Shown here piece by piece: positions 1 to 64,000 of a stretch of 64,000 nucleotides of DNA. Made by a program: the position numbers and the translations under genes. Source of the stretch: Streptomyces rapamycinicus NRRL 5491. Lineage in GTDB: Bacteria > Actinomycetota > Actinomycetes > Streptomycetales > Streptomycetaceae. The notes below the pieces were generated by a model. It was not told the origin of the DNA, did no database searches, and was given only the letters and a program-made list of their open reading frames with translations. The stretch covers positions 186,001-250,000 of the forward strand of contig NZ_CP085193.1 of assembly GCF_024298965.1 (NCBI RefSeq), given 5' to 3'. The stretch's first letter is position 1; each line of letters begins with the position of its first letter.

Positions 1-2
1 CC

Positions 3-323
3 AGCGGCTTCCCGAAGCTGGCCGGGATAGCGGCTGCCGCCGAGTCATTTGACCGGATCGGCTACGGCGACTGGTTCATGTACCTGGTCGGCGGTCTGGA
101 AGTGGCAGGCGCCATCGGCCTGCTGGTCCCACGCCTGGCCGGCCTCGCCGCCCTGGCCCTGACCGGACTCATGGCAGGCGCCGAGATCTTCCTGTGGGCC
201 TACCTGGACACCACCTTCTGGTACACCCCGCTCATCCTCGCCGCGATCCTCGGCTGGATCGCCTACGGCCGCCGCCAGGCGACAGCCGCACTCTTCCGAC
301 AGCTCCCGCACCGCGCCCGGTGA
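3..323 (+). CDS. DoxX-family membrane protein, C-terminal part (5' end outside window)
   Basis: The reading frame is already open at base 3 and ends with TGA at 321-323, so only the last 106 codons are visible. It is strongly hydrophobic with about three helices; the GGLEVAGAIGLLVP segment followed by a Leu/Ala-rich helix is characteristic of the four-helix DoxX/SURF4-like family. These are small inner-membrane proteins of poorly defined, often redox-related, function. A Tn3 transposase remnant begins directly after the stop, so the gene sits at the edge of a mobile-element scar. The family call is from recognition only; the missing N-terminus could not be judged. Confidence 0.6.
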   Translation, partial: SGFPKLAGIAAAAESFDRIGYGDWFMYLVGGLEVAGAIGLLVPRLAGLAALALTGLMAGAEIFLWAYLDTTFWYTPLILAAILGWIAYGRRQATAALFRQLPHRAR

Positions 324-515
324 GCAGAGTTGCGGGCCGAGGGACATGAGGTCTGCGACGAGGACGTCGCCCGGCTCTCGCCCCTCAAGCACCGCAATCT
401 GAACGTGCTCGGCCGCTACAGCTTCACCGCCAGCATCCCGGACGTTGGCGCCCTGCGTCCGCTGCGCGACCCGGACGTGCCGGAGCTGGACGAGGTCGAG
501 ACCGGCGTCGAGTGA
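324..515 (+). pseudogene. Tn3-family transposase (TnpA) C-terminal remnant
   Basis: About 60 codons ending at TGA 513-515 read like the extreme C-terminus of Tn3-family TnpA: a DEDVARLSPL stretch followed by HRNLNVLGRYSF, which normally closes a ~1000-residue DDE transposase. Everything upstream is missing, replaced by the DoxX gene end a few bases away. The fragment cannot be catalytic. It marks an old Tn3 insertion or a deletion endpoint; no terminal inverted repeat was identified beside it. Confidence 0.6.
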
Positions 516-768
516 GCCAGGCCGTCAGCCGCCTGCGTTGCCTCGTGCAGCAGGGCAAGTTGGTGCTCGACGGCCTCGGTGAGCCGCTTCTCGTCGTCGG
601 CGGCGAGGAGGTCGAGTAGGGCGCCCAGCGGCGGCGGCCGAACGCCTGGAGGCATTCGTACCACGCGGGATGCGGCCCGCGCTTGCGGGCCCCTCGTATC
701 TTCAACCGCTGGTCAGTGTCGACCAGGGCCTGGCGGGCGAGGTCGACGCCGCTCAGCTCGGTGGTCAT
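416..768 (-). pseudogene. Hypothetical minus-strand gene with frameshift, DciA-like first residues
   Basis: An ATG at 768 overlaps the TGA of the upstream minus ORF (ATGA), a normal operon junction. The first residues, MTTELSGVDLARQAL, resemble the start of actinobacterial DciA/DUF721 proteins carried on mobile elements, but similarity ends there. The frame then reads through a Trp-Tyr-Glu-Cys segment and appears to shift near 625-630, after which a helical stretch (GALLDLLAADDEKRL, then EHQLALLHEATQAADGL) continues in another frame to about 530. The end overlaps the Tn3 remnant in antisense, so the original stop is lost. Function unknown. Confidence 0.3.
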
Positions 769-1070
769 GCGATCACCGCCCCGGCCGTGTCGCCATCGAG
801 CGGCCGGGCGGCGAGCTCGCGCGGCCGGTCCCTCCACCGCACGGCCTCGGCCGTCCCGGTCTCGGCGTGGGCCGCGGTCTGCTCGTGCAGCTGCTCCAGC
901 CGCGTTGCCAGGAGGTACTCGGCGGTGCGTTCCCGGGCGGTGTCGGCGGCCTTCGCCGCGGCGGCCACCGTGTCCGCGCCATTCGGGTGCGCGCGGAACC
1001 AGCGGCGGTTCTGCTCGGTCGCGTACGCCCGCCGTGCCTGGGCTTCGGCTTCCTCGGTCCGGCCCAGCAT
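765..1070 (-). CDS. Hypothetical Ala/Arg/Glu-rich helical protein
   Basis: A 101-codon minus ORF from ATG 1070 with strongly actinobacterial codon use. The protein is predicted to be almost entirely helical and charged (TEEAEAQARRAYATEQNR, then RTAEYLLATRLEQLHEQTAAH), resembling a coiled-coil or helical bundle. There is no signal peptide or membrane segment. It overlaps the following minus gene by ATGA, suggesting translational coupling. The frame stays open upstream without a start codon, so it may be the tail of a longer interrupted gene. No family recognised. Confidence 0.4.
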   Translation of the reverse strand: MLGRTEEAEAQARRAYATEQNRRWFRAHPNGADTVAAAAKAADTARERTAEYLLATRLEQLHEQTAAHAETGTAEAVRWRDRPRELAARPLDGDTAGAVIA

Positions 1071-1189
1071 CGCCAGGGCGCACCGCCGGTACTCCGGTGC
1101 TGCCTGCTGCTTTGCCGGCGGGCTGACGCGCCTCGCGCCGCATCTGCTTGAATGCGGCCCAGCCTGCCGTCCGTCACCGGGAGACCCGT

Positions 1190-1579
1190 ATGCGTCGAAC
1201 GCTTGCTGTGAACGCTCTCGCCGTCGGACTGCTGCTCGCCGGGTGTTCCGAGGAGTCGGAGCCGATCAACGGAGAGTGGGTCGCGGACGGGCCACAACCA
1301 CCGGGGTTCGCCGACTTCGCGGACCGGGCCATGATCCGCGTCGACAAGGACGGCGAGGCCACACTCGGAACCTCGCCGATGAGGCTGTGCGGGGACGCGA
1401 AGGCGACGGCCAAGGACGAGAGCGACGGTGCCGAGTACCGCATCGCGTTCAGCTCCACGTGCGTCACGGTCAACGTTCCGGTGAGCCTGGATGTCGTGGT
1501 CGACGGGGACACCTTGGAGGCCACTCCCACGGGCCTACAGGGCGGGAAGCCCTTCCGCTTCCGGCGTGCCGATCACTGA
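1190..1579 (+). CDS. Putative secreted lipoprotein
   Basis: The start at ATG 1190 gives an N-terminus with two arginines, a hydrophobic core and a lipobox LAGC, with the Cys at about residue 19, typical of signal peptidase II substrates. The mature part is about 110 residues, acidic and beta-rich, with two further cysteines that could pair. An in-frame start 42 bases upstream would bury the signal in a charged extension and is less likely. No family recognised; probably a surface-anchored protein of unknown role. It stands alone between mobile-element remnants. Confidence 0.65.
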   Translation: MRRTLAVNALAVGLLLAGCSEESEPINGEWVADGPQPPGFADFADRAMIRVDKDGEATLGTSPMRLCGDAKATAKDESDGAEYRIAFSSTCVTVNVPVSLDVVVDGDTLEATPTGLQGGKPFRFRRADH

Positions 1580-1637
1580 TCTTTTCGGGTTGCCTTCGGG
1601 TGGTGACGTTGGGTGATCCCTGCGGTATGCCGGAGCT

Positions 1638-2280
1638 ATGCGGTATGCGGATGGCGGAGGCCTGACGGCTGAGCGGCGGGCTGCGCGTGAAGGGATCCGT
1701 CTTGAGGCCGGGCATCGGTTCGCGCGAGGTGACAAAACGTCGGACATCGCCAAGGACCTGCGGGTGAGCGAGCGTTCGGTGGAGCAATGGCGCCGCAACT
1801 GGCGTGAGGGCGGCATGGAGGGTCTGAAGTCGAAGGGACCCGCGAAGCTGCCGAAGCTGTCGGATGAGCGGTTCGCTGTGCTGGAGGAGGAGCTGGCCAA
1901 AGGGCCGGCTGCGCATGGCTGGGAGGACCAGCGGTGGACGCTGGATCGCGTCCGGACGCTGATCGGCCGCCAGTTCCACGTCAGCTGCTCCATCGCGGGA
2001 GTGTGGAGGCTCCTGCACCGCCACGGCTGGTCCTGGCAGAGCCCGGCCCGTCGCGCGTTGGAACGCGACGGACACGCGGTCGAGTTGTGGAAGAAGGACG
2101 TGTGGCCGCAGGTGGAAGGACAGCGGCGGCGCTCGGGGCCCGGATCGTCTTCGAGGACGAAGCCGGGTTCGCGATGACGCCGCCACGAGCGCGCACCTGG
2201 GGCCGGCGCGGACACACCCCGGTGGTCCGGGTGCGGGTCGCGGCTCGTTCCCCGTGGCAGGGTGTCGGCCGTCCTGGACT
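1638..2280 (+). pseudogene. IS630-family transposase, frameshifted and 3'-truncated
   Basis: The N-terminal half is well preserved: a helix-turn-helix domain (SDIAKDLRVSERSVEQWRR), a linker helix, then the winged-helix region GVWRLLHRHGWSWQSPARRA typical of IS630. Near 2120 the frame slips by one base and the catalytic start continues as RIVFEDEAGF (an expected Asp of the DDE triad), then TPPRARTWGRRGHTPVVRVR. The remaining ~150 residues with the last two acidic residues are absent. Some IS630 elements use programmed frameshifting, but the missing C-terminus makes this copy dead. A short direct repeat (GCGGTATGC) lies just before the start. Confidence 0.75.
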
Positions 2281-2362
2281 AGGGCACACACCAGTTGCCG
2301 CCCGAGCACGAGCCGCCCGCAGGTGTCAGGTCACGCTCAGCTGGGCCGTGGGGGGCCGCGTG

Positions 2363-2629
2363 CTACACCGGGGCGACCGGGCGGGTGGTCACCAGGGCGA
2401 GCCACTGGCTGGGGAGGGCCTCCCGCTTGCTGAGGATGCCCGCGACGACGGGCCGGGCATCCGCGAGCGCCAGACTGCTGGTCTCGGCCCGGATCGCGTC
2501 CCATGCGGCCAGCAGCCGCTCCGCCACCTGCTGGAGTGGCTCGGGCGCCACCAGGAACAGCGGGCGACCCGTGGCGACCAGGGCAGCGTCCGAAGCCACC
2601 TCTGTCTGCGGGGTGACGAGCAGGGTCAC
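2363..2629 (-). CDS. Hypothetical protein
   Basis: An 88-codon ORF from GTG 2629 with good codon bias. The protein contains a helical middle (PLQQVAERLLAAWDAIRAE) and a loop with Pro-Leu-Phe-Leu-Val. No signal, membrane span or motif is obvious, and no family is recognised. It diverges from the padR-like gene with only about 20 bases between starts, too little for two promoters, so the start or even the gene is doubtful. It could be a truncated relic. Confidence 0.3.
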   Translation of the reverse strand: MTLLVTPQTEVASDAALVATGRPLFLVAPEPLQQVAERLLAAWDAIRAETSSLALADARPVVAGILSKREALPSQWLALVTTRPVAPV

Positions 2630-2650
2630 CGACTTTTCCGGTATCTCGCG

Positions 2651-3003
2651 ATGGATCGGATGCAGACATCGCTTTCGTCACTGCCGGAGGTGGCCAGGGT
2701 GCGGGAGTTCCAGCGGGGCGCGGTGCGGCTGCACATCCTGCATCACGCGGCCGAAGAGGAGATCCACGGTGCGTGGATGACCGAGGAGCTGGCCAGTCAC
2801 GGTTACCAGATCAGTCCCGGCACGCTGTACCCGACGCTGCACCGTCTGGAGGCGGACGGGCTGCTGGTGTCGAGCAGCGGGTGGTCGACGGCCGTACTCG
2901 GCGGGTGTACAAGGCGACCGAGGCCGGGAAGCAGGCTCTGGCGGAGGACCGGCAGGCGCTGAAGGAACTGGCCCGCGAAGTCCTGGGCGACGAAGCCCCG
3001 TAG
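2651..3003 (+). pseudogene. PadR-family transcriptional regulator, single frameshift
   Basis: From ATG 2651 the product begins with a linker and a PadR winged helix: GAVRLHILHHAAEEEIHGAWM, then the signature GYQISPGTLYPTLHRLEADGLL. Near 2870-2880 the frame breaks; the other frame resumes as EQRVVDGRTRRVYKATEAGK (the wing) and ends at TAG 3001-3003 after a short helical tail. Combined length is about 117 residues, normal for a short PadR repressor. PadR proteins usually repress efflux or stress genes; no target is evident here. Whether the gene is really broken or the sequence has one wrong base cannot be decided from the window. Confidence 0.7.
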
Positions 3004-3032
3004 CGCCCTGGCCGGTCGACGGCGCGCGGGGG

Positions 3033-3695
3033 TTAGGAGGTGCGTGGGGCCACCAGGCCGGATTCGTAGGCGAGGACCACGAGTTGGGCGCGGTCGCGGG
3101 TCTGGAGCTTGGCCATGGCCCGGTTGATGTGGGTCTTGGCGGTCAACGGACTGATGACCAGGCGGTCGGCGATCTCGTCGTTGGACAGGCCCTGGGCGAC
3201 CAGGGCGACCGCTTCGCGTTCGCGGCCGGTCAGCTCCGCCAGCCCGGTGCCGGCGCGGGTGAGGGGCGGCTGGGTGACGTACCGGTCGATGAGCTTGCGG
3301 GTGATCGCGGGCGCGAGCAGGGCGTCGCCGCGGGCGGCGACGCGTACGGCGTGCAGGAAGTCTTCCGGCACGATGTCCTTGACGAGGAAACCAGCGGCGC
3401 CGGCGCGCAGCGCGTCGAAGACGTACTCGTCCATGCCGTAGTTGGTCAGAATGACGACGTGTACACCGGCCAGGGCCGGGTCCGCGGCGATGCGCCGGGT
3501 CGCTTCAATGCCGTCCATGACGGGCATCTGGATGTCGATGAGAGCGACGTCGGGCAGCTGCTCCTTGACGAGCGCCAAGCCCTTTTTGCCATCGGCGGCC
3601 TCGGCCACCACCTCGATGTCGTCTTCGAGGTCGAGTAGCGCGCGGAAACCGCTGCGGATGAGCGGCTGGTCATCGACCAGCAGGACCCGGATCAC
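3033..3695 (-). CDS. NarL/LuxR-type two-component response regulator
   Basis: A complete 220-residue regulator. The receiver domain (about 1-120) has the acidic pair DD at 8-9, the phospho-acceptor D54 in ALIDIQMPVMDG and a Lys in the LVKD segment. A linker leads to a C-terminal LuxR HTH (about 150-212) starting LTGREREAVALVAQGLSNDEIA. The GTG start at 3695 overlaps the TGA of the histidine-kinase gene (GTGA), so the two are co-translated. Streptomyces pairs of this kind often respond to cell-envelope stress; target unknown. Confidence 0.93.
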   Translation of the reverse strand: MIRVLLVDDQPLIRSGFRALLDLEDDIEVVAEAADGKKGLALVKEQLPDVALIDIQMPVMDGIEATRRIAADPALAGVHVVILTNYGMDEYVFDALRAGAAGFLVKDIVPEDFLHAVRVAARGDALLAPAITRKLIDRYVTQPPLTRAGTGLAELTGREREAVALVAQGLSNDEIADRLVISPLTAKTHINRAMAKLQTRDRAQLVVLAYESGLVAPRTS

Positions 3696-4819
3696 GAGGC
3701 TCCGTTCGTGGGGAGTTCGGCCTGGACAGTGAAGCCACCTGCGCTGCGCGGCTCAGTGCGCAGTCGCCCGCCCAAGGCCGTAACGCGTTCGCGCATGCCG
3801 AGCAGCCCGAGACCGGGCGTCGGGGCGGGGTGCAAGATGGCCTTTCCGTTGTCGTCGATATGGATACCGAGGGCGTCCGGCCGGTAATCGATGAGCACTG
3901 AGGCAGTGGTTGCGGCGGCGTGCCGGGCGACGTTGGTGAGCGACTCCTGAACGATCCGGTAAGCGGTACGGCCCACCGCGGCCGGCACGGCGTGCGGGTT
4001 TCCCTCGATCGTCAGCGTCGTCTCCAGGCCGGTCGTTCGGAACCGTTTCACCAGGTTGGGGATGTGGTCGAGTCCGTGCGGCGGGGTGGTGTCGTCGTCA
4101 CGCAGCGCCTCAAGGGTCGCGCGCAGCTCCCGGCTCGCCTCCCGGCCCGCTTCCTGGATCGCCAGCAGGGCCTCCGGCACCTGCTCGCCCCGCCGCCGGG
4201 CCACGTGGACCGCGACCTCGGACTGCACCCTGATAACCGAGATCTGATGGGTGAGCGAGTCGTGCAGCTCCCGCGCGATGCGCAGCCGCTCCTCATCCGC
4301 CCGGCGCCGGGCGGTCTCCTCGCGGGTGCGCTCGGCTTCGTCCGCCCGCCGTTCGGCCTGCCGCACTGCCTCCCCGGCGGCGAAGGCGGCGATCAGCCAG
4401 GCGATCTCAAGGGTGTTCCGGGCCTGCGCCACGACCTCGCGCGCGGGACCGTCATGGAAGACCAGGGCCGTGAGGTGGAGCACGGCCAGCAAGCCCATAG
4501 AGGCAGCCAGCGTGACGGCACGGTGCCCGGCGCGTACCGCGCCGTAGACCGCGACCAGGTACGCGACGGAGAGCACCTCAAACCCGGCCCCCAGGTAACC
4601 CACCGCACACAGCCCGGTGATCGTCAGGACCACGAGCGGCGCCCGGCGGTGCGCGGCCAGCGCCAACCCGCCAGCCGCCAGTAGCGCGCAGCCGAGCAGC
4701 TCGCGGCCCCCGGACGGGTGTGTCTGCGACAGCCCGGTGCCCAGCAGCAGCACCGCCACGCCCACCGCGATCGCCCAGTCGGTGACCCCGGCCGGGACAG
4801 CAAGCCGTCCTTTGCCCAT
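3692..4819 (-). CDS. Sensor histidine kinase (HisKA_3, NarL-type partner)
   Basis: From ATG 4819 the protein has 375 residues. Four or five hydrophobic helices fill residues 14-145; a charged coiled coil (150-180) leads to the dimerisation/phosphoacceptor motif RELHDSLTH with H186. The ATP-binding domain follows: N-box QESLTNVARHA, then DDNGK, and a late GLGLLGMRERV glycine loop. This is the usual actinobacterial HisKA_3 architecture. The frame remains open upstream, but that part is antisense to another gene and not plausible as coding. It is cotranscribed with the downstream response regulator through a 4-base overlap. The signal is unknown. Confidence 0.92.
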   Translation of the reverse strand: MGKGRLAVPAGVTDWAIAVGVAVLLLGTGLSQTHPSGGRELLGCALLAAGGLALAAHRRAPLVVLTITGLCAVGYLGAGFEVLSVAYLVAVYGAVRAGHRAVTLAASMGLLAVLHLTALVFHDGPAREVVAQARNTLEIAWLIAAFAAGEAVRQAERRADEAERTREETARRRADEERLRIARELHDSLTHQISVIRVQSEVAVHVARRRGEQVPEALLAIQEAGREASRELRATLEALRDDDTTPPHGLDHIPNLVKRFRTTGLETTLTIEGNPHAVPAAVGRTAYRIVQESLTNVARHAAATTASVLIDYRPDALGIHIDDNGKAILHPAPTPGLGLLGMRERVTALGGRLRTEPRSAGGFTVQAELPTNGAS

Positions 4820-5048
4820 GGGGGCAACCGTAGCCGGATGTGGTTGTGGGCGAGTCCGGCTCATGGACGAGCAGTCGGCTACCGCGTGCGCGGTACTACC
4901 GAGCCGTCCGCCGCATCCGCAGTATCCGCATCCCGCAGCGGCAGCAGCGGAAAGTGCCTGCACCTGCTGGATGACCGGTGGGGGTCCGGCTCGCATGCTC
5001 AAGGCACATCGAACCTCGCAATCAGCGACGGAGAAGGAGGAGAGCGGC

Positions 5049-5423
5049 ATGAGTGCTTCAGCAGCGCTGATGGCGGCCGCCGAGGGTGGGATCATCGGCG
5101 ACGGACGGACCGGGGCCAACCTGGCCCTCGGGGTGGGGCTGCTCGGCCTGGCCGTCGGCTGGCTGGCCTTGGCCCGAGCCGGCGGCCGGATCAGCACCGG
5201 CAACGCGCGCACCGGCGGGATGTCGGCCATCGCGGTGGGCATGGCCGGCACGGCCCTTGCGGTGTTGCACCTAGCCACCTCCAGTGGCGGTCCCGGCACC
5301 GGCAATGGACTCGTCGGCGCCATCGTGGCCATCCCACTGGGGCTGGGCGCCGTGCTCCTCGGCCGCCGGGCGCTGGCCCGATGCCACCGCGCCGACCGGC
5401 CCGCCGATCGGATGCCCGTCTGA
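5049..5423 (+). CDS. Small multi-helix membrane protein (DUF6223-like)
   Basis: The start at ATG 5049 is fixed by a strong ribosome-binding site (AAGGAGGAGAG just upstream). The 124-residue product has three hydrophobic segments (about 20-42, 54-74 and 84-104) separated by Gly-rich turns, including GLLGLAVGWLALARAGGRI and a central TGGMSAIAVGMAG, and ends in a basic tail. This resembles small Streptomyces membrane proteins classed as DUF6223; the family name is a recollection, not a search result. It is divergent from the two-component system about 230 bases away and could be its target. Confidence 0.6.
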   Translation: MSASAALMAAAEGGIIGDGRTGANLALGVGLLGLAVGWLALARAGGRISTGNARTGGMSAIAVGMAGTALAVLHLATSSGGPGTGNGLVGAIVAIPLGLGAVLLGRRALARCHRADRPADRMPV

Positions 5424-5464
5424 CGGGCACCGTCACGGCGTGCCTGCGGCCACTGCACGCCGGA

Positions 5465-6165
5465 ACCCCGTAGGCGGCGGCGCCGAGGGCCAGGACCGCG
5501 GCGCCCCAGATCACCGAGGACGCCGGGAGAGCGAAAGCCAGGGCGAGGCAGCCGGCCAGCCCAACGGCCGGGATGACCCGCGCCGGGCGGCCGTCGTCCA
5601 CGGTGAGGGTCCAGGCGGAGGCGTTGGCGACGGCGTAGTACGCGAGCACACCGAAGGAGGAGAACCCGATCGCCCCGCGCGCATCGGCCGTCGCTGCGAC
5701 CACCGCCACCACGGCACCGACGACGAGCTCGGCTCGGTGCGGCACCTTGAACTTCGGGTGCACCGCGGCCAGGGCGTGCGGCAGGTGCCGGTCGCGAGCC
5801 ATGGCCAGCGTGGTGCGGGAAACACCGAGGATGCGCCAGCAGCGAGCCGAGCGCCGCCACCGCCGCACCAACACGCACGACCGGTACGAGCCAGTCGGCT
5901 CCCGCCGCCCGGCCCGTGTCCGACAGCGGCGCGGCGGCATCCGCCGGCCCCTTCGGGCGAGAACCGTCAGGACGGCGACGGCGACGACGACGACGGCGTA
6001 GACGACCAGAGTGATGCCGAGTGCGATCGGGATGGCCCGGGGGATGGTGCGGGCGGGGTCGCGGACCTCCTCACCCAGGGTGGCGATGCGCGCGTACCCG
6101 GCGAACGCGAAGAAAAGCAGGCCCGCCGCCTGGAGCACCCCGCTGAAGGCCGCGTCGTCCCCGAC
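5465..6165 (-). pseudogene. APC-family amino-acid permease, truncated at both ends, two frameshifts
   Basis: The minus strand reads an APC transporter core: LLFFAFAGYARIATLGEEVRD (the conserved GEE motif after TM6), then PRAIPIALGITLVVY. Around 5830-5960 the frame is wrong, with the missing piece (RVGAAVAALGSLLA) visible in another frame. It returns in frame at ILGVSRTTLAMARDRHLP and runs through three more membrane helices to about 5465, where the C-terminus runs out against the small membrane-protein gene. The N-terminal ~200 residues are missing beyond 6165. Clearly non-functional. Confidence 0.75.
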
Positions 6166-6204
6166 ATGTCGAGCCGGGCCGCGTCTCAGCGGGCGGGAGG
6201 CCGT

Positions 6205-6320
6205 CCTCGCCTACTCAGTCGTGAGGACGAGGACTTCGTCATCCGGACGGCCACCACTCGCCCCACCAGGCTCGGCCAACCCTTCACCCGCTGGTCGATC
6301 CGCAAACTCGCCGCCTGCCC
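6205..6320 (+). pseudogene. IS630-family transposase fragment
   Basis: About 38 codons match the winged-helix region of IS630 transposases: SREDEDFVIRTATTRPTRLG followed by a Trp-Ser-Ile-Arg-Lys-Leu segment. Nothing of the catalytic domain remains, because a piece of an IS5-type transposase follows within about 20 bases. It borders the truncated permease, so it may mark the deletion endpoint there. Confidence 0.55.
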
Positions 6321-6341
6321 TGATCGCGACGCGAACGCACG

Positions 6342-6461
6342 ATGGCCTGGCTCGCGGGATGCCGTCGACTCCACCGCCGCTACGAACGCAAGGCCGAACA
6401 CTTCCTCGCCTTCACCAGCATCGCCTGCACCCTCATCTGCTACCGCAGACTCGCCAAATGA
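6342..6461 (+). pseudogene. IS5-family transposase C-terminal fragment
   Basis: A 39-codon frame from ATG 6342 to TGA 6459-6461 reads the C-terminal helix of IS5-type DDE transposases: RRYERKAEHFLAFTSIAC, then CYRRLAK. It contains the YxxR-ExK arrangement usual near the end of these enzymes. The rest is missing; the IS630 scrap lies directly upstream. Together they form a 250-base mobile-element graveyard between the broken permease and the FAD dehydrogenase gene. Confidence 0.65.
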
Positions 6462-6585
6462 GGTGGCCCTTAAGCTGGAACCCTCCGACGCGCAAGGCAC
6501 GTCGCTGACGCGGGAGTACCGTGCGTGGAACTCCGGCTCTGGGAGCTCTGTCGTCCGCGGCCCGGTCTTGTGCTTGGCCAAGGGG

Positions 6586-8001
6586 TCATGCCTGCCCGAA
6601 AACTTTGCCAGGGTTGAGAATCCCGGCCGGGTCGAGAGCACGCTTCACCGCGCGATGCATCTCCAGGACGGCCGGGCCGAGTTCACGGGTGAGGCCGGGC
6701 CGCTTGAGCAGTCCCACACCGTGCTCACCAGTCACCGTCCCACCCAATTCGAGGGCGTCCGCGATGATGTCGTCGAACGCCGCGCGGGCCCGGACCTGAG
6801 CCGCTGCGTCACCGCGTTCCGTCACCAGAAGCGGATGCAAGTTGCCGTCGCCGACGTGCGCGATGTTAGCGATGGTGATCCGGTGCCTCTCCGCGGTCCG
6901 GTCGATGCGGGCCAGCATCTCCGCCACCGCCCCGATGGGCACACAGACGTCCTCCGTGAGTACCGGCCCCAGCCGCTCGAGCGCGGGGAAGGCCAGCCGG
7001 CGGGCCGCGAAGAGCATCTTGGCCTCTTCCTCTGTCTCCGACCGGTCCGCCCAAGTAGAGCCAGCCCCGCGGAAGCAGTCGACCATCCGGCGGGCGCCCT
7101 CCTCGGCGGCGCGGCCATCATCGTCGAAACGGGCCAGGAGGACCACGTCCGCCTCGGCGGAGAGCCCCATGTTCTTCCAGGCATCGACCGCGCGCAGACA
7201 GTGCCGGTCGACGAGTTCCAGCGCGGCCGGCCGCAGCCCGGCGGCAGCCGTCGCACGCACCGCGTCACCGGCCTGCCCGACGCTGTCGAAGTAGCCGACG
7301 GCGGTCACGCCGACCGGAGGCAGGCGTCGCAGCCGGACCGTGATCTCGGTGACGACACCAAGGGTGCCCTCGGCACCCACCATGAGGCCCACAAGGTCAT
7401 AGCCGGCGACCCCCTTCGACGTACGGCGCCCGAGCCGGACCACCTCGCCCGTGCCGGTCACGACCTCCAAACCGAGGACATAGTCGCGAGTGACGCCGTA
7501 CTTGACGCAGCACACTCCGCCAGCGTTCGTCGCGACATTTCCTCCCATGGTCGACCAGGGCGAACTGGCAGGGTCAGGCGGGTACCACAGGCCGAGCGCC
7601 GCTACATGGGCGCGCAGGTCGTCGTTGACCACACCGGGCTGTACGACGGCGAGGCGCTCCAGCTGGTCGACCTCCAGCACCCGGTCCATGCCGTCCAGCG
7701 CGAGGATCACGCCGCCTTCGACGGCATTGGCGCCCCCCGACAATCCAGTACCGGCGCCGCGTGCAACCAAGGGGACTCCTTGCTCCAGGCACGCACGAAC
7801 CACGGTCCGGACCTCGTCGGTGCTCTTGGCGCGCACGACGGCCACCGCACGGCCAACAGGCGCCCACACCGCCTGGTCGTGGGAGAGACCGGCGACGATG
7901 TCCGGATCAGTCACCACCCGGCCAGTGGGCAGCCGTCGCCTGAGTACTTCGGCGATACCCACGGCAGGGGGCGTCGTGCTGACGAAGTTCCGCTCGGCCA
8001 C
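6586..8001 (-). CDS. FAD-linked oxidase / D-2-hydroxyacid dehydrogenase (GlcD-like)
   Basis: A complete GlcD/D-lactate dehydrogenase-type flavoprotein. The N-terminal PP-loop FAD domain has VVRAKSTDEVRTVV, VARGAGTGLSGGANAVEGG and PWSTMGGNVATNAGG; the C-terminal FAD-oxidase domain contains the conserved NIAHVGDGNLHP and GTVTGEHGVG motifs, ending PGKVFG. It should oxidise glycolate, D-lactate or a similar 2-hydroxyacid, passing electrons to quinone or another acceptor. A GTG at 8007 lies one base from a GGAGG box, whereas GTG 8001 lies seven bases from it, so 8001 (471 residues) is preferred. No glcE/glcF partners are adjacent. Confidence 0.9.
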   Translation of the reverse strand: MAERNFVSTTPPAVGIAEVLRRRLPTGRVVTDPDIVAGLSHDQAVWAPVGRAVAVVRAKSTDEVRTVVRACLEQGVPLVARGAGTGLSGGANAVEGGVILALDGMDRVLEVDQLERLAVVQPGVVNDDLRAHVAALGLWYPPDPASSPWSTMGGNVATNAGGVCCVKYGVTRDYVLGLEVVTGTGEVVRLGRRTSKGVAGYDLVGLMVGAEGTLGVVTEITVRLRRLPPVGVTAVGYFDSVGQAGDAVRATAAAGLRPAALELVDRHCLRAVDAWKNMGLSAEADVVLLARFDDDGRAAEEGARRMVDCFRGAGSTWADRSETEEEAKMLFAARRLAFPALERLGPVLTEDVCVPIGAVAEMLARIDRTAERHRITIANIAHVGDGNLHPLLVTERGDAAAQVRARAAFDDIIADALELGGTVTGEHGVGLLKRPGLTRELGPAVLEMHRAVKRALDPAGILNPGKVFGQA

Positions 8002-8291
8002 CCGCACACCTCCAGAGAAGTTGACTCACATATGAATGCGCCATAGATGGCACCGCACCGCCGGGCAGCCGGTTCATGGACGATATGCACGAATGACCGA
8101 TGGAAGTCTTGGGGCGCCTCTTGCTCCGTTCCGTTCCTCCCCCTGGTGGCGCGCTTCCCGGCGCGACCGGCTCGGGCTCGAAACGGGTGCCGGTCGGGTG
8201 CGGCGAGTGGTGCCAGGCACTGGGGGCGGCGGCACTGGCCAGGAGCGCCGCCGCCCAGCGCGACGGTCAGGCAGAGCCGCAGCGTCCAGGC

Positions 8292-9146
8292 TTACTGGGC
8301 ACGGCAGGTCCTGAGGTAGCTGAGGAACGATGCCTGCAGCCCAGTCACGTGCGTTTCGTGCATGAGTGCGCTGGTGACGGATCCGCTGCGTGGGGTGAGG
8401 CGGTGAAGGAACGTGGCCGTGTTCTTCGTGAGATTCTGGTAGACCGCCAGGTCTCCGAGGATCTCTCGGTCGTTGAAGGTCACGTGAAGCTTGGTAGCAG
8501 GCAGGGTGTCACCCAATGCTTGAAGACGAGCGAAGACCTGACTGTCTGCATTGACAATGCCGGGGCTGCCCGCGCCGATGCTCTCGAAGAAGGTGCTATT
8601 GGTGAGCCAGGCGTAGAGGCTGAAGAGTCCGCCGTAGGAATAGCCGAAGAGGCCGTGACCGCTCGGGGCTGTGCCGTAGTCGCGTTCGATCCGCGGGTGC
8701 AGGTCGTCGGTAAGGAAGTTCAGGAACATATCCCCGCGGCTGTCGCTCAATTCAGCGAGGTAGGCGTCGGCTTGCTCGCGAGTCATCGTGCCCGCTTCGA
8801 TCCCCATCTCCACCGCATCGATGTACTCCTGCGCGATGGGTTCGCCGGGGGGCACGAGGTCGCGGTTGCGCAACCGGTCCCAGTGCTCTGCTTCCTCGCC
8901 TGCGTAACCCACGCTGACTTGCACGTAGGGCTGAATCGACTGCATGGGGTCCAGTTGCGTGACGATGAGCGGGGCGGTCATGCCCACGGCCCAGTTGCCG
9001 TCGAGCACGTACACGACAGGCGCTTGCGCCGCGGCAGGGTCGTAGCGCGGTGGCGTGGTGACCCAGACGCCGTAGTCGTGCCCACCGCTGGAGCGCATCT
9101 CGAAGTAGTCGGTGTGGGCGAGGCAGCCCTGCCACATGGTGCTCAT
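8292..9146 (-). CDS. Alpha/beta hydrolase (IroE/BesA-type esterase family)
   Basis: A 284-residue hydrolase. The fold is recognisable from VVYVLDGNWAVG near the start, the nucleophile elbow GLFGYSYGGLFSLYAWL and a late His in MHETHVTG, giving a Ser-His catalytic pair; a carboxylate is expected near the FNDRE segment. The family (putative hydrolases of the alpha/beta superfamily, with the siderophore esterases IroE/BesA) cleaves esters of varied size. There is no signal peptide. ATG 9146 overlaps the amidohydrolase stop by four bases, so both are one operon and may act on the same ester/amide substrate. Confidence 0.82.
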   Translation of the reverse strand: MSTMWQGCLAHTDYFEMRSSGGHDYGVWVTTPPRYDPAAAQAPVVYVLDGNWAVGMTAPLIVTQLDPMQSIQPYVQVSVGYAGEEAEHWDRLRNRDLVPPGEPIAQEYIDAVEMGIEAGTMTREQADAYLAELSDSRGDMFLNFLTDDLHPRIERDYGTAPSGHGLFGYSYGGLFSLYAWLTNSTFFESIGAGSPGIVNADSQVFARLQALGDTLPATKLHVTFNDREILGDLAVYQNLTKNTATFLHRLTPRSGSVTSALMHETHVTGLQASFLSYLRTCRAQ

Positions 9147-10369
9147 CTGAGGTCCTTCACGATCTGGCCGGCCTGGATTACGAGGACGGCGTTGGTGGGG
9201 TCGGAGAACAGCTCCGGGTCTTCGAGCGGGTTGCCGTTCCAAAGAACGAGGTCTGCCTGCGCGCCGGGAGTGATGACACCCACCTGGCCGGACAGGCCGA
9301 GGATCTCGGCGTTGGTCCGGGTCGCGGCCACGAGCGCTTCCATCGGCGTCTCGAGCGCTGCGCGCAGGCTGAGTTCTCTGCCGCGACGGTCCTGGGCCGG
9401 GCCGATGAGATCGGAACCCAGCCCGATCCGTACTCCCGCGTGCTTGGCGACAGCGAGCGCCTTCGTCATCCGCTCGCGTACGCCCTTGGCCCGGTCGCGG
9501 ATCGACTCGGCGAGCCCGGCTCCGGCGGTGTCGTGCAGCACTTGCTCGACGACAGCGAACGTGGGCACGAGGGCAACCTCGCGAACGGCCATCAGGGTCG
9601 CTGTGGATTCGTCGAGGCTGGTGCCGTGCTCGACACAGCGCACTCCGGCCTCGACCGCATTTCGTATGCCCTCGTTGTTGTGGGCGTGGACTGTCACATA
9701 GGTGTTCCGTGCCGCAGCTTCTTGAACGGCGACAGCGATCTCTTCGACGGTGAACTGGGTGTCGGTCAGTCGATCATGTGCGCCCACCACTCCGCCGGTC
9801 ACGCAGAGCTTCAGGAAGGAGGCTCCGCGACGGAAGGCTTCGCGGACGTTGTGTCGCAGCTCGTCCGCGTTGCCCGCCATCATGGAGAGGGCGCACAGGC
9901 CCGGGATGTGGTGGCTGCTCCACAGCTCGGTGGGTTCCCATTCGGCTCCGTAGTAGCCGTGGCCGCCGATCTGGCACTGAACAGGTCCGCACGACAGGAC
10001 GCGCGGCCCTCTGACCTTGCCCTTCGCGATCGCGGTGACGACACCGCCGTCGATCCCGCCAGTGTCGCGAACGGTGGTGAAGCCGGCGTCGAGCGTCGCG
10101 CCGGCCGTGGCGAAGATGTCCGCCGCGATCTCGGCGGCGCTTATCTGAAACGAGAAGTGCGGCTGGATCGGGCTCGACACGCCCAGGTGGACGTGAGCGT
10201 CGATCAGGCCGGGCGTCATCGTCAATCCCTCGGCATCGAGACGCTCGCCGTGCGCGCTGGAGGCACCGAGTTGGGTGATGCGGCCGTTCTCGATAGTGAT
10301 GTCGAGGTTGCCGGGATCGCGCCCCGACCCGTCGATGACCGTCGCGCCGACTACATGAGCAGGTCCCAT
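9143..10369 (-). CDS. Metal-dependent amidohydrolase (prolidase/imidazolonepropionase-like)
   Basis: A 408-residue amidohydrolase-superfamily enzyme. Seen motifs: GLIDAHVHLG (first metal-binding His pair), LKLCVTGGV with the probable carbamylated Lys, YVTVHAHNNEGI, CVEHGTSLD, and GLGSDLIGP with the catalytic Asp; the C-terminal sandwich ends GQIVKDL. This is the set typical of binuclear Xaa-Pro or N-acyl amino-acid hydrolases. The ATG at 10369 has a GGAGG box upstream. It is the first gene of an operon with the downstream esterase and is divergent from a TetR regulator, the likely local control. Confidence 0.88.
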   Translation of the reverse strand: MGPAHVVGATVIDGSGRDPGNLDITIENGRITQLGASSAHGERLDAEGLTMTPGLIDAHVHLGVSSPIQPHFSFQISAAEIAADIFATAGATLDAGFTTVRDTGGIDGGVVTAIAKGKVRGPRVLSCGPVQCQIGGHGYYGAEWEPTELWSSHHIPGLCALSMMAGNADELRHNVREAFRRGASFLKLCVTGGVVGAHDRLTDTQFTVEEIAVAVQEAAARNTYVTVHAHNNEGIRNAVEAGVRCVEHGTSLDESTATLMAVREVALVPTFAVVEQVLHDTAGAGLAESIRDRAKGVRERMTKALAVAKHAGVRIGLGSDLIGPAQDRRGRELSLRAALETPMEALVAATRTNAEILGLSGQVGVITPGAQADLVLWNGNPLEDPELFSDPTNAVLVIQAGQIVKDLR

Positions 10370-10455
10370 AGTCGATCCTCCGTCGTTGCGAGCTGACTGC
10401 GACCATGTGTGAAGCAACACGGAACCGCCAAACTTTCTTTTCCAATGGATAAACT

Positions 10456-11058
10456 GTGGGAGTGATCCTGTCAACCTCGGAACGCAAGGGCAGCGCGCGC
10501 GAGCGACTCCTGGCACGGCTTCTCGACGCCTTCGGCGAGGCCCTTCCCCCGCCGGAGATGTCGCTCCGTGAGATCGCCGCCCGGATCGAGACCAGCCACG
10601 CCCTGTTGCGATACCACTTCGGGTCACTCTCGGGCGTCTTGGCCGCCATGCTCGAGGCGCAGCGATCCCGCGACAACGAGGCACTTTTGGAGGCCGCCCA
10701 GCAGAGCACCTTCGACGATTTCGTGGTGGCGATCTGGCGTGCGTACACCCGGCCGGAGCAGCTGTCGCGTATCCGCGGCTTCTTCTACGTCGTCGGACTG
10801 GCCGCGTACGGCCCCGAGGACTTCCGTGAGTTCGTGGAGTCGCTCGGTGACCTGACCGTGATGCTGTCCTCACTCGCGGAACGCGAAGGGCTCGACACGA
10901 AGGAAGCGCGGGATGTGGCCACCGTCACCGTTGCCGCGCTTCGCGGCCTCCTCTTGCAGGAAATCCTGACTCCCGGAACCCGCTCGGAGGACGCGGTCAC
11001 CTTGATCCTGCGCATGCGAGAGGGCCGATCCGGTCCACGATCACGTCCGGAGCGTTAA
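10456..11058 (+). CDS. TetR-family transcriptional regulator
   Basis: A 200-residue TetR-type repressor with an N-terminal HTH (MSLREIAARIETSHALLRYHF) and a helical ligand domain. It faces the amidohydrolase-esterase operon across an 86-base intergenic region that should hold both promoters and its operator. GTG 10456 gives the longest product; a second GTG at 10462 lies seven bases after a possible -10 (TAAACT at 10450-10455), so a leaderless start there is possible. The local layout suggests it represses the divergent hydrolase operon. Confidence 0.85.
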   Translation: MGVILSTSERKGSARERLLARLLDAFGEALPPPEMSLREIAARIETSHALLRYHFGSLSGVLAAMLEAQRSRDNEALLEAAQQSTFDDFVVAIWRAYTRPEQLSRIRGFFYVVGLAAYGPEDFREFVESLGDLTVMLSSLAEREGLDTKEARDVATVTVAALRGLLLQEILTPGTRSEDAVTLILRMREGRSGPRSRPER

Positions 11059-11164
11059 GCAGGCCCTCGACCCTTGCCGCCGCCTCACCCGATCCCTCGG
11101 CCCCTGTCTGCGGACGCGCTGACAAGCAGCCTCGACCATTGGTTGCTTCACCTTTCCACGCGCT

Positions 11165-11180
11165 AACCGAATGTTCGGTT
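11165..11180. promoter_or_regulatory. Perfect palindrome, PaaR/TetR-type operator
   Basis: AACCGAATGTTCGGTT is a perfect 16-base inverted repeat 41 bases before the truncated paaI-like gene. The ACCG...CGGT half-sites resemble operators of PaaR-type TetR regulators that control phenylacetate genes in actinobacteria. The assignment rests on motif resemblance and on the thioesterase family of the downstream gene. Confidence 0.5.
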
Positions 11181-11221
11181 TGCGTGAAGGGAGGGCTGCT
11201 CGTCATAGCTGCAGGGGCAGT

Positions 11222-11488
11222 ATGTGCGACGAGGACCGTGCTTCGCGACTGCCCGGAATTGACACGCTGGACGTGGGTAAGGCCAGCGCACAGCTGCACA
11301 TGACCATGACGGCGAGCGTGATCAACAACCCTGGGATGGCACACGGTGGCTACATCTTCCTGCTGGCAGAGTCGGTCTTCGCTCACGCCTGCGACAGCCA
11401 CGGCCCCGTAGCTGTCGCGTCCGCACCCGACCCCACCAGCCAGTCCTTTCCCGCCTCTGCCAGGCTCATGGTGGGTTCTGACAGCTGA
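11222..11488 (+). pseudogene. paaI: PaaI-family hotdog thioesterase, 3'-truncated
   Basis: From ATG 11222 the product reads as a PaaI thioesterase: DRASRLPGIDTLDVGKASAQ, then the conserved core NNPGMAHGGYIFLLAESVFA with the HGG turn and the helix carrying the catalytic acid, and a following FAHACDSHG. After about residue 66 similarity stops and the frame ends in unrelated sequence at 11488; the last two strands of the hotdog fold (about 45 residues) are missing. PaaI hydrolyses ring-hydroxylated phenylacetyl-CoA thioesters. No other paa genes are nearby, so this is an orphan remnant with its promoter region. Confidence 0.6.
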
Positions 11489-11660
11489 GCATCGGCGCAC
11501 ACGCGCGCGACAACTGTTGGGTACGACGACAGAAAGTGGCGACAACAGTCGCCGGAACATGGCCTCTGACCTGCGTAATGTGCGGACAACGGGCGGAGCG
11601 GTGACCCTTCGCGCCGCCAGCGGAACCGTCTGGTCCGGCAACGAGAAGGTGGGTTGGAAC

Positions 11661-12971
11661 ATGGCTGAGAGCACAGACGCTGTCGTCGTCGGGGCCGGGG
11701 TAATCGGATCCTCTATCGCTCTCGAACTGGTGCGGAGCGGTCTGCGGGTCGTCGTGGTCGACAAGTTCGGCGGCGCAGGCAACGGCTCCACCAGCGCCTC
11801 GAGCGCCGTGGTCCGCTTCACCTATCCCACGATCGCGGGCGTCAATGCTGCTTGGGAGTCCCGTCACTGCTGGGGAGCATGGCGCGATCATCTCCAAGCA
11901 CCCGCCAGTGAACCCCTCGCAGCGTTCAACCGCTGCGGCGTCACCATGCTGGACGTGGACTTCGCACCCTGCGGCATGTTCACGCGACACTTCGACAAGG
12001 TCGGTGTCCCGTACGAAAAATGGGGCGCACGAGAGCTGTCCAAGCGGTTGCCCGCTTTGGACACCGGCCGGTACTTCCCGCCCCGCCCCGTGGATGACGA
12101 CGAGTTCTTCGCCGACGCGTCCGCTCGGCTCGGTGCTCTCCACACACCCGACGGGGGCTTTATCGACGACCCGCAACTCGCCGCGCACAACCTTGCTACG
12201 GCGGCCCAGCGGCACGGAGCCGCCTTCCGGTGGAAGACCCCCGTCACCGCGGTGATGCGGCGCGGGGGACGCGTGCGCGGGGTGCGCCTCAAGGATGGAA
12301 CCGAACTGTCCGCCGGGGTGGTCGTCAACGCGGCCGGCCCATGGTCGGGACAACTGAACCGGCTCGCCGAAGTCGGCGGCGACTTCACCGTCGGTCTGCG
12401 GCCGCTGCGCCAGGAGGTCCACCACGTAGCGGCGCCCGCCAGCTACCACGACGCCGGCGGCGACGGGCACGCACCGGTGCTGGTCGATATGGACCTCGGC
12501 ACGTATATACGGCCCGAGGGCAGGGAGTTTCTGCTCGTCGGCGGCACGGAACCCGAGTGCGACCCGCTGGAATGGCTCGACGATCCGGACGACGGGAGTC
12601 CCACTCCGACCGTGTCGCAGTTCAGGACGCAGGTGACGCGGGCGGCTCGCCGACTGCGCGGCCTGCGCGTTCCCAACAAGCCTCGTGGTGTGGCAGGCGT
12701 ATACGACGTGACCGACGACTGGACCCCCGTATACGACCGAACCGAACTCGCCGGCTTCTACGTGGCCATAGGCACCAGCGGCAATCAGTTCAAGAACGCC
12801 CCTCTGGTAGGCCGCCTCATGACCACCCTGATCCACGGTGTCGAAGGCGGGCACGACCACGACCGGAGTGCGCTCACGTACACCTGCGAACACACCGGCC
12901 AAACCATCGACCTCGGTGCGTTCTCACGCCGACGTCGGCCGGCCCCGTCCACGGGCACAGTCCTCGGCTGA
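11661..12971 (+). CDS. FAD-dependent oxidoreductase (DAO family)
   Basis: ATG 11661 is preceded by AGAAGGTGGG; longer in-frame extensions look non-coding. The 436-residue product starts with a Rossmann fold (DAVVVGAGVIGSSIALEL, then VVVVDKF), has TSASSAVVRF after it, and ends in a glycine-rich FAD-contact segment with YDVTDDWTPVYD and FYVAIGTSGNQFKNAP. This is the sarcosine/glycine oxidase-like DAO architecture, probably a soluble amine or amino-acid oxidase or dehydrogenase. It stands alone, facing away from the thioesterase stub and convergent with the PucR gene; a link to PucR control is possible but not shown. Confidence 0.85.
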   Translation: MAESTDAVVVGAGVIGSSIALELVRSGLRVVVVDKFGGAGNGSTSASSAVVRFTYPTIAGVNAAWESRHCWGAWRDHLQAPASEPLAAFNRCGVTMLDVDFAPCGMFTRHFDKVGVPYEKWGARELSKRLPALDTGRYFPPRPVDDDEFFADASARLGALHTPDGGFIDDPQLAAHNLATAAQRHGAAFRWKTPVTAVMRRGGRVRGVRLKDGTELSAGVVVNAAGPWSGQLNRLAEVGGDFTVGLRPLRQEVHHVAAPASYHDAGGDGHAPVLVDMDLGTYIRPEGREFLLVGGTEPECDPLEWLDDPDDGSPTPTVSQFRTQVTRAARRLRGLRVPNKPRGVAGVYDVTDDWTPVYDRTELAGFYVAIGTSGNQFKNAPLVGRLMTTLIHGVEGGHDHDRSALTYTCEHTGQTIDLGAFSRRRRPAPSTGTVLG

Positions 12972-13399
12972 CGCTGGCCGCTGAGCCGGGTTCCCCGTCG
13001 AAGAGGATGGCTCGTACCCGGCGGTCGACCACCTGTGCAAACCTGGCGAGCCGGAGCTGGGCAATCCCACGCACTGTGCGAAGCGCACATCAGCGTCACC
13101 AGCGACGTCTTCGACGAGCTAGCGGATCCTGCTCGCCGTTGCCGCCCCGAAAGCGTCAACAGCAGTTCCCTTCTCTGCTGAAGTCAACGACCGGTGTGGT
13201 GGGGGTGTCACCTGTCCCCGGTCGCGGTCCGAGCCGCCGGGGCCGGTCAAGCGCGCTCGCGGCCATCTTCAGCGCCGTAGTATGCACAGAGCCCGAACGC
13301 CCTGACCATCTCGTTGCGGCACTGAGCAGGCTCGTGCACGTCACGGGGGTGACGGCACGGCGAACGCCGCAGGTTCTGCGGCAACCGTAGCAACGTTGC
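12972..13399. other. Intergenic region without recognisable gene
   Basis: Between the FAD oxidoreductase stop and the convergent PucR-type gene. Frames on both strands are short or of shadow composition, and I recognise no protein or RNA. A weak inverted repeat (CGTCAC near 13339, TGACG near 13350) may be part of a shared terminator. Confidence 0.4.
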
Positions 13400-14674
13400 C
13401 TAGCTGCCGCCCGTGCTCAGAACACCACGTCCGGTGCTTTCATCGATGTCGGCAAGTCGGGGGTGCAACTCTGCCATCTTCAGGCCGAGATGCGCGGCCA
13501 GTCGGTCATCGCCGATGTCCAGTTGCAGTCCAGTGAGCTGCTCAACGCGATGCAGCCGTTTGTAGAGTGTGGAGCGGTGGATATGTAGGGCGGTGGCGGC
13601 ATGCTGGGCATCGCCGGCGTGATCGAGATACACCCGCAGGGTTTCAATCAGCTCACGGTGCACGGGGTTTGACAGCAGGGAGCGCAGCCCCGGGTGGATG
13701 CCCTCGGCGAGCTCGTCGGGGGTGAGCTTGCCCAATAGCGCGTACACGCCCAGCTGTGTATGAGCCACCACTTGCCCCAGGGTGCCCGTGGTGCGGGCGA
13801 CCTCGGCAGCGCGGCGGGCTTCCTCGTAGGAAGAGTGGGCCTCCGTGAGGCGTGGGCGTGGCCCGCCTATGCCTATCCAGCACAGGGCGGCCCGTCCCAG
13901 GCCGAGTTCTGCGACCAGCTTTTCGCGCAGCACCTCGGCAAGCTCGGCGGCATTGCGCTCGATGACCTGGGAACGTGCCCCAGGCCAGATCGTCAGCAGA
14001 AGCGCGTGATCCGGACGCGTCAGGGCCAATCCGCGTGAGGGGGGAAGCCGTCGTCGACAGCGGTCGACGGCGAGCTCCAGGGCCAGACGGCGTTCTTCGG
14101 CCAGGGGCTCGCCCTCTTCGCGCGCCACCATGGCTACCAGGACGGTGACCGGCCCAGCCACGGCGTGTTGCTCCTCGACGAGCGCGGCACCCGCCTCCGT
14201 CCGGAGTGCCTGGTCCGGGGCGATCAGGTCACGGACTAGCTCCCTGGCGCGGCTGCGAGTCACTTCGACGCCAAGGTAGCCGCGGTGCAGGACCAGGGCG
14301 GCTTGCGCAGCCGCCTCGCGCAGCAACTCGACGGCCCGGTCGCCGATAGGGCCATCGGAGCTGATCAGCCATACGTAGCCGAGCAGGGCATCGTCGTAGC
14401 GGATCGGCATGCCGACCCGTTCTATCGTGATGCCGATCTGGGGGCACGGCGGAAGAGTGAAGACATCGGAAGCCTGGGCAGCGCCTTGCTCGCAGACGTG
14501 CGCGACCAGCGCGGTCGACACACCACGGTGCATGACCGATTCGATCCGGGCGTCGTCCACGTCGCCAGTGTGCGCGTTGTACGCGAGCAGCTTGAGTCGC
14601 GTGTCGTCGATGGCGATCGACCGACCAAGGCGGGCACCGAACGCGTCGACAAGTCGCTGCAGCTCCGAAACCAT
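13400..14674 (-). CDS. PucR/CdaR-family transcriptional regulator
   Basis: A complete 424-residue regulator. The N-terminal ~150 residues form a GAF-like sensor region, the middle a GGDEF-like fold (ARELVRDLIA, then PRPRLTEAHSSYEEARRAAEV), and the C-terminus the PucR HTH_30 domain: YLDHAGDAQHAATALHIHRS followed by LYKRLHRVEQLTG. Family members activate purine, sugar-acid or nitrogen catabolic genes in response to metabolites. The start at 14674 is GTG followed by the expected amphipathic helix. The nearest intact catabolic gene is the DAO oxidoreductase converging on it. Confidence 0.88.
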   Translation of the reverse strand: MVSELQRLVDAFGARLGRSIAIDDTRLKLLAYNAHTGDVDDARIESVMHRGVSTALVAHVCEQGAAQASDVFTLPPCPQIGITIERVGMPIRYDDALLGYVWLISSDGPIGDRAVELLREAAAQAALVLHRGYLGVEVTRSRARELVRDLIAPDQALRTEAGAALVEEQHAVAGPVTVLVAMVAREEGEPLAEERRLALELAVDRCRRRLPPSRGLALTRPDHALLLTIWPGARSQVIERNAAELAEVLREKLVAELGLGRAALCWIGIGGPRPRLTEAHSSYEEARRAAEVARTTGTLGQVVAHTQLGVYALLGKLTPDELAEGIHPGLRSLLSNPVHRELIETLRVYLDHAGDAQHAATALHIHRSTLYKRLHRVEQLTGLQLDIGDDRLAAHLGLKMAELHPRLADIDESTGRGVLSTGGS

Positions 14675-14742
14675 CTCGACACTGTATAGGGGGGCATGAA
14701 CTTTCCACAGATCGACATACAGCGCCGGCCCCCGACCCGCAG

Positions 14743-15590
14743 TTGTCGTCCTCCTACCTGCTCAACCCACGCTCGGCCGTCGTACCGCTGACCGGCATGA
14801 GCGCCCAGCTCGATGCTCTCGAAGCCTGGTGCCACACGAGCAGACCCACAGACGTCACGGCCATCACCGGAACGGGCGGTATCGGCAAGACCCGCTTGGT
14901 GACCGAGCTGCTGCGCCGCCTCGCCCAGCCCAGCCCGGGCCAAGCCACGGCTCGGAGATGGACTGGCGGCTTCCTCGCAGAAACCCCTCTCCAGCAGCCG
15001 CCCCACTACGGCATGCTCGCCACCAGCAAGTACCCACTGCTACTCGCCATCGACTACGCGGAGACCCGCCGCAGCCAAGTCGATGAGATCCTTGACATCC
15101 AGGCTGCGCGCCGCGGTGGCTAAAGCGTAAGGATCCTGCTCCTGGCCCGCGGCCGAGACAACTGGTGGCCGTCCCTGCGCCGTCCCCGCCAAGGCACAGC
15201 CATGATGAGTACGGGAACCAGCGTCGACATCAGCCCAGCCGACGCTCTGGACGGCACCAGCACCGAGCGCGCTCTTGCGGGCGCCAAGCACGCTTTCACC
15301 GACCGCATCCACGAGCTGCGGCATGCCGGCCTGGGCGATGAATGGGCCACCTCCCCTCTTTCGCCCGATACCAGCACAGCGAGACCGCTCCCGCTTGATA
15401 CCGAGCCGACGGACGATGCGATCATCTCCCTGCACATGGCCGCCCTCGCCCACGTCCTCGCCAGTTCAACGACGACTTCGCCCGCTACGACAACCCCGTG
15501 GATGTGCTACTCGCACACGAGATGAGCTACTGGCGCCGGATCGTCGAAGCCCGCGGCCAGTTCTTCGACGAACAACTGAGGGCGGGATCG
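14743..15590 (+). pseudogene. STAND-type P-loop NTPase, multiply frameshifted fragment
   Basis: The first frame (14743-15123) carries a Walker A motif ITGTGGIGKTRLVTELLRR and a probable Walker B/sensor segment KYPLLLAIDYAETR. It stops at 15121, but the other frame continues with the expected strand RILLLARGRDNWW. A further frame (15202-15480) reads PADALDGTSTERALAGAKHA and HMAALAHVLA, and a fourth gives VDVLLAHEMSYWRRIVEARG to about 15590. These pieces look like one NB-ARC/STAND-like signalling or defence ATPase that has taken at least three frameshifts and lost its C-terminal repeat region. Such proteins usually act as oligomerising sensors. Confidence 0.6.
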
Positions 15591-15593
15591 GTG

Positions 15594-15735
15594 CCCGGGG
15601 ACAGGTCGCCTTCGTCGACGGCTTGCTTGAACCGGTCGCGGAGGAGGGAGGTGTGCTCGTTGCGCCAGACGATGAGGTCGTCGCGGGCCCCTCTGTAGCC
15701 GAGGGCCTCGTGCAGCTTCTCGCCGTAGCCCGGAA
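15594..15735 (-). pseudogene. TetR-family regulator C-terminal fragment
   Basis: The minus strand reads about 47 codons ending PGYGEKLHEALGYRGARDDL, then VWRNEHTSLLRDRFKQAVDEG. This resembles the second half of a TetR/AcrR ligand-binding domain. No start, HTH or stop belongs to it; it is wedged between the NTPase remnant and a hairpin. The assignment rests on pattern recognition of a short piece. Confidence 0.35.
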
Positions 15736-15736
15736 G

Positions 15737-15769
15737 GGGGCTCCCCGGGGTTACCTGGCCGGGAGCCCC
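15737..15769 (-). terminator. Stem-loop terminator of the GH39 operon
   Basis: GGGGCTCCC (15737-15745) pairs with GGGAGCCCC (15761-15769) around a 15-base loop that can pair further (CCGG/CCGG). It lies 30 bases past the stop of the minus-strand GH39 gene and is the natural end of that operon. There is no clear U-tract, which is common in Streptomyces. Confidence 0.6.
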
Positions 15770-15798
15770 TGGAGAAAGGGACGGGGCAGCGGGTCAGG

Positions 15799-17676
15799 TC
15801 AGCTCATGCCCTGGAGGCGCCAGATCTGGTTCCTCTTGTTGTTCAGTGCGCTCGCCGGGTCGCAGGTCCACTGGCCGACCTGCGCGCCGGGTGCGGTGGA
15901 GACCTGGCTGACGTCGGCGCACTTGCCGCTGTGCGCGGCGACCAGCTGGTAGTCCTTGCTGTTGCCCAGCGCGGTCACGGGATTGAGGGTGAACATCTGG
16001 TTCGTGCCGCCGTTGCAGGTGTACTGCTGGACGGCTGCGCCATCGGCGGTGGAGGCGCCGGAGACTTCCAGGCACTTACCGCTGTGCTCGTTGACCACGG
16101 TGTAGGTGTTCGGGCGGCCGGCCACCGGCTTGAAGTCCAGCATCTGCTGGTAGCCGCCCTCGCAGGGGTACTGCTGGTACTGCGTGCTGTTGGTCATGCT
16201 GAGGTTGGTGTCATCCAGGCACTGGCCGCTGTGCTGTGCCACCGCCACCGTGGAAACGGTGGTGTCGGACGGCGGCAGCAGCGTGACGGTATAGCCGTCG
16301 GCAGCGTCCGTCCACGGCACGTGCACCGAGGCCGAGTTGCCGCTCACGGTCAGGGTCTGGTCGGAAACCGTCACCGGGCCGGTCACCGCACCGCCGCCGT
16401 TGTTCGGTATGCGCTGCACGACCGCGCGGACCCGGCTGTTCTCCACCACGGAGGTGGTGTCCAGACGGTCGAGGTTGACGGTGGCGTCGCCGGTGTCGCC
16501 GTTGCTGCCCAGCAGGATCTTCGCGTTGCGGGCGCCGTTGTCCTTGGCTGCCAGGCCGTCCGTGTTCGTACCGGGCGTGACCTTCACGATGTTGCCCGTC
16601 TGCGAGCCGTAGTAGCGGTACAGGAACCACTCCCCCAACGGCAGGTACCGGCCTCCGGTCTTCGTCAGCAGCTTCGCCTGGAAGTCGTGCAGGTTCGCGC
16701 CCCCGGCCCAGTTGGCACGAAGCCCGTCCGCCCCCGCGCGCTCCAGCCGTGAGACGTACCAGCCGCCACGGCCCGGGTTCTGCTCGTTGGTGCCCGCGTA
16801 CTCGTTGACCTGGAAGGGACGGCTCGTCGTCATCGACCGCGCGGACAGCTTGGACCTCAAAGAGGCGCTGTCGGCGACCGGGTCACCGGGCAGGTCGTGC
16901 CAGCTGTAGACGTCCGGCTCGACGTTGTTCGCCTTCACGTAGTCCAGGTACGTGTTCCACCAGGTGTTGGAACTCGTGGGCCTGCCGCAGGTGCTCGCCC
17001 CCACGATGACCGCGCCGGGGACGGCGGTGCGAATCTTCTGGTAGGCGCGCTTCCACATCGCCAGGTACTGGGGCTGGCCGGAGCCCCAGAACATGGTGCA
17101 GTCGGGCTCGTTCCAGATGTCCCACAGGATGTCGGTCATCCCCGCGGCCCGGACGTCGGACAGCAGACGGTCGTAGAAGGCGTCGAAACGGGACCAGTCG
17201 CCGTTGTCACCCGGGAACGTGGGAGTGGTGGTGCCGTCGGCGCCCCACAGGTCGTGCGGCAGCATGACGAACTTTCCGCCCAGCGCCTCGGTACGCCTGT
17301 ACTGGGCGAGGGTGGAATTCCACCGGCGGTCGTACTTGCCGGCGACCCATCCGCCCGGGCTGTCCAGCTGGGCGCCGCCGGCCCGCATGAACTTCCACTT
17401 GATGTCTTTGTAGAAGTGGTCCTGGGGCAGCGAGCCGTTCTCGGTCATCCCGTAGATGGTGCCCGAGGCCCGGTAGGTGGGCGCGCCACCGGCCGTGGCG
17501 AAGTCGACTGCCACGGTGGTGTCGGCGGCCTGGGCCGGCGTGCCGGGGAGTACGACGGCGGCCCAGACCGACGCCAACAGGGCGGCGAGAGCGGTGGTCC
17601 TGCGCGGGCGACGGCCTGCCGTGCGACCGGGCCGGCGGTTGCGTCCGGGTGGAGCCAGGCTGCGGGACATGCGCAT
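15799..17676 (-). CDS. Secreted GH39-like glycoside hydrolase with C-terminal ricin-type lectin domain
   Basis: ATG 17676 has a CGGGAG box 5 bases upstream and gives 625 residues. A long Arg-rich signal peptide (two RR pairs, Ala/Leu core, cleavage near AQAA at about 51) suggests Sec or Tat export. The catalytic barrel (about 55-390) shows LWDIWNEPDC with acid/base E190 and FQVNEYAG with nucleophile E292, the clan-A layout of GH39. A beta-sandwich follows, and about 490-620 is a RICIN/CBM13 trefoil with repeated SGQCLDD, SGKCLEV and SGKCADV units. It is the last gene of the ABC/glycosidase operon, presumably releasing sugars outside the cell that the transporter imports. Confidence 0.85.
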   Translation of the reverse strand: MRMSRSLAPPGRNRRPGRTAGRRPRRTTALAALLASVWAAVVLPGTPAQAADTTVAVDFATAGGAPTYRASGTIYGMTENGSLPQDHFYKDIKWKFMRAGGAQLDSPGGWVAGKYDRRWNSTLAQYRRTEALGGKFVMLPHDLWGADGTTTPTFPGDNGDWSRFDAFYDRLLSDVRAAGMTDILWDIWNEPDCTMFWGSGQPQYLAMWKRAYQKIRTAVPGAVIVGASTCGRPTSSNTWWNTYLDYVKANNVEPDVYSWHDLPGDPVADSASLRSKLSARSMTTSRPFQVNEYAGTNEQNPGRGGWYVSRLERAGADGLRANWAGGANLHDFQAKLLTKTGGRYLPLGEWFLYRYYGSQTGNIVKVTPGTNTDGLAAKDNGARNAKILLGSNGDTGDATVNLDRLDTTSVVENSRVRAVVQRIPNNGGGAVTGPVTVSDQTLTVSGNSASVHVPWTDAADGYTVTLLPPSDTTVSTVAVAQHSGQCLDDTNLSMTNSTQYQQYPCEGGYQQMLDFKPVAGRPNTYTVVNEHSGKCLEVSGASTADGAAVQQYTCNGGTNQMFTLNPVTALGNSKDYQLVAAHSGKCADVSQVSTAPGAQVGQWTCDPASALNNKRNQIWRLQGMS

Positions 17677-17851
17677 GTGATCTCCCGAGAGGGTGAGTGG
17701 TGCCCGGGCCCCGGCGGGCCCGAGCGGCCTTCGGCAGCCGCCGTCCTGACGGTGCGGGTGCCGGTGCTGGTGGGGCACCGCCGAGGGAAGGAGAGCGTCC
17801 GGCGGCGGGGCCGGTGGGTGTTGCCGCCTGGCAAGAGCACACGGGTTGCGC

Positions 17852-19615
17852 TCACACGCCGGTGTGGGCGACGGATGTGGGCGCGGTCTGCCGGAGTTCG
17901 TGGGCTTCGGCCAAGAGGAGATAGCAGGCGGCCGTCCAGGTGTAGGCGCGGTCGCGCAGGCCCGTCCCGGTGAGGGCGTCGAAGTTCTCCGCGAAGCCGT
18001 GGGTTTCGCACAGGGCCCGGAATCGGGCGCTGATCTCGTCCGCGAGGCGGTCGTGGCCGCCGCGGCGCAGCCCGTCCTCGATGAGGACGGTGGCGGGCGC
18101 CCAGATCGGGCCGCGCCAGTAGCCGTCGGGGAGGTAGTGGGGCGAGTCGGGGAGTTCGGTGGCCAGTCCGTGCGGGGTCAGATGGGCTTCGATACGGGAC
18201 GCCAGCACGGCGGAGACGTCTTCGGGCAGGTGCTCGCCCAGCACCATCGGCATGAGGTCCAGCAGGCTCGAGGTGCTCCAGGTCTTTGAGGTGTCGATGC
18301 CCCGGGCCACGAACCGCTCCCCCGTCCACAGCTCGTCGAACATCGCCACCTGGGTGGCCTCCGCGGTGCGGGTCCAGCGGCGGGCCTCGTGGAGAAGGCC
18401 CAGTTCGGTGGCCAGGACCGCGAGTTCGCGCAGCTGTAGGACGAGGAACGCCGCGAGGTCCGCGCTGACGATCACGCGCTCGGGGTCGAAGGTGGTGGCG
18501 TTGTCCCAGCCGCTGTCGTTGCCGTGCAGGTAGTGGGGCAGGGCGGCGCCGGGCGCGCGGCGCGAGGTGAGCCAGAACTCCGTCCAGCGCGCCAACCTGC
18601 CGTAGGTCTCGGTGAGTTCCATCCGGCCGAGGGGGTGAGGGAGTCTTCGGCGCAGGTGGCCCAGGGCCCAGCCGTGGATGGGCGGTTTGACGAAGTTGTA
18701 GAGGACCTCCGAGTGCGTCACCGAGTCGGGCAGGGCCCCGCTCTCGTCCTGGTGGTCGAACGGCAGCGAGAACTGGTCCCAGGCCAGCGCGGGCCCTCCG
18801 GGTCCCAGGGCGAGGGCGTTGAAGCAGTGGTCCCAGCTCCAGACCTTGTCCATCCAGTGCTTGGACATCAGTACCGCGGGCCTGGTGACCAAGGACGCCG
18901 GGCGGACCGTCGCCGACCACAGGACATACGCGGCGAGTTCGGCGGCCGGCGTGCCGGGCGAGCGCCAAGGGGCCACCGCTTCGGCGAAGGCGGCGAAGGC
19001 GCGCTCCGCGGCCCCCACGACCCCGTCGAACGTCTGCGACGGGGCATAGGGGCGTCGCGCGCTGTCCAGTTCCTCCGCCGCCGCTTCCCAGACCCCGTCG
19101 GCATCCGCGGTGATCGTGAGACCACGGTCGCCGCTGCCGAGGGCCTGACCGCCCGACACCTCGACGACGGAGCCCGACAGCAGGGTGACCCGGTAACGGC
19201 GCCCGGTCTCGTACGAGGTGAAGACGTACGCGCCGGCCACCGGGTCGTGGTGGAAGTAGGTGCCTGTGAAGGGGGTGAGGGCCTCTTCGGCCGCGGTGAT
19301 GCGCAGGCCCAGCCCCTCGCCCCGGAGACGGACGGTGTCCGGTGACTCGTAGGCGCAGCCGATCCTCCCGCCCGGATGAGCCCATCTGAGCAGGCCCGGC
19401 GTCGTCTCGACGCGGGTCTCGGCCCGGTCACCCGTCGCCGGGTCGCGGGGCACAAGACGCAGAACGGCGTGCATGCCGTTCTGGTGGGAGACCAGGTGGA
19501 GGTCCTCGGCGTACGTCTTCTCCGCCACCACGGGCGAGAGAGCGAACCAGGAACCGTGTGTGCTGAACGGGATGTCGTGGACGGAGAAGGCCGGGCCGGA
19601 TCGGGCGGCGGTCAT
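17852..19615 (-). CDS. Glycoside hydrolase, GH63/GH37-like (alpha,alpha)6 barrel
   Basis: A 587-residue protein with an N-terminal beta-sandwich and a C-terminal helical toroid. Recognisable segments are SKHWMDKVWSWDHCFNALAL, then DQFSLPFDHQDESGALPDSV, a central NDSGWDN and the late PDGYWRGPIWAPATVLIEDG, which together match the trehalase/glucosidase-I/mannosylglycerate-hydrolase clan (GH15/37/63). Asp in WSWDH and Asp in NDSGWD are candidate catalytic or binding residues. No signal peptide, so it is cytosolic. It sits 67 bases after the permease gene and probably cleaves the imported oligosaccharide. Exact substrate unknown. Confidence 0.8.
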   Translation of the reverse strand: MTAARSGPAFSVHDIPFSTHGSWFALSPVVAEKTYAEDLHLVSHQNGMHAVLRLVPRDPATGDRAETRVETTPGLLRWAHPGGRIGCAYESPDTVRLRGEGLGLRITAAEEALTPFTGTYFHHDPVAGAYVFTSYETGRRYRVTLLSGSVVEVSGGQALGSGDRGLTITADADGVWEAAAEELDSARRPYAPSQTFDGVVGAAERAFAAFAEAVAPWRSPGTPAAELAAYVLWSATVRPASLVTRPAVLMSKHWMDKVWSWDHCFNALALGPGGPALAWDQFSLPFDHQDESGALPDSVTHSEVLYNFVKPPIHGWALGHLRRRLPHPLGRMELTETYGRLARWTEFWLTSRRAPGAALPHYLHGNDSGWDNATTFDPERVIVSADLAAFLVLQLRELAVLATELGLLHEARRWTRTAEATQVAMFDELWTGERFVARGIDTSKTWSTSSLLDLMPMVLGEHLPEDVSAVLASRIEAHLTPHGLATELPDSPHYLPDGYWRGPIWAPATVLIEDGLRRGGHDRLADEISARFRALCETHGFAENFDALTGTGLRDRAYTWTAACYLLLAEAHELRQTAPTSVAHTGV

Positions 19616-19682
19616 GAGTCGTCACTCGTTTCTTCGACGGTGGGCGCGGCGGTGTGCCCGGAGGCGGAGCGGCGGGAGGAGA

Positions 19683-20507
19683 TCAGTCCTTGACGGCTCC
19701 GGCCGTCACGCCGGCGGCGATGTAGCGCTGGGCGAGGACGAGGATCACCGTGGCGGGCAGCGAGGCCACGACGGCGGTCGCCATGATGGCGTTCCACTGC
19801 TGGTTGTTGTTGCCGATGTAGTGGTAGATGCCGAGCGTGATCGGCTCGTGGGCGCCGCCGTTCGCGAGGGTGCTGGCGAAGACGAAGTCGGACCAGGACC
19901 ACAGGAACGCGAACAGCGACACCGTGACGAGAGCGTTGCGGCTCATGGGCAGCACGACGGACCGGAAGCTGCGCAGTGTCCCGGCTCCGTCCACCTGCGC
20001 TGCCTGGAGCAGTTCACCGGGGATGCCGGACATGAACGCGGTGAAGATCAGGACCGCGAACGGGACGGCCAGGGTGGAGTCCGCGACGATCAGGCCGGGC
20101 ACGGACTGGAGCAGGCCGAGCTGGAGGTAGATGGCGTAGAAGCCCATCGCCATGATGATGCCGGGGATCATCTGGGCGACCAGGAGGAGGAAGCTGAGCA
20201 GGCCCCCGCCACGGGGACGGAGTTTCGCCAGCGCGTAGCCGGCGGGCGCGGCCAGCGCCACCGTGAGCACGACCGTGCCCAGGCCGATGACCAGGCTCGT
20301 GGCGAGGTAGGGCAGTTGCTGGTTGAGTACGGTGCGGTAGCCGTCCAGGGTGCCGTGGACGGGGAACCAGTCGGGCGGCGACTTGCGCATGTGCTGGTCG
20401 CGGGTGAAGGACACATTGAGCATCCAATAGACCGGGAACAGCATGATTGCGGTCAGCAGCAGACCGATGGCCGTCTTCCACCACGTGCGGCCCGTTCCTG
20501 GGTTCAT
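19683..20507 (-). CDS. Carbohydrate ABC transporter permease (MalG type, CUT1)
   Basis: 274 residues, six membrane helices, with the EAA-loop motif LLQAAQVDGAGTLRSFRSVV that docks on the ATPase, and a C-terminal Gly-Ala-Val-Lys-Asp. This is the MalG/LacG-type partner. ATG 20507 overlaps the TGA of the first permease gene (ATGA), giving coupled translation. As usual for Streptomyces CUT1 systems no ATPase is encoded here; the shared MsiK-type ATPase would be elsewhere. Confidence 0.93.
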   Translation of the reverse strand: MNPGTGRTWWKTAIGLLLTAIMLFPVYWMLNVSFTRDQHMRKSPPDWFPVHGTLDGYRTVLNQQLPYLATSLVIGLGTVVLTVALAAPAGYALAKLRPRGGGLLSFLLLVAQMIPGIIMAMGFYAIYLQLGLLQSVPGLIVADSTLAVPFAVLIFTAFMSGIPGELLQAAQVDGAGTLRSFRSVVLPMSRNALVTVSLFAFLWSWSDFVFASTLANGGAHEPITLGIYHYIGNNNQQWNAIMATAVVASLPATVILVLAQRYIAAGVTAGAVKD

Positions 20508-21493
20508 GACAGTGCCTGCTTTCGCTGGACCCTCAAGTACACCAGTCCGAAGATCAGTGCCGCGACGACGAGCAGATTCCCGACAGCCGCACCGGGGCCG
20601 AAGGCGGGCAGCAGGTTGCCGAAGCCGAGCCGGTAGGACCAGGTGGCGAAGGTGGTGGACGAGTCGGCCGGGCCCCCCTTGGTCATGATCCAGATGATGT
20701 CGAAAACCTTGAGCGTGTAGACCAGGCCCAGCAGCAGCGTGATGGCGGACACCGGGCGCAGCAGCGGGAAAGTGATGCTCCAGAAGCGTCGCCAGGCGCT
20801 CGCGCCGTCGAGGGCGGCCGCCTCGTACAGGTTCGCGGGGATGGTCTGCAGACCGCTGTAGAGCACGACCAGGTTGAACGGCACGCCGATCCAGATGTTG
20901 GCGATGATGACGGAGGTCAGTGACCATGACGGTGAGGTCAGCCAGTTCACGGGGTCGGCGCCGACGGCGTGCAGGCCGGCGTTGATGACACCGGAGTCGC
21001 TGTTGAGCATCCACAACCAGGTGGAGGCCGACACGATCAATGGCAGCAGCCAAGGCACGAGGAACAGTGCCCGCAGGGTGGCCGACAGCCGGAAGTGCTG
21101 GTGGAAGAAGACCGCCATGGCCAGGCCGATGGCGTATTGGAAGACCAGGCACATGGCGGTGAACACGATGGTGTGCGTGAGAGCGGGCCCGAAGGTCGGG
21201 TCGTCGAAGACTTTGTGGTAGTTCTCCAGTCCGGTGAACGGCGCGTTGCCCTGGACGAAGGAGCGGACGGTGTAGTCGCGCAGGCTCAGGTCGACGTTGC
21301 GGTAGAGCGGATAGGCGTAGAAGAGGGCGAGGTAGAGGGTCACGGGGGCGAGGAAGGCCCAGGCGGCCCACTGCTGTGAGGTGGGACGCCGGCGACGCGG
21401 CGCGGTGCGCGTCGGGAGCGGAGGGACGGTGGCCGCCGCCCCGTTCCGGACAGGCGCCGGCCAGCGGTCCGGTGGGTGTGTCGTACGGTTCAT
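20504..21493 (-). CDS. Carbohydrate ABC transporter permease (MalF type, CUT1)
   Basis: From ATG 21493 (a TTG lies two codons upstream) the product has 329 residues. A basic, Pro-rich N-terminal tail precedes six helices starting AAWAFLAPVTLYLALFYAYP. The EAA loop reads YEAAALDGASAWRRFWSITF. It is the MalF-type half of the importer, encoded between the binding protein (31-base gap) and the MalG-type permease (4-base overlap). Confidence 0.93.
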   Translation of the reverse strand: MNRTTHPPDRWPAPVRNGAAATVPPLPTRTAPRRRRPTSQQWAAWAFLAPVTLYLALFYAYPLYRNVDLSLRDYTVRSFVQGNAPFTGLENYHKVFDDPTFGPALTHTIVFTAMCLVFQYAIGLAMAVFFHQHFRLSATLRALFLVPWLLPLIVSASTWLWMLNSDSGVINAGLHAVGADPVNWLTSPSWSLTSVIIANIWIGVPFNLVVLYSGLQTIPANLYEAAALDGASAWRRFWSITFPLLRPVSAITLLLGLVYTLKVFDIIWIMTKGGPADSSTTFATWSYRLGFGNLLPAFGPGAAVGNLLVVAALIFGLVYLRVQRKQALS

Positions 21494-21524
21494 CAACAAG
21501 CCCCAGGTCCGATTGGCTGACGGG

Positions 21525-22769
21525 TTACTTGACGGCGTCCTGCGCCGCGGTGAGCGCGTCCTTCGGCGAGTCCGCCCCGCTGAGGGCGGACTGGACCGCC
21601 TTCCACATCTGCTCCGAGATCTTCGGGTACTTGGTGCCGAGGTCGTCGCTGGTGCGTCCCTTGGCCGACTTGACCGCCTCGACCCAGGGCTTCAGCTTGG
21701 CATCGGACGCCACCTGCTTGTCCTGAACCGCACTGGTGGGCGCTACATAGGACAGAGTGGTGTCCGTGTCGTACAGGTTCTCGGTGCTGGTCAGGCAGGT
21801 CACCAGCTTCCGCGTGGTGGTGTACCGGCCGGTGTCGCCCTGGACCGGGACGGTGACGAACTCGCCGCCCGTCGGGGCGGGAGCGCTGCCTCCGTCGGCG
21901 CCCGGGATGGGCAGGACACCGTAGTCGAAGCCCGCCTTTTCAGCGCCCGCCAGCTGCCAGGTGCCGTTCTCGGCGAACGCGTAGTCCCCGCTCGCGAACT
22001 CCTGCCAGCTGGTGGTCTGGGTGTTGTTGATGACCGAGTTGGGCGCGTAACCCTTCTTCAGCCAGTCGCTCCACAGAGACAGCGCCGACGCGGCCCCGGA
22101 GGAGTCGAGGTCGGTCAGCTTCGCGCCCGAGCCCCAGAACCACGGCAGGAACTGGAAGCTGCCCTCCTCCGTGCCGATCGCGGAGAAGGTGATGCCCTTC
22201 TTGCCGGCCTTCTTCACCTTCTCCAGCGCCGCGGTCAGCGACTTCCAGTCCTTGACCGACGCGATGTCGACCCCGGCCGCCTTCAGAACGTCCTTGTTGT
22301 AGTACAGGGCGAGGGTGTTGGCACCGATGGGGGTGCCGTACGTCTTGCCACCCGGCTGACCGGCCGCGAGCAGGTTGCGGTCCACCTTCGAGGTGTCGAC
22401 CTTGTTCTCGTCCGTCGTGGTGAGCGTGCCTGCCTCGGCGAGGGTCGAGACCACGGGGTTGTCGAGGACGAGGATGTCCGGGGAATTGTCCTGCTGGGCT
22501 GCCAGCAGCGCCTTGTTCGTCAGATCACTGGTGTCGAAGGCCGTCCGCTTGATCTTTACACCGGCCCTGCTGCCGCAGCCGTCCAGCAGCTTCGCCCAGG
22601 CCGAGTTCTTGGCGAACTGCGGGTACGGGTCCCAGAGGGTGTAAGTGCCGCTGTCCGCTGCCTTCGCCGACGTGGTGCCGTCGCCGGAGGAGCATGCGGC
22701 GGTACCGACGGTAAGTGCGACGACGGTCATGGCGGTGGCGGTGAGGCGGCGTCTGGTGGGTTTGTTCAT
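21525..22769 (-). CDS. Sugar ABC transporter substrate-binding lipoprotein
   Basis: ATG 22769 is preceded by AAGGAAGG and followed by a lipoprotein signal: MNKPTRRRL, hydrophobic core, lipobox TAAC with Cys at about 26. The mature part (414 residues total) is a cluster-B extracellular binding protein with DILVLDNPVVSTLAEAG, PIGANTLALYYNKDVLKAAG and FAENGTWQLAGAEK segments. It captures the oligosaccharide outside the membrane and delivers it to the two permeases downstream. The LacI gene 180 bases upstream is in the same direction. Confidence 0.92.
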   Translation of the reverse strand: MNKPTRRRLTATAMTVVALTVGTAACSSGDGTTSAKAADSGTYTLWDPYPQFAKNSAWAKLLDGCGSRAGVKIKRTAFDTSDLTNKALLAAQQDNSPDILVLDNPVVSTLAEAGTLTTTDENKVDTSKVDRNLLAAGQPGGKTYGTPIGANTLALYYNKDVLKAAGVDIASVKDWKSLTAALEKVKKAGKKGITFSAIGTEEGSFQFLPWFWGSGAKLTDLDSSGAASALSLWSDWLKKGYAPNSVINNTQTTSWQEFASGDYAFAENGTWQLAGAEKAGFDYGVLPIPGADGGSAPAPTGGEFVTVPVQGDTGRYTTTRKLVTCLTSTENLYDTDTTLSYVAPTSAVQDKQVASDAKLKPWVEAVKSAKGRTSDDLGTKYPKISEQMWKAVQSALSGADSPKDALTAAQDAVK

Positions 22770-22949
22770 TGGGCCTTCCTTCGTGGTTTCAGGCATGGCA
22801 AGTGCCGGAGGAGCAAAGGGGCAGGCCGCGGGCGCCGCGGAGTCCGGAACGGCCGGTCGGGCGGTCGGGCGGTCGGGCGGTGACGAGGGCAGGAGGTGGG
22901 GAAGGAGAGTGGGGTCCCCGGGATGGCGGGGATGCGGGAGGTTGCCTGG

Positions 22950-24008
22950 TCAGGCGTTCGAGTCGAAGCCCGGGGTTCTGTGCGGGTCCGTGGGCGAGCC
23001 GGTACCCACGGGTCCGGTGCTGGCGCGGAGCGAGATCGGCGGGGCGAGCAGATGGTGACGGGGCGGCGCGTCGTGGTGGTCGAGCCGCTCGACGAGCAGT
23101 TCCACGGCCAGTCGCCCCATCTGCGCCGCCGGCACGTCGGCCGCCGTTAGCTGCGGAGTCACCGTCTCGGCCCATCGGGAAGCCACGACGCCCGTGACGG
23201 AGAAGTCGCGCGGCACATGGAGGCCCGCATGGGCCAGGCCCCGGTAGAGCCCGCCCAGTGCAGCCTCATTCAATGTGACGAGGGCCGTGCTGGCGGGGAC
23301 GTCGTGCAGGATCCGCTCCACACAGGCCTGCCCCGAGGGGGCATCGTCCTCGCAGGTGTACGCGCGGACGGTGAGTCCGCGCTCCGCGGCGGCCTTGGTG
23401 AAGCCGTCGAGCCCTCGGTGCGCGGACTCGTACCCGGCGCGCAGTAGCCGCTCGGGCCGGTTGACGAAGGCGATGGTGCGGTGGCCCAGGTCCGCGAGGT
23501 GGTGGACGCATGCCGCAGTCAGTGCGGTGTGGTCGAGGCCGACCCACCAGTCGCCATCCGGCCGCGCGGTGCGGCCAATGCAGACGTAGGGGAAGTTCTC
23601 CGCGAGGAGGTGCTCGACGCGGTCGTCCTGAAGCCTGATCTCCATGAGGATCGCGCCGTCGACGCGTCGCTCCCCCAGCAGTCGCTGGAACGAGCGGTCG
23701 CTGTCCACGCCGCTCGGTGAGAGCAGAACGTCGTAGTCGTAGGCGGCCGCGGCCTCCACCACGCTGCCGATGAAGTCGAGTTGCATCCCGGTGTAGTGGT
23801 TGCCGGCGGGTGGGAAGACCAGACCGATGGTGCTGGTCCGGCCGTTGGCCAGGGCGCGTGCGCTCGCGTTGGGCCGGTAGCCCAGGTCCTTGATGACCCG
23901 CTGGATCTTCTCGCGGGTCTCCTGCGACACCGGGCGCTTGCCGCTCAGCGCGTACGACACGGTGCTCCGCGAGACACCGGCCCGCTTGGCGATCTCACCG
24001 ATGTTCAC
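22950..24008 (-). CDS. LacI-family transcriptional repressor
   Basis: GTG 24008 follows a GGAGGAG box and gives 352 residues starting VNIGEIAKRAGVSRSTVSYA, a LacI HTH with the hinge helix YRPNASARALANG. The periplasmic-binding-like effector domain follows (IGLVFPPAGNHYTG, RRVDGAILME, LGHRTIAFVNRP). It is preceded by a consensus promoter with a perfect palindrome just downstream of the -10, so it is probably autoregulated and, as the first gene of the run, controls the ABC transporter and two glycosidases. Confidence 0.92.
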   Translation of the reverse strand: MNIGEIAKRAGVSRSTVSYALSGKRPVSQETREKIQRVIKDLGYRPNASARALANGRTSTIGLVFPPAGNHYTGMQLDFIGSVVEAAAAYDYDVLLSPSGVDSDRSFQRLLGERRVDGAILMEIRLQDDRVEHLLAENFPYVCIGRTARPDGDWWVGLDHTALTAACVHHLADLGHRTIAFVNRPERLLRAGYESAHRGLDGFTKAAAERGLTVRAYTCEDDAPSGQACVERILHDVPASTALVTLNEAALGGLYRGLAHAGLHVPRDFSVTGVVASRWAETVTPQLTAADVPAAQMGRLAVELLVERLDHHDAPPRHHLLAPPISLRASTGPVGTGSPTDPHRTPGFDSNA

Positions 24009-24030
24009 GGGACTCCTCCATCGACTGCAT

Positions 24031-24042
24031 CGAACCGGTTCG
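24031..24042. promoter_or_regulatory. LacI-type operator upstream of lacI
   Basis: CGAACCGGTTCG is a perfect 12-base palindrome with a central CG, the form expected for LacI-family sites. It lies 22 bases before the GTG of the LacI gene and 9 bases after the -10, where bound repressor would block transcription. Confidence 0.7.
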
Positions 24043-24051
24043 CGTGATGGG

Positions 24052-24080
24052 AAAGTAGGAGCTGACCGCACGGGTGTCAA
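24052..24080 (-). promoter_or_regulatory. Sigma-70-type promoter of the lacI-ABC-glycosidase operon
   Basis: On the minus strand TTGACA (24080-24075) and TACTTT (24057-24052) are separated by exactly 17 bases. The -35 is consensus and the -10 has the required TA...T. Transcription would start just before the CGAACCGGTTCG operator. Confidence 0.65.
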
Positions 24081-24116
24081 TGCCTTGGGTGCACTTCTTG
24101 AAACACCTCGGAAACC

Positions 24117-24130
24117 GGTACGCGCGTACC
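24117..24130. repeat. 14-base perfect palindrome of unknown role
   Basis: GGTACGCGCGTACC reads the same on both strands. It lies about 40 bases upstream of the promoter of the lacI operon. It could be an additional protein-binding site, but no regulator can be linked to it and GC-rich palindromes of this size do occur by chance. Confidence 0.3.
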
Positions 24131-24564
24131 ACGACCATCGCGCACCCTCCGCATCCATCGCGTTCACCAGGTGGATCGGCCTTTTCTCCAACCGCCGGGC
24201 ACCTAGGGTCAGTACGCGGCGGGAGAAACCCATCGCGTCGCGGCGATGACCGTGGCGGGAACGTCACCCTCATGCACGCCTGAGGCTGTACCGCCCGGGC
24301 GGGCTACCCGCCCCGCCCCTGGTGACGGCGGTATGCCAAGTGCCACGCGGACCAGGTAACCGTCATTCCGCGCGGGCATCCAGGCACTGACGATGGGGGT
24401 ACTGACAGGACCCCCTACCAAGTGCGGGCGTGGCCTGCATCGTGGTGAGGTCGCCGGGCCGACCCGGCACCATACGGTCCCTGGACCAGGCTCATCCAGG
24501 GTGATGGATCGGCTTCTCCCCAGGGACAGGGCTGGCTGTCCAGCTGACGGCAGCCTCCGGGCCT
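24131..24564. other. Intergenic region without recognisable gene
   Basis: About 430 bases between the lacI promoter region and the terminator of the esterase gene. Frames on either strand lack coding bias and recognisable motifs. A leader or regulatory RNA cannot be excluded. Confidence 0.4.
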
Positions 24565-24594
24565 CCGGCGTCGGGCGGATCGGCCCGACGCCGG
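24565..24594 (-). terminator. Strong stem-loop terminator
   Basis: CCGGCGTCGGGC (24565-24576) pairs perfectly with GCCCGACGCCGG (24583-24594) around a 6-base loop. It begins 10 bases beyond the stop of the minus-strand esterase remnant, so it would terminate the xylanase/esterase transcription unit. Confidence 0.75.
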
Positions 24595-24603
24595 GGTGGT
24601 TGC

Positions 24604-25260
24604 CTAGAACTGAGTGAAGGACTTCCAGACCTCTCCGGGAACCCAGGCCTTGGAGCCGCTGTCACCTCCGACCCCGTCCTGGGGAGCGGCGATGTGGCCT
24701 TCGTCGAACGCGGCCCACGCGACCGGATGCCCGGCCGAACACCCCGCGTAGGTGGTGACTGTGTGCGTTCGGCTGCCCTGCGCCGGCTCGGGCGGGTTCT
24801 GTCCGGCGCAGCCGTTGTTCCTGACGAACTTGTCCCGCATGGTCCGTCCGCCGGAGATTCCGAGCACTCCGTCCCTGATACCGTGCACCCCGAGGTAGGC
24901 GATGGGCTGGGTGCCACCGCCGCATCCGCTGAGCTGTCCGCCGGAGTGGACCGCGACCGCGCGGAAGACCGTCGTCCGGGCACACGCCAGCACGTAGGTC
25001 GTGGCGCCGCCGTAGCTGAATCCCACGGCGAAGCGCCGTGAGGTGTCGACGCAGAGCGCTCCCTCGATCTGGCTGATCATGTTGTCGACGAAAGTCACGT
25101 CTTCACCACCGGAATTGCCCCAGCCGTTGTTGAGACCCTGGAGCGCGACGAAGATGGTGCTGTTGTTCGCCAGCCGCTGGAGCCCGTAGTAGGCCCAGGT
25201 GCCGGTTTCCACCGTTCGCCCCGTTGCGACATCGGTGGCGGTGCCGCCGGTCCGAGCCGA
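24604..25260 (-). pseudogene. CE1 (feruloyl/acetylxylan) esterase, N-terminus deleted
   Basis: The minus frame reads the C-terminal two thirds of a PHB-depolymerase-like CE1 esterase: GGTATDVATGRTVETGTWAY, IFVALQGLNNGW, DVTFVDNMI, then the nucleophile elbow FAVGFSYGGATTYVLAC (Ser in GFSYGG) and PVAWAAFDEGHIAAP with the catalytic His. A GTG at 25212 would give 202 residues, but the family normally starts about 60 residues earlier, and the signal peptide and oxyanion strand are missing. The deletion joins it to the truncated xylanase gene about 25 bases upstream. It probably deacylated xylan. Confidence 0.7.
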
Positions 25261-25284
25261 TGGCTTCGACGATCAGCTGGAGCT

Positions 25285-28138
<2,854 letters not shown>

Positions 28139-28403
28139 GGAGGGTCGCTCTCTCTCGTTGTGGTCGGGGCGGCGGGCCGCACATGGGCGCAGGCAGCCCT
28201 TCGGCGAGAAACAGAACACCTGGGGAGCGGTGGCCCACCGGATGCGGATGCATGAGGAAACTCCCTGAGTCGGCTGGGGCACAGCTACCGCGATGCCACC
28301 GGTGTCCCTTGGAGCGCGGCACGATGACGCATGAACACATCGCCGGGTACGGCTTTCAGCGGTGATCTGTGGGGCCGACACAGACCTGCCCGTCCGACGG
28401 ATA

Positions 28404-28417
28404 TTCGATATATCGAA
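28404..28417. promoter_or_regulatory. 14-base perfect palindrome, putative operator of the GH43 gene
   Basis: TTCGATATATCGAA lies between the collapsed lacI gene and the GH43 gene. On the minus strand a TTGTCC -35-like element 17 bases upstream would place the -10 inside the palindrome. The start codon is 265 bases away, so the leader would be long. The most likely former ligand is the adjacent LacI-type protein; this is inference from position. Confidence 0.5.
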
Positions 28418-28587
28418 CGGTAATCGGATTCTCGGACAAGCATGGATGATAGACGGGCGACGAGAGGCGTCAACACCTCTGGCGCCGACGAGCCCCACGA
28501 ATACCGGCCAAGACCGTACGAGGCGGGGAAGTCGGAGCGGCACGGGGCTCCCGGCGTGTGGACGGCGGCCGGTTCTTCGCCTGTCGT

Positions 28588-28935
28588 TCAGCCGCTGGTG
28601 CCGCGGTGCGGGCCGGTGCTTTCGCGGACGATGAGAGTGGGCTCGTCGCAAGGGTCGGGAGCGGGTGCCGCGAGATCGAGCAACCGGTGCAACAGCCCGA
28701 AGCAGGTGCGGCCGAGTCCCCCGAAGTCGAGGCGGACCATGGTCAGCGCGGGGGGCGAGGAAGGCCGCGACGGGTACGTCGTCGAAACCGGCCACGCTCA
28801 GGTCGCCTGGAATGCGCCGTGGAGCCATGCCCGTTGATCACACGGGAGACCATCTGGTACGAGACACCCGCTACCCGTGCGACGTCGCAGATGGTTACGG
28901 TGGGGGCGCCCGCGCTGTCAGGAGTGGTGAGCATC
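28588..28935 (-). pseudogene. LacI-family regulator with large internal deletion
   Basis: From ATG 28935 the frame gives an intact LacI HTH, TVTICDVARVAGVSYQMVSR then VINGHG, and then directly and out of frame the C-terminal end of the same family, IPGDLSVAGFDDVPVAAFLAP. After a further slip it continues as LTMVRLDFGGLGRTCFGLL and ends PTLIVREST plus a short tail at TGA 28588. About 220-240 residues of the effector domain are missing. Only the DNA-binding head could be made. It lies upstream of the GH43 gene and was probably its local regulator. Confidence 0.75.
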
Positions 28936-29377
28936 AGCCCGTGTGCCGACCCCGCGGAGCGCATGAGACCGGTCACTCACCTGTTCCTGGAAGCATGGTG
29001 GCGATCACCCCGCGTGAGCGCCGGGCCTCTGACCGGGCACGACCGGCCCGGAGAAATCGGCGCTGTGATGGCTCTTGACACTTCGGATTCCGTCGCCACA
29101 ATCATGCGGTGGTGTGACCGTTCACACATGGGTCAGGCGGCGCAGAACACGAAGTCCTGAGGCGCCTGGGGGTCGCCGCACCCCGACGCCCGCTGTTGGA
29201 CGGTTCCACGGTCGCCAGGGCCAGCGCCGTGAACGCCATCGTGATCAGCGGGTTCCAGGGCAGCGGCTGCTCAGCCCCGGAGCCGAGTGCCAGACCGCGT
29301 CGGAACGCACTGCCCTCCGGCGTCCTTGCGCCACGTCCGACTGACAGACGCGTGTTCTTCCTGGAGCAGGAGACTCC
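28936..29377. other. Intergenic region without recognisable gene
   Basis: Roughly 440 bases between the lacI relic and the divergent glycosidase stub. Frames on both strands have shadow composition; I see no conserved motif. Confidence 0.4.
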
Positions 29378-29690
29378 ATGCCCACCACGCCTGCCACCGC
29401 GCGCTCGCGAACTCCCGTGTGGCTCGCGGTCGCTGTCGTAGCCTCTCCCGCCGCGGCGACCGGTCCGGCGGCGACGCCGGCTCCGGCCGCCACGAGCGGC
29501 GGCACCCTTGTCGTCGACGCGGATACCGTCGTGCGCCCGGTGACCCGGGTCGGGTCCGGAAGCCTCTACGGCCTCAAGGCCGCGGCCGACTCGTCGGCGT
29601 CCGTACTGACACCGCTGCGTCTCAACCAGCTCCGGCAACTCCCGCCCGGACCCGAGCACCGCCCGAACGGCTCACCCGCTGACTGTTCCC
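29378..29690 (+). pseudogene. Secreted glycoside hydrolase (GH39-type), N-terminal stub
   Basis: ATG 29378 starts a signal peptide (TPVWLAVAVVASPAAATG) followed by TLVVDADTVVRPVTRVGSGS, LYGLKAA and then LRLNQLRQLPPGPEHRPNG. This resembles the opening strand and first loop of large secreted Streptomyces GH39-like enzymes. Only about 100 residues exist; at 29690-29700 the sequence becomes leuC-like. The catalytic barrel is absent. The join is a deletion or rearrangement endpoint. Confidence 0.55.
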
Positions 29691-29700
29691 GCTTCTCTGC

Positions 29701-30172
29701 GTGGACCTGAGCGCCAAGAGCAGCCACGTGGAACCCGACGAGGTCACCGAGGCGTTCGTGCGCACCCTGCCGTACGACCTGCCGCGCGGTGACGGCGGCG
29801 AGGCCGCGACCGTACTGCGGTACGAGGTGAGCGATGTGGTGCCCCAGGTCGCCTGCCTGCCGACGGTCGGCAACGCCAAGGCCGTCTCGGAACATCGTGC
29901 CGTCGAGCCGCGAGGTGTTCGCGCAGACCGTGCGGGAGAGTCTGGTGCTCGGGCTGCACGAGGCCGACGCCACGTGGTTCCCGCCGAGCACCGTCTTCAA
30001 CCGGGCCATCAACATGGGCGCGATGGCGGCGGGCGAGACCATGATCTCCATCCGCACCCGCAACTTGACCGGCCGCAACGGCAGCGCCCAGGCCGAGATG
30101 TGCCTGGCGTCCGCGCAGACCGTGGCGGCGTCGGCCGTGGCGGGCGAGATCGCCGGGAGGAATACCCGGTGA
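29701..30172 (+). pseudogene. LeuC/homoaconitase-like large subunit, truncated with internal deletion
   Basis: The first frame (29701-29880) reads DLSAKSSHVEPDEVTEAFV and DVVPQVACLPTVGNAKAV, a mid-protein part of 3-isopropylmalate dehydratase-type enzymes. Then, in another frame, it jumps to VPSSREVFAQTVRESLVLGL, STVFNRAINMGAMAAGE, TRNLTGRNGSAQAEMCLASA and the C-terminal TVAASAVAGEI. The N-terminal ~200 residues and about 100 internal residues, including part of the Fe-S and substrate site, are gone. The stop overlaps the leuD-like GTG (GTGA), the original operon junction. Dead as an enzyme. Confidence 0.7.
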
Positions 30173-30586
30173 GGTTCGAGGGCAAGAGCTCGACGTTCGG
30201 GGACAACATCCCGACGGACCGGCTCGCCGCGGGCGATATCGTGGTGAGCGGACGGCACGTCGGCCAGTCGTCCGGCCGCGCCATCGCGACGAAGGCGTTC
30301 AAGAGCACCGGCATCGCCTGTGTGGTCGCCGAGTCCTTCGCCCGCACCTTCTACCGCAACTGCTTCGAGGTGGGACTGCCCGCCATCGAGGTGCCCGGCA
30401 TCCAGGACCTGGTGAACCGGGGCGAGGTGCTCCCCGTCGACCTCGCGGCCGGCGAGTTGGTCACCACCACGACGGGCGCGCGGGCCACCGGCTCGCCCAC
30501 GGACCCGTGTCTGATCGACATGCTGGAGACCGACGGCCTGATCGCAGCTCGCGGCGAAGCGCCCGGAGCTGTTCGGCACCGGGTGA
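30169..30586 (+). pseudogene. LeuD-like aconitase-family small subunit, frameshift at the end
   Basis: GTG 30169 follows a GGAGG box. The swivel domain is nearly complete: STFGDNIPTDRLAAGDIVVS, GRHVGQSSGRAIATKAFKST and FARTFYRNCFEVGLPAIEVP. The expected C-terminus (LAAKRPELFGTG, stop at 30584-30586) is in another frame after a one-base slip near 30546. As sequenced, the frame therefore continues without a stop into the LysR gene. With its large subunit deleted it cannot form an active dehydratase. Confidence 0.7.
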
Positions 30587-30726
30587 GGACGCCGTCGGCC
30601 CGCCGTCGACCCGGCACCGCGGCGGCGGACCGAAGGCCGGCGGCCGCCGGGACGGCCCCGGCCGGCCGGACGGCCCGGAATGGAGGATGGAAAGAGCCCG
30701 CGTGCCTGCGGCAGAATCCCGAGCCC

Positions 30727-31710
30727 ATGAGCCCACGGCAGTCCCGCCCCACACACCCCACGCACCCCACGCACCCCACGCACCTCGCGAACCTCGACCT
30801 CAACCTTCTGGTGACGCTCCGAGCGCTGCTGCGCGAGCGGAACGTCACCCGGGCCGCCCGGAACCTCGGCGTCACCCAGCCCGCCGTCAGCGCAGCACTG
30901 TCCCGGCTGCGCCGGCACTTCGGGGACGAGCTGCTCGCCCGGGCACACGGCGCCTACGTCCTGACGCCGCTCGCCGCGCAGCTGGCCGGGCAGGTCGAGA
31001 CGGTGTGCGCGGCCACCGAAAGGCTCTTCGCCACCGGCAGGGCGTTCGACCCCGCGACCACCGAACGGGGGTTCACCCTGCTGATGGCCGACTACCCGGC
31101 GACGGTCCTGGGCCCCCCGCTGTCCCGGCTGTTCGACCACGAGGCGCCCCATGCGGCGCTCCACCTCCAGCTCATCAGGGAGACCCTGGGCAGTGGCGCG
31201 GGCGACGCGATCCGGCTCGTCGACGCCATGGTCTCCCCGCCGCTCGGCCACTTCCGCACCCCGGGGGTCGAGTCGGCTCCGCTCTTCCACGACCGGTGGG
31301 TCTGCGTCGCGTCCGCCGACAATCCGCTGTGCGAGGCCGAGTCGTTCGGCATCGCGGACCTGGCACGGCTGCCGTGGGTGGTGCCCTACCACCGGGACGA
31401 GGGCTACCCGTCGGCCGCTCCGGCGACCCGGCAGCTGACCGCCCTGGGCATCCGGCCACGCATCGCCGTACGCGTGGAGAGCTACCGGGCCGTACCCGAC
31501 TTCATCACCGGAACGCGGCGGGTGGCGCTCGTTCCGGAGCGGCTCGCCGCACCCATCGCGTCCGCGCACGGGCTGCGCACGCTCACCTGCCCGGTACCGC
31601 TCGATCCGCTGGAAGAGCATCTCTGGTGGGACGCGAGCCACGACGAGGACCCGGCACACAGCTGGCTGCGCGACCTGATGGCCCGGGCCGCGGCCTGCCT
31701 CGGAGCATAA
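30727..31710 (+). CDS. LysR-family transcriptional regulator
   Basis: A 327-residue LysR protein: HTH LDLNLLVTLRALLRERNVTR followed by ARNLGVTQPAVSAALSRLRR, then the two-lobed effector domain. The effector domain resembles NodD/LinR-type members (ERGFTLLMADYPATVLGPPL, DAMVSPPLGHFRTPG). ATG 30727 starts a short Pro-His-Thr linker made of three exact 9-base repeats. It precedes, in the same direction, the transporter-dehydratase cluster and is its likely activator. The leuD-like frame runs into it without a stop, so read-through may affect its translation. Confidence 0.88.
   Translation: MSPRQSRPTHPTHPTHPTHLANLDLNLLVTLRALLRERNVTRAARNLGVTQPAVSAALSRLRRHFGDELLARAHGAYVLTPLAAQLAGQVETVCAATERLFATGRAFDPATTERGFTLLMADYPATVLGPPLSRLFDHEAPHAALHLQLIRETLGSGAGDAIRLVDAMVSPPLGHFRTPGVESAPLFHDRWVCVASADNPLCEAESFGIADLARLPWVVPYHRDEGYPSAAPATRQLTALGIRPRIAVRVESYRAVPDFITGTRRVALVPERLAAPIASAHGLRTLTCPVPLDPLEEHLWWDASHDEDPAHSWLRDLMARAAACLGA
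30754..30780 (+). repeat. Three tandem 9-base repeats encoding His-Pro-Thr
   Basis: CACCCCACG is repeated three times exactly, in frame, at the N-terminus of the LysR gene, encoding (HPT)3. Such repeats vary in number by slippage without changing the frame, so the linker length may differ between strains. Confidence 0.75.
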
Positions 31711-31917
31711 ACACCGTTGATGCCGCCCAGTCGAACGCTCTATTGACCTGGCCATTCCCTCCGGTGAAGCGGGCTGCCTACGGTGCGGGACACGCGATGA
31801 GAGCCGCGTCGCGGCACAGCCCCCTCCCCCAGGAGCCCTCATGCCCCATGCCCTGACAGAGCTGCGGTCGTCACCGGCGTCCCCATCATGGCCGACTTCA
31901 ACGGCGAGGAGACGGCC

Positions 31918-33339
31918 ATGAGCGCCACCCGACCCGTCGTGGAAGTAGCCCCGATCGTCGAGCGCCAGCGTGCGAGCCGCCACTGGCTGCTGATGTACGC
32001 CGTCTGCTGTCTGATCACCTTTCTCGACGGCTTCGACTTCCAGATCCTGTCGTTCGCCGCCACCTACATCCGCAAGGACTTCGGGTTCACCGGGACCCAG
32101 CTCGGCACCCTGGCCACGGTCGGTCTCTTCGGCACCATGATCGGCGCGCTGATCATGGGTTATCTGGCGGACCGGATCGGACGCCGTCCCACCATCGTCG
32201 CGTCGGTCGCCGGTTTCGGCCTCTTCATGCTCGGTTTCGCCTATGCGGACACCTACGCCCACCTGTTTGCCCTGCGGTTCGTGTCCGGGCTCTTCCTCGG
32301 CGGGGTACTCCCACTGACCTGGGCCCTGGCGGCCGAGTACGCGCCGAAGCGGTTCCGGGTGACCGCCGTGTCCATCATCATGGTCGGCTACACGCTCGGC
32401 GGCGCCGCCGGTGGTCCCGTCTCCAACTGGCTGATCCCCGAGTACGGCTGGCGATCGGTGTTCGTCGTCGGCGGCGTCTGCTCCCTGCTCACCGTCCTCG
32501 CGGTGCTGCCGCTGGTGCCCGAGTCGGTGAAGTTCCTGGTGCTGAAGGCCCGCCCCGGCAGCGATGAGCGCGTTTCCCGCATCCTGCGCCGCCTCCAGCC
32601 GGGCCTGTCCATCGAGCCCGGGACCCGCTTCACCACCGAGGCCCAGGAGCAGGCGCACTCGGGGAAGCGGTTCACCCCCACCCAGCTCTTCCTTGGCCAC
32701 CTCGCCGCCATCACACCCCTGCTGTGGCTGGTCTACCTCCTCTCCTCGGCGCTGATCTACTTCCTGGTTTTCTGGACACCGATGATCAACGAACAGATGG
32801 GGTTCAGCGTGAGCGCGGCCGCCACCATCGCCGCCCTGGCGAGCGTCGCGGGCGCCGTGGCGCAGCTGTTCATCAGCCGGTTCGTGGACCGCAAGGGGGC
32901 GGGCATCATCCTGTGGATGCCGCTCGCGGCCGTCGTCTGCATGCTGGCACTGGGCACGGGAGTTCTCGGCCCGGCCGTCTACGTCGCCTTCGTCATCGGC
33001 GCCAAGATGTTCGTCAACGGCGGTCATGGCGGTATCACCAGCATCGCCGGCACCTTCTATCCGACGGGCATCCGCGCCAACGGCGCCGCCTGGGCCTCCT
33101 CGGTCGCCAAGGTCGGCGCCATGGTCGGCCCCTGGCTCGGCGGCGTCATCCTAGACGCCGGTCTCGGGGCACACGGCGCGTTCACCGTGTTCGCGGCCTG
33201 CCCGGCCGTGATGGTGCTGGTGCTGTTCGTGCTCGGCCGGGTCCAGCGCCGGCTGCCGGCCGACGCGGAGGGAGCGCTGTCCGCGGCGGCAGCCCCCACG
33301 ACCGGCGTGGCCCCGGTGAAGACGGCGGCCCCCTCCTGA
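31918..33339 (+). CDS. MFS transporter, aromatic/organic acid:H+ symporter (AAHS) type
   Basis: The preferred start is ATG 31918, behind GAGGAGACGG; an in-frame ATG at 31888 lacks a site. The 473-residue protein has 12 membrane helices. TM1 carries DGFDFQ, the acidic motif of acid:proton symporters; the loop after TM2 has GYLADRIGRRP, and GRRP-like signature and PESVKFLV follow in the usual places. Family members take up aromatic or small hydroxy-acids. It is the first structural gene of the cluster with the IlvD, FAD and AcnX enzymes, 52 bases before the dehydratase, so it probably imports their substrate. Confidence 0.88.
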   Translation: MSATRPVVEVAPIVERQRASRHWLLMYAVCCLITFLDGFDFQILSFAATYIRKDFGFTGTQLGTLATVGLFGTMIGALIMGYLADRIGRRPTIVASVAGFGLFMLGFAYADTYAHLFALRFVSGLFLGGVLPLTWALAAEYAPKRFRVTAVSIIMVGYTLGGAAGGPVSNWLIPEYGWRSVFVVGGVCSLLTVLAVLPLVPESVKFLVLKARPGSDERVSRILRRLQPGLSIEPGTRFTTEAQEQAHSGKRFTPTQLFLGHLAAITPLLWLVYLLSSALIYFLVFWTPMINEQMGFSVSAAATIAALASVAGAVAQLFISRFVDRKGAGIILWMPLAAVVCMLALGTGVLGPAVYVAFVIGAKMFVNGGHGGITSIAGTFYPTGIRANGAAWASSVAKVGAMVGPWLGGVILDAGLGAHGAFTVFAACPAVMVLVLFVLGRVQRRLPADAEGALSAAAAPTTGVAPVKTAAPS

Positions 33340-33391
33340 CCGGCGCCTCCGCCACAGAAGCGACCACGAAGAACGAGGAAGGAGCCAAGGG

Positions 33392-35086
33392 ATGTCCACC
33401 GAGCCGCGCAGCAATCATCCGGTCGGGTCGTCTCGCTGGGCGACGACGCGTACGCAGTGGAAGGCGCTGGGCTACGACGACGAGGAGATCCGCCGGCCCA
33501 AGATCGCCATCGTCAACTCCTCTTCCGGGCTCGCGCCGTGCTTCGCCCATCTCGACGAGGTCGCGGAGGCCGTCCGCCGGTCGGTGTACGACGCCGGCGG
33601 GCTGGCCTTCGAGATCCGCACCGTCGCGCCGACCGACTTCATCATGGCCGCCGGCCGGGGTGGCGGCTATGTGCTCTCGGGCCGCGACCTGGTGTCCTAC
33701 GACATCGAGGCGGTTGTCGAGGGCGCGCGGCTCGACGGGATGATCTGCCTCGCGTCGTGCGACAAGACGACGCCCGGCCAGCTGATGGCGGCCGCGCGGA
33801 CCGACGTCCCCACCGTGATCGTCGCCTGCGGCTATCAGAGCTGCGGTGTCCTCGACAACGGCCGCCGCGTCGACATCGAGGAGGTCTTCGCCGATGCCGG
33901 CAAGCTCGCCGCGGGCGCCATCAGCTTCGACGACCTCTGCCGGATGTCCGACCGCGCCATCACCGGCCCCGGCGTCTGCCAGGGGATGGGCACCGCCAAC
34001 ACCATGCACATCGTCGCCGAGGCGCTCGGCATGGCGCTGCCCGGCTCGGCCCCCACCCAGGCCAACAGCGAGACGATGTGGGCGGCCGCGCGCGCCGCGG
34101 CCCCGGTCGTCATGGCGGCCGTCGAGGCAGACCGGCGCCCCAGCACGGTGATGACGCCCGCCGCGTTCCGCAACGCGGTGACGGCGGTCATCGCGGTCAG
34201 CGGCTCGATCAACGCGGTCAAGCATCTGGAGGCGATCGCCGCGGAGTCGCCGTACGACATCGACGTCCACCGGCTTTTCGAGGAGATCGGGCGGGAGGTC
34301 GGGCCGATAGCCGCGGTCCAGCCCAACGGGCCCACGACCATCGACGAGTTCGACGCCGCGGGCGGGGCCCGGGGCGTGCTCCGGCAACTCGGCGACAGGA
34401 TCGACGGCTCGGCCACGACGGTCTCGGGCACATCGATGGCCGAGGTCGTCGCCGGCGCCCCCGTCGACGCGGAGGTGATCCGCGCCGAGCCGATGCGCCC
34501 CGAGTCCACCATCGCCGTGATGCGCGGCAATCTCTGCCCCGACACCGGAATCGTGAAGCTGTCGGTCACAGAGCACCGGGCCCGCGCCTTCCGCGGTACG
34601 GCGCGCGTCTTCGAGTCCGCGCCTAAGGCCACCGAGGCGATCGAGCGCGGCGAGGTGCTGCCGGGCGAGGTCCTTGTGCTGCGGGGTCTTGGCGTCACCG
34701 GCACCCCAGGGATGGGCATGGCCTCCAGCGTGGTCTTCGCGCTGGCCGGCGCCGGCCTGAGCGAGCAGGTGGCGTTCGTGACCGACGGACAGCTCTCTGG
34801 CCTTGTCAACAAGGGCATCGTCGTCGGCGAGATCTCCCCGGAGGGAGGCGTGCCGGGCCCGCTGGGGACCGTCCGCACCGGTGACGAGATCGCGATCGAC
34901 GTCCCGAACCGGACCGTCGACCTCCTGGTCGACGACGAAGAGCTGAACCGCCGGATCGAGGCGTACGCCGAAACACGCGCGCCGCGGACCTGGCCGGCGC
35001 GGCCCGGCTCCTGGCTCGGTGTGTACGCCGGGGCCGTGGAGCCGCTCGACCGGGGCGCCACGCTGCGCCGGGCCGCCGCCAACTGA
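33392..35086 (+). CDS. IlvD/Edd-family Fe-S dehydratase
   Basis: A 564-residue dihydroxyacid/sugar-acid dehydratase behind an AAGGAGCC box. Signatures: IAIVNSSSGLAPCFAHLDEV, CLASCDKTTPGQLMAAART (Fe-S cysteine in CDKT), ACGYQSCGVLDNG, GVCQGMGTANTMHIVAEALG, and the C-terminal TDGQLSGLVNKGIVVGEISP active-site segment. The family dehydrates 2,3-dihydroxy acids or aldonates to 2-keto acids using an Fe-S cluster. It is probably not the biosynthetic IlvD, being set among transport and catabolic genes. Substrate unknown. Confidence 0.88.
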   Translation: MSTEPRSNHPVGSSRWATTRTQWKALGYDDEEIRRPKIAIVNSSSGLAPCFAHLDEVAEAVRRSVYDAGGLAFEIRTVAPTDFIMAAGRGGGYVLSGRDLVSYDIEAVVEGARLDGMICLASCDKTTPGQLMAAARTDVPTVIVACGYQSCGVLDNGRRVDIEEVFADAGKLAAGAISFDDLCRMSDRAITGPGVCQGMGTANTMHIVAEALGMALPGSAPTQANSETMWAAARAAAPVVMAAVEADRRPSTVMTPAAFRNAVTAVIAVSGSINAVKHLEAIAAESPYDIDVHRLFEEIGREVGPIAAVQPNGPTTIDEFDAAGGARGVLRQLGDRIDGSATTVSGTSMAEVVAGAPVDAEVIRAEPMRPESTIAVMRGNLCPDTGIVKLSVTEHRARAFRGTARVFESAPKATEAIERGEVLPGEVLVLRGLGVTGTPGMGMASSVVFALAGAGLSEQVAFVTDGQLSGLVNKGIVVGEISPEGGVPGPLGTVRTGDEIAIDVPNRTVDLLVDDEELNRRIEAYAETRAPRTWPARPGSWLGVYAGAVEPLDRGATLRRAAAN

Positions 35087-35115
35087 CCAACCATCCTCTG
35101 GGAGAAGACCACACC

Positions 35116-36404
35116 ATGCCCCACCCCCTGTCCGATCTCGTCGTCCACACGGTCACCAAGCCGGCCGACGCTCCAGCCGAACGGCTCGACGCCGACATCC
35201 TCGTCGTCGGCGCCGGCATCGCCGGGCTCTCGGCGGCCATCCAGGCGCGCCGTCTCGGCCGCGATGTCGTCCTTGTCGACGCGCTCCCGGTCCTCGGTGG
35301 CCAGTGCGTCAATTCGATGATCGGGCTCTTCTGCGGGATCTACGGCAACGCGCCCGACTACCGCCAGCTCACCCACGGGATCTTCGGCGAGCTCTTCGAG
35401 GCGCTGGAGAAGACCGACGACCTCCACTACAACCGCACCCACACCCAGACGGTGGCCTACGACGAGGTCGCCCTCGGCCGCTGGTTCGAGAACATCGTCG
35501 AGGAGCTCGGTATCCGGGTGGTCCTCGGCGCCTCCGTCAGCGGCGTCGGGGTCGAGGGCGGCGTCATCGAACGCGTCGACTTCGCCACTCGCTTCGGCCC
35601 GGTGAGCGTCACCGCCCGCGGTGTCGTCGACGCGACCGGCGACGCGGCCCTCGCCTGGGAGGCGGGGCTGCCCTGTCAGGTTCCCGACCGTACCGTCTGG
35701 GGCTCCCAGCAGATCCGGCTGGAGGGACTCGACGAGTCCGGCAAGCCGGAGCCCGCCGAGCTGGTGGCCCGGCTCGATGAAAAGGCCGCCGAGTACGGTC
35801 TGGTCCGCCGTGACGGGCTCGCGTTCTTCTTCCCGGGCCGCGACACGGCGGTGATGAACATGACCCACGTCGAGGCTCCCTTGGGCGCAGTTGATGCCGC
35901 CGACGCTCAGCTGCGGGCCGCGCGCAGGCGGACCGGGTCGTGGAGTTCCTCCGGCGGGAGTTCCCGGCGGCGTTCCGGAACGCCCGGGTCCGGGCCTTTG
36001 GATTCCCGGGGCGCCGACAGACCCGCTGGCTCGCCGCCGCCCACCAGCTGACCCTCGACGAGGTGCGGCAGGAGACGAAGTTCGAGGACGCCGTCGCCCG
36101 GACGGCCTGGCCGGTCGAGCTGCACGATCGGGTCGAGGGCTACGTATGGGAGACCTTCGGCCCTGACCACGTCCACTACGTCCCGCTGCGCAGCATGCTC
36201 TCGCCGCGGGCGCGCAACCTCGTGGCCGCGGGCCGCTGTGTCGACGGGGACGCCGCCGCGCTCTCCAGCGTCCGGGTGATGGGCCCGTGCTCGGCGATGG
36301 GCCTCGCCGCCGCGCACGCCCTCGATCTGACCCTGGGCGAGGACATCCACCAGGTCGATCTGACGGCGCTGCGCGACCGCGTCCGCGAGAACGTCGAGGG
36401 CTGA
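35116..36404 (+). pseudogene. FAD-dependent oxidoreductase (FAD_oxidored family), one apparent frameshift
   Basis: The first frame (ATG 35116) gives an FAD Rossmann fold, DILVVGAGIAGLSAAIQARR, then VLGGQCVNSMIGLFCGIYGN and GVVDATGDAALAWEAGLPC. Near 35915 the frame slips by one base. The second part continues as QADRVVEFLRREFPAAF, then RSMLSPRARNLVAAGRCVDG and VMGPCSAMGLAAAHALDL, closing the FAD domain at 36404. Combined length is about 430 residues, normal for the family. Conservation on both sides is excellent, so the slip may be a sequencing error. It is 29 bases after the dehydratase gene and 10 before aconitase X. Confidence 0.75.
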
Positions 36405-36414
36405 GGAGGAGTCG

Positions 36415-37716
36415 ATGGTCGCTCTGACCGACGAAGAGAAGGCCATGCGCGACGGCCGGGACGGCGATGCCGTCGCGGCGGCGATGGATCTGCTCATCAG
36501 ATATGCCGACGCACTCGGTGCCGCGCACCTGTGCGAGACCCGCAATGTGGCGGGGACCAACACCCAGCCCTCACCCGCCAAGACGAAGCTGTTCGAGGAG
36601 GGCGGTTGGTCGAAGGCGTTCGCGGTGATCAGCCTCGACTGCGACGACGACATCGAGGTGCCGCGGATGAAGGTGCCGACCTGCCAGCTCCAGCACGGCT
36701 TCGGCGACGACGCGCTGGGGATCATGCCGTACTCCGAGCGCAACATCGAGCTCCAGGCCGACGCCGAGTCGTTCTACAGCTCCAAGGGCGTCAACGTCCT
36801 GGCCACATGCACCCCGTACCAGGTGGGCAATCTGCCGACCTACGGCGAGCACATCGCCTGGATGGAGTCCTCGGCGGTGGTCTACGCCAACTCGGTCCTC
36901 GGCGCGCGCACCAACTGCGAAGGGGGCGCCTCGACCGGGTCGGCGAGCATCACGGGCCGGATCCCCTGCTGGGGCAACCACCTGGTGGAAAACCGCTACG
37001 GATCCCATCTGATCGAGTCCGGGCTGCGAATGACCGGCTTTCAGGACTGGGGCTTGTTCGGCTACTTCGTCGGCGACGCGGTTCAGGAAGCACGCCCGGT
37101 CATGGTCGGCGACCTCGGCCAGCCCGACCTGGCGGACCTGAAGCACTTCGGGGCGGCCGCCGCCTCCTCGGGCGGCGTCGAGATGTACCACATCCCGGGA
37201 CGCACCCCCGATGCGCCGACGCTGGAGGCGGCCTTCGGCCGCGCCGCCCCGCCCGGGCCGCTGCACTACGGCGAGGCGGAGCGCCGCGCGATCTACGACT
37301 CGCTCAACTCGATCGGGAACAGCGAAGATGTCGACTTCGTGCTGATTGGCTGCCCGCACGCCTCGCTCGAGCAGATCGGCCGGGTCGCGCGGGCGCTCGA
37401 AGACCGCACGCTGTCGGCCGGGACCGAATTGTGGGTCATGACGCCGCGCGCGCTGCGTGCCGTCTCGGACCGCAACGGGTGGACGGCCACCATCGAGCGC
37501 GCCGGGGGCCGGGTCCTGACCGACTCCTGCCCGGCCATGTCGCGGGCCGCGCCCACGGGCACCAAGGTGTTCGCCACGGACTCGGCCAAGCAGGCGCACT
37601 ACCTTCCGGCGATCCTCGGCATCGAAGCCTGGTTCGGCACCACCGAGGAGTGCGTCGATGCCGCCGTGACCGGTCGCTGGCGTGGCTCGCTGGCCCCCGC
37701 GGCGGTGGTCCGATGA
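36415..37716 (+). CDS. Aconitase X large (catalytic) subunit
   Basis: A 433-residue AcnX/DUF521 protein: LCETRNVAGTNTQPSPAKTK, then GVNVLATCTPYQVGNLPTYG with a cluster cysteine, NSVLGARTNCEGGASTGSAS with another, IGCPHASLEQIGRVARAL and TDSCPAMSRA near the end. Known members of this superfamily are cis-3-hydroxy-L-proline dehydratases and archaeal mevalonate-5-phosphate dehydratase; all are mononuclear-iron or Fe-S hydro-lyases needing a small partner. The ATG is preceded by GAGGAG and the stop overlaps the small-subunit start (ATGA), giving balanced synthesis. Actual substrate not predictable from sequence. Confidence 0.9.
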   Translation: MVALTDEEKAMRDGRDGDAVAAAMDLLIRYADALGAAHLCETRNVAGTNTQPSPAKTKLFEEGGWSKAFAVISLDCDDDIEVPRMKVPTCQLQHGFGDDALGIMPYSERNIELQADAESFYSSKGVNVLATCTPYQVGNLPTYGEHIAWMESSAVVYANSVLGARTNCEGGASTGSASITGRIPCWGNHLVENRYGSHLIESGLRMTGFQDWGLFGYFVGDAVQEARPVMVGDLGQPDLADLKHFGAAAASSGGVEMYHIPGRTPDAPTLEAAFGRAAPPGPLHYGEAERRAIYDSLNSIGNSEDVDFVLIGCPHASLEQIGRVARALEDRTLSAGTELWVMTPRALRAVSDRNGWTATIERAGGRVLTDSCPAMSRAAPTGTKVFATDSAKQAHYLPAILGIEAWFGTTEECVDAAVTGRWRGSLAPAAVVR

Positions 37717-38159
37717 CCGGCGCCGCGGGGACCCGGCTCGTGCTCCGCGGCCGCGGCATCGTCCCGGGGCGCGTGGCGGGCCGGGCCCTGGTCTCCCACG
37801 AGACCATCTCCGGCTGGGGCGGGATCGAGCCGGCCAGCGGCACCATCATCGAGCGCAGACACGAGCTCTACGGTATCTGCTTCACCGGCAAGGTGCTGGT
37901 CTTCCCGGGGGCGAAGGGTTCCTCGGGCTGGTCCGGCTTCTTCCAGTCGACCCGCCTGATGGGCACCGCTCCGCTGGCGATGGTCTTCACCAACCTGACC
38001 ACGAAGGCCGCCCTCGGCGCGATCGTGACCCGCGTCCCCACGGTGACCGAGTTCGAGGACGACCCGGTCGCCAAGATCGCGACCGGCGACCGGGTCGAGG
38101 TCGACGCCGACAACGGACTGGTGATCGTGTACGGACCGCGGCCAGGTCATCCGCGATGA
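37713..38159 (+). CDS. Aconitase X small (swivel) subunit, DUF126
   Basis: A 148-residue swivel domain matching the AcnX small subunit: LRGRGIVPGRVAGRALVS, CFTGKVLVFPGAKGSSGW (the conserved G-K-G-S-S loop) and TVTEFEDDPVAKIATGDRVE. It forms a two-chain enzyme with the product of the overlapping upstream gene, closing over the active site. It is the last gene of the cluster; no terminator hairpin is obvious directly after it. Confidence 0.9.
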   Translation: MTGAAGTRLVLRGRGIVPGRVAGRALVSHETISGWGGIEPASGTIIERRHELYGICFTGKVLVFPGAKGSSGWSGFFQSTRLMGTAPLAMVFTNLTTKAALGAIVTRVPTVTEFEDDPVAKIATGDRVEVDADNGLVIVYGPRPGHPR

Positions 38160-38180
38160 CGAGCCCGCGCTCCACGGCCG

Positions 38181-38369
38181 TCATCGAAGCGGCCCGCTCC
38201 CCGGCCCGTCCAACCACGGCACGTCCCAAGGTTTGCCGCCGCCGGGGTCCTCCAGGCCGACCGCACCCATCAGCCCGTCCGGGTGGAGAACCGGAGCACT
38301 CCGCGGGCGTGCCAGCAGGCGGAACGCCGCTTTGACCCCTCTGGGCCTGCCGCGACACCGCGGGGTCAC
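38181..38369 (-). pseudogene. Fragment resembling catalase-fold/phosphodiesterase-like Streptomyces proteins
   Basis: About 60 codons in good frame read KAAFRLLARPRSAPVLHPDG followed by PWDVPWLDGPGSG. This resembles the first strand-helix part of a heme-catalase-like family in Streptomyces that begins with a Leu-Ala-Arg helix, HPDG and PWLD-PG. The rest is missing. Recognition is from memory and weak. The following 300 bases (38370-38666) show nothing. Confidence 0.25.
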
Positions 38370-38666
38370 GCACCCGACCAGCCAGCTTCCCGCTCCGCAT
38401 CGCCGTCCCCGTCCTGGTTCTCGCCCACACGCTGTGACGGCGTGGTCCGGGATGCTTCCGCCAGCCAGTCTGCTCTGGATCGCTGTCCGTCCCGTTGGAT
38501 GCGGAGCCTTCCACCTGTGACGGCGTGTTCTCGCTGACGAGCGGCTCCTGTCGGGTTCAAGTACTCCAGCCCGGTTTCGCGATCTTGTCGCGGTCCCGGC
38601 TGGGAACGGGCATGGCCACCGCGTGATCTATGTGGACTCCTGAAGTACCAGGCCCATACCACCACA

Positions 38667-38748
38667 TTGCCTGGCCGCGCGATCCCGTGTGCGCAGCGCT
38701 GCCGCTGCCGCGACGTGCGCTGCGCACGCCCGGCTCATGGCCAGGCAA
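38667..38748 (-). terminator. Nested stem-loops at the end of the GH3 gene
   Basis: Outer stem TTGCCTGGCC (38667-38676) pairs with GGCCAGGCAA (38739-38748), the latter including the GH3 stop region. Inside it GTGCGCAGCGC (38689-38699) pairs with GCGCTGCGCAC (38717-38727). Both are perfect. It should terminate the minus-strand sugar operon and protect its 3' end. Confidence 0.65.
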
Positions 38749-41116
38749 CCGGCTCCTGCCCGAACGTGGCGTGCAAGCGCCGCGTGTGATCCACGTGGCG
38801 CTCGGCTCCGGTCAACGTGACCCTGGCCGTCAGGCGCGGATCCGCGCTGGAGGCGGCCAACCGCACCTCCAGCTCGCCCGGTTCGACGACGCGCCGACCG
38901 TCGCGTCCGGTGAAGGAAGCGAGGTCGGCCGGGACCGTGACACGGACGCGGCGGGCCTCGCCCGGCTTCAGTTCGACGCGGGTGTAGCCGACGAGGCGCT
39001 GCACCGGCTGGACGACGGAGGCGACCGGGTCATGCAGATAGAGCTGGACGACCTCGGTTCCGGATCGCCCGCCTGAGTTTCGGACGGTGAAGGTGAGGGT
39101 GAACTCGCCGTCCGTGGGGGCCTCCTGGGCGTCCAGGGTCAGGTCCGCCCAGTCGAACCGCGTATAGGACAGGCCGTGGCCGAAGGCGAACGCCGGGGTC
39201 GGGTCGATGTTGGACACCTCGCTGGCGTGCGCGAGCCGCGCCCCGAGGTACGTGGCCGGCTGGGAACCCGGACCGCGCGGCACGCTGACCGGGAGACGTC
39301 CGGAGGGATTGACGCGGCCGCTGAGCACCCCGGCGATCGCGTGCGTGCCCTCCTCCCCCGGGAAGAAGGACTGCACGATCGCAGCGGACTCCTCCACAGC
39401 GCGGCCGAGGGCGTACGGCCGTCCCGCGAGCAGCACGGTGACCACGGGTGTCTCCAGGTCGAGCAGGGTGTCGAGCAGGTGCTGCTGCGCACCGGGCAGC
39501 AGCAGCGCCTCGGCGTCGCATCCCTCACCGCTGGTGCCCCGCCCGAAGAGCCCGGCGCGGTCGCCGAGCACCACGAGGGCGATGTCGGCCTCGCGTGCCA
39601 CCTGGGCGGCCTCGCGGATGCCGGAGGGATCTCCGTCGTCGATTCCGGTGCCGCGGGCGACCGTGATCTCGGCGTCGGGGAACTCGGCGGCGAGAGTGTC
39701 GCGCAGCGTGGGCAGTTCGATGCCGAGTGGGGTCCCGGGGTGGCGGACGCCGATGTGCTGAGGGAAGGAGTAGCAGCCCAGCACGGCGGTGGGCTCGTCG
39801 GCGTTGGGGCCGAGCAGGGCGATGCGGCGCGGCCTCGCGAGCGGCAGGGCGCCGTCATTGCTCAGCAGCACGACCGCTTCCTCGGCGACCATGCGGGCCA
39901 GCGCGCGGTTCTCCGGACCGTCCAAGTCGATCCGGCCGCGCAAGGCTGCCGGGTCGTCCAGGCCGGCCCCGTCGAGCGCGGCCGGTACGGGGTTCCAGTC
40001 CGGGTCGAGCAGGCCGAGCGTCGTCTTCTGCGTGAGTACCCGGCGCAGGGCGCGATCGACCAGCGCCTCCGGTATGCGGCCGTCGGCGACGGCCTCGGCC
40101 AGGGGTGCGCCGTACGTCTTGACGTTGGGCAGTTCGACGTCGATGCCCGCGTGCAGCGCCGTGCCGGCGGCGTCGGCCCAGTCGGCTGCGATGCCGTGCA
40201 GGGTCTTCAGGAAGGCGATGGCGAAGTAGTCGGCGACGACAGTACCGTCGAAGCCCCATGTGTCGCGCAGTAGCCCGGTGAGCAGATCCTCGTCGGCCGC
40301 GGAGGGCATGCCGTCGGTGTCGGTGTAGGCGTTCATCACCGACCGGGCGCCGCCTTCACGGATCGCCATCTCGAAGGGAGGCAGCAGAACGTCGGCGCGT
40401 TCACGCGGGCCCACGGAGGAGGGGGCGAGGTTGCGACCGGCGCGGGAGGCCGAGTAGCCGACGAAATGCTTGAGGGTGGCGACGATCCCGGCGGACTCAA
40501 GGCCCTGCACGTATGCCGTCCCGATGGTGCCGACGAGGTACGGGTCCTCGCCGATGGTCTCCTCGACCCGGCCCCAGCGGGCGTCGCGCACAACATCCAG
40601 GACAGGCGCGAGTCCCTGGTGGACGCCGACGGCACGCATGTCGTGGCCGATGGCGGCGCCCATGCGCCGCACCATGTCCGGGTCAAAGGTGGCGCCCCAG
40701 GACAGCGGAACGGGGTAGGCCGTCGCCCCCCAGGCGGCGAAGCCGGCCAGACACTCGTCATGCGCGAGAGCGGGGATGCCGAACCGGTTCGTGGCGGCGA
40801 TACGGCTCTGGGTGCGGGCCAGGGAGAGCGCACCCAGGGCGGGGTCGACGGGGACCGTGCCGAAGGGCCGGGTCAGCTGGCCCAGTCCGGTGGGCAGGAG
40901 GGCGTCGAGATCGACGGCCTCCTCCATGGCGTGCTGATGGGGTGCCACTTCACCGCCCTGGTCGGAGGCGCCCACCCACACTCCGTACAGTTGGGCGGTC
41001 TTCTCCTGAAGGGTCATCGCGTCGATCAGGGCGTCGACTCTCGCGGTGACGGAAACGGTGGGGTCGTTCCAGAGGGAGATCTCGGGGGTGTTCTCGACGG
41101 CCACGTTGGCGTTCAC
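38735..41116 (-). CDS. GH3 beta-glucosidase/beta-xylosidase
   Basis: GTG 41116 follows GGGAGGAAA and gives 793 residues. The GH3 N-terminal barrel has GLAPVLDVVRDARWGRVEET, TLKHFVGYSASRAGRN (substrate Lys-His) and the nucleophile Asp in GTVVADYFAI. The C-terminal alpha/beta sandwich holds IALLGPNADEP, ALVVLGDRAG and FFPGEEGTHAIAGVLSGRVN; a fibronectin-III-like domain ends the protein. No signal peptide, so it is an intracellular exo-glycosidase acting on sugars imported by the transporter encoded directly upstream. Its GTG overlaps the TGA of a vestigial permease tail. Confidence 0.9.
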   Translation of the reverse strand: MNANVAVENTPEISLWNDPTVSVTARVDALIDAMTLQEKTAQLYGVWVGASDQGGEVAPHQHAMEEAVDLDALLPTGLGQLTRPFGTVPVDPALGALSLARTQSRIAATNRFGIPALAHDECLAGFAAWGATAYPVPLSWGATFDPDMVRRMGAAIGHDMRAVGVHQGLAPVLDVVRDARWGRVEETIGEDPYLVGTIGTAYVQGLESAGIVATLKHFVGYSASRAGRNLAPSSVGPRERADVLLPPFEMAIREGGARSVMNAYTDTDGMPSAADEDLLTGLLRDTWGFDGTVVADYFAIAFLKTLHGIAADWADAAGTALHAGIDVELPNVKTYGAPLAEAVADGRIPEALVDRALRRVLTQKTTLGLLDPDWNPVPAALDGAGLDDPAALRGRIDLDGPENRALARMVAEEAVVLLSNDGALPLARPRRIALLGPNADEPTAVLGCYSFPQHIGVRHPGTPLGIELPTLRDTLAAEFPDAEITVARGTGIDDGDPSGIREAAQVAREADIALVVLGDRAGLFGRGTSGEGCDAEALLLPGAQQHLLDTLLDLETPVVTVLLAGRPYALGRAVEESAAIVQSFFPGEEGTHAIAGVLSGRVNPSGRLPVSVPRGPGSQPATYLGARLAHASEVSNIDPTPAFAFGHGLSYTRFDWADLTLDAQEAPTDGEFTLTFTVRNSGGRSGTEVVQLYLHDPVASVVQPVQRLVGYTRVELKPGEARRVRVTVPADLASFTGRDGRRVVEPGELEVRLAASSADPRLTARVTLTGAERHVDHTRRLHATFGQEPVAWP

Positions 41117-41184
41117 TTTCCTCCCACGCCCATCAGACCCTTGACCAGGGCGCGACGGGCGAACAGGTAGACGAGCAGTACAGC
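41113..41184 (-). pseudogene. Vestigial C-terminus of a MalG-type permease
   Basis: The minus strand just before the GH3 start reads AVLLVYLFARRALVKGLMGV, then GGK and TGA at 41115-41113, overlapping the GH3 GTG. This is the end of a MalG-type permease, but the complete permease gene upstream already ends at 41225 with a different C-terminus. The piece is therefore the tail of a second, lost permease that was once coupled to the GH3 gene. Confidence 0.6.
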
Positions 41185-41224
41185 CGGCCACCGGCCACAG
41201 CGCCGGCGCCGGCGTCGGCGCCGA

Positions 41225-42121
41225 TCAACGGCTGAATCCGGCGGTCAGACCGCTCAGCAGCTGGCGGCGGCCGAACGCGTACAGGACCAGGACAGGCAGT
41301 GTGGTGAGGACGACGGCGGCGAGAACGGCAGGGACATTGACCCCGTACTGGCCCTGGAAGGTCCACAGTGCGAGCGGCAGGGTCCGGCGGTCAGGGCTCT
41401 GAGTGAGGACCAGCGGCAGCAGGAATCCGTTCCAGATGGTCAGTGCGTTGAAGATGGTCACGGTGAGGATGGCCGGTCGGGTGAGCGGTGCCGCCAGCCG
41501 CCACAGTGTCGTCCATTCGGTGGCGCCGTCGACCCGCATCGAGTCGAACAGTTCTTTGGGCACGTCGCGGATGAAGTTGGCGAGCACCAGCACCGAGAGC
41601 GGGATGGCGAAGGCGATCGACGGAAGGATCAGCGCCAGCAGACTGTCGTACAGACGCAGTTTGATGATGATCAGGTACACCGGGATCACCGTCGCCTGCA
41701 ACGGGATGGCCAGACCCGTGAGGAACAATCCGTTCATCGCACGCAGGACCCGCATGCGCCAACCACGTACGATCGCGTAGGCGGCCATGAAGGAGAACAC
41801 GACCGCCGGCACCACGGCGCCGGCGGTGACCACGACGCTGTTCACGAAGTAGCGAAGGAAGTCGGACTCGATGACCAGCCGGTAGTTGTCCAGTGTGGGG
41901 TCGCCCGAAGGCACCAGCGGGTTGCTCGCGTAGTAGCGGCTCTGGGCCTTGAGGCTGGTGATGAGGGTCCAGTACAGGGGTACGGCGACGACGACGAGCC
42001 AGAGCCACCCGGCCAGGCCGCCGGCCCAGTTGTGCCGGCGGGCCGCCTGACGGGAGTGGCGTTGCCGCTCACGGTGGGTGCCCTTCCGCGGTCGTCGCGG
42101 CTCGGTCAGCGTGGTGGACAC
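41225..42121 (-). CDS. Second permease half, alternative separate start
   Basis: A GTG at 42121 with GAGGGGG eight bases upstream could initiate the MalG-type half (298 residues) independently. A TGA at 42125-42123 exists in another frame exactly where the first permease would be expected to end, suggesting that the two genes once overlapped normally and a frameshift removed the stop. Both the fusion and the separate chain could be made. Confidence 0.5.
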   Translation of the reverse strand: MSTTLTEPRRPRKGTHRERQRHSRQAARRHNWAGGLAGWLWLVVVAVPLYWTLITSLKAQSRYYASNPLVPSGDPTLDNYRLVIESDFLRYFVNSVVVTAGAVVPAVVFSFMAAYAIVRGWRMRVLRAMNGLFLTGLAIPLQATVIPVYLIIIKLRLYDSLLALILPSIAFAIPLSVLVLANFIRDVPKELFDSMRVDGATEWTTLWRLAAPLTRPAILTVTIFNALTIWNGFLLPLVLTQSPDRRTLPLALWTFQGQYGVNVPAVLAAVVLTTLPVLVLYAFGRRQLLSGLTAGFSR

Positions 42122-43024
42122 GTCAGGCCCCCTCGAGTTGGCTCGCACCGGCGTCCCGGCCCCGAGCCGGCGCAGCAGCAGGGCGAGGGCCAGACCCACC
42201 AGGACCAGGATGACCGCGATGGCGCTGGCCGGTCCCATCAAGCTGGCCTGGAATCCCCGCTTGTACATGTCCAGTGCGAGGACCCGGGTGGCGTCTCCGG
42301 GGCCGCCCCCGGTCAGGACGAAGATGAGGTCGAAGAAGGTCAGCGACCCGACCACCATCAGCGTGGACGAGGTGATGATGGTGTATTTCAGCTGAGGCAG
42401 CGTGATGCTGAAGAACTGCCGGATGCGTCCGGCTCCGTCCAACTGCGCGGCCTCGTAAAGGGACTTCGGAATCTGCTGGACGCCACCCTGGTAGATCAGT
42501 GAGTGGAACGGGACGAACTGCCAGGAGACGACGAAGATGACGACCGCGAACGCGAGCCCGGGCCGCCCCAGCCAGTCCTGGCTGAGCACCTGGAGCTTCA
42601 GCCCGGCACCGAGCCCGAAGTTGGGGTCCAGCAGGGCCTTGTACGCGATCGCGATCGCCGCGGAGCTGAGCGTCAGCGGGATGAAGTACACCACGCCCAG
42701 CACCCCACGGTAGCGCTGGCGGCCGGCCAGGAACGTGCCGAGCAGAATACTCAGTGGAGTCTGAACGGCCCAGGACACGGCCATCACCAGGAACGTCACC
42801 CAGAGGGCGTGCGGCAGCCCGGGGTCGGTGAGCACCGCACGCCAGCTGGTCAGCCCCGACGGGTGGATGGCGCCGATCCCGTCCCACGTGGTGAAGCTCA
42901 GCGCGAAGACACCGACGAGCGGGATCACGGCGAAGCCGACGAAGACCACCAGCGCCGGCGCCGCCAGCCACGGCAGGATGCCGCGCGGTTCGCGACGCGG
43001 CGGATGGCCGGTGAGTGAGCTCAT
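41225..43024 (-). CDS. Fused MalF-MalG carbohydrate ABC permease (in-frame, no stop between halves)
   Basis: From ATG 43024 one uninterrupted frame of 599 residues encodes both CUT1 permeases. The first half has ILPWLAAPALVVFVGFAVIP, six helices and EAA loop YEAAQLDGAGRIRQFFSITL, ending LLLRRLGAGTP. A basic linker of about 45 residues follows, then the second half starts GLAGWLWLVVVAVPLYWTLI and contains the MalG-type EAA-equivalent FDSMRVDGATEWTTLWRLAA. Normally these are separate chains. ATG 43024 overlaps the binding-protein stop. Import of an oligosaccharide for the GH3 enzyme is the obvious role. Confidence 0.8.
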   Translation of the reverse strand: MSSLTGHPPRREPRGILPWLAAPALVVFVGFAVIPLVGVFALSFTTWDGIGAIHPSGLTSWRAVLTDPGLPHALWVTFLVMAVSWAVQTPLSILLGTFLAGRQRYRGVLGVVYFIPLTLSSAAIAIAYKALLDPNFGLGAGLKLQVLSQDWLGRPGLAFAVVIFVVSWQFVPFHSLIYQGGVQQIPKSLYEAAQLDGAGRIRQFFSITLPQLKYTIITSSTLMVVGSLTFFDLIFVLTGGGPGDATRVLALDMYKRGFQASLMGPASAIAVILVLVGLALALLLRRLGAGTPVRANSRGPDVSTTLTEPRRPRKGTHRERQRHSRQAARRHNWAGGLAGWLWLVVVAVPLYWTLITSLKAQSRYYASNPLVPSGDPTLDNYRLVIESDFLRYFVNSVVVTAGAVVPAVVFSFMAAYAIVRGWRMRVLRAMNGLFLTGLAIPLQATVIPVYLIIIKLRLYDSLLALILPSIAFAIPLSVLVLANFIRDVPKELFDSMRVDGATEWTTLWRLAAPLTRPAILTVTIFNALTIWNGFLLPLVLTQSPDRRTLPLALWTFQGQYGVNVPAVLAAVVLTTLPVLVLYAFGRRQLLSGLTAGFSR

Positions 43025-44333
43025 TTGCCGGTGACCTCGTTGAGGTTGCGGACGAACTGCTTTGGTGAGATGGACAGTTGGAACAACTTGACGATGTTGT
43101 CCAGCAGGGTCTCGGCGGCCGTCGGACTGAGCGCTTGGTCCCAGGACTGGCCGAACACCTTGGCCTTGCTGGCGATGTCGTAGGTAAACTGCAGGAAATC
43201 GGCGCTCTTGGAGGCGGCCAGCGCCTTCTCCGTGCCCAGCCGGATCGGAACCGACCCGTTGTCGATCCACTTCTTCACCTCGGTGTCCTGGAGGACGCCT
43301 GTGGCGAAGAAGTCCTTGGCGATCTTCTTCTGCTCGGCGCTGGCCTTCGCGGAGATGGACAGGTACTGAGCGGGGTTGCCGACGGTGTCGCTCGGATCGC
43401 CCTTGCCGCCCTCAACGGGCGGGAAGGTCATGTACCCCAGCGCGCCGCTGGAGACGAAGTCCCCACCATCGGCCTGTTGGATGCCGTACGACCAGGAGCC
43501 GTGCAGCATCATCGCGGCCTTGCCGGTGTACAGCAGCGCCTGGTCGGCGTTGGAGTCCGCGGTGATCGAGGAGAAGCCCTTGATGAACCCGTGGGCTTTG
43601 ACCAGCTCCTGCACCTTGGTCAGCGCGGCGATGGCGTGCGGGTTGGACCAGGCGTTCTTCTCGCCCTCGATGACGGCCTGGAACACCTCCGGACCGCCGA
43701 TGCGGTCGAACAGGAATTCCAGCCACATCATGTTCGTCCACCGGGACTGGCCACCGAGGGAGAACGGTGCTATGCCCTTGGCGTTGAACTTGGGCACCAG
43801 CGCCATGATGTCATCCCAGGACTTCGGTGGGTTCACGCCGACCTGGTCGAAGACCTTCCTGTTGTAGTAGAGGATGATCGGCTGCACGGTCTCGCACGGC
43901 ATCGCGTAGATCTTGCCGTCGACGGTTGCCGCGGCGAACGAGGACGGGAACAGCCGCTTCTTGACCTCGGAGTGCTCGTCGAACCACGAGGTGAGGTCCT
44001 CAACCTGGCCGGCTTTCACATAGGTGCGCAGCGTCCCACCTCCCCAACCCCAGATGATGGTGGGCGCCTGGCCGGCACCGATGGCGGTCTTGATCTTCGT
44101 CTTGTACGCGTCGTTCTGGAAGGTGGTGTCTTTGATCTGCTGCTTGGGGTGGGCCTTGTTGAACGCGTCCACCGCGCCGGCTCTGACACCTTGCTGCGGC
44201 TGGCCGCTCAGGTACCAGTACGTGGCTCCACCGCTTTTGCTGGGACCGGACGAGCCGCAGGCCGCCAGCGCAGCGGAGACCGGCACGCCGGCGGCCAGGC
44301 CGAGGAGGGTACGTCGAGGGAGGGGATCGCCAT
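43021..44333 (-). CDS. Sugar ABC transporter substrate-binding lipoprotein; signal peptide frameshifted
   Basis: The mature protein is complete in one frame (from about 44286): lipobox AALAACGSSG, QAPTIIWGWGGGTLRTYVKA, MPCETVQPIILYYNRKVFDQ, AAMMLHGSWSYGI and an end at TGA 43021, about 420 residues. The expected Tat-type n-region (PRRTLLGLAAG) is in the same frame but has no start codon before a TAA; the good ATG at 44333 is one frame off. The in-frame GTG 44286 would lack a positively charged start. Either a small indel has broken export or the sequence has an error there. The stop overlaps the permease start. Confidence 0.85.
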
Positions 44334-44387
44334 GTCTTTATCTCCGCACTCGAGAGCCACCGGCTTCTCGCCAGTCATAGTGAAAAC

Positions 44388-44397
44388 TTTTCGAAAT
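44388..44397. promoter_or_regulatory. Operator-like inverted repeat near the binding-protein gene
   Basis: TTTTCGAAAT, with a TTTCGAAA core, lies about 55 bases upstream of the binding-protein start and just downstream of its promoter. The same core occurs at 44541-44552. It is a plausible LacI-type site for the divergent regulator. Confidence 0.5.
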
Positions 44398-44423
44398 AGC
44401 CTTCTTCGAGCTTCGTTCGTGCA

Positions 44424-44452
44424 AATTAAGTTTCGGACTGACGCCCTGTCAA
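44424..44452 (-). promoter_or_regulatory. Promoter of the binding protein-permease-GH3 operon
   Basis: On the minus strand TTGACA (44452-44447) and TTAATT (44429-44424) are 17 bases apart, a near-consensus sigma-70-type promoter. It drives transcription towards the operator at 44388-44397 and the binding-protein gene. Confidence 0.65.
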
Positions 44453-44540
44453 GGCACGTGCAGACACGTTGTCGGGCAGCAGTCATCTGCGTGGTATCGG
44501 ACGAGAATGACCCTCGAGAAACCTTGACAGGGACTGAAAG

Positions 44541-44552
44541 TCTTTCGAAAGA
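44541..44552. promoter_or_regulatory. 12-base perfect palindrome, LacI-type operator
   Basis: TCTTTCGAAAGA is a perfect palindrome upstream of both the operon promoter and the divergent lacI gene. It shares its core with the site at 44388. A TTGACA occurs 12 bases upstream on the plus strand, so it may also lie in a plus-strand promoter for lacI, although no good -10 is seen. Confidence 0.6.
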
Positions 44553-44560
44553 GGTCGCTT

Positions 44561-44899
44561 GAGGGTGGAGGGACGATGCGATGGCTACGGCTGACACACT
44601 GCCAGTGCAGGTCATGCCGCGCCGACAGGTCCCGGTGCCGCCTATGCCGGACCGGGCCGATGCCCTCCTGACTGAGGCGGGCCGGGCGCACGCGTACGGG
44701 TCGGCGTGCATGCCGATCGGACCGCGTTCGCCGGACGCGATCTCACGCAGATCGTCGGACGCGTCGAGGTCGAGGGGCTCGTCGGCACCTCCCCGGACGA
44801 GCCCGGTCCCGGGTTGCCGTACAGTTGACCGGTTCCACCCGCGTTGCCGACCCTACCGGCGGCTCACCTCACCGGTGGACGTATAGCTGGGAGGAACCG
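44561..44899. other. Leader/intergenic region before lacI
   Basis: No supported gene. A plus-strand frame includes a short stretch (FAGRDLTQIVGRVEVEGLVG) that could be the tail of a lost protein, but no family is recognised. The lacI ribosome-binding site GGGAGGA lies at the end. Confidence 0.35.
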
Positions 44900-45928
44900 A
44901 TGCGGCCGAACACCAGGCGCACCACTTTGGCGGACATCGCCCAAGCGGCTGGGGTCTCCGTCGCGACCGTGTCCAAAGTGGTCAACGGTCGCGGTGACGT
45001 GGCGCCGCAGACCCGCGCCCGGGTGCAGGAACTGCTGCATCAGCACCACTACCTCGCGCCCGTGTTCCGCCACACCGAGACCGTCCAAAGCCCGACCATC
45101 GAGGTGCAGTTCAAGGGCGGCCTCAAGTCGTACGTGGCCGAGACCCTGGAAGGCATCATCGACTCCGCCGCCGAACTGGGGGCCTCGGTGGTGATCAGTA
45201 AGGCGTCCCGCGCCCCACACTGGGCCCGGGACCTGGTCTCAGCCGGGCGCCGCGCCGTCATCGCGATCACCAGCGTGTACACCACAGCGCACCTGAACGA
45301 ACTGGCCCGGGCCGGGCTGCCGCTGGTCGTGCTGGACCCACTGCACCTGCCGGACAGCCGGGTCAACAGCGTCGGGGCGACCAACTTCGCCGGCGGCCTG
45401 GCCGCCACCCAGCACCTGCTCTCCCTGGGCCACCGCCGAGTCGCCTATCTCGGCGGACCGACCATGGCCGTATGCAACCAGGCACGCATGCACGGCTACC
45501 GCGCCGCCATGGAGGCGGAGGGAGCGCAGGTGCCCGACGCCTATGTCCGGCCCGGAGAATTCACGTACGAAACCGGGTTGCTCGGCGCCACAACGCTACT
45601 GAGCCTGCAAGAGCCACCGACGGCGATCTTCGCAGGCAACGACGAGATCGCCCTCGGCGTCATCGAGACCACCCGCGCCCGAGGCCTGCGCATCCCCGAA
45701 GACCTGAGCGTGGTCGGCTTCGACGACACAAGCCTCGCCCAGATGGCCTCACCGCCACTGACCACCGTGCGCCAGCCACTACGGGAGATGGGCGGTGCCG
45801 CCCTGCGCACCGCCCTCCGACTGGCCAACGGCGAAAAGGTCGAGTCCCACCACATCGAACTCGCCACCGAACTCGTGCTGCGCGCCTCAACAGCGCCGCC
45901 CCGCGAAGAGACTTCGGCGCGTGGGTAA
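44900..45928 (+). CDS. LacI-family transcriptional repressor of the GH3/ABC locus
   Basis: ATG 44900 after GGGAGGA gives 342 residues. The HTH reads TTLADIAQAAGVSVATVSKV with hinge VAPQTRARVQELL. The effector domain has SLGHRRVAYLGGPTMAVCNQ, PTAIFAGNDEIALGVIETTR and LSVVGFDDTSLAQMASPPLT. It is divergent from the binding protein-permease-GH3 operon, whose control region has two TTTCGAAA-type inverted repeats, so it most likely represses that operon until the imported sugar binds. Confidence 0.9.
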   Translation: MRPNTRRTTLADIAQAAGVSVATVSKVVNGRGDVAPQTRARVQELLHQHHYLAPVFRHTETVQSPTIEVQFKGGLKSYVAETLEGIIDSAAELGASVVISKASRAPHWARDLVSAGRRAVIAITSVYTTAHLNELARAGLPLVVLDPLHLPDSRVNSVGATNFAGGLAATQHLLSLGHRRVAYLGGPTMAVCNQARMHGYRAAMEAEGAQVPDAYVRPGEFTYETGLLGATTLLSLQEPPTAIFAGNDEIALGVIETTRARGLRIPEDLSVVGFDDTSLAQMASPPLTTVRQPLREMGGAALRTALRLANGEKVESHHIELATELVLRASTAPPREETSARG

Positions 45929-46004
45929 TCGCCGTTCAAGGAGAATCAGGCGAAGCAGTACTCACTGTATCGATATATCCGTGCGAGCGGCATCACCTCG
46001 TCGT

Positions 46005-46843
46005 CTACCGATGAGCCGGTGGCGACCGTCGGCGCTGCACGGCTCCCTCCCAATGGTCGACCACTTCGAGGTAGCCGGTGAGCACCTTGGAGTGCGGGGC
46101 CCACCGATGGCACGTTGATGTGAACTGCAGCCCTTCGAAGGTGACGTAGGAGGAGCCCGCCACCTCCAGCTGCCCGTCGCCGATCACCGCCTTGCCGCGG
46201 TTCTCCGCGACGACGGTGATGGGCTCGGCGGCCGTTCCGTTCTTGCCGGTCATCTTGCCGATCGAGTACGTGCCGTCCGCGAGCACGATGCGGTCGCCGG
46301 CCTGCGCGTCCCCGAACGCGCTCTTCAACTGGTCCGAGTTCGCGACCCGGACGGTGCGGACGGGGTCCTGACCTCCGTCGTCGCTGCCGTCGGCTCCGTA
46401 GATGTCGGTCTCGGTGATGCTGGTCCAGTCGAGACCGTGTTGCCATGACCGACGATCCGCAGATAGCGGGCCGAGGCATCGGCGAAGTCGTACTTCTGCT
46501 GCTCACGTGTGCCGCCGCTGCTGGTCTTTCGTTCCAGGACGGTCTTCCACGACGATCCGTCGGCCGACAGCTGGACGTCGAAGGTGTTCTTTCTGCTGTC
46601 CCCCTGGTGCCAGGCGACCAACACCGACCCGACGGTCTGCGCCGAGCCCAAGTCGTAGCGGATCCACGCCCCGTCACCCTCCGACGACCAACGGGTGCTC
46701 AGATTGTTGTCCAGCGTGTTGGCGGGAACGTTGCCGTCATCGGCACTCGCCGTGACGCTCTTGACCTCCAGCGGAGAGGTGGCAGCGGCCGACGCGACCG
46801 TGTGGAACACACCCGAGACTCCGACGGCGACCGCACCCACTAC
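46005..46843 (-). pseudogene. CBM32 (F5/8C) plus PL6-like lyase, truncated at both ends
   Basis: The upstream part (46844 down to about 46440) holds the end of a signal peptide (VFHTVASAAATSP) and an F5/8-type-C domain: DDGNVPANTLDNNLSTRWSS, WIRYDLGSAQTVGSVLVAWH and YDFADASARYLRIVGHGNT. Around 46437 the frame slips. It resumes as WTSITETDIYG, then LKSAFGDAQAGDRIVLADGT, KNGTAAEPITVVAENRGKAV and SSYVTFEGLQF, the first coils of a PL6 (alginate/chondroitinase-B-like) beta-helix. The remaining ~300 residues with the catalytic Lys/Arg are missing, and an IS701 element replaces the beginning of the signal peptide. Confidence 0.7.
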
Positions 46844-48378
46844 CGGTGGTTCGTTAAATCCGGTGGTGGTGTGGGTTGACGGTAGGTCGGGTTGGTCGTA
46901 GGCCGGTGGTAGGAGTCAACTACTCTGCTGGGGGCTGAAGATGACTGCTCGCCGCCCGTGTCCGCCTGCGCCGGGGCCACTGGAGGAGTACGCGGCCCGG
47001 TTCGACGATCTCTTCTTCAGTCTGGCCCAGCGGCGGGGGTTTCGCGAGTACCTGACCGGTCTGCCGGCACCACGGGAGCGGAATAAGACGATCACCTGCC
47101 TGGCAGGGGCGGAGCCGGTGGCGGGTGCGGGGATGCCGGGGTGCAGCGGCTGCAGTTCTTCCTGTCCGAGTCGCCCTGGGAGGCCGAGCAGGTCAACGAC
47201 CGGCGGCTTGAACTGCTGCGCGAGGAGCCGGCGACAGCTCCGCACGACGGCGGGGTCATCGTGATCGACGATTCCGGGGACCGCAAGGACGGCACGGCGA
47301 CCGCGCACGTGGGCCGGCAGTGGCTGGGCCGGTTGGGAAAGACGGACAACGGCATCGTCACGGTGACCACGGTGTGGACCGACGGCCGCGTGTACTACCC
47401 GCTGCACGCCACTCCCTACACCCCCGCCCATCACTTCGCCCGCGGCCGGTCCGAGCCGGCCTTCCGCACGAAACCGCAGCTGGCCGCCCACCTCGCGGCC
47501 CGCGGGAAGGAGGCGGGCTTCGGCTGCCGCGCGGTGGTCGCCGACTGTGCCTATTCCGTCAGCGACGACTGGTACCTCGCGCTGCGCGAGGCCGGCCTGG
47601 CCTACGTGGTCGCGCTCAAGCCGCACCGTGGCACCTGGGCTCCGGTAGACCAGCCTCACACTCCCATCGAAGCGGCCCACGCCCTGGCCTGGTGCGATGC
47701 CAGGCGTCCCGGCGACTGGACACCCGTGGAGCGTCACTTCCGCGACGGGCACACCGAGACCTGGTGGGCCGCCGATGCCTACCTGGGCGGCTACGGACCC
47801 GACTCACCCTGCCGGCTGGTCGTGGCCACCACCGCCCCAGTCGGCCTGCCGGAGAAGGCCACCTGGTACCTGACCACCAACCTGCCCCACCCCGACGCAC
47901 CCCACCACGCCGCCAGCCCGCACCCGCCGGCCGACCTCGCCGAGATCGTCCGCCTCCACGGACCGCGTCCGTAGATCGAGCAGAGCTACAAGCAGATCAA
48001 GGACGAACTCGGCTGGGCCGACTTCCAAGTCCGCTCCGACCGCGCTATCCGCCGCCACCAGATTCCGGTCAACTGTGCCTTCTCCTTCTGCTGGGACCAG
48101 TGGTTCGCCCCACCCAGGCCCCTGGATGCCACCGCGCCGGACCCGTGCCCCGACAAGAGGTCGGAGAGGGGGACCGGCCCCGTCCCACCAGCCCCAACAG
48201 CCTTGTTGGCCCAGGGCCTTACGAGCCATCCGTTCCTGGCTCACCCCCACCGTCATCCTCAACCGATGGTGGCGAGCCTGGACGGACAGGGACCCACCCT
48301 CCGAGCTTCAGGCCCTGATCGACGCGGTCACCACCGGACACGGCATTGACCTCTACCTCCGGATTTAACGAACCACCG
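46844..48378 (+). mobile_element. IS701-family insertion sequence with terminal inverted repeats
   Basis: The ends are inverted repeats: GGTGGTTCGTTAAATCCGG at 46845-46863 and its reverse complement at 48359-48377. Between them lies one transposase gene with three lesions. Flanking bases are CTAC on the left and CTAA on the right, so the 4-base target duplication is imperfect. The two sides also belong to different loci (a PL6-like gene on the left, an IS982 start on the right), suggesting a later rearrangement at the element. Confidence 0.8.
46941..48368 (+). pseudogene. IS701-family transposase with frameshifts and a TAG stop
   Basis: The gene starts at ATG 46941 (EEYAARFDDLFFSLAQRRGF), slips near 47130 into LQFFLSESPWEAEQVNDRR, and carries the DDE core VIVIDDSGDRKDG (first Asp), VVADCAYSVSDDWYLALREA (second) and YVVALKP. 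At 47972-47974 a TAG stands where relatives have Trp before IEQSYKQIKDELGWADFQVR (catalytic Glu), and near 48180-48200 another slip restores the C-terminus HGIDLYLRI. The protein cannot be made as sequenced, so the element needs help in trans to move. Confidence 0.75.
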
Positions 48379-48450
48379 CTAATCAGTGACCAACTCGTCG
48401 TCGATTTTCACGTACAGTGCGGTAATGAGGGTCTCGAGGTCAGTCTTCAC
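48379..48450 (-). pseudogene. IS982-family transposase N-terminal stub
   Basis: From GTG 48450 the minus strand reads VKTDLETLITALYVKIDDEL, the conserved start of IS982-type transposases in Streptomyces, ending at a TAG created by the junction with the IS701 element. GAGGGTCTCGA at 48427 and its complement at 48461 form an 11-base inverted repeat that spans the start and probably belongs to the IS982 end region. The rest of the element is absent. Confidence 0.5.
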
Positions 48451-48582
48451 ACACCGATCATCGAGACCCTCGCCACGTCTATGACGTTTGCGAGCACTCC
48501 ATGTCGCCGCTTTGCCGTCAGCGTCGCGCGGTGTGGCTCACTGCGCGACGTAACGCAGGGAAACGGCCTTTTAGGACGTGCC

Positions 48583-49388
48583 CTACCTCATGCGAGTGGC
48601 GTCGATTCCGCCGTCGATGTCGAAGGTTGCGCCGTGGACGAACGCCGCTTCGTCGCTGACCAGCCAGCGAACGGCGTAGGCGATGTCGATCGGGCGCACG
48701 GGCGCCCCGCGGGGGTGTCCTTCGTCATCGCTGCGAGAACATCGACGAAGGCTCCGTTGCCGGGCGTAGCCGTCGCTCCCGGCGCGACTGTGTTGACGTG
48801 CACGCCGCTCGGTCCGTACTCCGCTGCCCAGGCGCGCGTGAGCTGCTCGATTGCTGCCTTCGTGGCTGGATACAGCGCCATATACGGCACACCCACTCGT
48901 GCCATCCAGGAGCCGATGTTGACGATGGATCCGTGGCCGCGCTCGGCCATACGAGGAGCGAGGGTGGCGACGAGCACATGCGGTGCGCGGATGTTCGTCG
49001 CCCACAGGGCCTGCATCTCCTCGTCCGTGACGTCCGCCGTGCTGCCGCCGGGGTAGACGCCGGCGTTGTTCACGAGAATGTCGATGCTCCCCCCAAGGGC
49101 GGCCTCGGCTCGCGCGGCGAACTCGCGAATCTCCGAAGGCTCCGCGTCGAGAGTCGCGGTCACGACGTGCGCCGTACCGCCCTTCGCGCGAATCGCGTCC
49201 GCGACTGCTCCGGCGCGGTCGGAGTTCCGGCCGGACACGACGACCTCGGCGCCGGAAGCGGCGAGGACCTTCGCGATCGCCTCCCCGATGCCGCTGGACG
49301 ATCCGGTGATCAGAGCCGTCCTCCCGCGCAGCCGCTCATCGGCGGGAAGGGCTTCAAGGAGCTCTTGGAGTGCCTGATTCTGTTGCAT
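48583..49388 (-). pseudogene. Short-chain dehydrogenase/reductase, one apparent frameshift near the end
   Basis: From ATG 49388 the product shows TALITGSSSGIGEAIAKVLA (cofactor loop), NNAGVYPGG, SIVNIGSWMA (catalytic Ser) and YMALYPATKAAIEQL (Tyr-x3-Lys). Near 48715 the frame slips. The other frame gives PIDIAYAVRWLVSDEAAFVH and FDIDGGIDATRM to the stop at 48583, the standard SDR C-terminus. Combined length is about 268 residues. The enzyme would be an NAD(P)-dependent alcohol/ketone oxidoreductase. It diverges from an AraC regulator that probably controls it. Confidence 0.75.
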
Positions 49389-49475
49389 GCATTAATCCTG
49401 GGCGCTCGAGCCGACCACGGGCTTGCCGAAATCCACGGCATTATTGCCTGATCCCGTAAGGCTTGATCGCGTAAC

Positions 49476-50441
49476 ATGAGTTCGGTGGATGGGAGTGCGA
49501 GCACGGCGCCTGCAGTCACCGCGAGCCTTGGGCGTTCGGCCGGCATCGTCGCCCGGCATGCCGATGACAAGGCGCGCGCAGCGAGGCTCGGCCTGCGACT
49601 GTCACATGTTCGTGGCGCCACGCCCCTCTTCTTCCAACGCTATGTGCCCTCGCTTGCCGTGGTTCTCGCCGGAAGGAAACGCTCCATCATCGGCGCGGAC
49701 GACGACGTCTGGGGCAGTGACCGCTTCCTGGTGACTCCCGTCGATCTTCCGGTCGTCGCGGGTGTGGTCGAGACCGACGCGGCCGGCAGTTTCCTGTCGG
49801 CGACCTGGGAGTTCGATCCTGTGCTCGTGCGGGAGGTCGCCGTTGCCCTTCCTCACCACTCCCACCCGTCCACCGGATCGCTGGAACGACTCGGCACGTG
49901 GACCCCAGGCCTCGCAGACGCGTTCGCCAGGCTCGTCGGGCTGCTCGATGAGCCCGAGACGATCCCGATTCTGGGTCCAGCCATCGCGCGTGAAGTCATT
50001 CTTCGACTCCTGCAGACGGAACAGGCGCCCCGCATTCTCGCCGCGACGAATGGGGAGGAGCGATCAGTGGTTGTCCAAGCAGTTGCGTACCTGACCGACA
50101 AGATGAGCGAACCATGGACGATGCCCATGCTCGCGGCAGCCCTCCACACCAGCGAATCGACGCTCTTCGGACGATTCAAGCAGGCAACCTCGATGACTCC
50201 GATGCAGTACCTCAAGCGGCTGCGGCTTGGCGAGGCCCGGCACCGCATGGTGATTCTCGGGGAGTCAGCAGCTCAGGCCGCCCGTACCGTCGGCTATCGC
50301 AGTGCGTCGCACTTCTCACGCGACTACCGCGCCGTGTACGGCGCGCCGCCCGCCACCGATGCCACCCGCTCTCGTACCCACCTCCGACAGATGGCCCCGG
50401 CGCTTACGGACAGCGACGGCGACCAGCCGACAAGTCCCTGA
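49476..50441 (+). CDS. AraC-family transcriptional regulator
   Basis: A 321-residue regulator with an N-terminal AraC_N cupin-like sensor domain (ATPLFFQRYVPSLAVVLAGR, FLVTPVDLPVVAGV) and a C-terminal double HTH, EPWTMPMLAAALHTSESTLF and YLKRLRLGEARHRMVILGES, with GYRSASHFSRDYRAVYG closing the second HTH. AraC_N members commonly regulate an adjacent oxidoreductase; here the divergent SDR gene is 87 bases away. The Pro/Asp-rich tail after the HTH is ordinary. Confidence 0.88.
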   Translation: MSSVDGSASTAPAVTASLGRSAGIVARHADDKARAARLGLRLSHVRGATPLFFQRYVPSLAVVLAGRKRSIIGADDDVWGSDRFLVTPVDLPVVAGVVETDAAGSFLSATWEFDPVLVREVAVALPHHSHPSTGSLERLGTWTPGLADAFARLVGLLDEPETIPILGPAIAREVILRLLQTEQAPRILAATNGEERSVVVQAVAYLTDKMSEPWTMPMLAAALHTSESTLFGRFKQATSMTPMQYLKRLRLGEARHRMVILGESAAQAARTVGYRSASHFSRDYRAVYGAPPATDATRSRTHLRQMAPALTDSDGDQPTSP

Positions 50442-50504
50442 CGCAGACGTCGTAGCCGTGGCCGGGGTTCCGCCGCACTACAGCCGCCACAACCCGACTG
50501 CCCC

Positions 50505-50585
50505 ATCACCAGCCTCACTCACGAACGGATCAAACGCCGCCCCATCCTCGGAGGCCTCATCAACGAGTACGACAGAACAGCGTAA
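50505..50585 (+). pseudogene. Integrase-core transposase C-terminal scrap
   Basis: Twenty-six codons before TAA 50583-50585 read LTHERIKRRPILGGLINEYD, the very end of an rve-type transposase/integrase common in Streptomyces (LGGLINEY). The remainder is absent. A second transposon-related piece starts 110 bases downstream, consistent with a decayed multi-gene transposon. Confidence 0.45.
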
Positions 50586-50698
50586 ACGCGCAGGTCAAGA
50601 CAGCAGCCTAGTTCTGGAACCCCACAGGGCTTCGGCTCAGCGGCGCGATACATACGGACCGCGCGGTCACGCAATTCCAGCGCATATTCCCTCGGAGC

Positions 50699-50980
50699 GC
50701 CACCCTCATCGACTGCGGCCCCCTCCCCGCCCGCCACGGCCAAACCCGCCCCTTCACCGACGTCATCACCGACATCGAAAACGCCCTCGACCTCCAGCAA
50801 CACAAACCCGGCACCCTCCCCCGCCACGCCCCCTACCTCAACCAGGGCACCGCCGACCGCATCGGAAGCCTCACCAGACTCATCCGCCAAGCCGCTATCA
50901 CCGCCATCTGCGACGGCACCGAACGCATCACCAAGCAATCACTCGACACCATCCGCCTCGACCACCTCGCCGAAACAACA
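50699..50980 (+). pseudogene. TniB/TnsC-like transposition ATPase C-terminal fragment
   Basis: One frame without a start codon reads ATLIDCGPLPARHGQTRPFT, then ALDLQQHKPGTL, and the typical C-terminal helix of TniB-type AAA proteins GTADRIGSLTRLIRQAAITA, ICDGTERITKQSLDTI. The Walker motifs are upstream of the break and missing. After about 50980 the frame becomes Thr/Pro-rich and unrecognisable. With the integrase scrap upstream it represents a Tn7/Tn552-like transposon. Confidence 0.45.
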
Positions 50981-51232
50981 CAACCGCCCCGCACGACACA
51001 ACCAAAGCTCACGCACACTGCCCTCCCCGCCCAAACCACTCCCCCGGCCTCTCAGCAAACCATCAACACACCAGACCAGCGGCCGCCCCAAACACCAACA
51101 AGCCCCCCTCCGAGCGTCACCAGACGCAGTGTGCGATGGCCTCCGTCGGAAACCGGTACCCCTTGCACGACGGCGACACGACGTCACCTCCGACGGCCAA
51201 CAACCCGAGGATCATCCCAGCTGCTCAGCGTG

Positions 51233-51820
51233 TCACCCAAGTTGACAACGCCGCGGCACGACCGATCCTGGTGCCGCCGTCCGCTTCGGCTCGGCTGCTG
51301 CGGACGGCGGTTCGGCCAGCACCTCGGTCACCGTGACCCGGGCATCCATCACGCTGAAGCGCGCGTTCCGCCTCACCGGACGCAGCCTGCACCCGCTCGT
51401 CCCGTAACGGCGGGACGTCTTCCCGGGTCTTCTTCTCCCTGGGCCCCTGGCAGACCGGCGGCCAGGATGTCCACCAGCTCGACCCGCTGGCTTCGAGGTG
51501 CTCCAGCAGGCCGTGGGCGGCGCCAGCCCCGTCAATCCTGACCGGGATCTTCGCTTTCGCCGAGCCGGGGATCCACGCGAGCCCGTCGGTGGGCACGGGC
51601 ACGTGGTCGGCCACCGTGTTCGCCCCGGCGGCCCGGCCGGCACGACGACCGGAAGATGGGCACCCGTAACCGCTACGCGTGGTGGTAAAGGCGTACGCGC
51701 ATACGGCGAGAAGCCTGGTCCCGCGCAGTTGTACTCCAGGGCGAAGCGCACGGCCCGCCCGGAGGCGGGTGAGCCGTCGGTGCCGACCGCGATCGGTGCG
51801 GAGGGGGCGGTATTCGTCAT
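51233..51820 (-). pseudogene. Universal stress protein (UspA family), disrupted
   Basis: The start is intact: SAPIAVGTDGSPASGRAVRF, the first strand and ATP-binding Asp of UspA. From about 51720 to 51420 the sequence is foreign (it includes an IS1380 piece). Near 51360-51260 the C-terminal half is recognisable as DARVTVTEVLAEPPS, but the nucleotide-binding GxxGxxxxxxxGS loop is not found. It was probably a small dormancy/stress protein; clearly broken. Confidence 0.55.
51478..51640 (-). pseudogene. IS1380-family transposase fragment inside the usp gene
   Basis: About 50 codons read NTVADHVPVPTDGLAWIPG followed by KIPVRIDGAGAAHGLLEHLE, the segment of IS1380 transposases around the second catalytic Asp (RxDGAGAxH). 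It interrupts the universal stress protein gene. No inverted repeats or target duplication were seen, so it is an old internal remnant. Confidence 0.55.
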
Positions 51821-51855
51821 GCAGTGCCTCCAAGCCGTGTGTGGTCCCTGCCTGG

Positions 51856-52888
51856 TCAGGCGGCTCTTCGCACCACGAGCGCGGTGATGTCGTCCCGCTG
51901 CTGACCCGCGCTGTGGCGGCTCAGGTCGCTGACCAGGTTGCTGGCGATGTCCCAGGGAGAGCCACCCCCCAGGCCCTCAGGCGCTCTTCGAGGGGATAGA
52001 AGACGCCGGTGATGCTGCGGGCCTCGGTGACGCCGTCGCTGCAGGCAAGGAGGGTGGCGCCAGCCGGGAAGGGGAACCACACAACGGTGCGGGGTTTTGG
52101 AGTGAGGTCGGCAAGGCCCAGTGGCACGCCCGGGTCGCCGAACAGCACGGGGGCGACCGGTCCCGCTTCCAGGAGGTAGGGCGGAGGGTGGCCGCAATTG
52201 ACGGCCTGTGTATCAGTCGAGGCATCGACCCCCAGGATGAGGGCGGTGACGAACCGCTCAGGCTCGCCGGTCTGCTGGGCGAAGACGTTGTGCCGGACGA
52301 CAGCGCTCTCCAGAGAGTCCACGAGCGCGGTGAGCGTCGGCTCGCGCTGGGCGGCCTCGCGAAACGCTCCGAGCATGGCAAAGGCCGCTCCGATCGCTGG
52401 CAGGCCTTTGCCTTGGACATCGCCGAAGAGCAGACGCGTACCGTATGGCGAGGCCACCACCTCGTAGATGTCTCCCCCACCAGCCTGTCCGCCTCCACCG
52501 GCAGGTAGATGCCATCGACGATCACCGGTCGGTGAGAATCGGCAGGGGGCGCAGCATCTGCCGCTGGAGAGCGACAGCTGTGGACCGGACCCGGCGCAGG
52601 TCCATCTCGCGCCGGATCCGCCTGCGACAGGTCAGAACGCACAACACGCCGAGCACTGCGGCCAGCAGCATGACGATCATGTAGTCGTACCATGAGGGAA
52701 GTGGCCGGTAGGTCAGTACTCCCGTGATGACGATCAACACCCAGCTGACTGCGCAGACAGTCTGGCGCACCGTGCCGCCGCCGGGAAAGCGGGCAGCAAA
52801 ATCAGGAGAGGGTGAGCCGCACCGTCTGATCATCGATTGCCAGTTCCAGCAGCACAATCGGGACGGTCAATGCGACCACATAAGCCAT
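51856..52888 (-). pseudogene. Membrane-linked SpoIIE-type PP2C phosphatase, several frameshifts
   Basis: The N-terminal part (from ATG 52888) has two membrane segments (MAYVVALTVPIVLLELAI and VSWVLIVITGVLTYRPL), a further hydrophobic stretch and a linker RRVRSTAVALQRQMLRPLP. The phosphatase domain then reads LLFGDVQGKGLPAIGAAFAM (metal-binding Asp), CGHPPPYLLEAG and LLACSDGVTEAR (second Asp), ending RDDITALVVRR. At least three frame changes (near 52810, 52525 and 51975) are needed to read it. Such proteins act as anti-anti-sigma phosphatases in stress signalling. Confidence 0.65.
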
Positions 52889-53097
52889 CGGGGTCCTGAC
52901 CGCGCTTTGGGGAAATGGCGCAGCCCCCTGCTCGGCGCGCGGCTCCAGTGGCGCGTCGGACGCACGGGACGACACACGCCGACGAAGCACAGGACCCAGG
53001 TTCCCTCAGCCCGCCTGTCCCCGCAAACTGCGGGCGGTGCCGCACCACGCTGCTGTGATCACTCACCTGCGTCCTCGGACCCTGGTGATCCTTCGCC

Positions 53098-53989
53098 TCA
53101 CCGCGATCGGCCCACGCCTGTGATCAGCGGGGTCAGAGCGTCGCCGATGACGTCGCTGGAGACGATCGGCTCTTCGGACAGGCCGAGGACGCTGCGGTAG
53201 CGGTCGGTGACGGCCTCCTCACGGAAAATGCTGTTCACCTCCTCGGGGGATGTCGGACGTGTGGTGACAAGCACGATGTCGGCGATCGATCCGATCGGGA
53301 TCGGGACCCTCAGTGCCACGCCGTCGAATCGGCCTGCCAGTGCCTTGGTCGTCGCGAGCGCGGCGCCGGTGGAGGCAGGAAGCATATTGGCGGCACCCGC
53401 CCGGCCACGCCGGAAGTCCTTGCAGGGCCCGTCGATGAGCTGATGGCTGGCGGTGTACGCGTGAACGGTGGTCATGATCGCCCGCTCCACACCGATCCGG
53501 CGGTCCATCACCGCCACCACCGGAGTGATGCAGTTCGTTGTGCGACTCGCGCAGGAGATCACCTGCTGCCCGCCGGGGGCAGGGTTCACCCCGTGTACCA
53601 CGGTGGCCACCGTCTCGGTGCGGGCCGGGGCCGGAGAGGATCACGAACCGCGCCCCCGCGGTGAGGTGCCGGCTCAGCTCCTCCTCACTGCGGAAGACGC
53701 CCGTGCACTCCAGTACGAGGTCTACTCCAAGATCGCGCCAGGGCAGCTCCGCGGGGTCGCGACGGTTGTACAGCGGGACCGTGCGCCCGTCGACGACCAG
53801 TGCGTCCCCAGCGGCGGTGACGGTCTTCCCGTAGCGCCCGTAGACGGTGTCGTGAGCGAGGAGGTAGGCCAAATTCTCGGCGGGGACGAGGTCGTTCACC
53901 GCAGCGACCTCGACCTCGTCGATGCCACCGAGGATCTTGAAGGCGGCGCGTCCGATGCGTCCGAGCCCGTTAATGGCAATCTTCGCCAT
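53098..53989 (-). pseudogene. gap: Glyceraldehyde-3-phosphate dehydrogenase, frameshifted, C-terminus lost, catalytic Cys replaced
   Basis: ATG 53989 starts a typical [40 protein letters not shown] and DLVLECTGVFRS. Near 53620 the frame slips. It continues as ISCASRTTNCITPVVAVMD, where the invariant catalytic motif SCTTNC has Arg in place of Cys, then TVHAYTASHQLIDGP, RAGAANMLPASTGAA and ALRVPIPIGS. The end at 53098 lacks the last ~30 residues including the WYDNEWG helix. Three independent lesions make it certainly inactive; another gap gene must serve the cell. Confidence 0.8.
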
Positions 53990-54139
53990 CAGGCATCTCC
54001 TTTGTTCCCTCTCGCGGACAACCGTAGAAGTCGCTCATCACCGCCTCCGGCTCGCCCTCGCGCTCCCACGGACGTACGCCCATGCGTGCACGATCAGGGT
54101 CGCGTGGACGTGCCCGGCAAGGTTGGGCTCGGGCACGTT

Positions 54140-54740
54140 GGCACGTGGGCAGCATCGACAGGCCGAGGAGGAACGAGCTGATCGTGGAGATGGTGTTCAG
54201 GGCGGTGAAACCGTCCGCCGCCAGGTAGTCCGCGCAGCGGCGCGGCATGCCCTCCGCACCCAGCCAGTGCTGGAGGAGGAAGGTACCGTGGAAACCGACG
54301 AACAGTGTCCAGAAGGTGATCTTGCCGAGCTGCTCGTCCAGCATCTTTCCCGTCATCTTGGGCCACCAGAAGTCGAAGCCGGCGAACATCGCGAAGACGA
54401 CGGTGCCGAAGACCACGTAGTGGAAGTGGGCGACGACGAAGTAGGAGTCCGTGACATGGAAGTCCAGCGGTGGCGAGGCCAGCAGGACGCCGGTCAGGCC
54501 GCCGAAAAGAAAGGTGACCAGGAACCCATCGACCACAGCATCGGGTCTCGAAACTCGGCGAGCCCTTCCACATCGTGCCGATCCATGTGGTGCGCCCACA
54601 CCGTGATCGACAGACCCGCGATGGCGATCGTGGCACCGACCAGGCCTGTGTAACCGAAGATCGGCTTGTGGCTGAAGACCGGGATGATCTCAGTGACGAT
54701 ACCGAAGAACGGCAGCGCGATAATGTACCCGGCTTTCAGC
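54140..54740 (-). pseudogene. ctaD: Cytochrome c oxidase subunit I, fragment with internal deletion
   Basis: Pieces of subunit I in order: [40 protein letters not shown] with the CuB His pair, then after a frame change [14 protein letters not shown], and [20 protein letters not shown], then [20 protein letters not shown] with the heme-ligand His pair, and the end [18 protein letters not shown]. The N-terminal ~270 residues, about 25 residues in the middle and the C-terminus are gone. It cannot form an oxidase. Confidence 0.75.
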
Positions 54741-54747
54741 AAGCCCG

Positions 54748-54936
54748 GCCGGGGTGGCCGAGGAGATCGGCCAAGACGTTGACGTTCATCCCGGCCAGTA
54801 CCCGGCCCGTGGTCAGGAGCAGTTTCGCGTAGTCCAATCGGCTGCCGCCGGCGAAGGTCACTTCGTGGGCGATCGGGTCCACGGCGGCGACCGTGGCGCC
54901 GAGGCGCAAGTCGATATCGTGCTCGGCGTACCACAT
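54748..54936 (-). pseudogene. Pyridine nucleotide-disulfide (ferredoxin-type) reductase, deletion fragment
   Basis: The frame reads [20 protein letters not shown] and [14 protein letters not shown], the FAD-domain part of ferredoxin/nitrite-type reductases. It then joins directly to [10 protein letters not shown], which belongs near their C-terminus. About 170 residues with the NAD domain are deleted. It abuts the truncated ctaD fragment, so two broken respiratory/redox genes are fused end to end. Confidence 0.5.
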
Positions 54937-55124
54937 GGATCTCTTGCCGCTCGCCTCTTGGCCAGCAGGTACCTCGACTCGCGGCTGCCCGCGTGCCGCA
55001 TCGTCCTCCCGCTCCATGCCCCGCCAGGAGGCGCCAGGCACCCCACCAAGGGAAGGCATACCCTAGATAGTCGGGGTGTAAGGCAGTTGCCGGACGCAGC
55101 AGATTTTGCACCGCGGAGGGCACC

Positions 55125-55498
55125 ATGAGCAAAGACGTCAGCTACCACCGGATCTATGACGAGGCATCCCCGAGGACGGAACTCGCGTACTGGTCGACCG
55201 GGTCTGGCCGCGTGGCATGCGCAAGGAGGACGCTCACCTCGACGAGTGGATGCGTGACATCGCCCCGTCCACCGAACTGCGTCACTGGTACGGCCACGTT
55301 CCTGAGCGCTACAAGGAATTCCGGCGCCGCTATCTTGCCGAATTGCGCGATGCCACACACCAGCAGGCGTTCAACCATCTCGACGAACTCGCCCGACAGG
55401 GCCCGATGACACTGCTCACCGCCACCCGAGATATCGAACACAGCCAGGCAGCGGTCCTCGCGGAACGCCTCTCCCGTGGTGGGCATGGGAAAGCCTGA
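55125..55498 (+). pseudogene. DUF488 family protein, one frameshift
   Basis: ATG 55125 follows GGAGGGCACC. The first 16 codons ([11 protein letters not shown]) are in one frame. After a one-base slip near 55170 the other frame continues GTRVLVDRVWPRGMRKEDA, then DIAPSTELRHWYGHVPERYK, LARQGPMTLLTATRDIEHSQ and AAVLAERL. Together this is a complete ~123-residue DUF488 protein, a small cytosolic family of unknown function with conserved Arg-Gly and His-Trp residues. Only the frameshift argues against function. Confidence 0.7.
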
Positions 55499-56227
55499 CC
55501 AGGCAGTGCGCGAACCGCGGCGGTCTGCCAGGAACTCGCCCACAGCATCTTTGCGGCACGCGGCATGCGGTGCAGACGGAATGGTGACAGCGCCCATCCG
55601 GCGGAGAGGGCGCAGGTCCTTACGGGCCCCTAGCCAGCCCGCGAAGGTGAAGGCGTAGTCTGCTCAGGCGCCGCTCGAACATCGAGGAGGCGTGCGTCTT
55701 GCTGCTGGTTTCTCTCGTACTCGTAAAGAGCCGCTGCGGTGGCGGGTCTCATAACGGCACACCGCTTCCAGGAGTCTGCGGCACGCAAGATCGCAGAGGC
55801 GTACCACGTCAGGGGCTTGGCCAGGCGTCGGTCCGTTGGAGAGCGGAGGACGGTCCAACACACAGGTCGACCAGCACGACCAGCAGGGTATGGGCCGCCG
55901 ATCATGACACCTGGCTCGCACCCCGGCCGCCGAGCCAGGTGCAGGGCACCGCCATCGTCGGCGGGTGCGGCATCAGGGCCCTGTTCCTCCTCGTTCATGA
56001 TCCAGGAGGGATCGACCGGATTCGCATGTGAGTGGGAGCGCGAATGGGCTGAGAAAGGCCCCGGCTGGAGTTGCGGCCGCAAATGAAGGACCAGCTCCCA
56101 ACGCACGACGATGCAAGGCGCTATCAGTCGCTCAATTCGTCCCGGGCGTGCTATGCGGCGAAACCCCGCGGAGTATCTCGTACTGCGACTGCATACCGGT
56201 CGGCCGCCAAGAAGGGAAGACATAGCC
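55499..56227. other. Long stretch without a supported gene
   Basis: About 730 bases. A minus frame over most of it has weak codon bias, and its protein shows no recognisable motif. The end contains the ribosome-binding region (AAGGGAAGAC) of the carbonic anhydrase gene. Nothing else is identified. Confidence 0.35.
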
Positions 56228-56716
56228 ATGTCAGTTACCGACCGTTACCTTCAGAACAACGAACGCTACGCCTCCCATTTCGCCGGGCCGCAGCAGATGG
56301 CACCCTCCGAGGGTGTCGCTGTTGTGGCCTGCATGGATGCGCGTATGAACGTTTATGGAATTCTCGGTCTGCAGGAGGGTGAGGCAAGTGTGATACGAAA
56401 CGCCGGCGGCGTGGTTACCGATGACGTCATCCGCTCACTCGCTGTCAGTCAGCAACTGCTGGGAACCCGCGAGATCATCCTCATCCATCACACCGACTGT
56501 CGGATGCTGACCTTTCCGTCCTATTCACTCGACCCCCCGATCCGTGGTCAGGACGGCCTTAAGCCCCTATGGCCGGTGGAGTCCTTCCGCGACGTCGCCA
56601 TCGATGTGCGCCGCTCGATCAGTCGTATCAAGTCGAGTAAGTACATCCCGCACAGTGATGCGGTGCGCGGGTTCATCTTCGATGTCAGCACCGGGCGGCT
56701 CGATGAGGTGAAATAG
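56228..56716 (+). CDS. Beta-class carbonic anhydrase
   Basis: A complete 162-residue enzyme from ATG 56228. Zinc ligands are visible: C35 in VACMDARMN (with the Asp-Arg dyad D37/R39), H88 and C91 in IHHTDCRML; the RNAGGVV loop is also present. The short length and this motif set match the mycobacterial Rv1284-type subclass. It interconverts CO2 and bicarbonate in the cytosol for pH balance and carboxylations. It is one of the few intact genes between 50 and 58 kb and has no operon partner. Confidence 0.92.
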   Translation: MSVTDRYLQNNERYASHFAGPQQMAPSEGVAVVACMDARMNVYGILGLQEGEASVIRNAGGVVTDDVIRSLAVSQQLLGTREIILIHHTDCRMLTFPSYSLDPPIRGQDGLKPLWPVESFRDVAIDVRRSISRIKSSKYIPHSDAVRGFIFDVSTGRLDEVK

Positions 56717-56797
56717 AGGCACCTGCCGTCCTGGCGCCCTGCTGCCAACTCACAGCGGCCTACCGTGCCGGCTGGGCCCTGCCGCTTACGGCGATCC

Positions 56798-57330
56798 TCA
56801 AGCCGACGGCGGTCCACCGAGGGCGTGCAGGGCGAGCGTGGCATGTGCGTAGGCTCCACCCGCACGCATTTCCGCGGCCACCCAGCCCCAGCCGGCCAGC
56901 GTGTCGAGCATGTCCAGGGCCAGCCGCCACTTCTCACGGTGCCCGGCCTCGGGCGGGATGCGGGTGAGGGTCCGCCGCCCACTCCTTGGGCAGGAACAGC
57001 CGCCACTGCAGTGGACAGGAGGCCGTGTCACTGGCGGCGTGGACGCTGACCGCGACCTGGCAGTTGGCGCGTTTGCCCAGGGCTCCGCAGTACTGCGGAG
57101 CCACGGCGACCGACATTCTTCCGTCCTTGGGCAGCGACACGTCGTCGATCACCCAGGCGGTCGGGTTGACCAGTGGCAGCATGCGTTCGCAGATCCGACG
57201 CCGCACCGGCGCCGGGTCCCAGGCGGCCTGGTTCACGAACTGCTGCAGGTTCTGTTCGTTGCCGTCCGGCAGCCGCGAGGCCATGGCCTGGATCGACTTG
57301 CGGCGGCCGTCCAACATCAGTCCCCGCAGG
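56798..57330 (-). pseudogene. IS701-family transposase fragment (second type)
   Basis: The minus frame reads MLDGRRKSIQAMASRLPDGN, EQNLQQFVNQAAWDPAPVR, WVIDDVSLPKDGRMSVAVAP (first Asp of DDE) and KRANCQVAVSVHAASDTASC, followed by PLQWRLFLPKEWAADP. Another frame then continues HREKWRLALDMLDTLAGWG to about 56850. The N-terminus and the catalytic second half are missing. It differs clearly from the IS701 copy at 46.8-48.4 kb, so it is a different element. Confidence 0.7.
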
Positions 57331-57369
57331 TAGCAGTCACCTTGGCGGATCTCCGTGTGGAGAGAATGC

Positions 57370-58064
57370 TCAGCCGTGAACGGTGTTGAGGACGGCGGCG
57401 AGCTTTCCCGGCGCGCTGATCATTGCCATGTGACCGGTGTCGAGGTCGATAACCTCCGCCCGGAGCAACGCGATGGATCGCTGCTGCAGTTCCTCGACGT
57501 AACACTGGTCCCGGGTGAGGTGGACGTACGTCCGTGGGATATCCCTCCGGTAGCCGCTCAGGTCCACGGCCTCGCTCAGCAGGGCGGCCGAATCGTCGGC
57601 CAGCCGGTCCAGAGCGGATGCGGCAGTCGCCTCGTCCATGTCGTTGCACAGCATCGTGGCAGCGCCCGCACGGGTCTGCTGGTAGACCCCGGCGGTGATG
57701 GACTGCTCGACCAGATCCCGCACGCCGGGATCAATCTGGTCGAGCACCCGGGTTCCGTCGGGAGGTACGACGGCCGACACGAGGACGACCTGACGGATCC
57801 GTTCGGGTATGAGGTCCAGGACGCGCGGCACCGTGACCCCGCGAAGGAGTGGCCGACCAGCACCACCTCCCGGAGGCCCCGCGCCTCGACGTCCTCTCGG
57901 ACCGCATCGGCACAGTCCGAGAGCGTGACCGTACCCAGTGGGACCCCAGCCCTCGTCCCGCGGCCAGGGAGGTCGACTGCCAGCGCTTCCGCGCTCAGGT
58001 GAGGGATCAGCTCGTCCCAGCAGTCCGCGCCGAAGCCGGCGCCGTGAATGAGAACGAAAGACAT
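57370..58064 (-). pseudogene. Alpha/beta hydrolase (EstC/methyl-ketone esterase-like), one-base frameshift
   Basis: From ATG 58064: SFVLIHGAGFGADCWDELIP (oxyanion HGAG), EALAVDLPGRGTR and VVLVGHSFAG with the nucleophile Ser. One G appears to be missing near 57842. The other frame then gives VTVPRVLDLIPERIRQVVLV, LSGYRRDIPRTYVHLTRDQC (catalytic Asp) and IDLDTGHMAMISAPGKLAAV (catalytic His) to the stop at 57370. Combined length is 231 residues, normal for this compact esterase group. Everything except the slip looks functional. Confidence 0.75.
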
Positions 58065-58146
58065 ACACGACCTCCTAAGCCACGGCAGGGAGCTTAACTG
58101 AATTCACCTCGGTATCCCAGAGCTCCCGATGGCCCCTGCTGTGGGA

Positions 58147-58180
58147 AGTGCGGCGCCGGCCCTTGGGGCGCCGCCGCACT
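58147..58180 (-). terminator. Stem-loop after the Tat-exported esterase gene
   Basis: AGTGCGGCG (58147-58155) pairs with CGCCGCACT (58172-58180); the 16-base loop contains CCGG and GGCGCC elements that can extend the pairing. It lies 27 bases beyond the esterase stop. Confidence 0.55.
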
Positions 58181-58206
58181 GGTCCCTGAACGGCACAGCC
58201 GCGGGC

Positions 58207-59250
58207 TCACCCCGCCTCGATCGCCTCCATGAGGAGCGGGAACGCCTTGTCGAACTCGCGCGCCCAGTAGGGCCATGTGTGGGAGCCGCCATAGGTCTCG
58301 AAGGCCACGTCGAGTTCAAGGCTGGATGCCCGCTTCACGAACTCCCGGTTTTGCAGCAGCTGGGATGCCTCGAACCGGACGGAGACGTCAGAAGGATCGG
58401 TTCCAGGTGGATCCAACGGTCCGATCCGTCCGTTGCCGCAGGACACGAACAGCTTCGTGTCACGCAGGTTCTTGACGAGATCTGCCGGGTTGTGCGCCGC
58501 CCACACGGCGCGCTGAGCCGTTGGATCGCCGAAGAGGCCGAGCGGGTCATACCCGTTCGGCGCCATATGCGTCCGCAAAAGCCACGTAGCATACGGGTCG
58601 GGGGAGACCGGCTCGACGGTCGGGTGCAGCGTATCGAGCGTGCCACTGAAGGACGCCGCCGCCCGGAAGAGACCGGGATGGCGAGCGGCGTACGACATCG
58701 CGCCGAAGCCCCCCATCGACAGGCCGGCGATCGCGCGCCGGTCGGCGGCACGGAGCCCCCGCACGAGGATCTGCGAGAGCTCCACCAGGTGGAACGTCTC
58801 CCAGCCCGGCTTGTTTCCCACGCCACGGGCCCACCAGTCCGTGTAAAAACCGAGTTCTCCGCCGTCCGGCATGACGACCAGCACGTCGCGCTCACGGGAG
58901 AGGCGCGCGATGTCACTGTGCCGCGTCCAGTCCAGATAGTCGCCGTAACCGCCATGGAGAAGGTAGAGGACCGGCCATGAGGCACGGGGCCTCGACCCGA
59001 ACCGATGCGGAAGGCTGATGCGCACCGACGCGGTGTGGCCGAGCGCGATCGAGTCGATCGTAATGTCCACCGTGCGCGGATCAAGATAGTTCTGCGCGAT
59101 CACGCTCGCGCCATTTTCGGCCTGGACTCCGACCAGGTTCGGTCCTCGCGCATCGCGGCCGCTCGCCAGAGCGACACCCTGCGACGTCGCCGCAGCGACT
59201 CCAGCCGTCGAAGCGACCCCGAAGAAGCGCCTCCGATTGAATGTCGCCAT
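58207..59250 (-). CDS. Tat-exported esterase (esterase D / antigen-85-like family)
   Basis: ATG 59250 gives 347 residues. The N-terminus NRRRFFGVASTAGVAAATSQ is a Tat-type signal. The mature alpha/beta hydrolase has VRISLPHRFGS, WPVLYLLHGGYGDYLDWTRH, LVVMPDGGELGFYTDWWARG, the nucleophile elbow IAGLSMGGFGAMSYAARHPG and the catalytic His in YGGSHTWPYWAREFDKAFP. This matches extracellular tributyrin-type esterases and mycolyl-transferase-like proteins. No operon partners; followed by a terminator hairpin. Confidence 0.88.
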   Translation of the reverse strand: MATFNRRRFFGVASTAGVAAATSQGVALASGRDARGPNLVGVQAENGASVIAQNYLDPRTVDITIDSIALGHTASVRISLPHRFGSRPRASWPVLYLLHGGYGDYLDWTRHSDIARLSRERDVLVVMPDGGELGFYTDWWARGVGNKPGWETFHLVELSQILVRGLRAADRRAIAGLSMGGFGAMSYAARHPGLFRAAASFSGTLDTLHPTVEPVSPDPYATWLLRTHMAPNGYDPLGLFGDPTAQRAVWAAHNPADLVKNLRDTKLFVSCGNGRIGPLDPPGTDPSDVSVRFEASQLLQNREFVKRASSLELDVAFETYGGSHTWPYWAREFDKAFPLLMEAIEAG

Positions 59251-59724
59251 CGCGCGGCCTCCCCATATACGAGCCGGATGGCCCCTGCTCGCGCATCCCG
59301 ACGCCCATCGAGTGAAGTGACTTCGGTTCATAAAAGATACAAACGCCCGCTCATGCGCGTCAAGAGTCGATCCCGGTGCCGGAGCGGCGTCCACGTCGGC
59401 CACCCGTCCGTTCATCGTTGCGGTGCAAGCGTGGCCGGGTCGACGTCGGCCCAGCCAGGGTGAAGGCGACACGGCCGGCGGCTCGGCGCCGGCTCAGGCG
59501 CGCGACGCCGCAGGTAGTCATCGATGATCTCGCGCATCCGCTCGCCGCTGAACGGGCCAACGGTGACCCGGGTAGACGACCGCCACCGGCAATGCCCCAA
59601 GCCTGAGCATGCTCTGGACATATCGGAAGTGCCTTGCCGATCGTGCGTGCCGGAAGCCTGAAGAACTCCCATCACCGCAGGTCACAAGGCACTTCTTCGT
59701 TCTCCTCAGAGTTCTCCACAGACA
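59251..59724. other. Intergenic region without recognisable gene
   Basis: About 470 bases between the esterase start and the lacI 3' end. A minus frame of 87 codons in it contains a plausible helix (GERMREIIDDYLRRRAPEPA) but no family is recognised and the rest is low quality. It is not called as a gene. Confidence 0.35.
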
Positions 59725-60815
59725 TCAGGTCGGTGGAATCAGGCTGAGCCCCGGGGGCGCGGTGGAGTCCCTGGTGACCAGGCGCGCGGGCAGCAGATGA
59801 GTGGCCGGTTCGCGGGCGGGGTCGGCGATGGCGGTCAGGAGGTCTTCGGCCGCGGTGACTCCGATCACCTCGGTGGGCTGGGCCACCACGGTCAGCCGGG
59901 GGCGGACCAGGGCGCCCAGTCGTGGTCGTCGAATCCGACCAGGGAGATGTCCCGCGGGCAGTGGCACCCGCTGTCCTGCAAGGCGGCGAAGGCGCCGACG
60001 GACAGCACATTGTCGGTGCAGTAGATCGCGGTGACCTGGGGTGTGACGTTCAGGAGCCTGGTGGTCGCGGCATAGGAGGCCGCGCTGGAGTAGGCGCTGT
60101 GCGCGATGTGTTCGGGGCGTACCTCGAGGCCCGCGTCGGTCATCGCCCGTACGTAGCCGGCCAGCCGCATCGTGCTGGGGCGATGGGCGGTGGGACTGGG
60201 TTCCGCGGCCCGCGTGACGGTGGCGTCGTACCGTGCCTCGCTGATGATCCCGATGTGGCGGTGGCCCAGCCCGATCAGGTGGTCCACCGCCAGCCGCGAC
60301 GCCTCGACGTTGTCGACGGAGACGAAGCTCGTGCCGGAGACCTTCGGGGCCGGGCGGTCCAGCAGGACCAGCGCGGTGCCGCTGTCGGCCAGCCGCCGGA
60401 GGTGGTCGGTGTCCGCCCCGAGCACGGGTGCCACGATGAGGCCGTCCACGCGTTTGGTGGACAGCACCTCAACCGATCTGCGCTCCAGGGCCGGCTCACC
60501 CTCGGTGCTGCTGACGAGCAACTCATAGCCGTGCTGCCGGATCGTGCGGGCGATGCTCTGGAGCGCGGCGGAGAAGAACCGGTTGCTCATGTCCGGGATG
60601 ACCACGCCGACGGTCTCGGTGTTCCCGGTGATCATGCTGCGCGCCACGCCGTTGGGCCGGTAGCCGAGCTCCGCTGCCACCCGAACCACCTTGTCCCGGG
60701 TCCGTGCGCTGACCTCATCGGATCCGGTGAGCGCGCGTCCGGCCGTGGACTTCGAGACCCCCGCGGCCTTCGCCACGTCGACGATGGTGACGGACTGGTG
60801 CGCGGTTCGCGTCAC
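59725..60815 (-). pseudogene. LacI-family regulator of the hydantoinase/oxidoreductase locus, frameshift near the end
   Basis: GTG 60815 lies 9 bases after GGAGG. The HTH reads SVTIVDVAKAAGVSKSTAGR, with hinge YRPNGVARSMITG. The effector domain has VGVVIPDMSNRFFSAALQSI, LLDRPAPKVSGTSFVSVDNV, LGHRHIGIISEARY and ISLVGFDDHDWA. Near 59905 the frame slips. The remaining part (LTVVAQPTEVIGVTAAEDLL, THLLPARLVTRDSTAPP) is in another frame to 59725. The dimer-core C-terminus is affected. It is cotranscribed after the Gfo/Idh gene and is the likely reader of the GGAACGTTCC operators upstream. Confidence 0.75.
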
Positions 60816-60884
60816 GACAGCACGTACCTCCTTCCGCGCCACATCACGCCGGTGGCATCGTCCTGTGGCCACATTCAATCACTG

Positions 60885-61904
60885 TCATCTCCGATGGATC
60901 TGTTCGATCAGCTCGATGACCCGCACCGCCTCCCGGGGATCGACCGGCAGCGGGCGGCCTGCGTTCAGGGCGTCGGCCAGCCGTGCGTAGAACTCCGCGT
61001 AACGGCCGGGAAGGGTCGGCACGGGGACGGCCGTACCGCCGGCACCGAGCCTTCCCCATGCCGGTTCGGGCTCACGGCCGAACGACGGGTCGGTGGGCGA
61101 GGCGCCGCCCTTCAGCGCCGGCTCCTGCGGGTCGAGCCCGTAGGTGGTGTACGCGCCGCGCGAGCCCAGGACGCGGAAACGGGGGCCGGTCTGTGCCGCC
61201 AGGCCGTTCATCCACAGATAAGAGTGGACTCCCGACGCGTGCCGCAGCACCACGAAGCTGTCCTCGTCGGCCGCCGCGCCGGGGCGGCGGGTGACGACCT
61301 CGCTGTACACCGGCACGGCGTCGCCGAACAGCAGCAGCGCCTGGTCGAGCAGGTGGGCGCCGAGGTCGTAGAGGATGCCGCCGCCTTCCGCGGTGGTGGC
61401 CGTCGTCTTCCACGAGGCGCCCGGGTCCGGCTTCCACCATTCGAACCGGGACTCGAAACGCCATACCTCGCCCAGCTCGCCGCGGTCGATCAGGTCCCGC
61501 AGCGTGCGGAAGTCGCCGTCCCAGCGGCGGTTGTGGAAGACCGTCAGCGGCAGCCCGAGCCGTTCGCTCTTCGCGACCAGTGCCCGCCCCTCGGCGGCGG
61601 TCACGCTGAACGGCTTGTCGACCACGACGCCGACGCCCGCGTCGAGCAGGGAGTCCGCCAGCTGGGCGTGGGTGCCGGAGGGCGAGGCGACGACCGCCAA
61701 GTCCAGTTCGGCCGCCTGACGCAGCAGGGCATCGACGTCCGGCAGCAGCCGCGCTCCGGGGTGCCCGGCCGCGGCCTCGGTCCGGCGGTCCTGATCCCGG
61801 GTGACGATCGCGCTGAGCGTGTAGTGCGGGTCGGCGGCGATGAAGGGGGCGTGGAAGATCCGGCCGGCGGTGCCGAAGCCAATGATCGCGGTGCGTATGG
61901 TCAT
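60885..61904 (-). CDS. Gfo/Idh/MocA-family NAD(P)-dependent oxidoreductase
   Basis: A 339-residue enzyme with an N-terminal Rossmann domain (TAIIGFGTAGRIFHAPFIAA), the conserved VDKPFSVTAAEGRAL motif holding the catalytic Lys, and the C-terminal beta-sheet domain with GGGILYDLGAHLLDQALLLF, where the DxGxH set contributes substrate residues. The family oxidises sugars, inositols or related cyclic alcohols. ATG 61904 overlaps the stop of the FAD oxidoreductase gene (ATGA); lacI follows 69 bases later. Confidence 0.88.
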   Translation of the reverse strand: MTIRTAIIGFGTAGRIFHAPFIAADPHYTLSAIVTRDQDRRTEAAAGHPGARLLPDVDALLRQAAELDLAVVASPSGTHAQLADSLLDAGVGVVVDKPFSVTAAEGRALVAKSERLGLPLTVFHNRRWDGDFRTLRDLIDRGELGEVWRFESRFEWWKPDPGASWKTTATTAEGGGILYDLGAHLLDQALLLFGDAVPVYSEVVTRRPGAAADEDSFVVLRHASGVHSYLWMNGLAAQTGPRFRVLGSRGAYTTYGLDPQEPALKGGASPTDPSFGREPEPAWGRLGAGGTAVPVPTLPGRYAEFYARLADALNAGRPLPVDPREAVRVIELIEQIHRR

Positions 61905-63027
61905 GAGCCAAACCGTCCCGGGCGGAAAGCGGCGAGCAGGGGGTGCGGGCGGCCGGTCACGATCTCCTCGGCCAGCAGTTCACCGGCGATGAGTCCGAGG
62001 GTCGCACCGCTGTGGGTGAACGCGACATGGCAGCCGGCCACCTCGTCCAGTTCCCCGAGCACGGGTTCGCCGTCAGCGGGGATGGGTTTCGGGCCCGCGG
62101 CCCAGGACGCCGGCGGGAGTACGGGGGTGCCTGCCAGTACGGCGGACGCCTCGGCGAGCAGGCCGTCCACAGTGGACCGGCGGACCTCGAACGTGCCGTC
62201 CTCGTGCCGCACGATCTCCTCCTCCGCCCAGGCCGAGTCCAGCACCAGCGCGCCATCCGGGGTCGGCCGGATCGACACGCGCGGGGTGTTCAGCACGGCG
62301 CGCAGCGGGGTGCCGATCGGCTCCGTCCGCACGAGCAGCGAGATCGGGGTGCGGTCCGTGAGGGACACCCCGAGGCGGCTCAGCATGGCGGGTGTGTTCG
62401 CGCCGGTGGCCAGGACGACCGCGTCGGCGTCGAAGCTCAGCCCGGACCGGGTGTGCACACCGGTCACCCGGCCGTCCGCCGTCCGCACGACGGCCGGGCC
62501 GGTGTCGGTCGCCAGTTCACCGCCCAGCGCGGTGAACTCCTTGGCCAGCGTCTCGATCAGCGAGGGGAGGTCCACCCAGCCCTCGCCCGGATTGAAGATC
62601 GCTCCGTATTCGGGCACGGCGGCCGCGTTCACTCCGGGGTCACCGCCGCGATCTCCGACGGGCTCAGCCAGTCCGCCGCGTAACCGATGGCGCTCTGGTG
62701 GGAGAAGCGCTCCCGGAAACGCGCTTCGTCCTCCGGTGCCCCCCAGGCCAGCCCGCCGTCGAAGCGAAGCCATCCGAGGCCGGGCTCGCGGGCGGCCAGG
62801 GTGCGGTAGCGGTCGATGCCGAGCACCCGCAGCCGGTGGTAGTCGGGAGAGCGGACAGCGGCGGAGTTGAGCCAGGCGAGCGAGCGCCCGGACGCGCCAC
62901 TCGCGAGAGCGGTGTCCGAGACGAGTGTGACCGCCACGCCGCGCCGGGCCAGCTGGTGTGCCGTGGAGACGCCCAGAATGCCGCTGCCGACGACGACGAC
63001 GCGAATATCCTGCGCTGCTGAAGTCAT
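61901..63027 (-). pseudogene. FAD-dependent oxidoreductase (DAO family), one apparent frameshift
   Basis: ATG 63027 follows AAAAGGAAGAG. The first part has VVVVGSGILGVSTAHQLARR, DTALASGASGRSLAWLNSAA and YAADWLSPSEIAAVTPE. At about 62635 the frame slips by one base and continues GVNAAAVPEYGAIFNPGEGW, AVVLATGANTPAMLSRLGV, and the FAD-contact end HVAFTHSGATLGLIAGELLA. Combined length is about 375 residues. It is the first gene of the minus operon, opposite the hydantoinase gene, and probably oxidises an amino-acid or amine derivative. Confidence 0.78.
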
Positions 63028-63080
63028 GCCTCTTCCTTTTGTCCGGAACTGCGGGAGCCGCTCTCCGAATCCGTTACCGA

Positions 63081-63098
63081 CTCCGGAACGTTCCGGAG
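63081..63098. promoter_or_regulatory. 18-base perfect palindrome, operator of the FAD-Gfo/Idh-lacI operon
   Basis: CTCCGGAACGTTCCGGAG shares the GGAACGTTCC core with the site at 63242-63261. It begins 12 bases downstream of the minus-strand -10, so bound repressor would block transcription of the operon that includes its own lacI gene. Confidence 0.75.
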
Positions 63099-63110
63099 CA
63101 TCTCGCGGCG

Positions 63111-63138
63111 ACCATAACGCCGCCATCGGGTCGGTCAA
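63111..63138 (-). promoter_or_regulatory. Minus-strand promoter of the FAD-Gfo/Idh-lacI operon
   Basis: TTGACC (63138-63133) and TATGGT (63116-63111) are separated by 16 bases on the minus strand. It is the mirror partner of the plus-strand promoter at 63202-63231. Confidence 0.55.
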
Positions 63139-63201
63139 CCGGTCGCGCCGCGACCGCCCACGTCACAGGCGTGTTTCGTGGCCGCGGGGCCCATCCGAAC
63201 C

Positions 63202-63231
63202 TTGACCACACCTGATGGGCCTGCTTAGAGT
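63202..63231 (+). promoter_or_regulatory. Plus-strand promoter of the hydantoinase gene
   Basis: TTGACC (63202-63207) and TAGAGT (63226-63231) with an 18-base spacer; the operator palindrome starts 10 bases after the -10. Confidence 0.6.
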
Positions 63232-63241
63232 GACGCCCACT

Positions 63242-63261
63242 TTCCGGGAACGTTCCCGGAA
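63242..63261. promoter_or_regulatory. 20-base perfect palindrome, operator of the hydantoinase gene
   Basis: TTCCGGGAACGTTCCCGGAA is perfectly symmetric with the same GGAACGTTCC core as the site at 63081-63098, set downstream of the plus-strand -10. The pair defines a common motif for one LacI-type repressor. Confidence 0.78.
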
Positions 63262-63319
63262 TCGAAGGTCGGGCCACCAGCATCCCGGCGAGTCGAAACC
63301 CCCGCGAGGCAAGGCATTC

Positions 63320-64000
63320 ATGAGCCTGAGAATCGGTGTGGACACCGGCGGCACCTTCACGGACGTGTGTGCGTACGACGAGGCGACCGGGCGGATCCAC
63401 GTACGCAAGGTCTCCTCCACCCCCGACGACCCCGGCCGGGCCATCGTGCGCGGACTGGGCGAACTGCTCGACCAGATCGGCGGACGGGAGATGGCCGAGG
63501 TCGGCTATTTCGCACACGGCACCACGGTCGGCACCAACGCGCTGCTCACCGGGCGGGGCGTGCGCACCGGGCTGATCACCACCCGGGGATTCCGGGATCT
63601 GCTCGAACTCGGCCGCGGCCGCCGGCCGGACATGTACGACGCGCAGGTGGACAAGCCCGCCCCGTTCGTACCGCGCGATCTGCGCCTGGAGGTGACCGAG
63701 CGGGTCCGGCACGACGGCCGGGTGGAGATCCCGCTGGACCCGGACGAGGTGCGCGAGGCCGTGCGCACGCTGAAGGCCAGGCGTGGTGTCCGTCGCGGTC
63801 TGCCTGCTGTACGCGTACGTCCGCCCGGACCACGAGCGGCTGATCGGTGAGATCGTCCGCGCCGAGATGCCCGAAGCCCATGTCTCGCTGTCCAGCGAGG
63901 TGCTGCCGGAGTTCCGTGAGTTCGAGCGGCTGTCGACGGTGGTCACCAACGCCTACATCGGGCCCGTGGTCGCCGACTACCTGGCCCGGCTGCGCGGCAC
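63320..64000 (+). CDS. Hydantoinase/5-oxoprolinase A subunit, N-terminal part (continues beyond window; one apparent frameshift)
   Basis: ATG 63320 starts the ATP-binding hydantoinase_A N-domain: SLRIGVDTGGTFTDVCAYDE (phosphate loop), VGYFAHGTTVGTNALLTGRG and TTRGFRDLLELGRGRRPDMY. At about 63783 a one-base slip moves it to VVSVAVCLLYAYVRPDHERL, then EVLPEFREFERLSTVVTNAY, which runs off the window end. The enzyme class hydrolyses cyclic amides (hydantoins, 5-oxoproline) using ATP and normally has a B subunit, expected just outside the window. Control by the flanking operator is likely. Confidence 0.82.

Follow-up and report, generated by a model that had tools for sequence, protein, structure and literature searches.

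The gene block in Streptomyces rapamycinicus

The window analysed here is a stretch of 64,000 nucleotides from Streptomyces rapamycinicus NRRL 5491, and it carries on the plus strand, from 30727 to 38159, genes for a LysR-family regulator, an AAHS-like MFS importer, an IlvD/Edd dehydratase, an FAD_oxidored flavoprotein and both subunits of aconitase X (AcnX). Pfam searches confirmed each of the six family calls made in the first-pass annotation (HTH_1 + LysR_substrate; MFS_1; ILVD_EDD_N + ILV_EDD_C; PF12831; PF04412; PF01989, AcnX_swivel_put). The LysR gene spans 30727..31710, with its start set at the ATG of 30727. The MFS gene spans 31918..33339; GAGGAG lies upstream of this start, and the alternative start at 31888 has no such stretch. 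The importer had been described as an acid:H+ symporter, and the aromatic acid/H+ symporter model TIGR00895 (AAHS) is nonetheless its best NCBIfam match, although the score of 341.1 bits is below the cut-off of 418.55. The IlvD/Edd gene (33392..35086) was assigned to a deviant subfamily by residue alignment, and the large (36415..37716) and small, or swivel (37713..38159), AcnX subunits were also aligned by residue. The FAD_oxidored gene is found in two parts, an N-terminal part with the GxGxxG dinucleotide site (35116 to about 35916) and a C-terminal part in another frame (35916..36404), both recognised by Pfam.

From the MFS gene onward, the packing is as tight as first described, with gaps of 52 (MFS-IlvD), 29 (IlvD-FAD) and 10 bases (FAD-AcnX large), but the LysR stop and the MFS start at 31918 are separated by 207 bases. 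An ATGA overlap had been placed after the MFS start. The overlap between two cluster genes is that of the AcnX subunits (37713-37716); a 26-codon leader frame seen by eye at 31841-31921, whose end shares an ATGA with the MFS start at 31918, may be what was meant. The leftover leuC/leuD genes reported upstream are indeed present on the plus strand. Only the C-terminal part of a LeuC/HacA-like large subunit is left, in two frames (29677..30171), with 71% and 65% identity to the second LeuC-like protein encoded by Amycolatopsis sp. 2-2 (L048), and it is followed by a shortened LeuD/DmdB-like small subunit (30172..30590), in which 393 bases align to 160 residues of the L048 LeuD with 49% identity.

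The region 30510..38200 (plus strand) is 96.2% identical to S. rugosispiralis (L029) over 7,694 columns, and nothing else in the window between 24000 and 43000 aligned to L029 at E 1e-10. This identity, together with the recurrence of the gene set in many genomes, indicates that the cluster is more than a chance arrangement.

The cluster had been described as six genes, and all of them are open frames except the FAD gene, whose frame is broken near 35,916. The copy of S. rugosispiralis is intact (429 aa) and scored 254 bits against PF12831 (cut-off 27), compared with 132.5 and 108.3 for the two window parts. A search of the S. rapamycinicus genome with the FAD protein found these two pieces again, and all other matches were short ones to the FAD fingerprint. 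The frame break and the leuC/leuD remnants raise the possibility, which we regard as real but somewhat short of probable, that the cluster is decaying in S. rapamycinicus and has no function left, a reading that concerns the window copy only. However, the other cluster genes are open, and dN/dS values against L029 and L030 were 0.12-0.36 for six of the seven gene pieces, well below 1 except for the small AcnX subunit against L029 (0.75, with few changes). Moreover, a one-base change in the length of a short G run is a frequent assembly error too.

Recurrence of the gene set and its neighbours

From one genome scan, 80 loci were kept for AcnX similarity, covering Actinomycetota, Pseudomonadota and one acidobacterium. 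The pairing of IlvD/Edd with FAD_oxidored and both AcnX subunits, as originally noticed, recurs among them: the small AcnX subunit was present in 79, the FAD gene in 74 and IlvD in 60 of the 80 loci, which are not independent because they were chosen by AcnX similarity and 20 are named Variovorax. Where 8 kb or more was available on both sides (55 loci), FAD was found in 52, IlvD in 44 and both in 43. Loss of gene order elsewhere had been named as a finding that would speak against the cluster. The set is kept but the order varies, with FAD-L-S-IlvD in 30, IlvD-FAD-L-S in 11 and FAD-IlvD-L-S in 7 of the 80 loci. IlvD is absent from 20 loci, 11 of them among the 55 with 8 kb to either side, and FAD from six, three of which end near AcnX, and therefore neither is strictly required nearby. 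Neither gene was found in ten more distant control AcnX loci (L111-L120). The gene set occurs in named isolates too. Judged from these sequences, the near-constant core is FAD_oxidored with the two-subunit AcnX, and the deviant IlvD is the usual third enzyme.

Among 394 genomes of the class, the IlvD signature, a pattern built from the cluster's own sequences, was found as IlvD in 7 of the 8 genomes that carry this AcnX and in none of the 386 others (Fisher 3e-14). The pattern search itself gave 33 matches in 29 of the 394 genomes. The base-Ser position, read by codon, was Ser in 11 of them and Thr, Trp or Arg in the other 22. Seven of the 30 fetched matches were IlvD (tblastn, E 1e-8), the remaining four Ser matches (G154, G235, G149 and G146) had no IlvD match by tblastn, and the three matches for which no locus was fetched all have Thr at this position. 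The protein distances of AcnX, IlvD and FAD were correlated over 39 of the 80 loci (r = 0.60, 0.77 and 0.79; 0/999 permutations each), and shared ancestry may account for part of this.

The loci without IlvD suggest a refinement. FAD and AcnX may be the real unit, with IlvD as one of several interchangeable modules, such as an amidohydrolase pair or a TauD-type dioxygenase, that lead from different starting acids to one shared intermediate. Amidohydrolase-2 genes were found in 7 of the 20 loci lacking IlvD and in none of the 60 bearing it (Fisher 2e-5); for the actinobacterial loci alone, the counts were 5/14 and 0/35 (p 0.001). In the AcnX tree, the loci with amidohydrolase genes fall on separate branches; most near-identical Variovorax rows, rows shorter than 380 aa and the two controls L115 and L120 were left out of this tree. 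TauD genes were present in L085, L103 and L110. On the other hand, the rows are related to one another, some of the contigs are short, both TauD and IlvD occur in L110, and 13 of the 20 loci lacking IlvD have no amidohydrolase at that score. We hold this refinement to be plausible but tentative; it is compatible with the function proposed below.

By tblastn with a set of named importer and regulator proteins, an importer was found in 68 of the 80 loci and a LysR or IclR gene in 66 (not found in 12 and 14, respectively), and each was found in 50 of the 55 loci with 8 kb on both sides. The importers vary in type, and all are acid-carrying: MFS, TctC, TRAP DctM, NMT1-type ABC and branched-chain-type ABC. 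Two neighbour frames had no Pfam or NCBIfam match, i.e., F020 (L046:5673-6776) and F033 (L044:15099-15914); the latter is read from the strand opposite to the FAD gene, with which it overlaps, and was treated as a mis-called frame.

Streptomyces chromosome arms carry accessory clusters, and the window lies on such an arm, at 0.19-0.25 Mb of 12.47 Mb. The block might thus be a biosynthetic or detoxification module that makes or modifies a small acid, e.g., a natural-product building block, which the MFS protein exports, and no aldolase or thiolase was found among the scanned neighbour proteins. We consider this improbable, since no NRPS/PKS domain was found among those proteins either, and the importers with binding proteins (TctC, TRAP DctM, NMT1 and LIV-type) next to the set in other lineages argue for uptake.

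Active sites and proposed function

The large AcnX subunit has C132, C313 and C372 at the [4Fe-4S] ligand positions, as well as E151, S152, K392 and Y396, and the catalytic-base serine of the small subunit is S70 in KGSSG. With two subunits and neither full set of landmark residues, the window AcnX matches the description of AcnX IIc-IIf, which are functionally unknown according to excerpts of PMC8184944 and PMC10040528. Among the papers listed in literature searches on AcnX, none dealt with an AcnX-IlvD gene set. In the IlvD protein, C50, C123, C196, D82, D124, K125 and S469 are kept, and M443, Q467 and E480 replace the Mg-ligand Glu, the motif Arg and the His/Tyr, respectively. The Mg-ligand Glu and the motif Arg are replaced in all 60 cluster IlvDs (57 of the 60 loci, together with L109 and L110 from plasmids and the window protein; L040, L080 and L088 were left out as split, stop-containing or partial), and both are kept in the five other IlvDs of the genome. 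Its NCBIfam scores were below the cut-offs, at 428.4 of 618.15 bits for TIGR00110 (dihydroxy-acid dehydratase) and 306.5 of 882 bits for NF009559 (L-arabinonate dehydratase). With its Mg ligand and motif-2 arginine gone, this IlvD is, as far as residues can tell, not an ordinary member of its superfamily; the roles of these positions were taken from excerpts of PMC5770437. The FAD protein was predicted with a pLDDT of 92.7. Its fold names no reaction and excludes no fold family, because it is common to monooxygenases, reductases and amino-acid oxidases.

We propose, with a probability of about 0.6, that the block is a previously undescribed catabolic module under LysR control that has spread by horizontal transfer. 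Its substrate would be an imported carboxylic acid that is hydroxylated (probably poly- or branched) and has no alpha-amino group. Judged by its residues, AcnX would dehydrate a beta-hydroxy carboxylate by means of a [4Fe-4S] cluster, with the serine of the small subunit acting as base. The IlvD variant, whose three-cysteine site is of the [2Fe-2S] type and whose Mg site is incomplete, could carry out a second alpha,beta-elimination and yield a 2-oxo acid. Between these two steps, the FAD enzyme may introduce or remove a C=C or C=O bond. That one acid is processed in tandem by an AcnX of unassigned class and an IlvD-derived enzyme lacking the canonical Mg-assisted mechanism (Glu480 gained) is a tentative proposal, held at less than even odds. 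The full order, from MFS uptake through FAD oxidation, AcnX dehydration and IlvD elimination to a 2-oxo acid entering central metabolism, is a guess and unlikely to be right in every step.

The gene set joins an AcnX IIc-IIf-type enzyme with an acid importer, a flavoprotein and the deviant IlvD, and thus provides a lead on AcnX function that growth and enzyme tests can follow. If the tandem reading is true, an AcnX IIc-f subclass would have its first assigned function, and IlvD/Edd would gain a new type of hydro-lyase. Should the altered IlvD prove active, the view of catalytic requirements would change in a family that is of interest for higher alcohols and other products, according to excerpts of PMC9314677.

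Comparison with known systems

The archaeal AcnX IIb enzymes (TkAcnX/ApPMDh) resemble the window AcnX in having two subunits. Cys 110, 283 and 342 of TkAcnX correspond to 132, 313 and 372 of the window, and Glu129, Ser130, Lys361, Tyr365 and the base Ser (Ser62 of the small subunit) all have counterparts. The window type differs in being bacterial, in standing beside FAD_oxidored and IlvD, and in having no equivalent at the aligned columns of Asn79(L), which lies at the phosphate and Glu129: no Asn was present at columns 89-94 in 57 AcnX sequences picked for diversity, where the pairwise alignment is gappy. Around the phosphate contact Asn53(L), where the alignment is uncertain, 4 of the 57 sequences have Asn in column 49 and 7 have it in column 50. 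The cis-3-hydroxy-L-proline (C3LHyp) dehydratase LhpI shares with the window AcnX the family, the base Ser, the Glu, the Lys and the Tyr, and an equivalent of its Trp35 was found in 70 of the 80 loci. It differs at the amine-binding Asp203 and Thr72, which are Ala and Gly in the window; the first position is Ala in 49, Cys in 6, Val in 1 and Thr in 1 of the 57 sequences, and the second is Gly in 80/80 loci. The C313 ligand is present, but the CxC pair lacks its second Cys. The amine- and phosphate-binding roles of these residues follow excerpts of PMC8184944.

That the AcnX has one of the known activities, on cis-3-hydroxy-L-proline or mevalonate 5-phosphate, is very improbable in the face of these substitutions, even though LhpI is its sole NCBIfam match, TkAcnX (7cnr) is the best-scoring solved structure and the cluster ligands match IIb, since the LhpI match is far below the equivalog cut-off (211.3 of 700 bits; 229.1 for a Variovorax homologue). 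The hydroxyproline route was rejected on the missing amine-binding residues and this score, and the mevalonate-phosphate route on the lack of an Asn79 equivalent at the aligned columns. Neither described AcnX function fits the active site, and hydroxyproline degradation, which had been named earlier as a possible refutation, does not account for the set. Genes for proline racemase-like proteins, pyrroline-2-carboxylate reductase and D-Hyp dehydrogenase were not found in the matches of 40 neighbour-protein scans.

Dihydroxy-acid, L-arabinonate and D-xylonate dehydratases share with the window IlvD the Pfam domains, the three Fe-S Cys, the CDKTTPG motif, D82 and the base Ser. In the cluster IlvDs, however, the Mg-ligand Glu (Glu463 of CcXyDHT) is Met, Gly or Leu, and the Arg of T-D-[GA]-R is Gln or His (60/60). 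SGxx reads SGLV, and the His/Tyr of the paralogues is Glu480. The FAD_oxidored (PF12831) protein is, by sequence, like solved enzymes only around the FAD fingerprint, and the search found no characterised relative. A tricarballylate-type FAD dehydrogenase was considered and rejected: the NCBIfam TcuA models match the N-terminal part only in the dinucleotide fingerprint, and for the intact L029 copy there was no match at E 1e-10. The tricarballylate system itself, TcuR-TcuA-TcuC, feeds an aconitase step and to our knowledge has no AcnX or IlvD; in its make-up of a LysR regulator, an FAD dehydrogenase and an MFS importer, it resembles the window block.

Gene content and boundaries of the cluster

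The module at 30727–38159 most likely serves to break down an imported hydroxy-carboxylic acid, a reading taken from its gene set, conservation and residue make-up in sequence, and would do so with two eliminations and a single flavin-dependent redox step. A search of open-licence PMC papers found no paper on the gene set of AcnX (aconitase X) and IlvD. The window represents bases 186,001–250,000 of a single 12.47-Mb contig, and each of the six families named in the first-pass annotation was confirmed by Pfam on the plus strand, i.e., LysR (30727–31710), MFS importer (31918–33339), IlvD/Edd (33392–35086), FAD_oxidored with a split frame (35116–36404), AcnX large subunit (36415–37716) and AcnX small subunit (37713–38159). 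LysR lies 207 bases from MFS, followed by gaps of 52 (MFS-IlvD), 29 (IlvD-FAD) and 10 bases (FAD-AcnX large), and the two AcnX genes are joined by one ATGA overlap. The genome has one AcnX and six IlvD/Edd genes. A 26-codon candidate leader frame (31841–31921), read by eye, overlaps the MFS start at its end through ATGA, and its first residues are similar to the start of the FAD protein.

The FAD reading frame breaks at about 35,916, where the N part ends; the C part continues in a different frame to 36,404. The gene is a single open frame in Streptomyces rugosispiralis (L029) and Streptomyces sp. CB01635 (L030), and a genome search found no second full-length match in the window's own genome. 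The break falls within a short G-rich run and may reflect either an assembly error or a recent loss. Against L029 and L030, dN/dS was 0.12–0.36 for LysR, MFS, IlvD, both FAD parts and AcnX large, and the AcnX small value was 0.25 with L030 and 0.75 with L029, where differences are few. L030 also carries a second, partial AcnX small-subunit-like stretch (5229–5471, 57% identical) between LysR and MFS.

The closest named AcnX locus among the matches listed was L029 (98%). Positions 30510–38200 aligned to it at 96.2% identity, and nothing else in 24000–43000 did. The flanks hold xylan-use genes, all on the minus strand, with GH10 and GH43 to the left (25288–28828) and, to the right (38738–43270), GH3 and ABC permease domains. 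Decayed leuC and leuD parts lie upstream of LysR (29677–30590), and among the loci searched only Amycolatopsis sp. 2-2 (L048) had relatives of them. There, two genes for HacA/LeuC-like large subunits and one for a LeuD/DmdB-like small subunit (L048:43–3010) form an open trio upstream of the AcnX cluster, at the corresponding position. Because of this trio and a scrap of the leuD end retained in L029, the leu-like genes may have been cluster members in one lineage; they are outside the general gene set.

Conservation and distribution of the gene set

A profile search of genome contigs with an eight-sequence AcnX alignment yielded at least 309 relatives, and the 80 best of them were examined. 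The small subunit was present in 79 (the exception, L072, stops at the contig end), FAD_oxidored in 74 and IlvD in 60, although 20 of the 80 loci are named Variovorax and the counts overstate independence. Three of the six loci without FAD (L039, L068, L070, L075, L080 and L087) end close to AcnX. When only the 55 loci with 8 kb of sequence to either side are counted, the numbers are 52 for FAD, 44 for IlvD and 43 for both. The core order, in which further genes may intervene, was FAD-L-S-IlvD in 30 loci (L and S, AcnX large and small), FAD-L-S in 17, IlvD-FAD-L-S in 11, FAD-IlvD-L-S in 7, L-S with FAD and IlvD on the opposite strand in 7, and other in 8. Near ten control AcnX loci (L111–L120, 30–39% identical), four of which are flanked by under 8 kb on one or both sides, neither FAD nor IlvD gave a match at E 1e-6.

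In a 75-row tree, whose several long branches leave deep joins unsure, 67 rows of cluster-type AcnX were separate from all eight control rows (support 98/89), and this group contains Actinomycetota, Pseudomonadota and one acidobacterial MAG. Cluster-type AcnX at 50% identity or more occurred in 8 of 394 genomes of the class. When the same genomes were searched with a DNA pattern for the IlvD signature DG[QH]x-S-GLV, tblastn identified IlvD in 7 of the 30 fetched pattern loci (G000, the window's own genome, G153, G315, G321, G209, G102 and G200) and none in the others. All seven belong to the AcnX genomes, giving 7/8 versus 0/386 (Fisher 3e-14), with a pattern built from cluster sequences, so that a divergent unlinked relative could escape. 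The eighth, G152, has an AcnX contig of only 7 kb; in G209, IlvD and AcnX are on different contigs. In this draw the window's genus is represented by 40 genomes, 2 of which carry the AcnX, and Streptomyces rows stand at two places in the tree, a distribution that fits lateral transfer.

Partner genes

The importer varies with lineage (MFS, TctC-type with porin, NMT1-type ABC, branched-chain-type ABC or TRAP). At least 68 of the best 80 loci have an importer and at least 66 a regulator of the LysR or IclR type, and each was found in at least 50 of the 55 with 8 kb on both sides; these are lower bounds, since only representative query proteins were used. Amidohydrolase-2 was found in 7/20 IlvD-lacking versus 0/60 IlvD-bearing loci (p 2e-5), and in 8/20 of the former at a looser score. 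Its confinement to IlvD-lacking loci suggests that Amidohydrolase-2 and IlvD may be alternative feeding modules. It adjoins FAD-AcnX in L034, L035, L063, L066, L071, L082 and L085, only where no IlvD was found. TauD-type dioxygenases occur in L085, L103 and L110. A 368-aa protein near AcnX (L046:5673–6776) had no Pfam or NCBIfam match; relatives were seen in L024, L026, L039, L042, L044, L047, L049, L057, L061 and L087. The carriers are several actinobacteria, chiefly Microbacterium and Agromyces.

Active sites of IlvD and AcnX

In the 60 cluster IlvDs, C50, C123, C196, D82, D124, K125 and S469 (window numbering) are invariant. The Mg-ligand Glu, given as Glu463 of CcXyDHT (PMC5770437) and by alignment number as E524 (PMC9314677), is replaced by Met (29), Gly (26) or Leu (5), at a position adjoined by a one-residue alignment insertion in the proteobacterial rows. 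In 36 proteins Gln, and in 24 His, takes the place of the TDGR-motif Arg. In all 60, residues 471–472 are LV and residue 480, which is His or Tyr in the paralogues, is Glu. The five other IlvD/Edd proteins of the window's genome keep both Glu and Arg. Two further IlvD/Edd paralogues of this genome (G000:C1:2043300–2045800, L138, and 5504600–5507100, L139) have the three Fe-S cysteines replaced by Glu, Gly and Gly and retain the Mg-ligand residues and base Ser; they are apparently relatives free of the Fe-S cluster.

The TkAcnX active-site residues Cys110, Cys283, Cys342, Glu129, Ser130, Lys361 and Tyr365, as listed in PMC8184944, align with C132, C313, C372, E151, S152, K392 and Y396 (window numbering), invariant in 57/57 large subunits, and the base serine is invariant in 80/80 small subunits. 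Of the hydroxyproline-specific residues described in the same paper, the Asp203 position is Ala (49), Cys (6), Val (1) or Thr (1) in the 57, and the Thr72 position is Gly in 80/80. In ApPMDh, a [4Fe-4S] cluster is assigned to the three corresponding cysteine positions (PMC10040528). From this assignment and the residue make-up, we infer that the cluster AcnX would use a [4Fe-4S] cluster to dehydrate a beta-hydroxy-carboxylate without an amine at C2. The cluster AcnX shares the three cysteine positions with the archaeal type IIb enzymes TkAcnX and ApPMDh; it has no Asn at columns 89–94, the place of TkAcnX Asn79.
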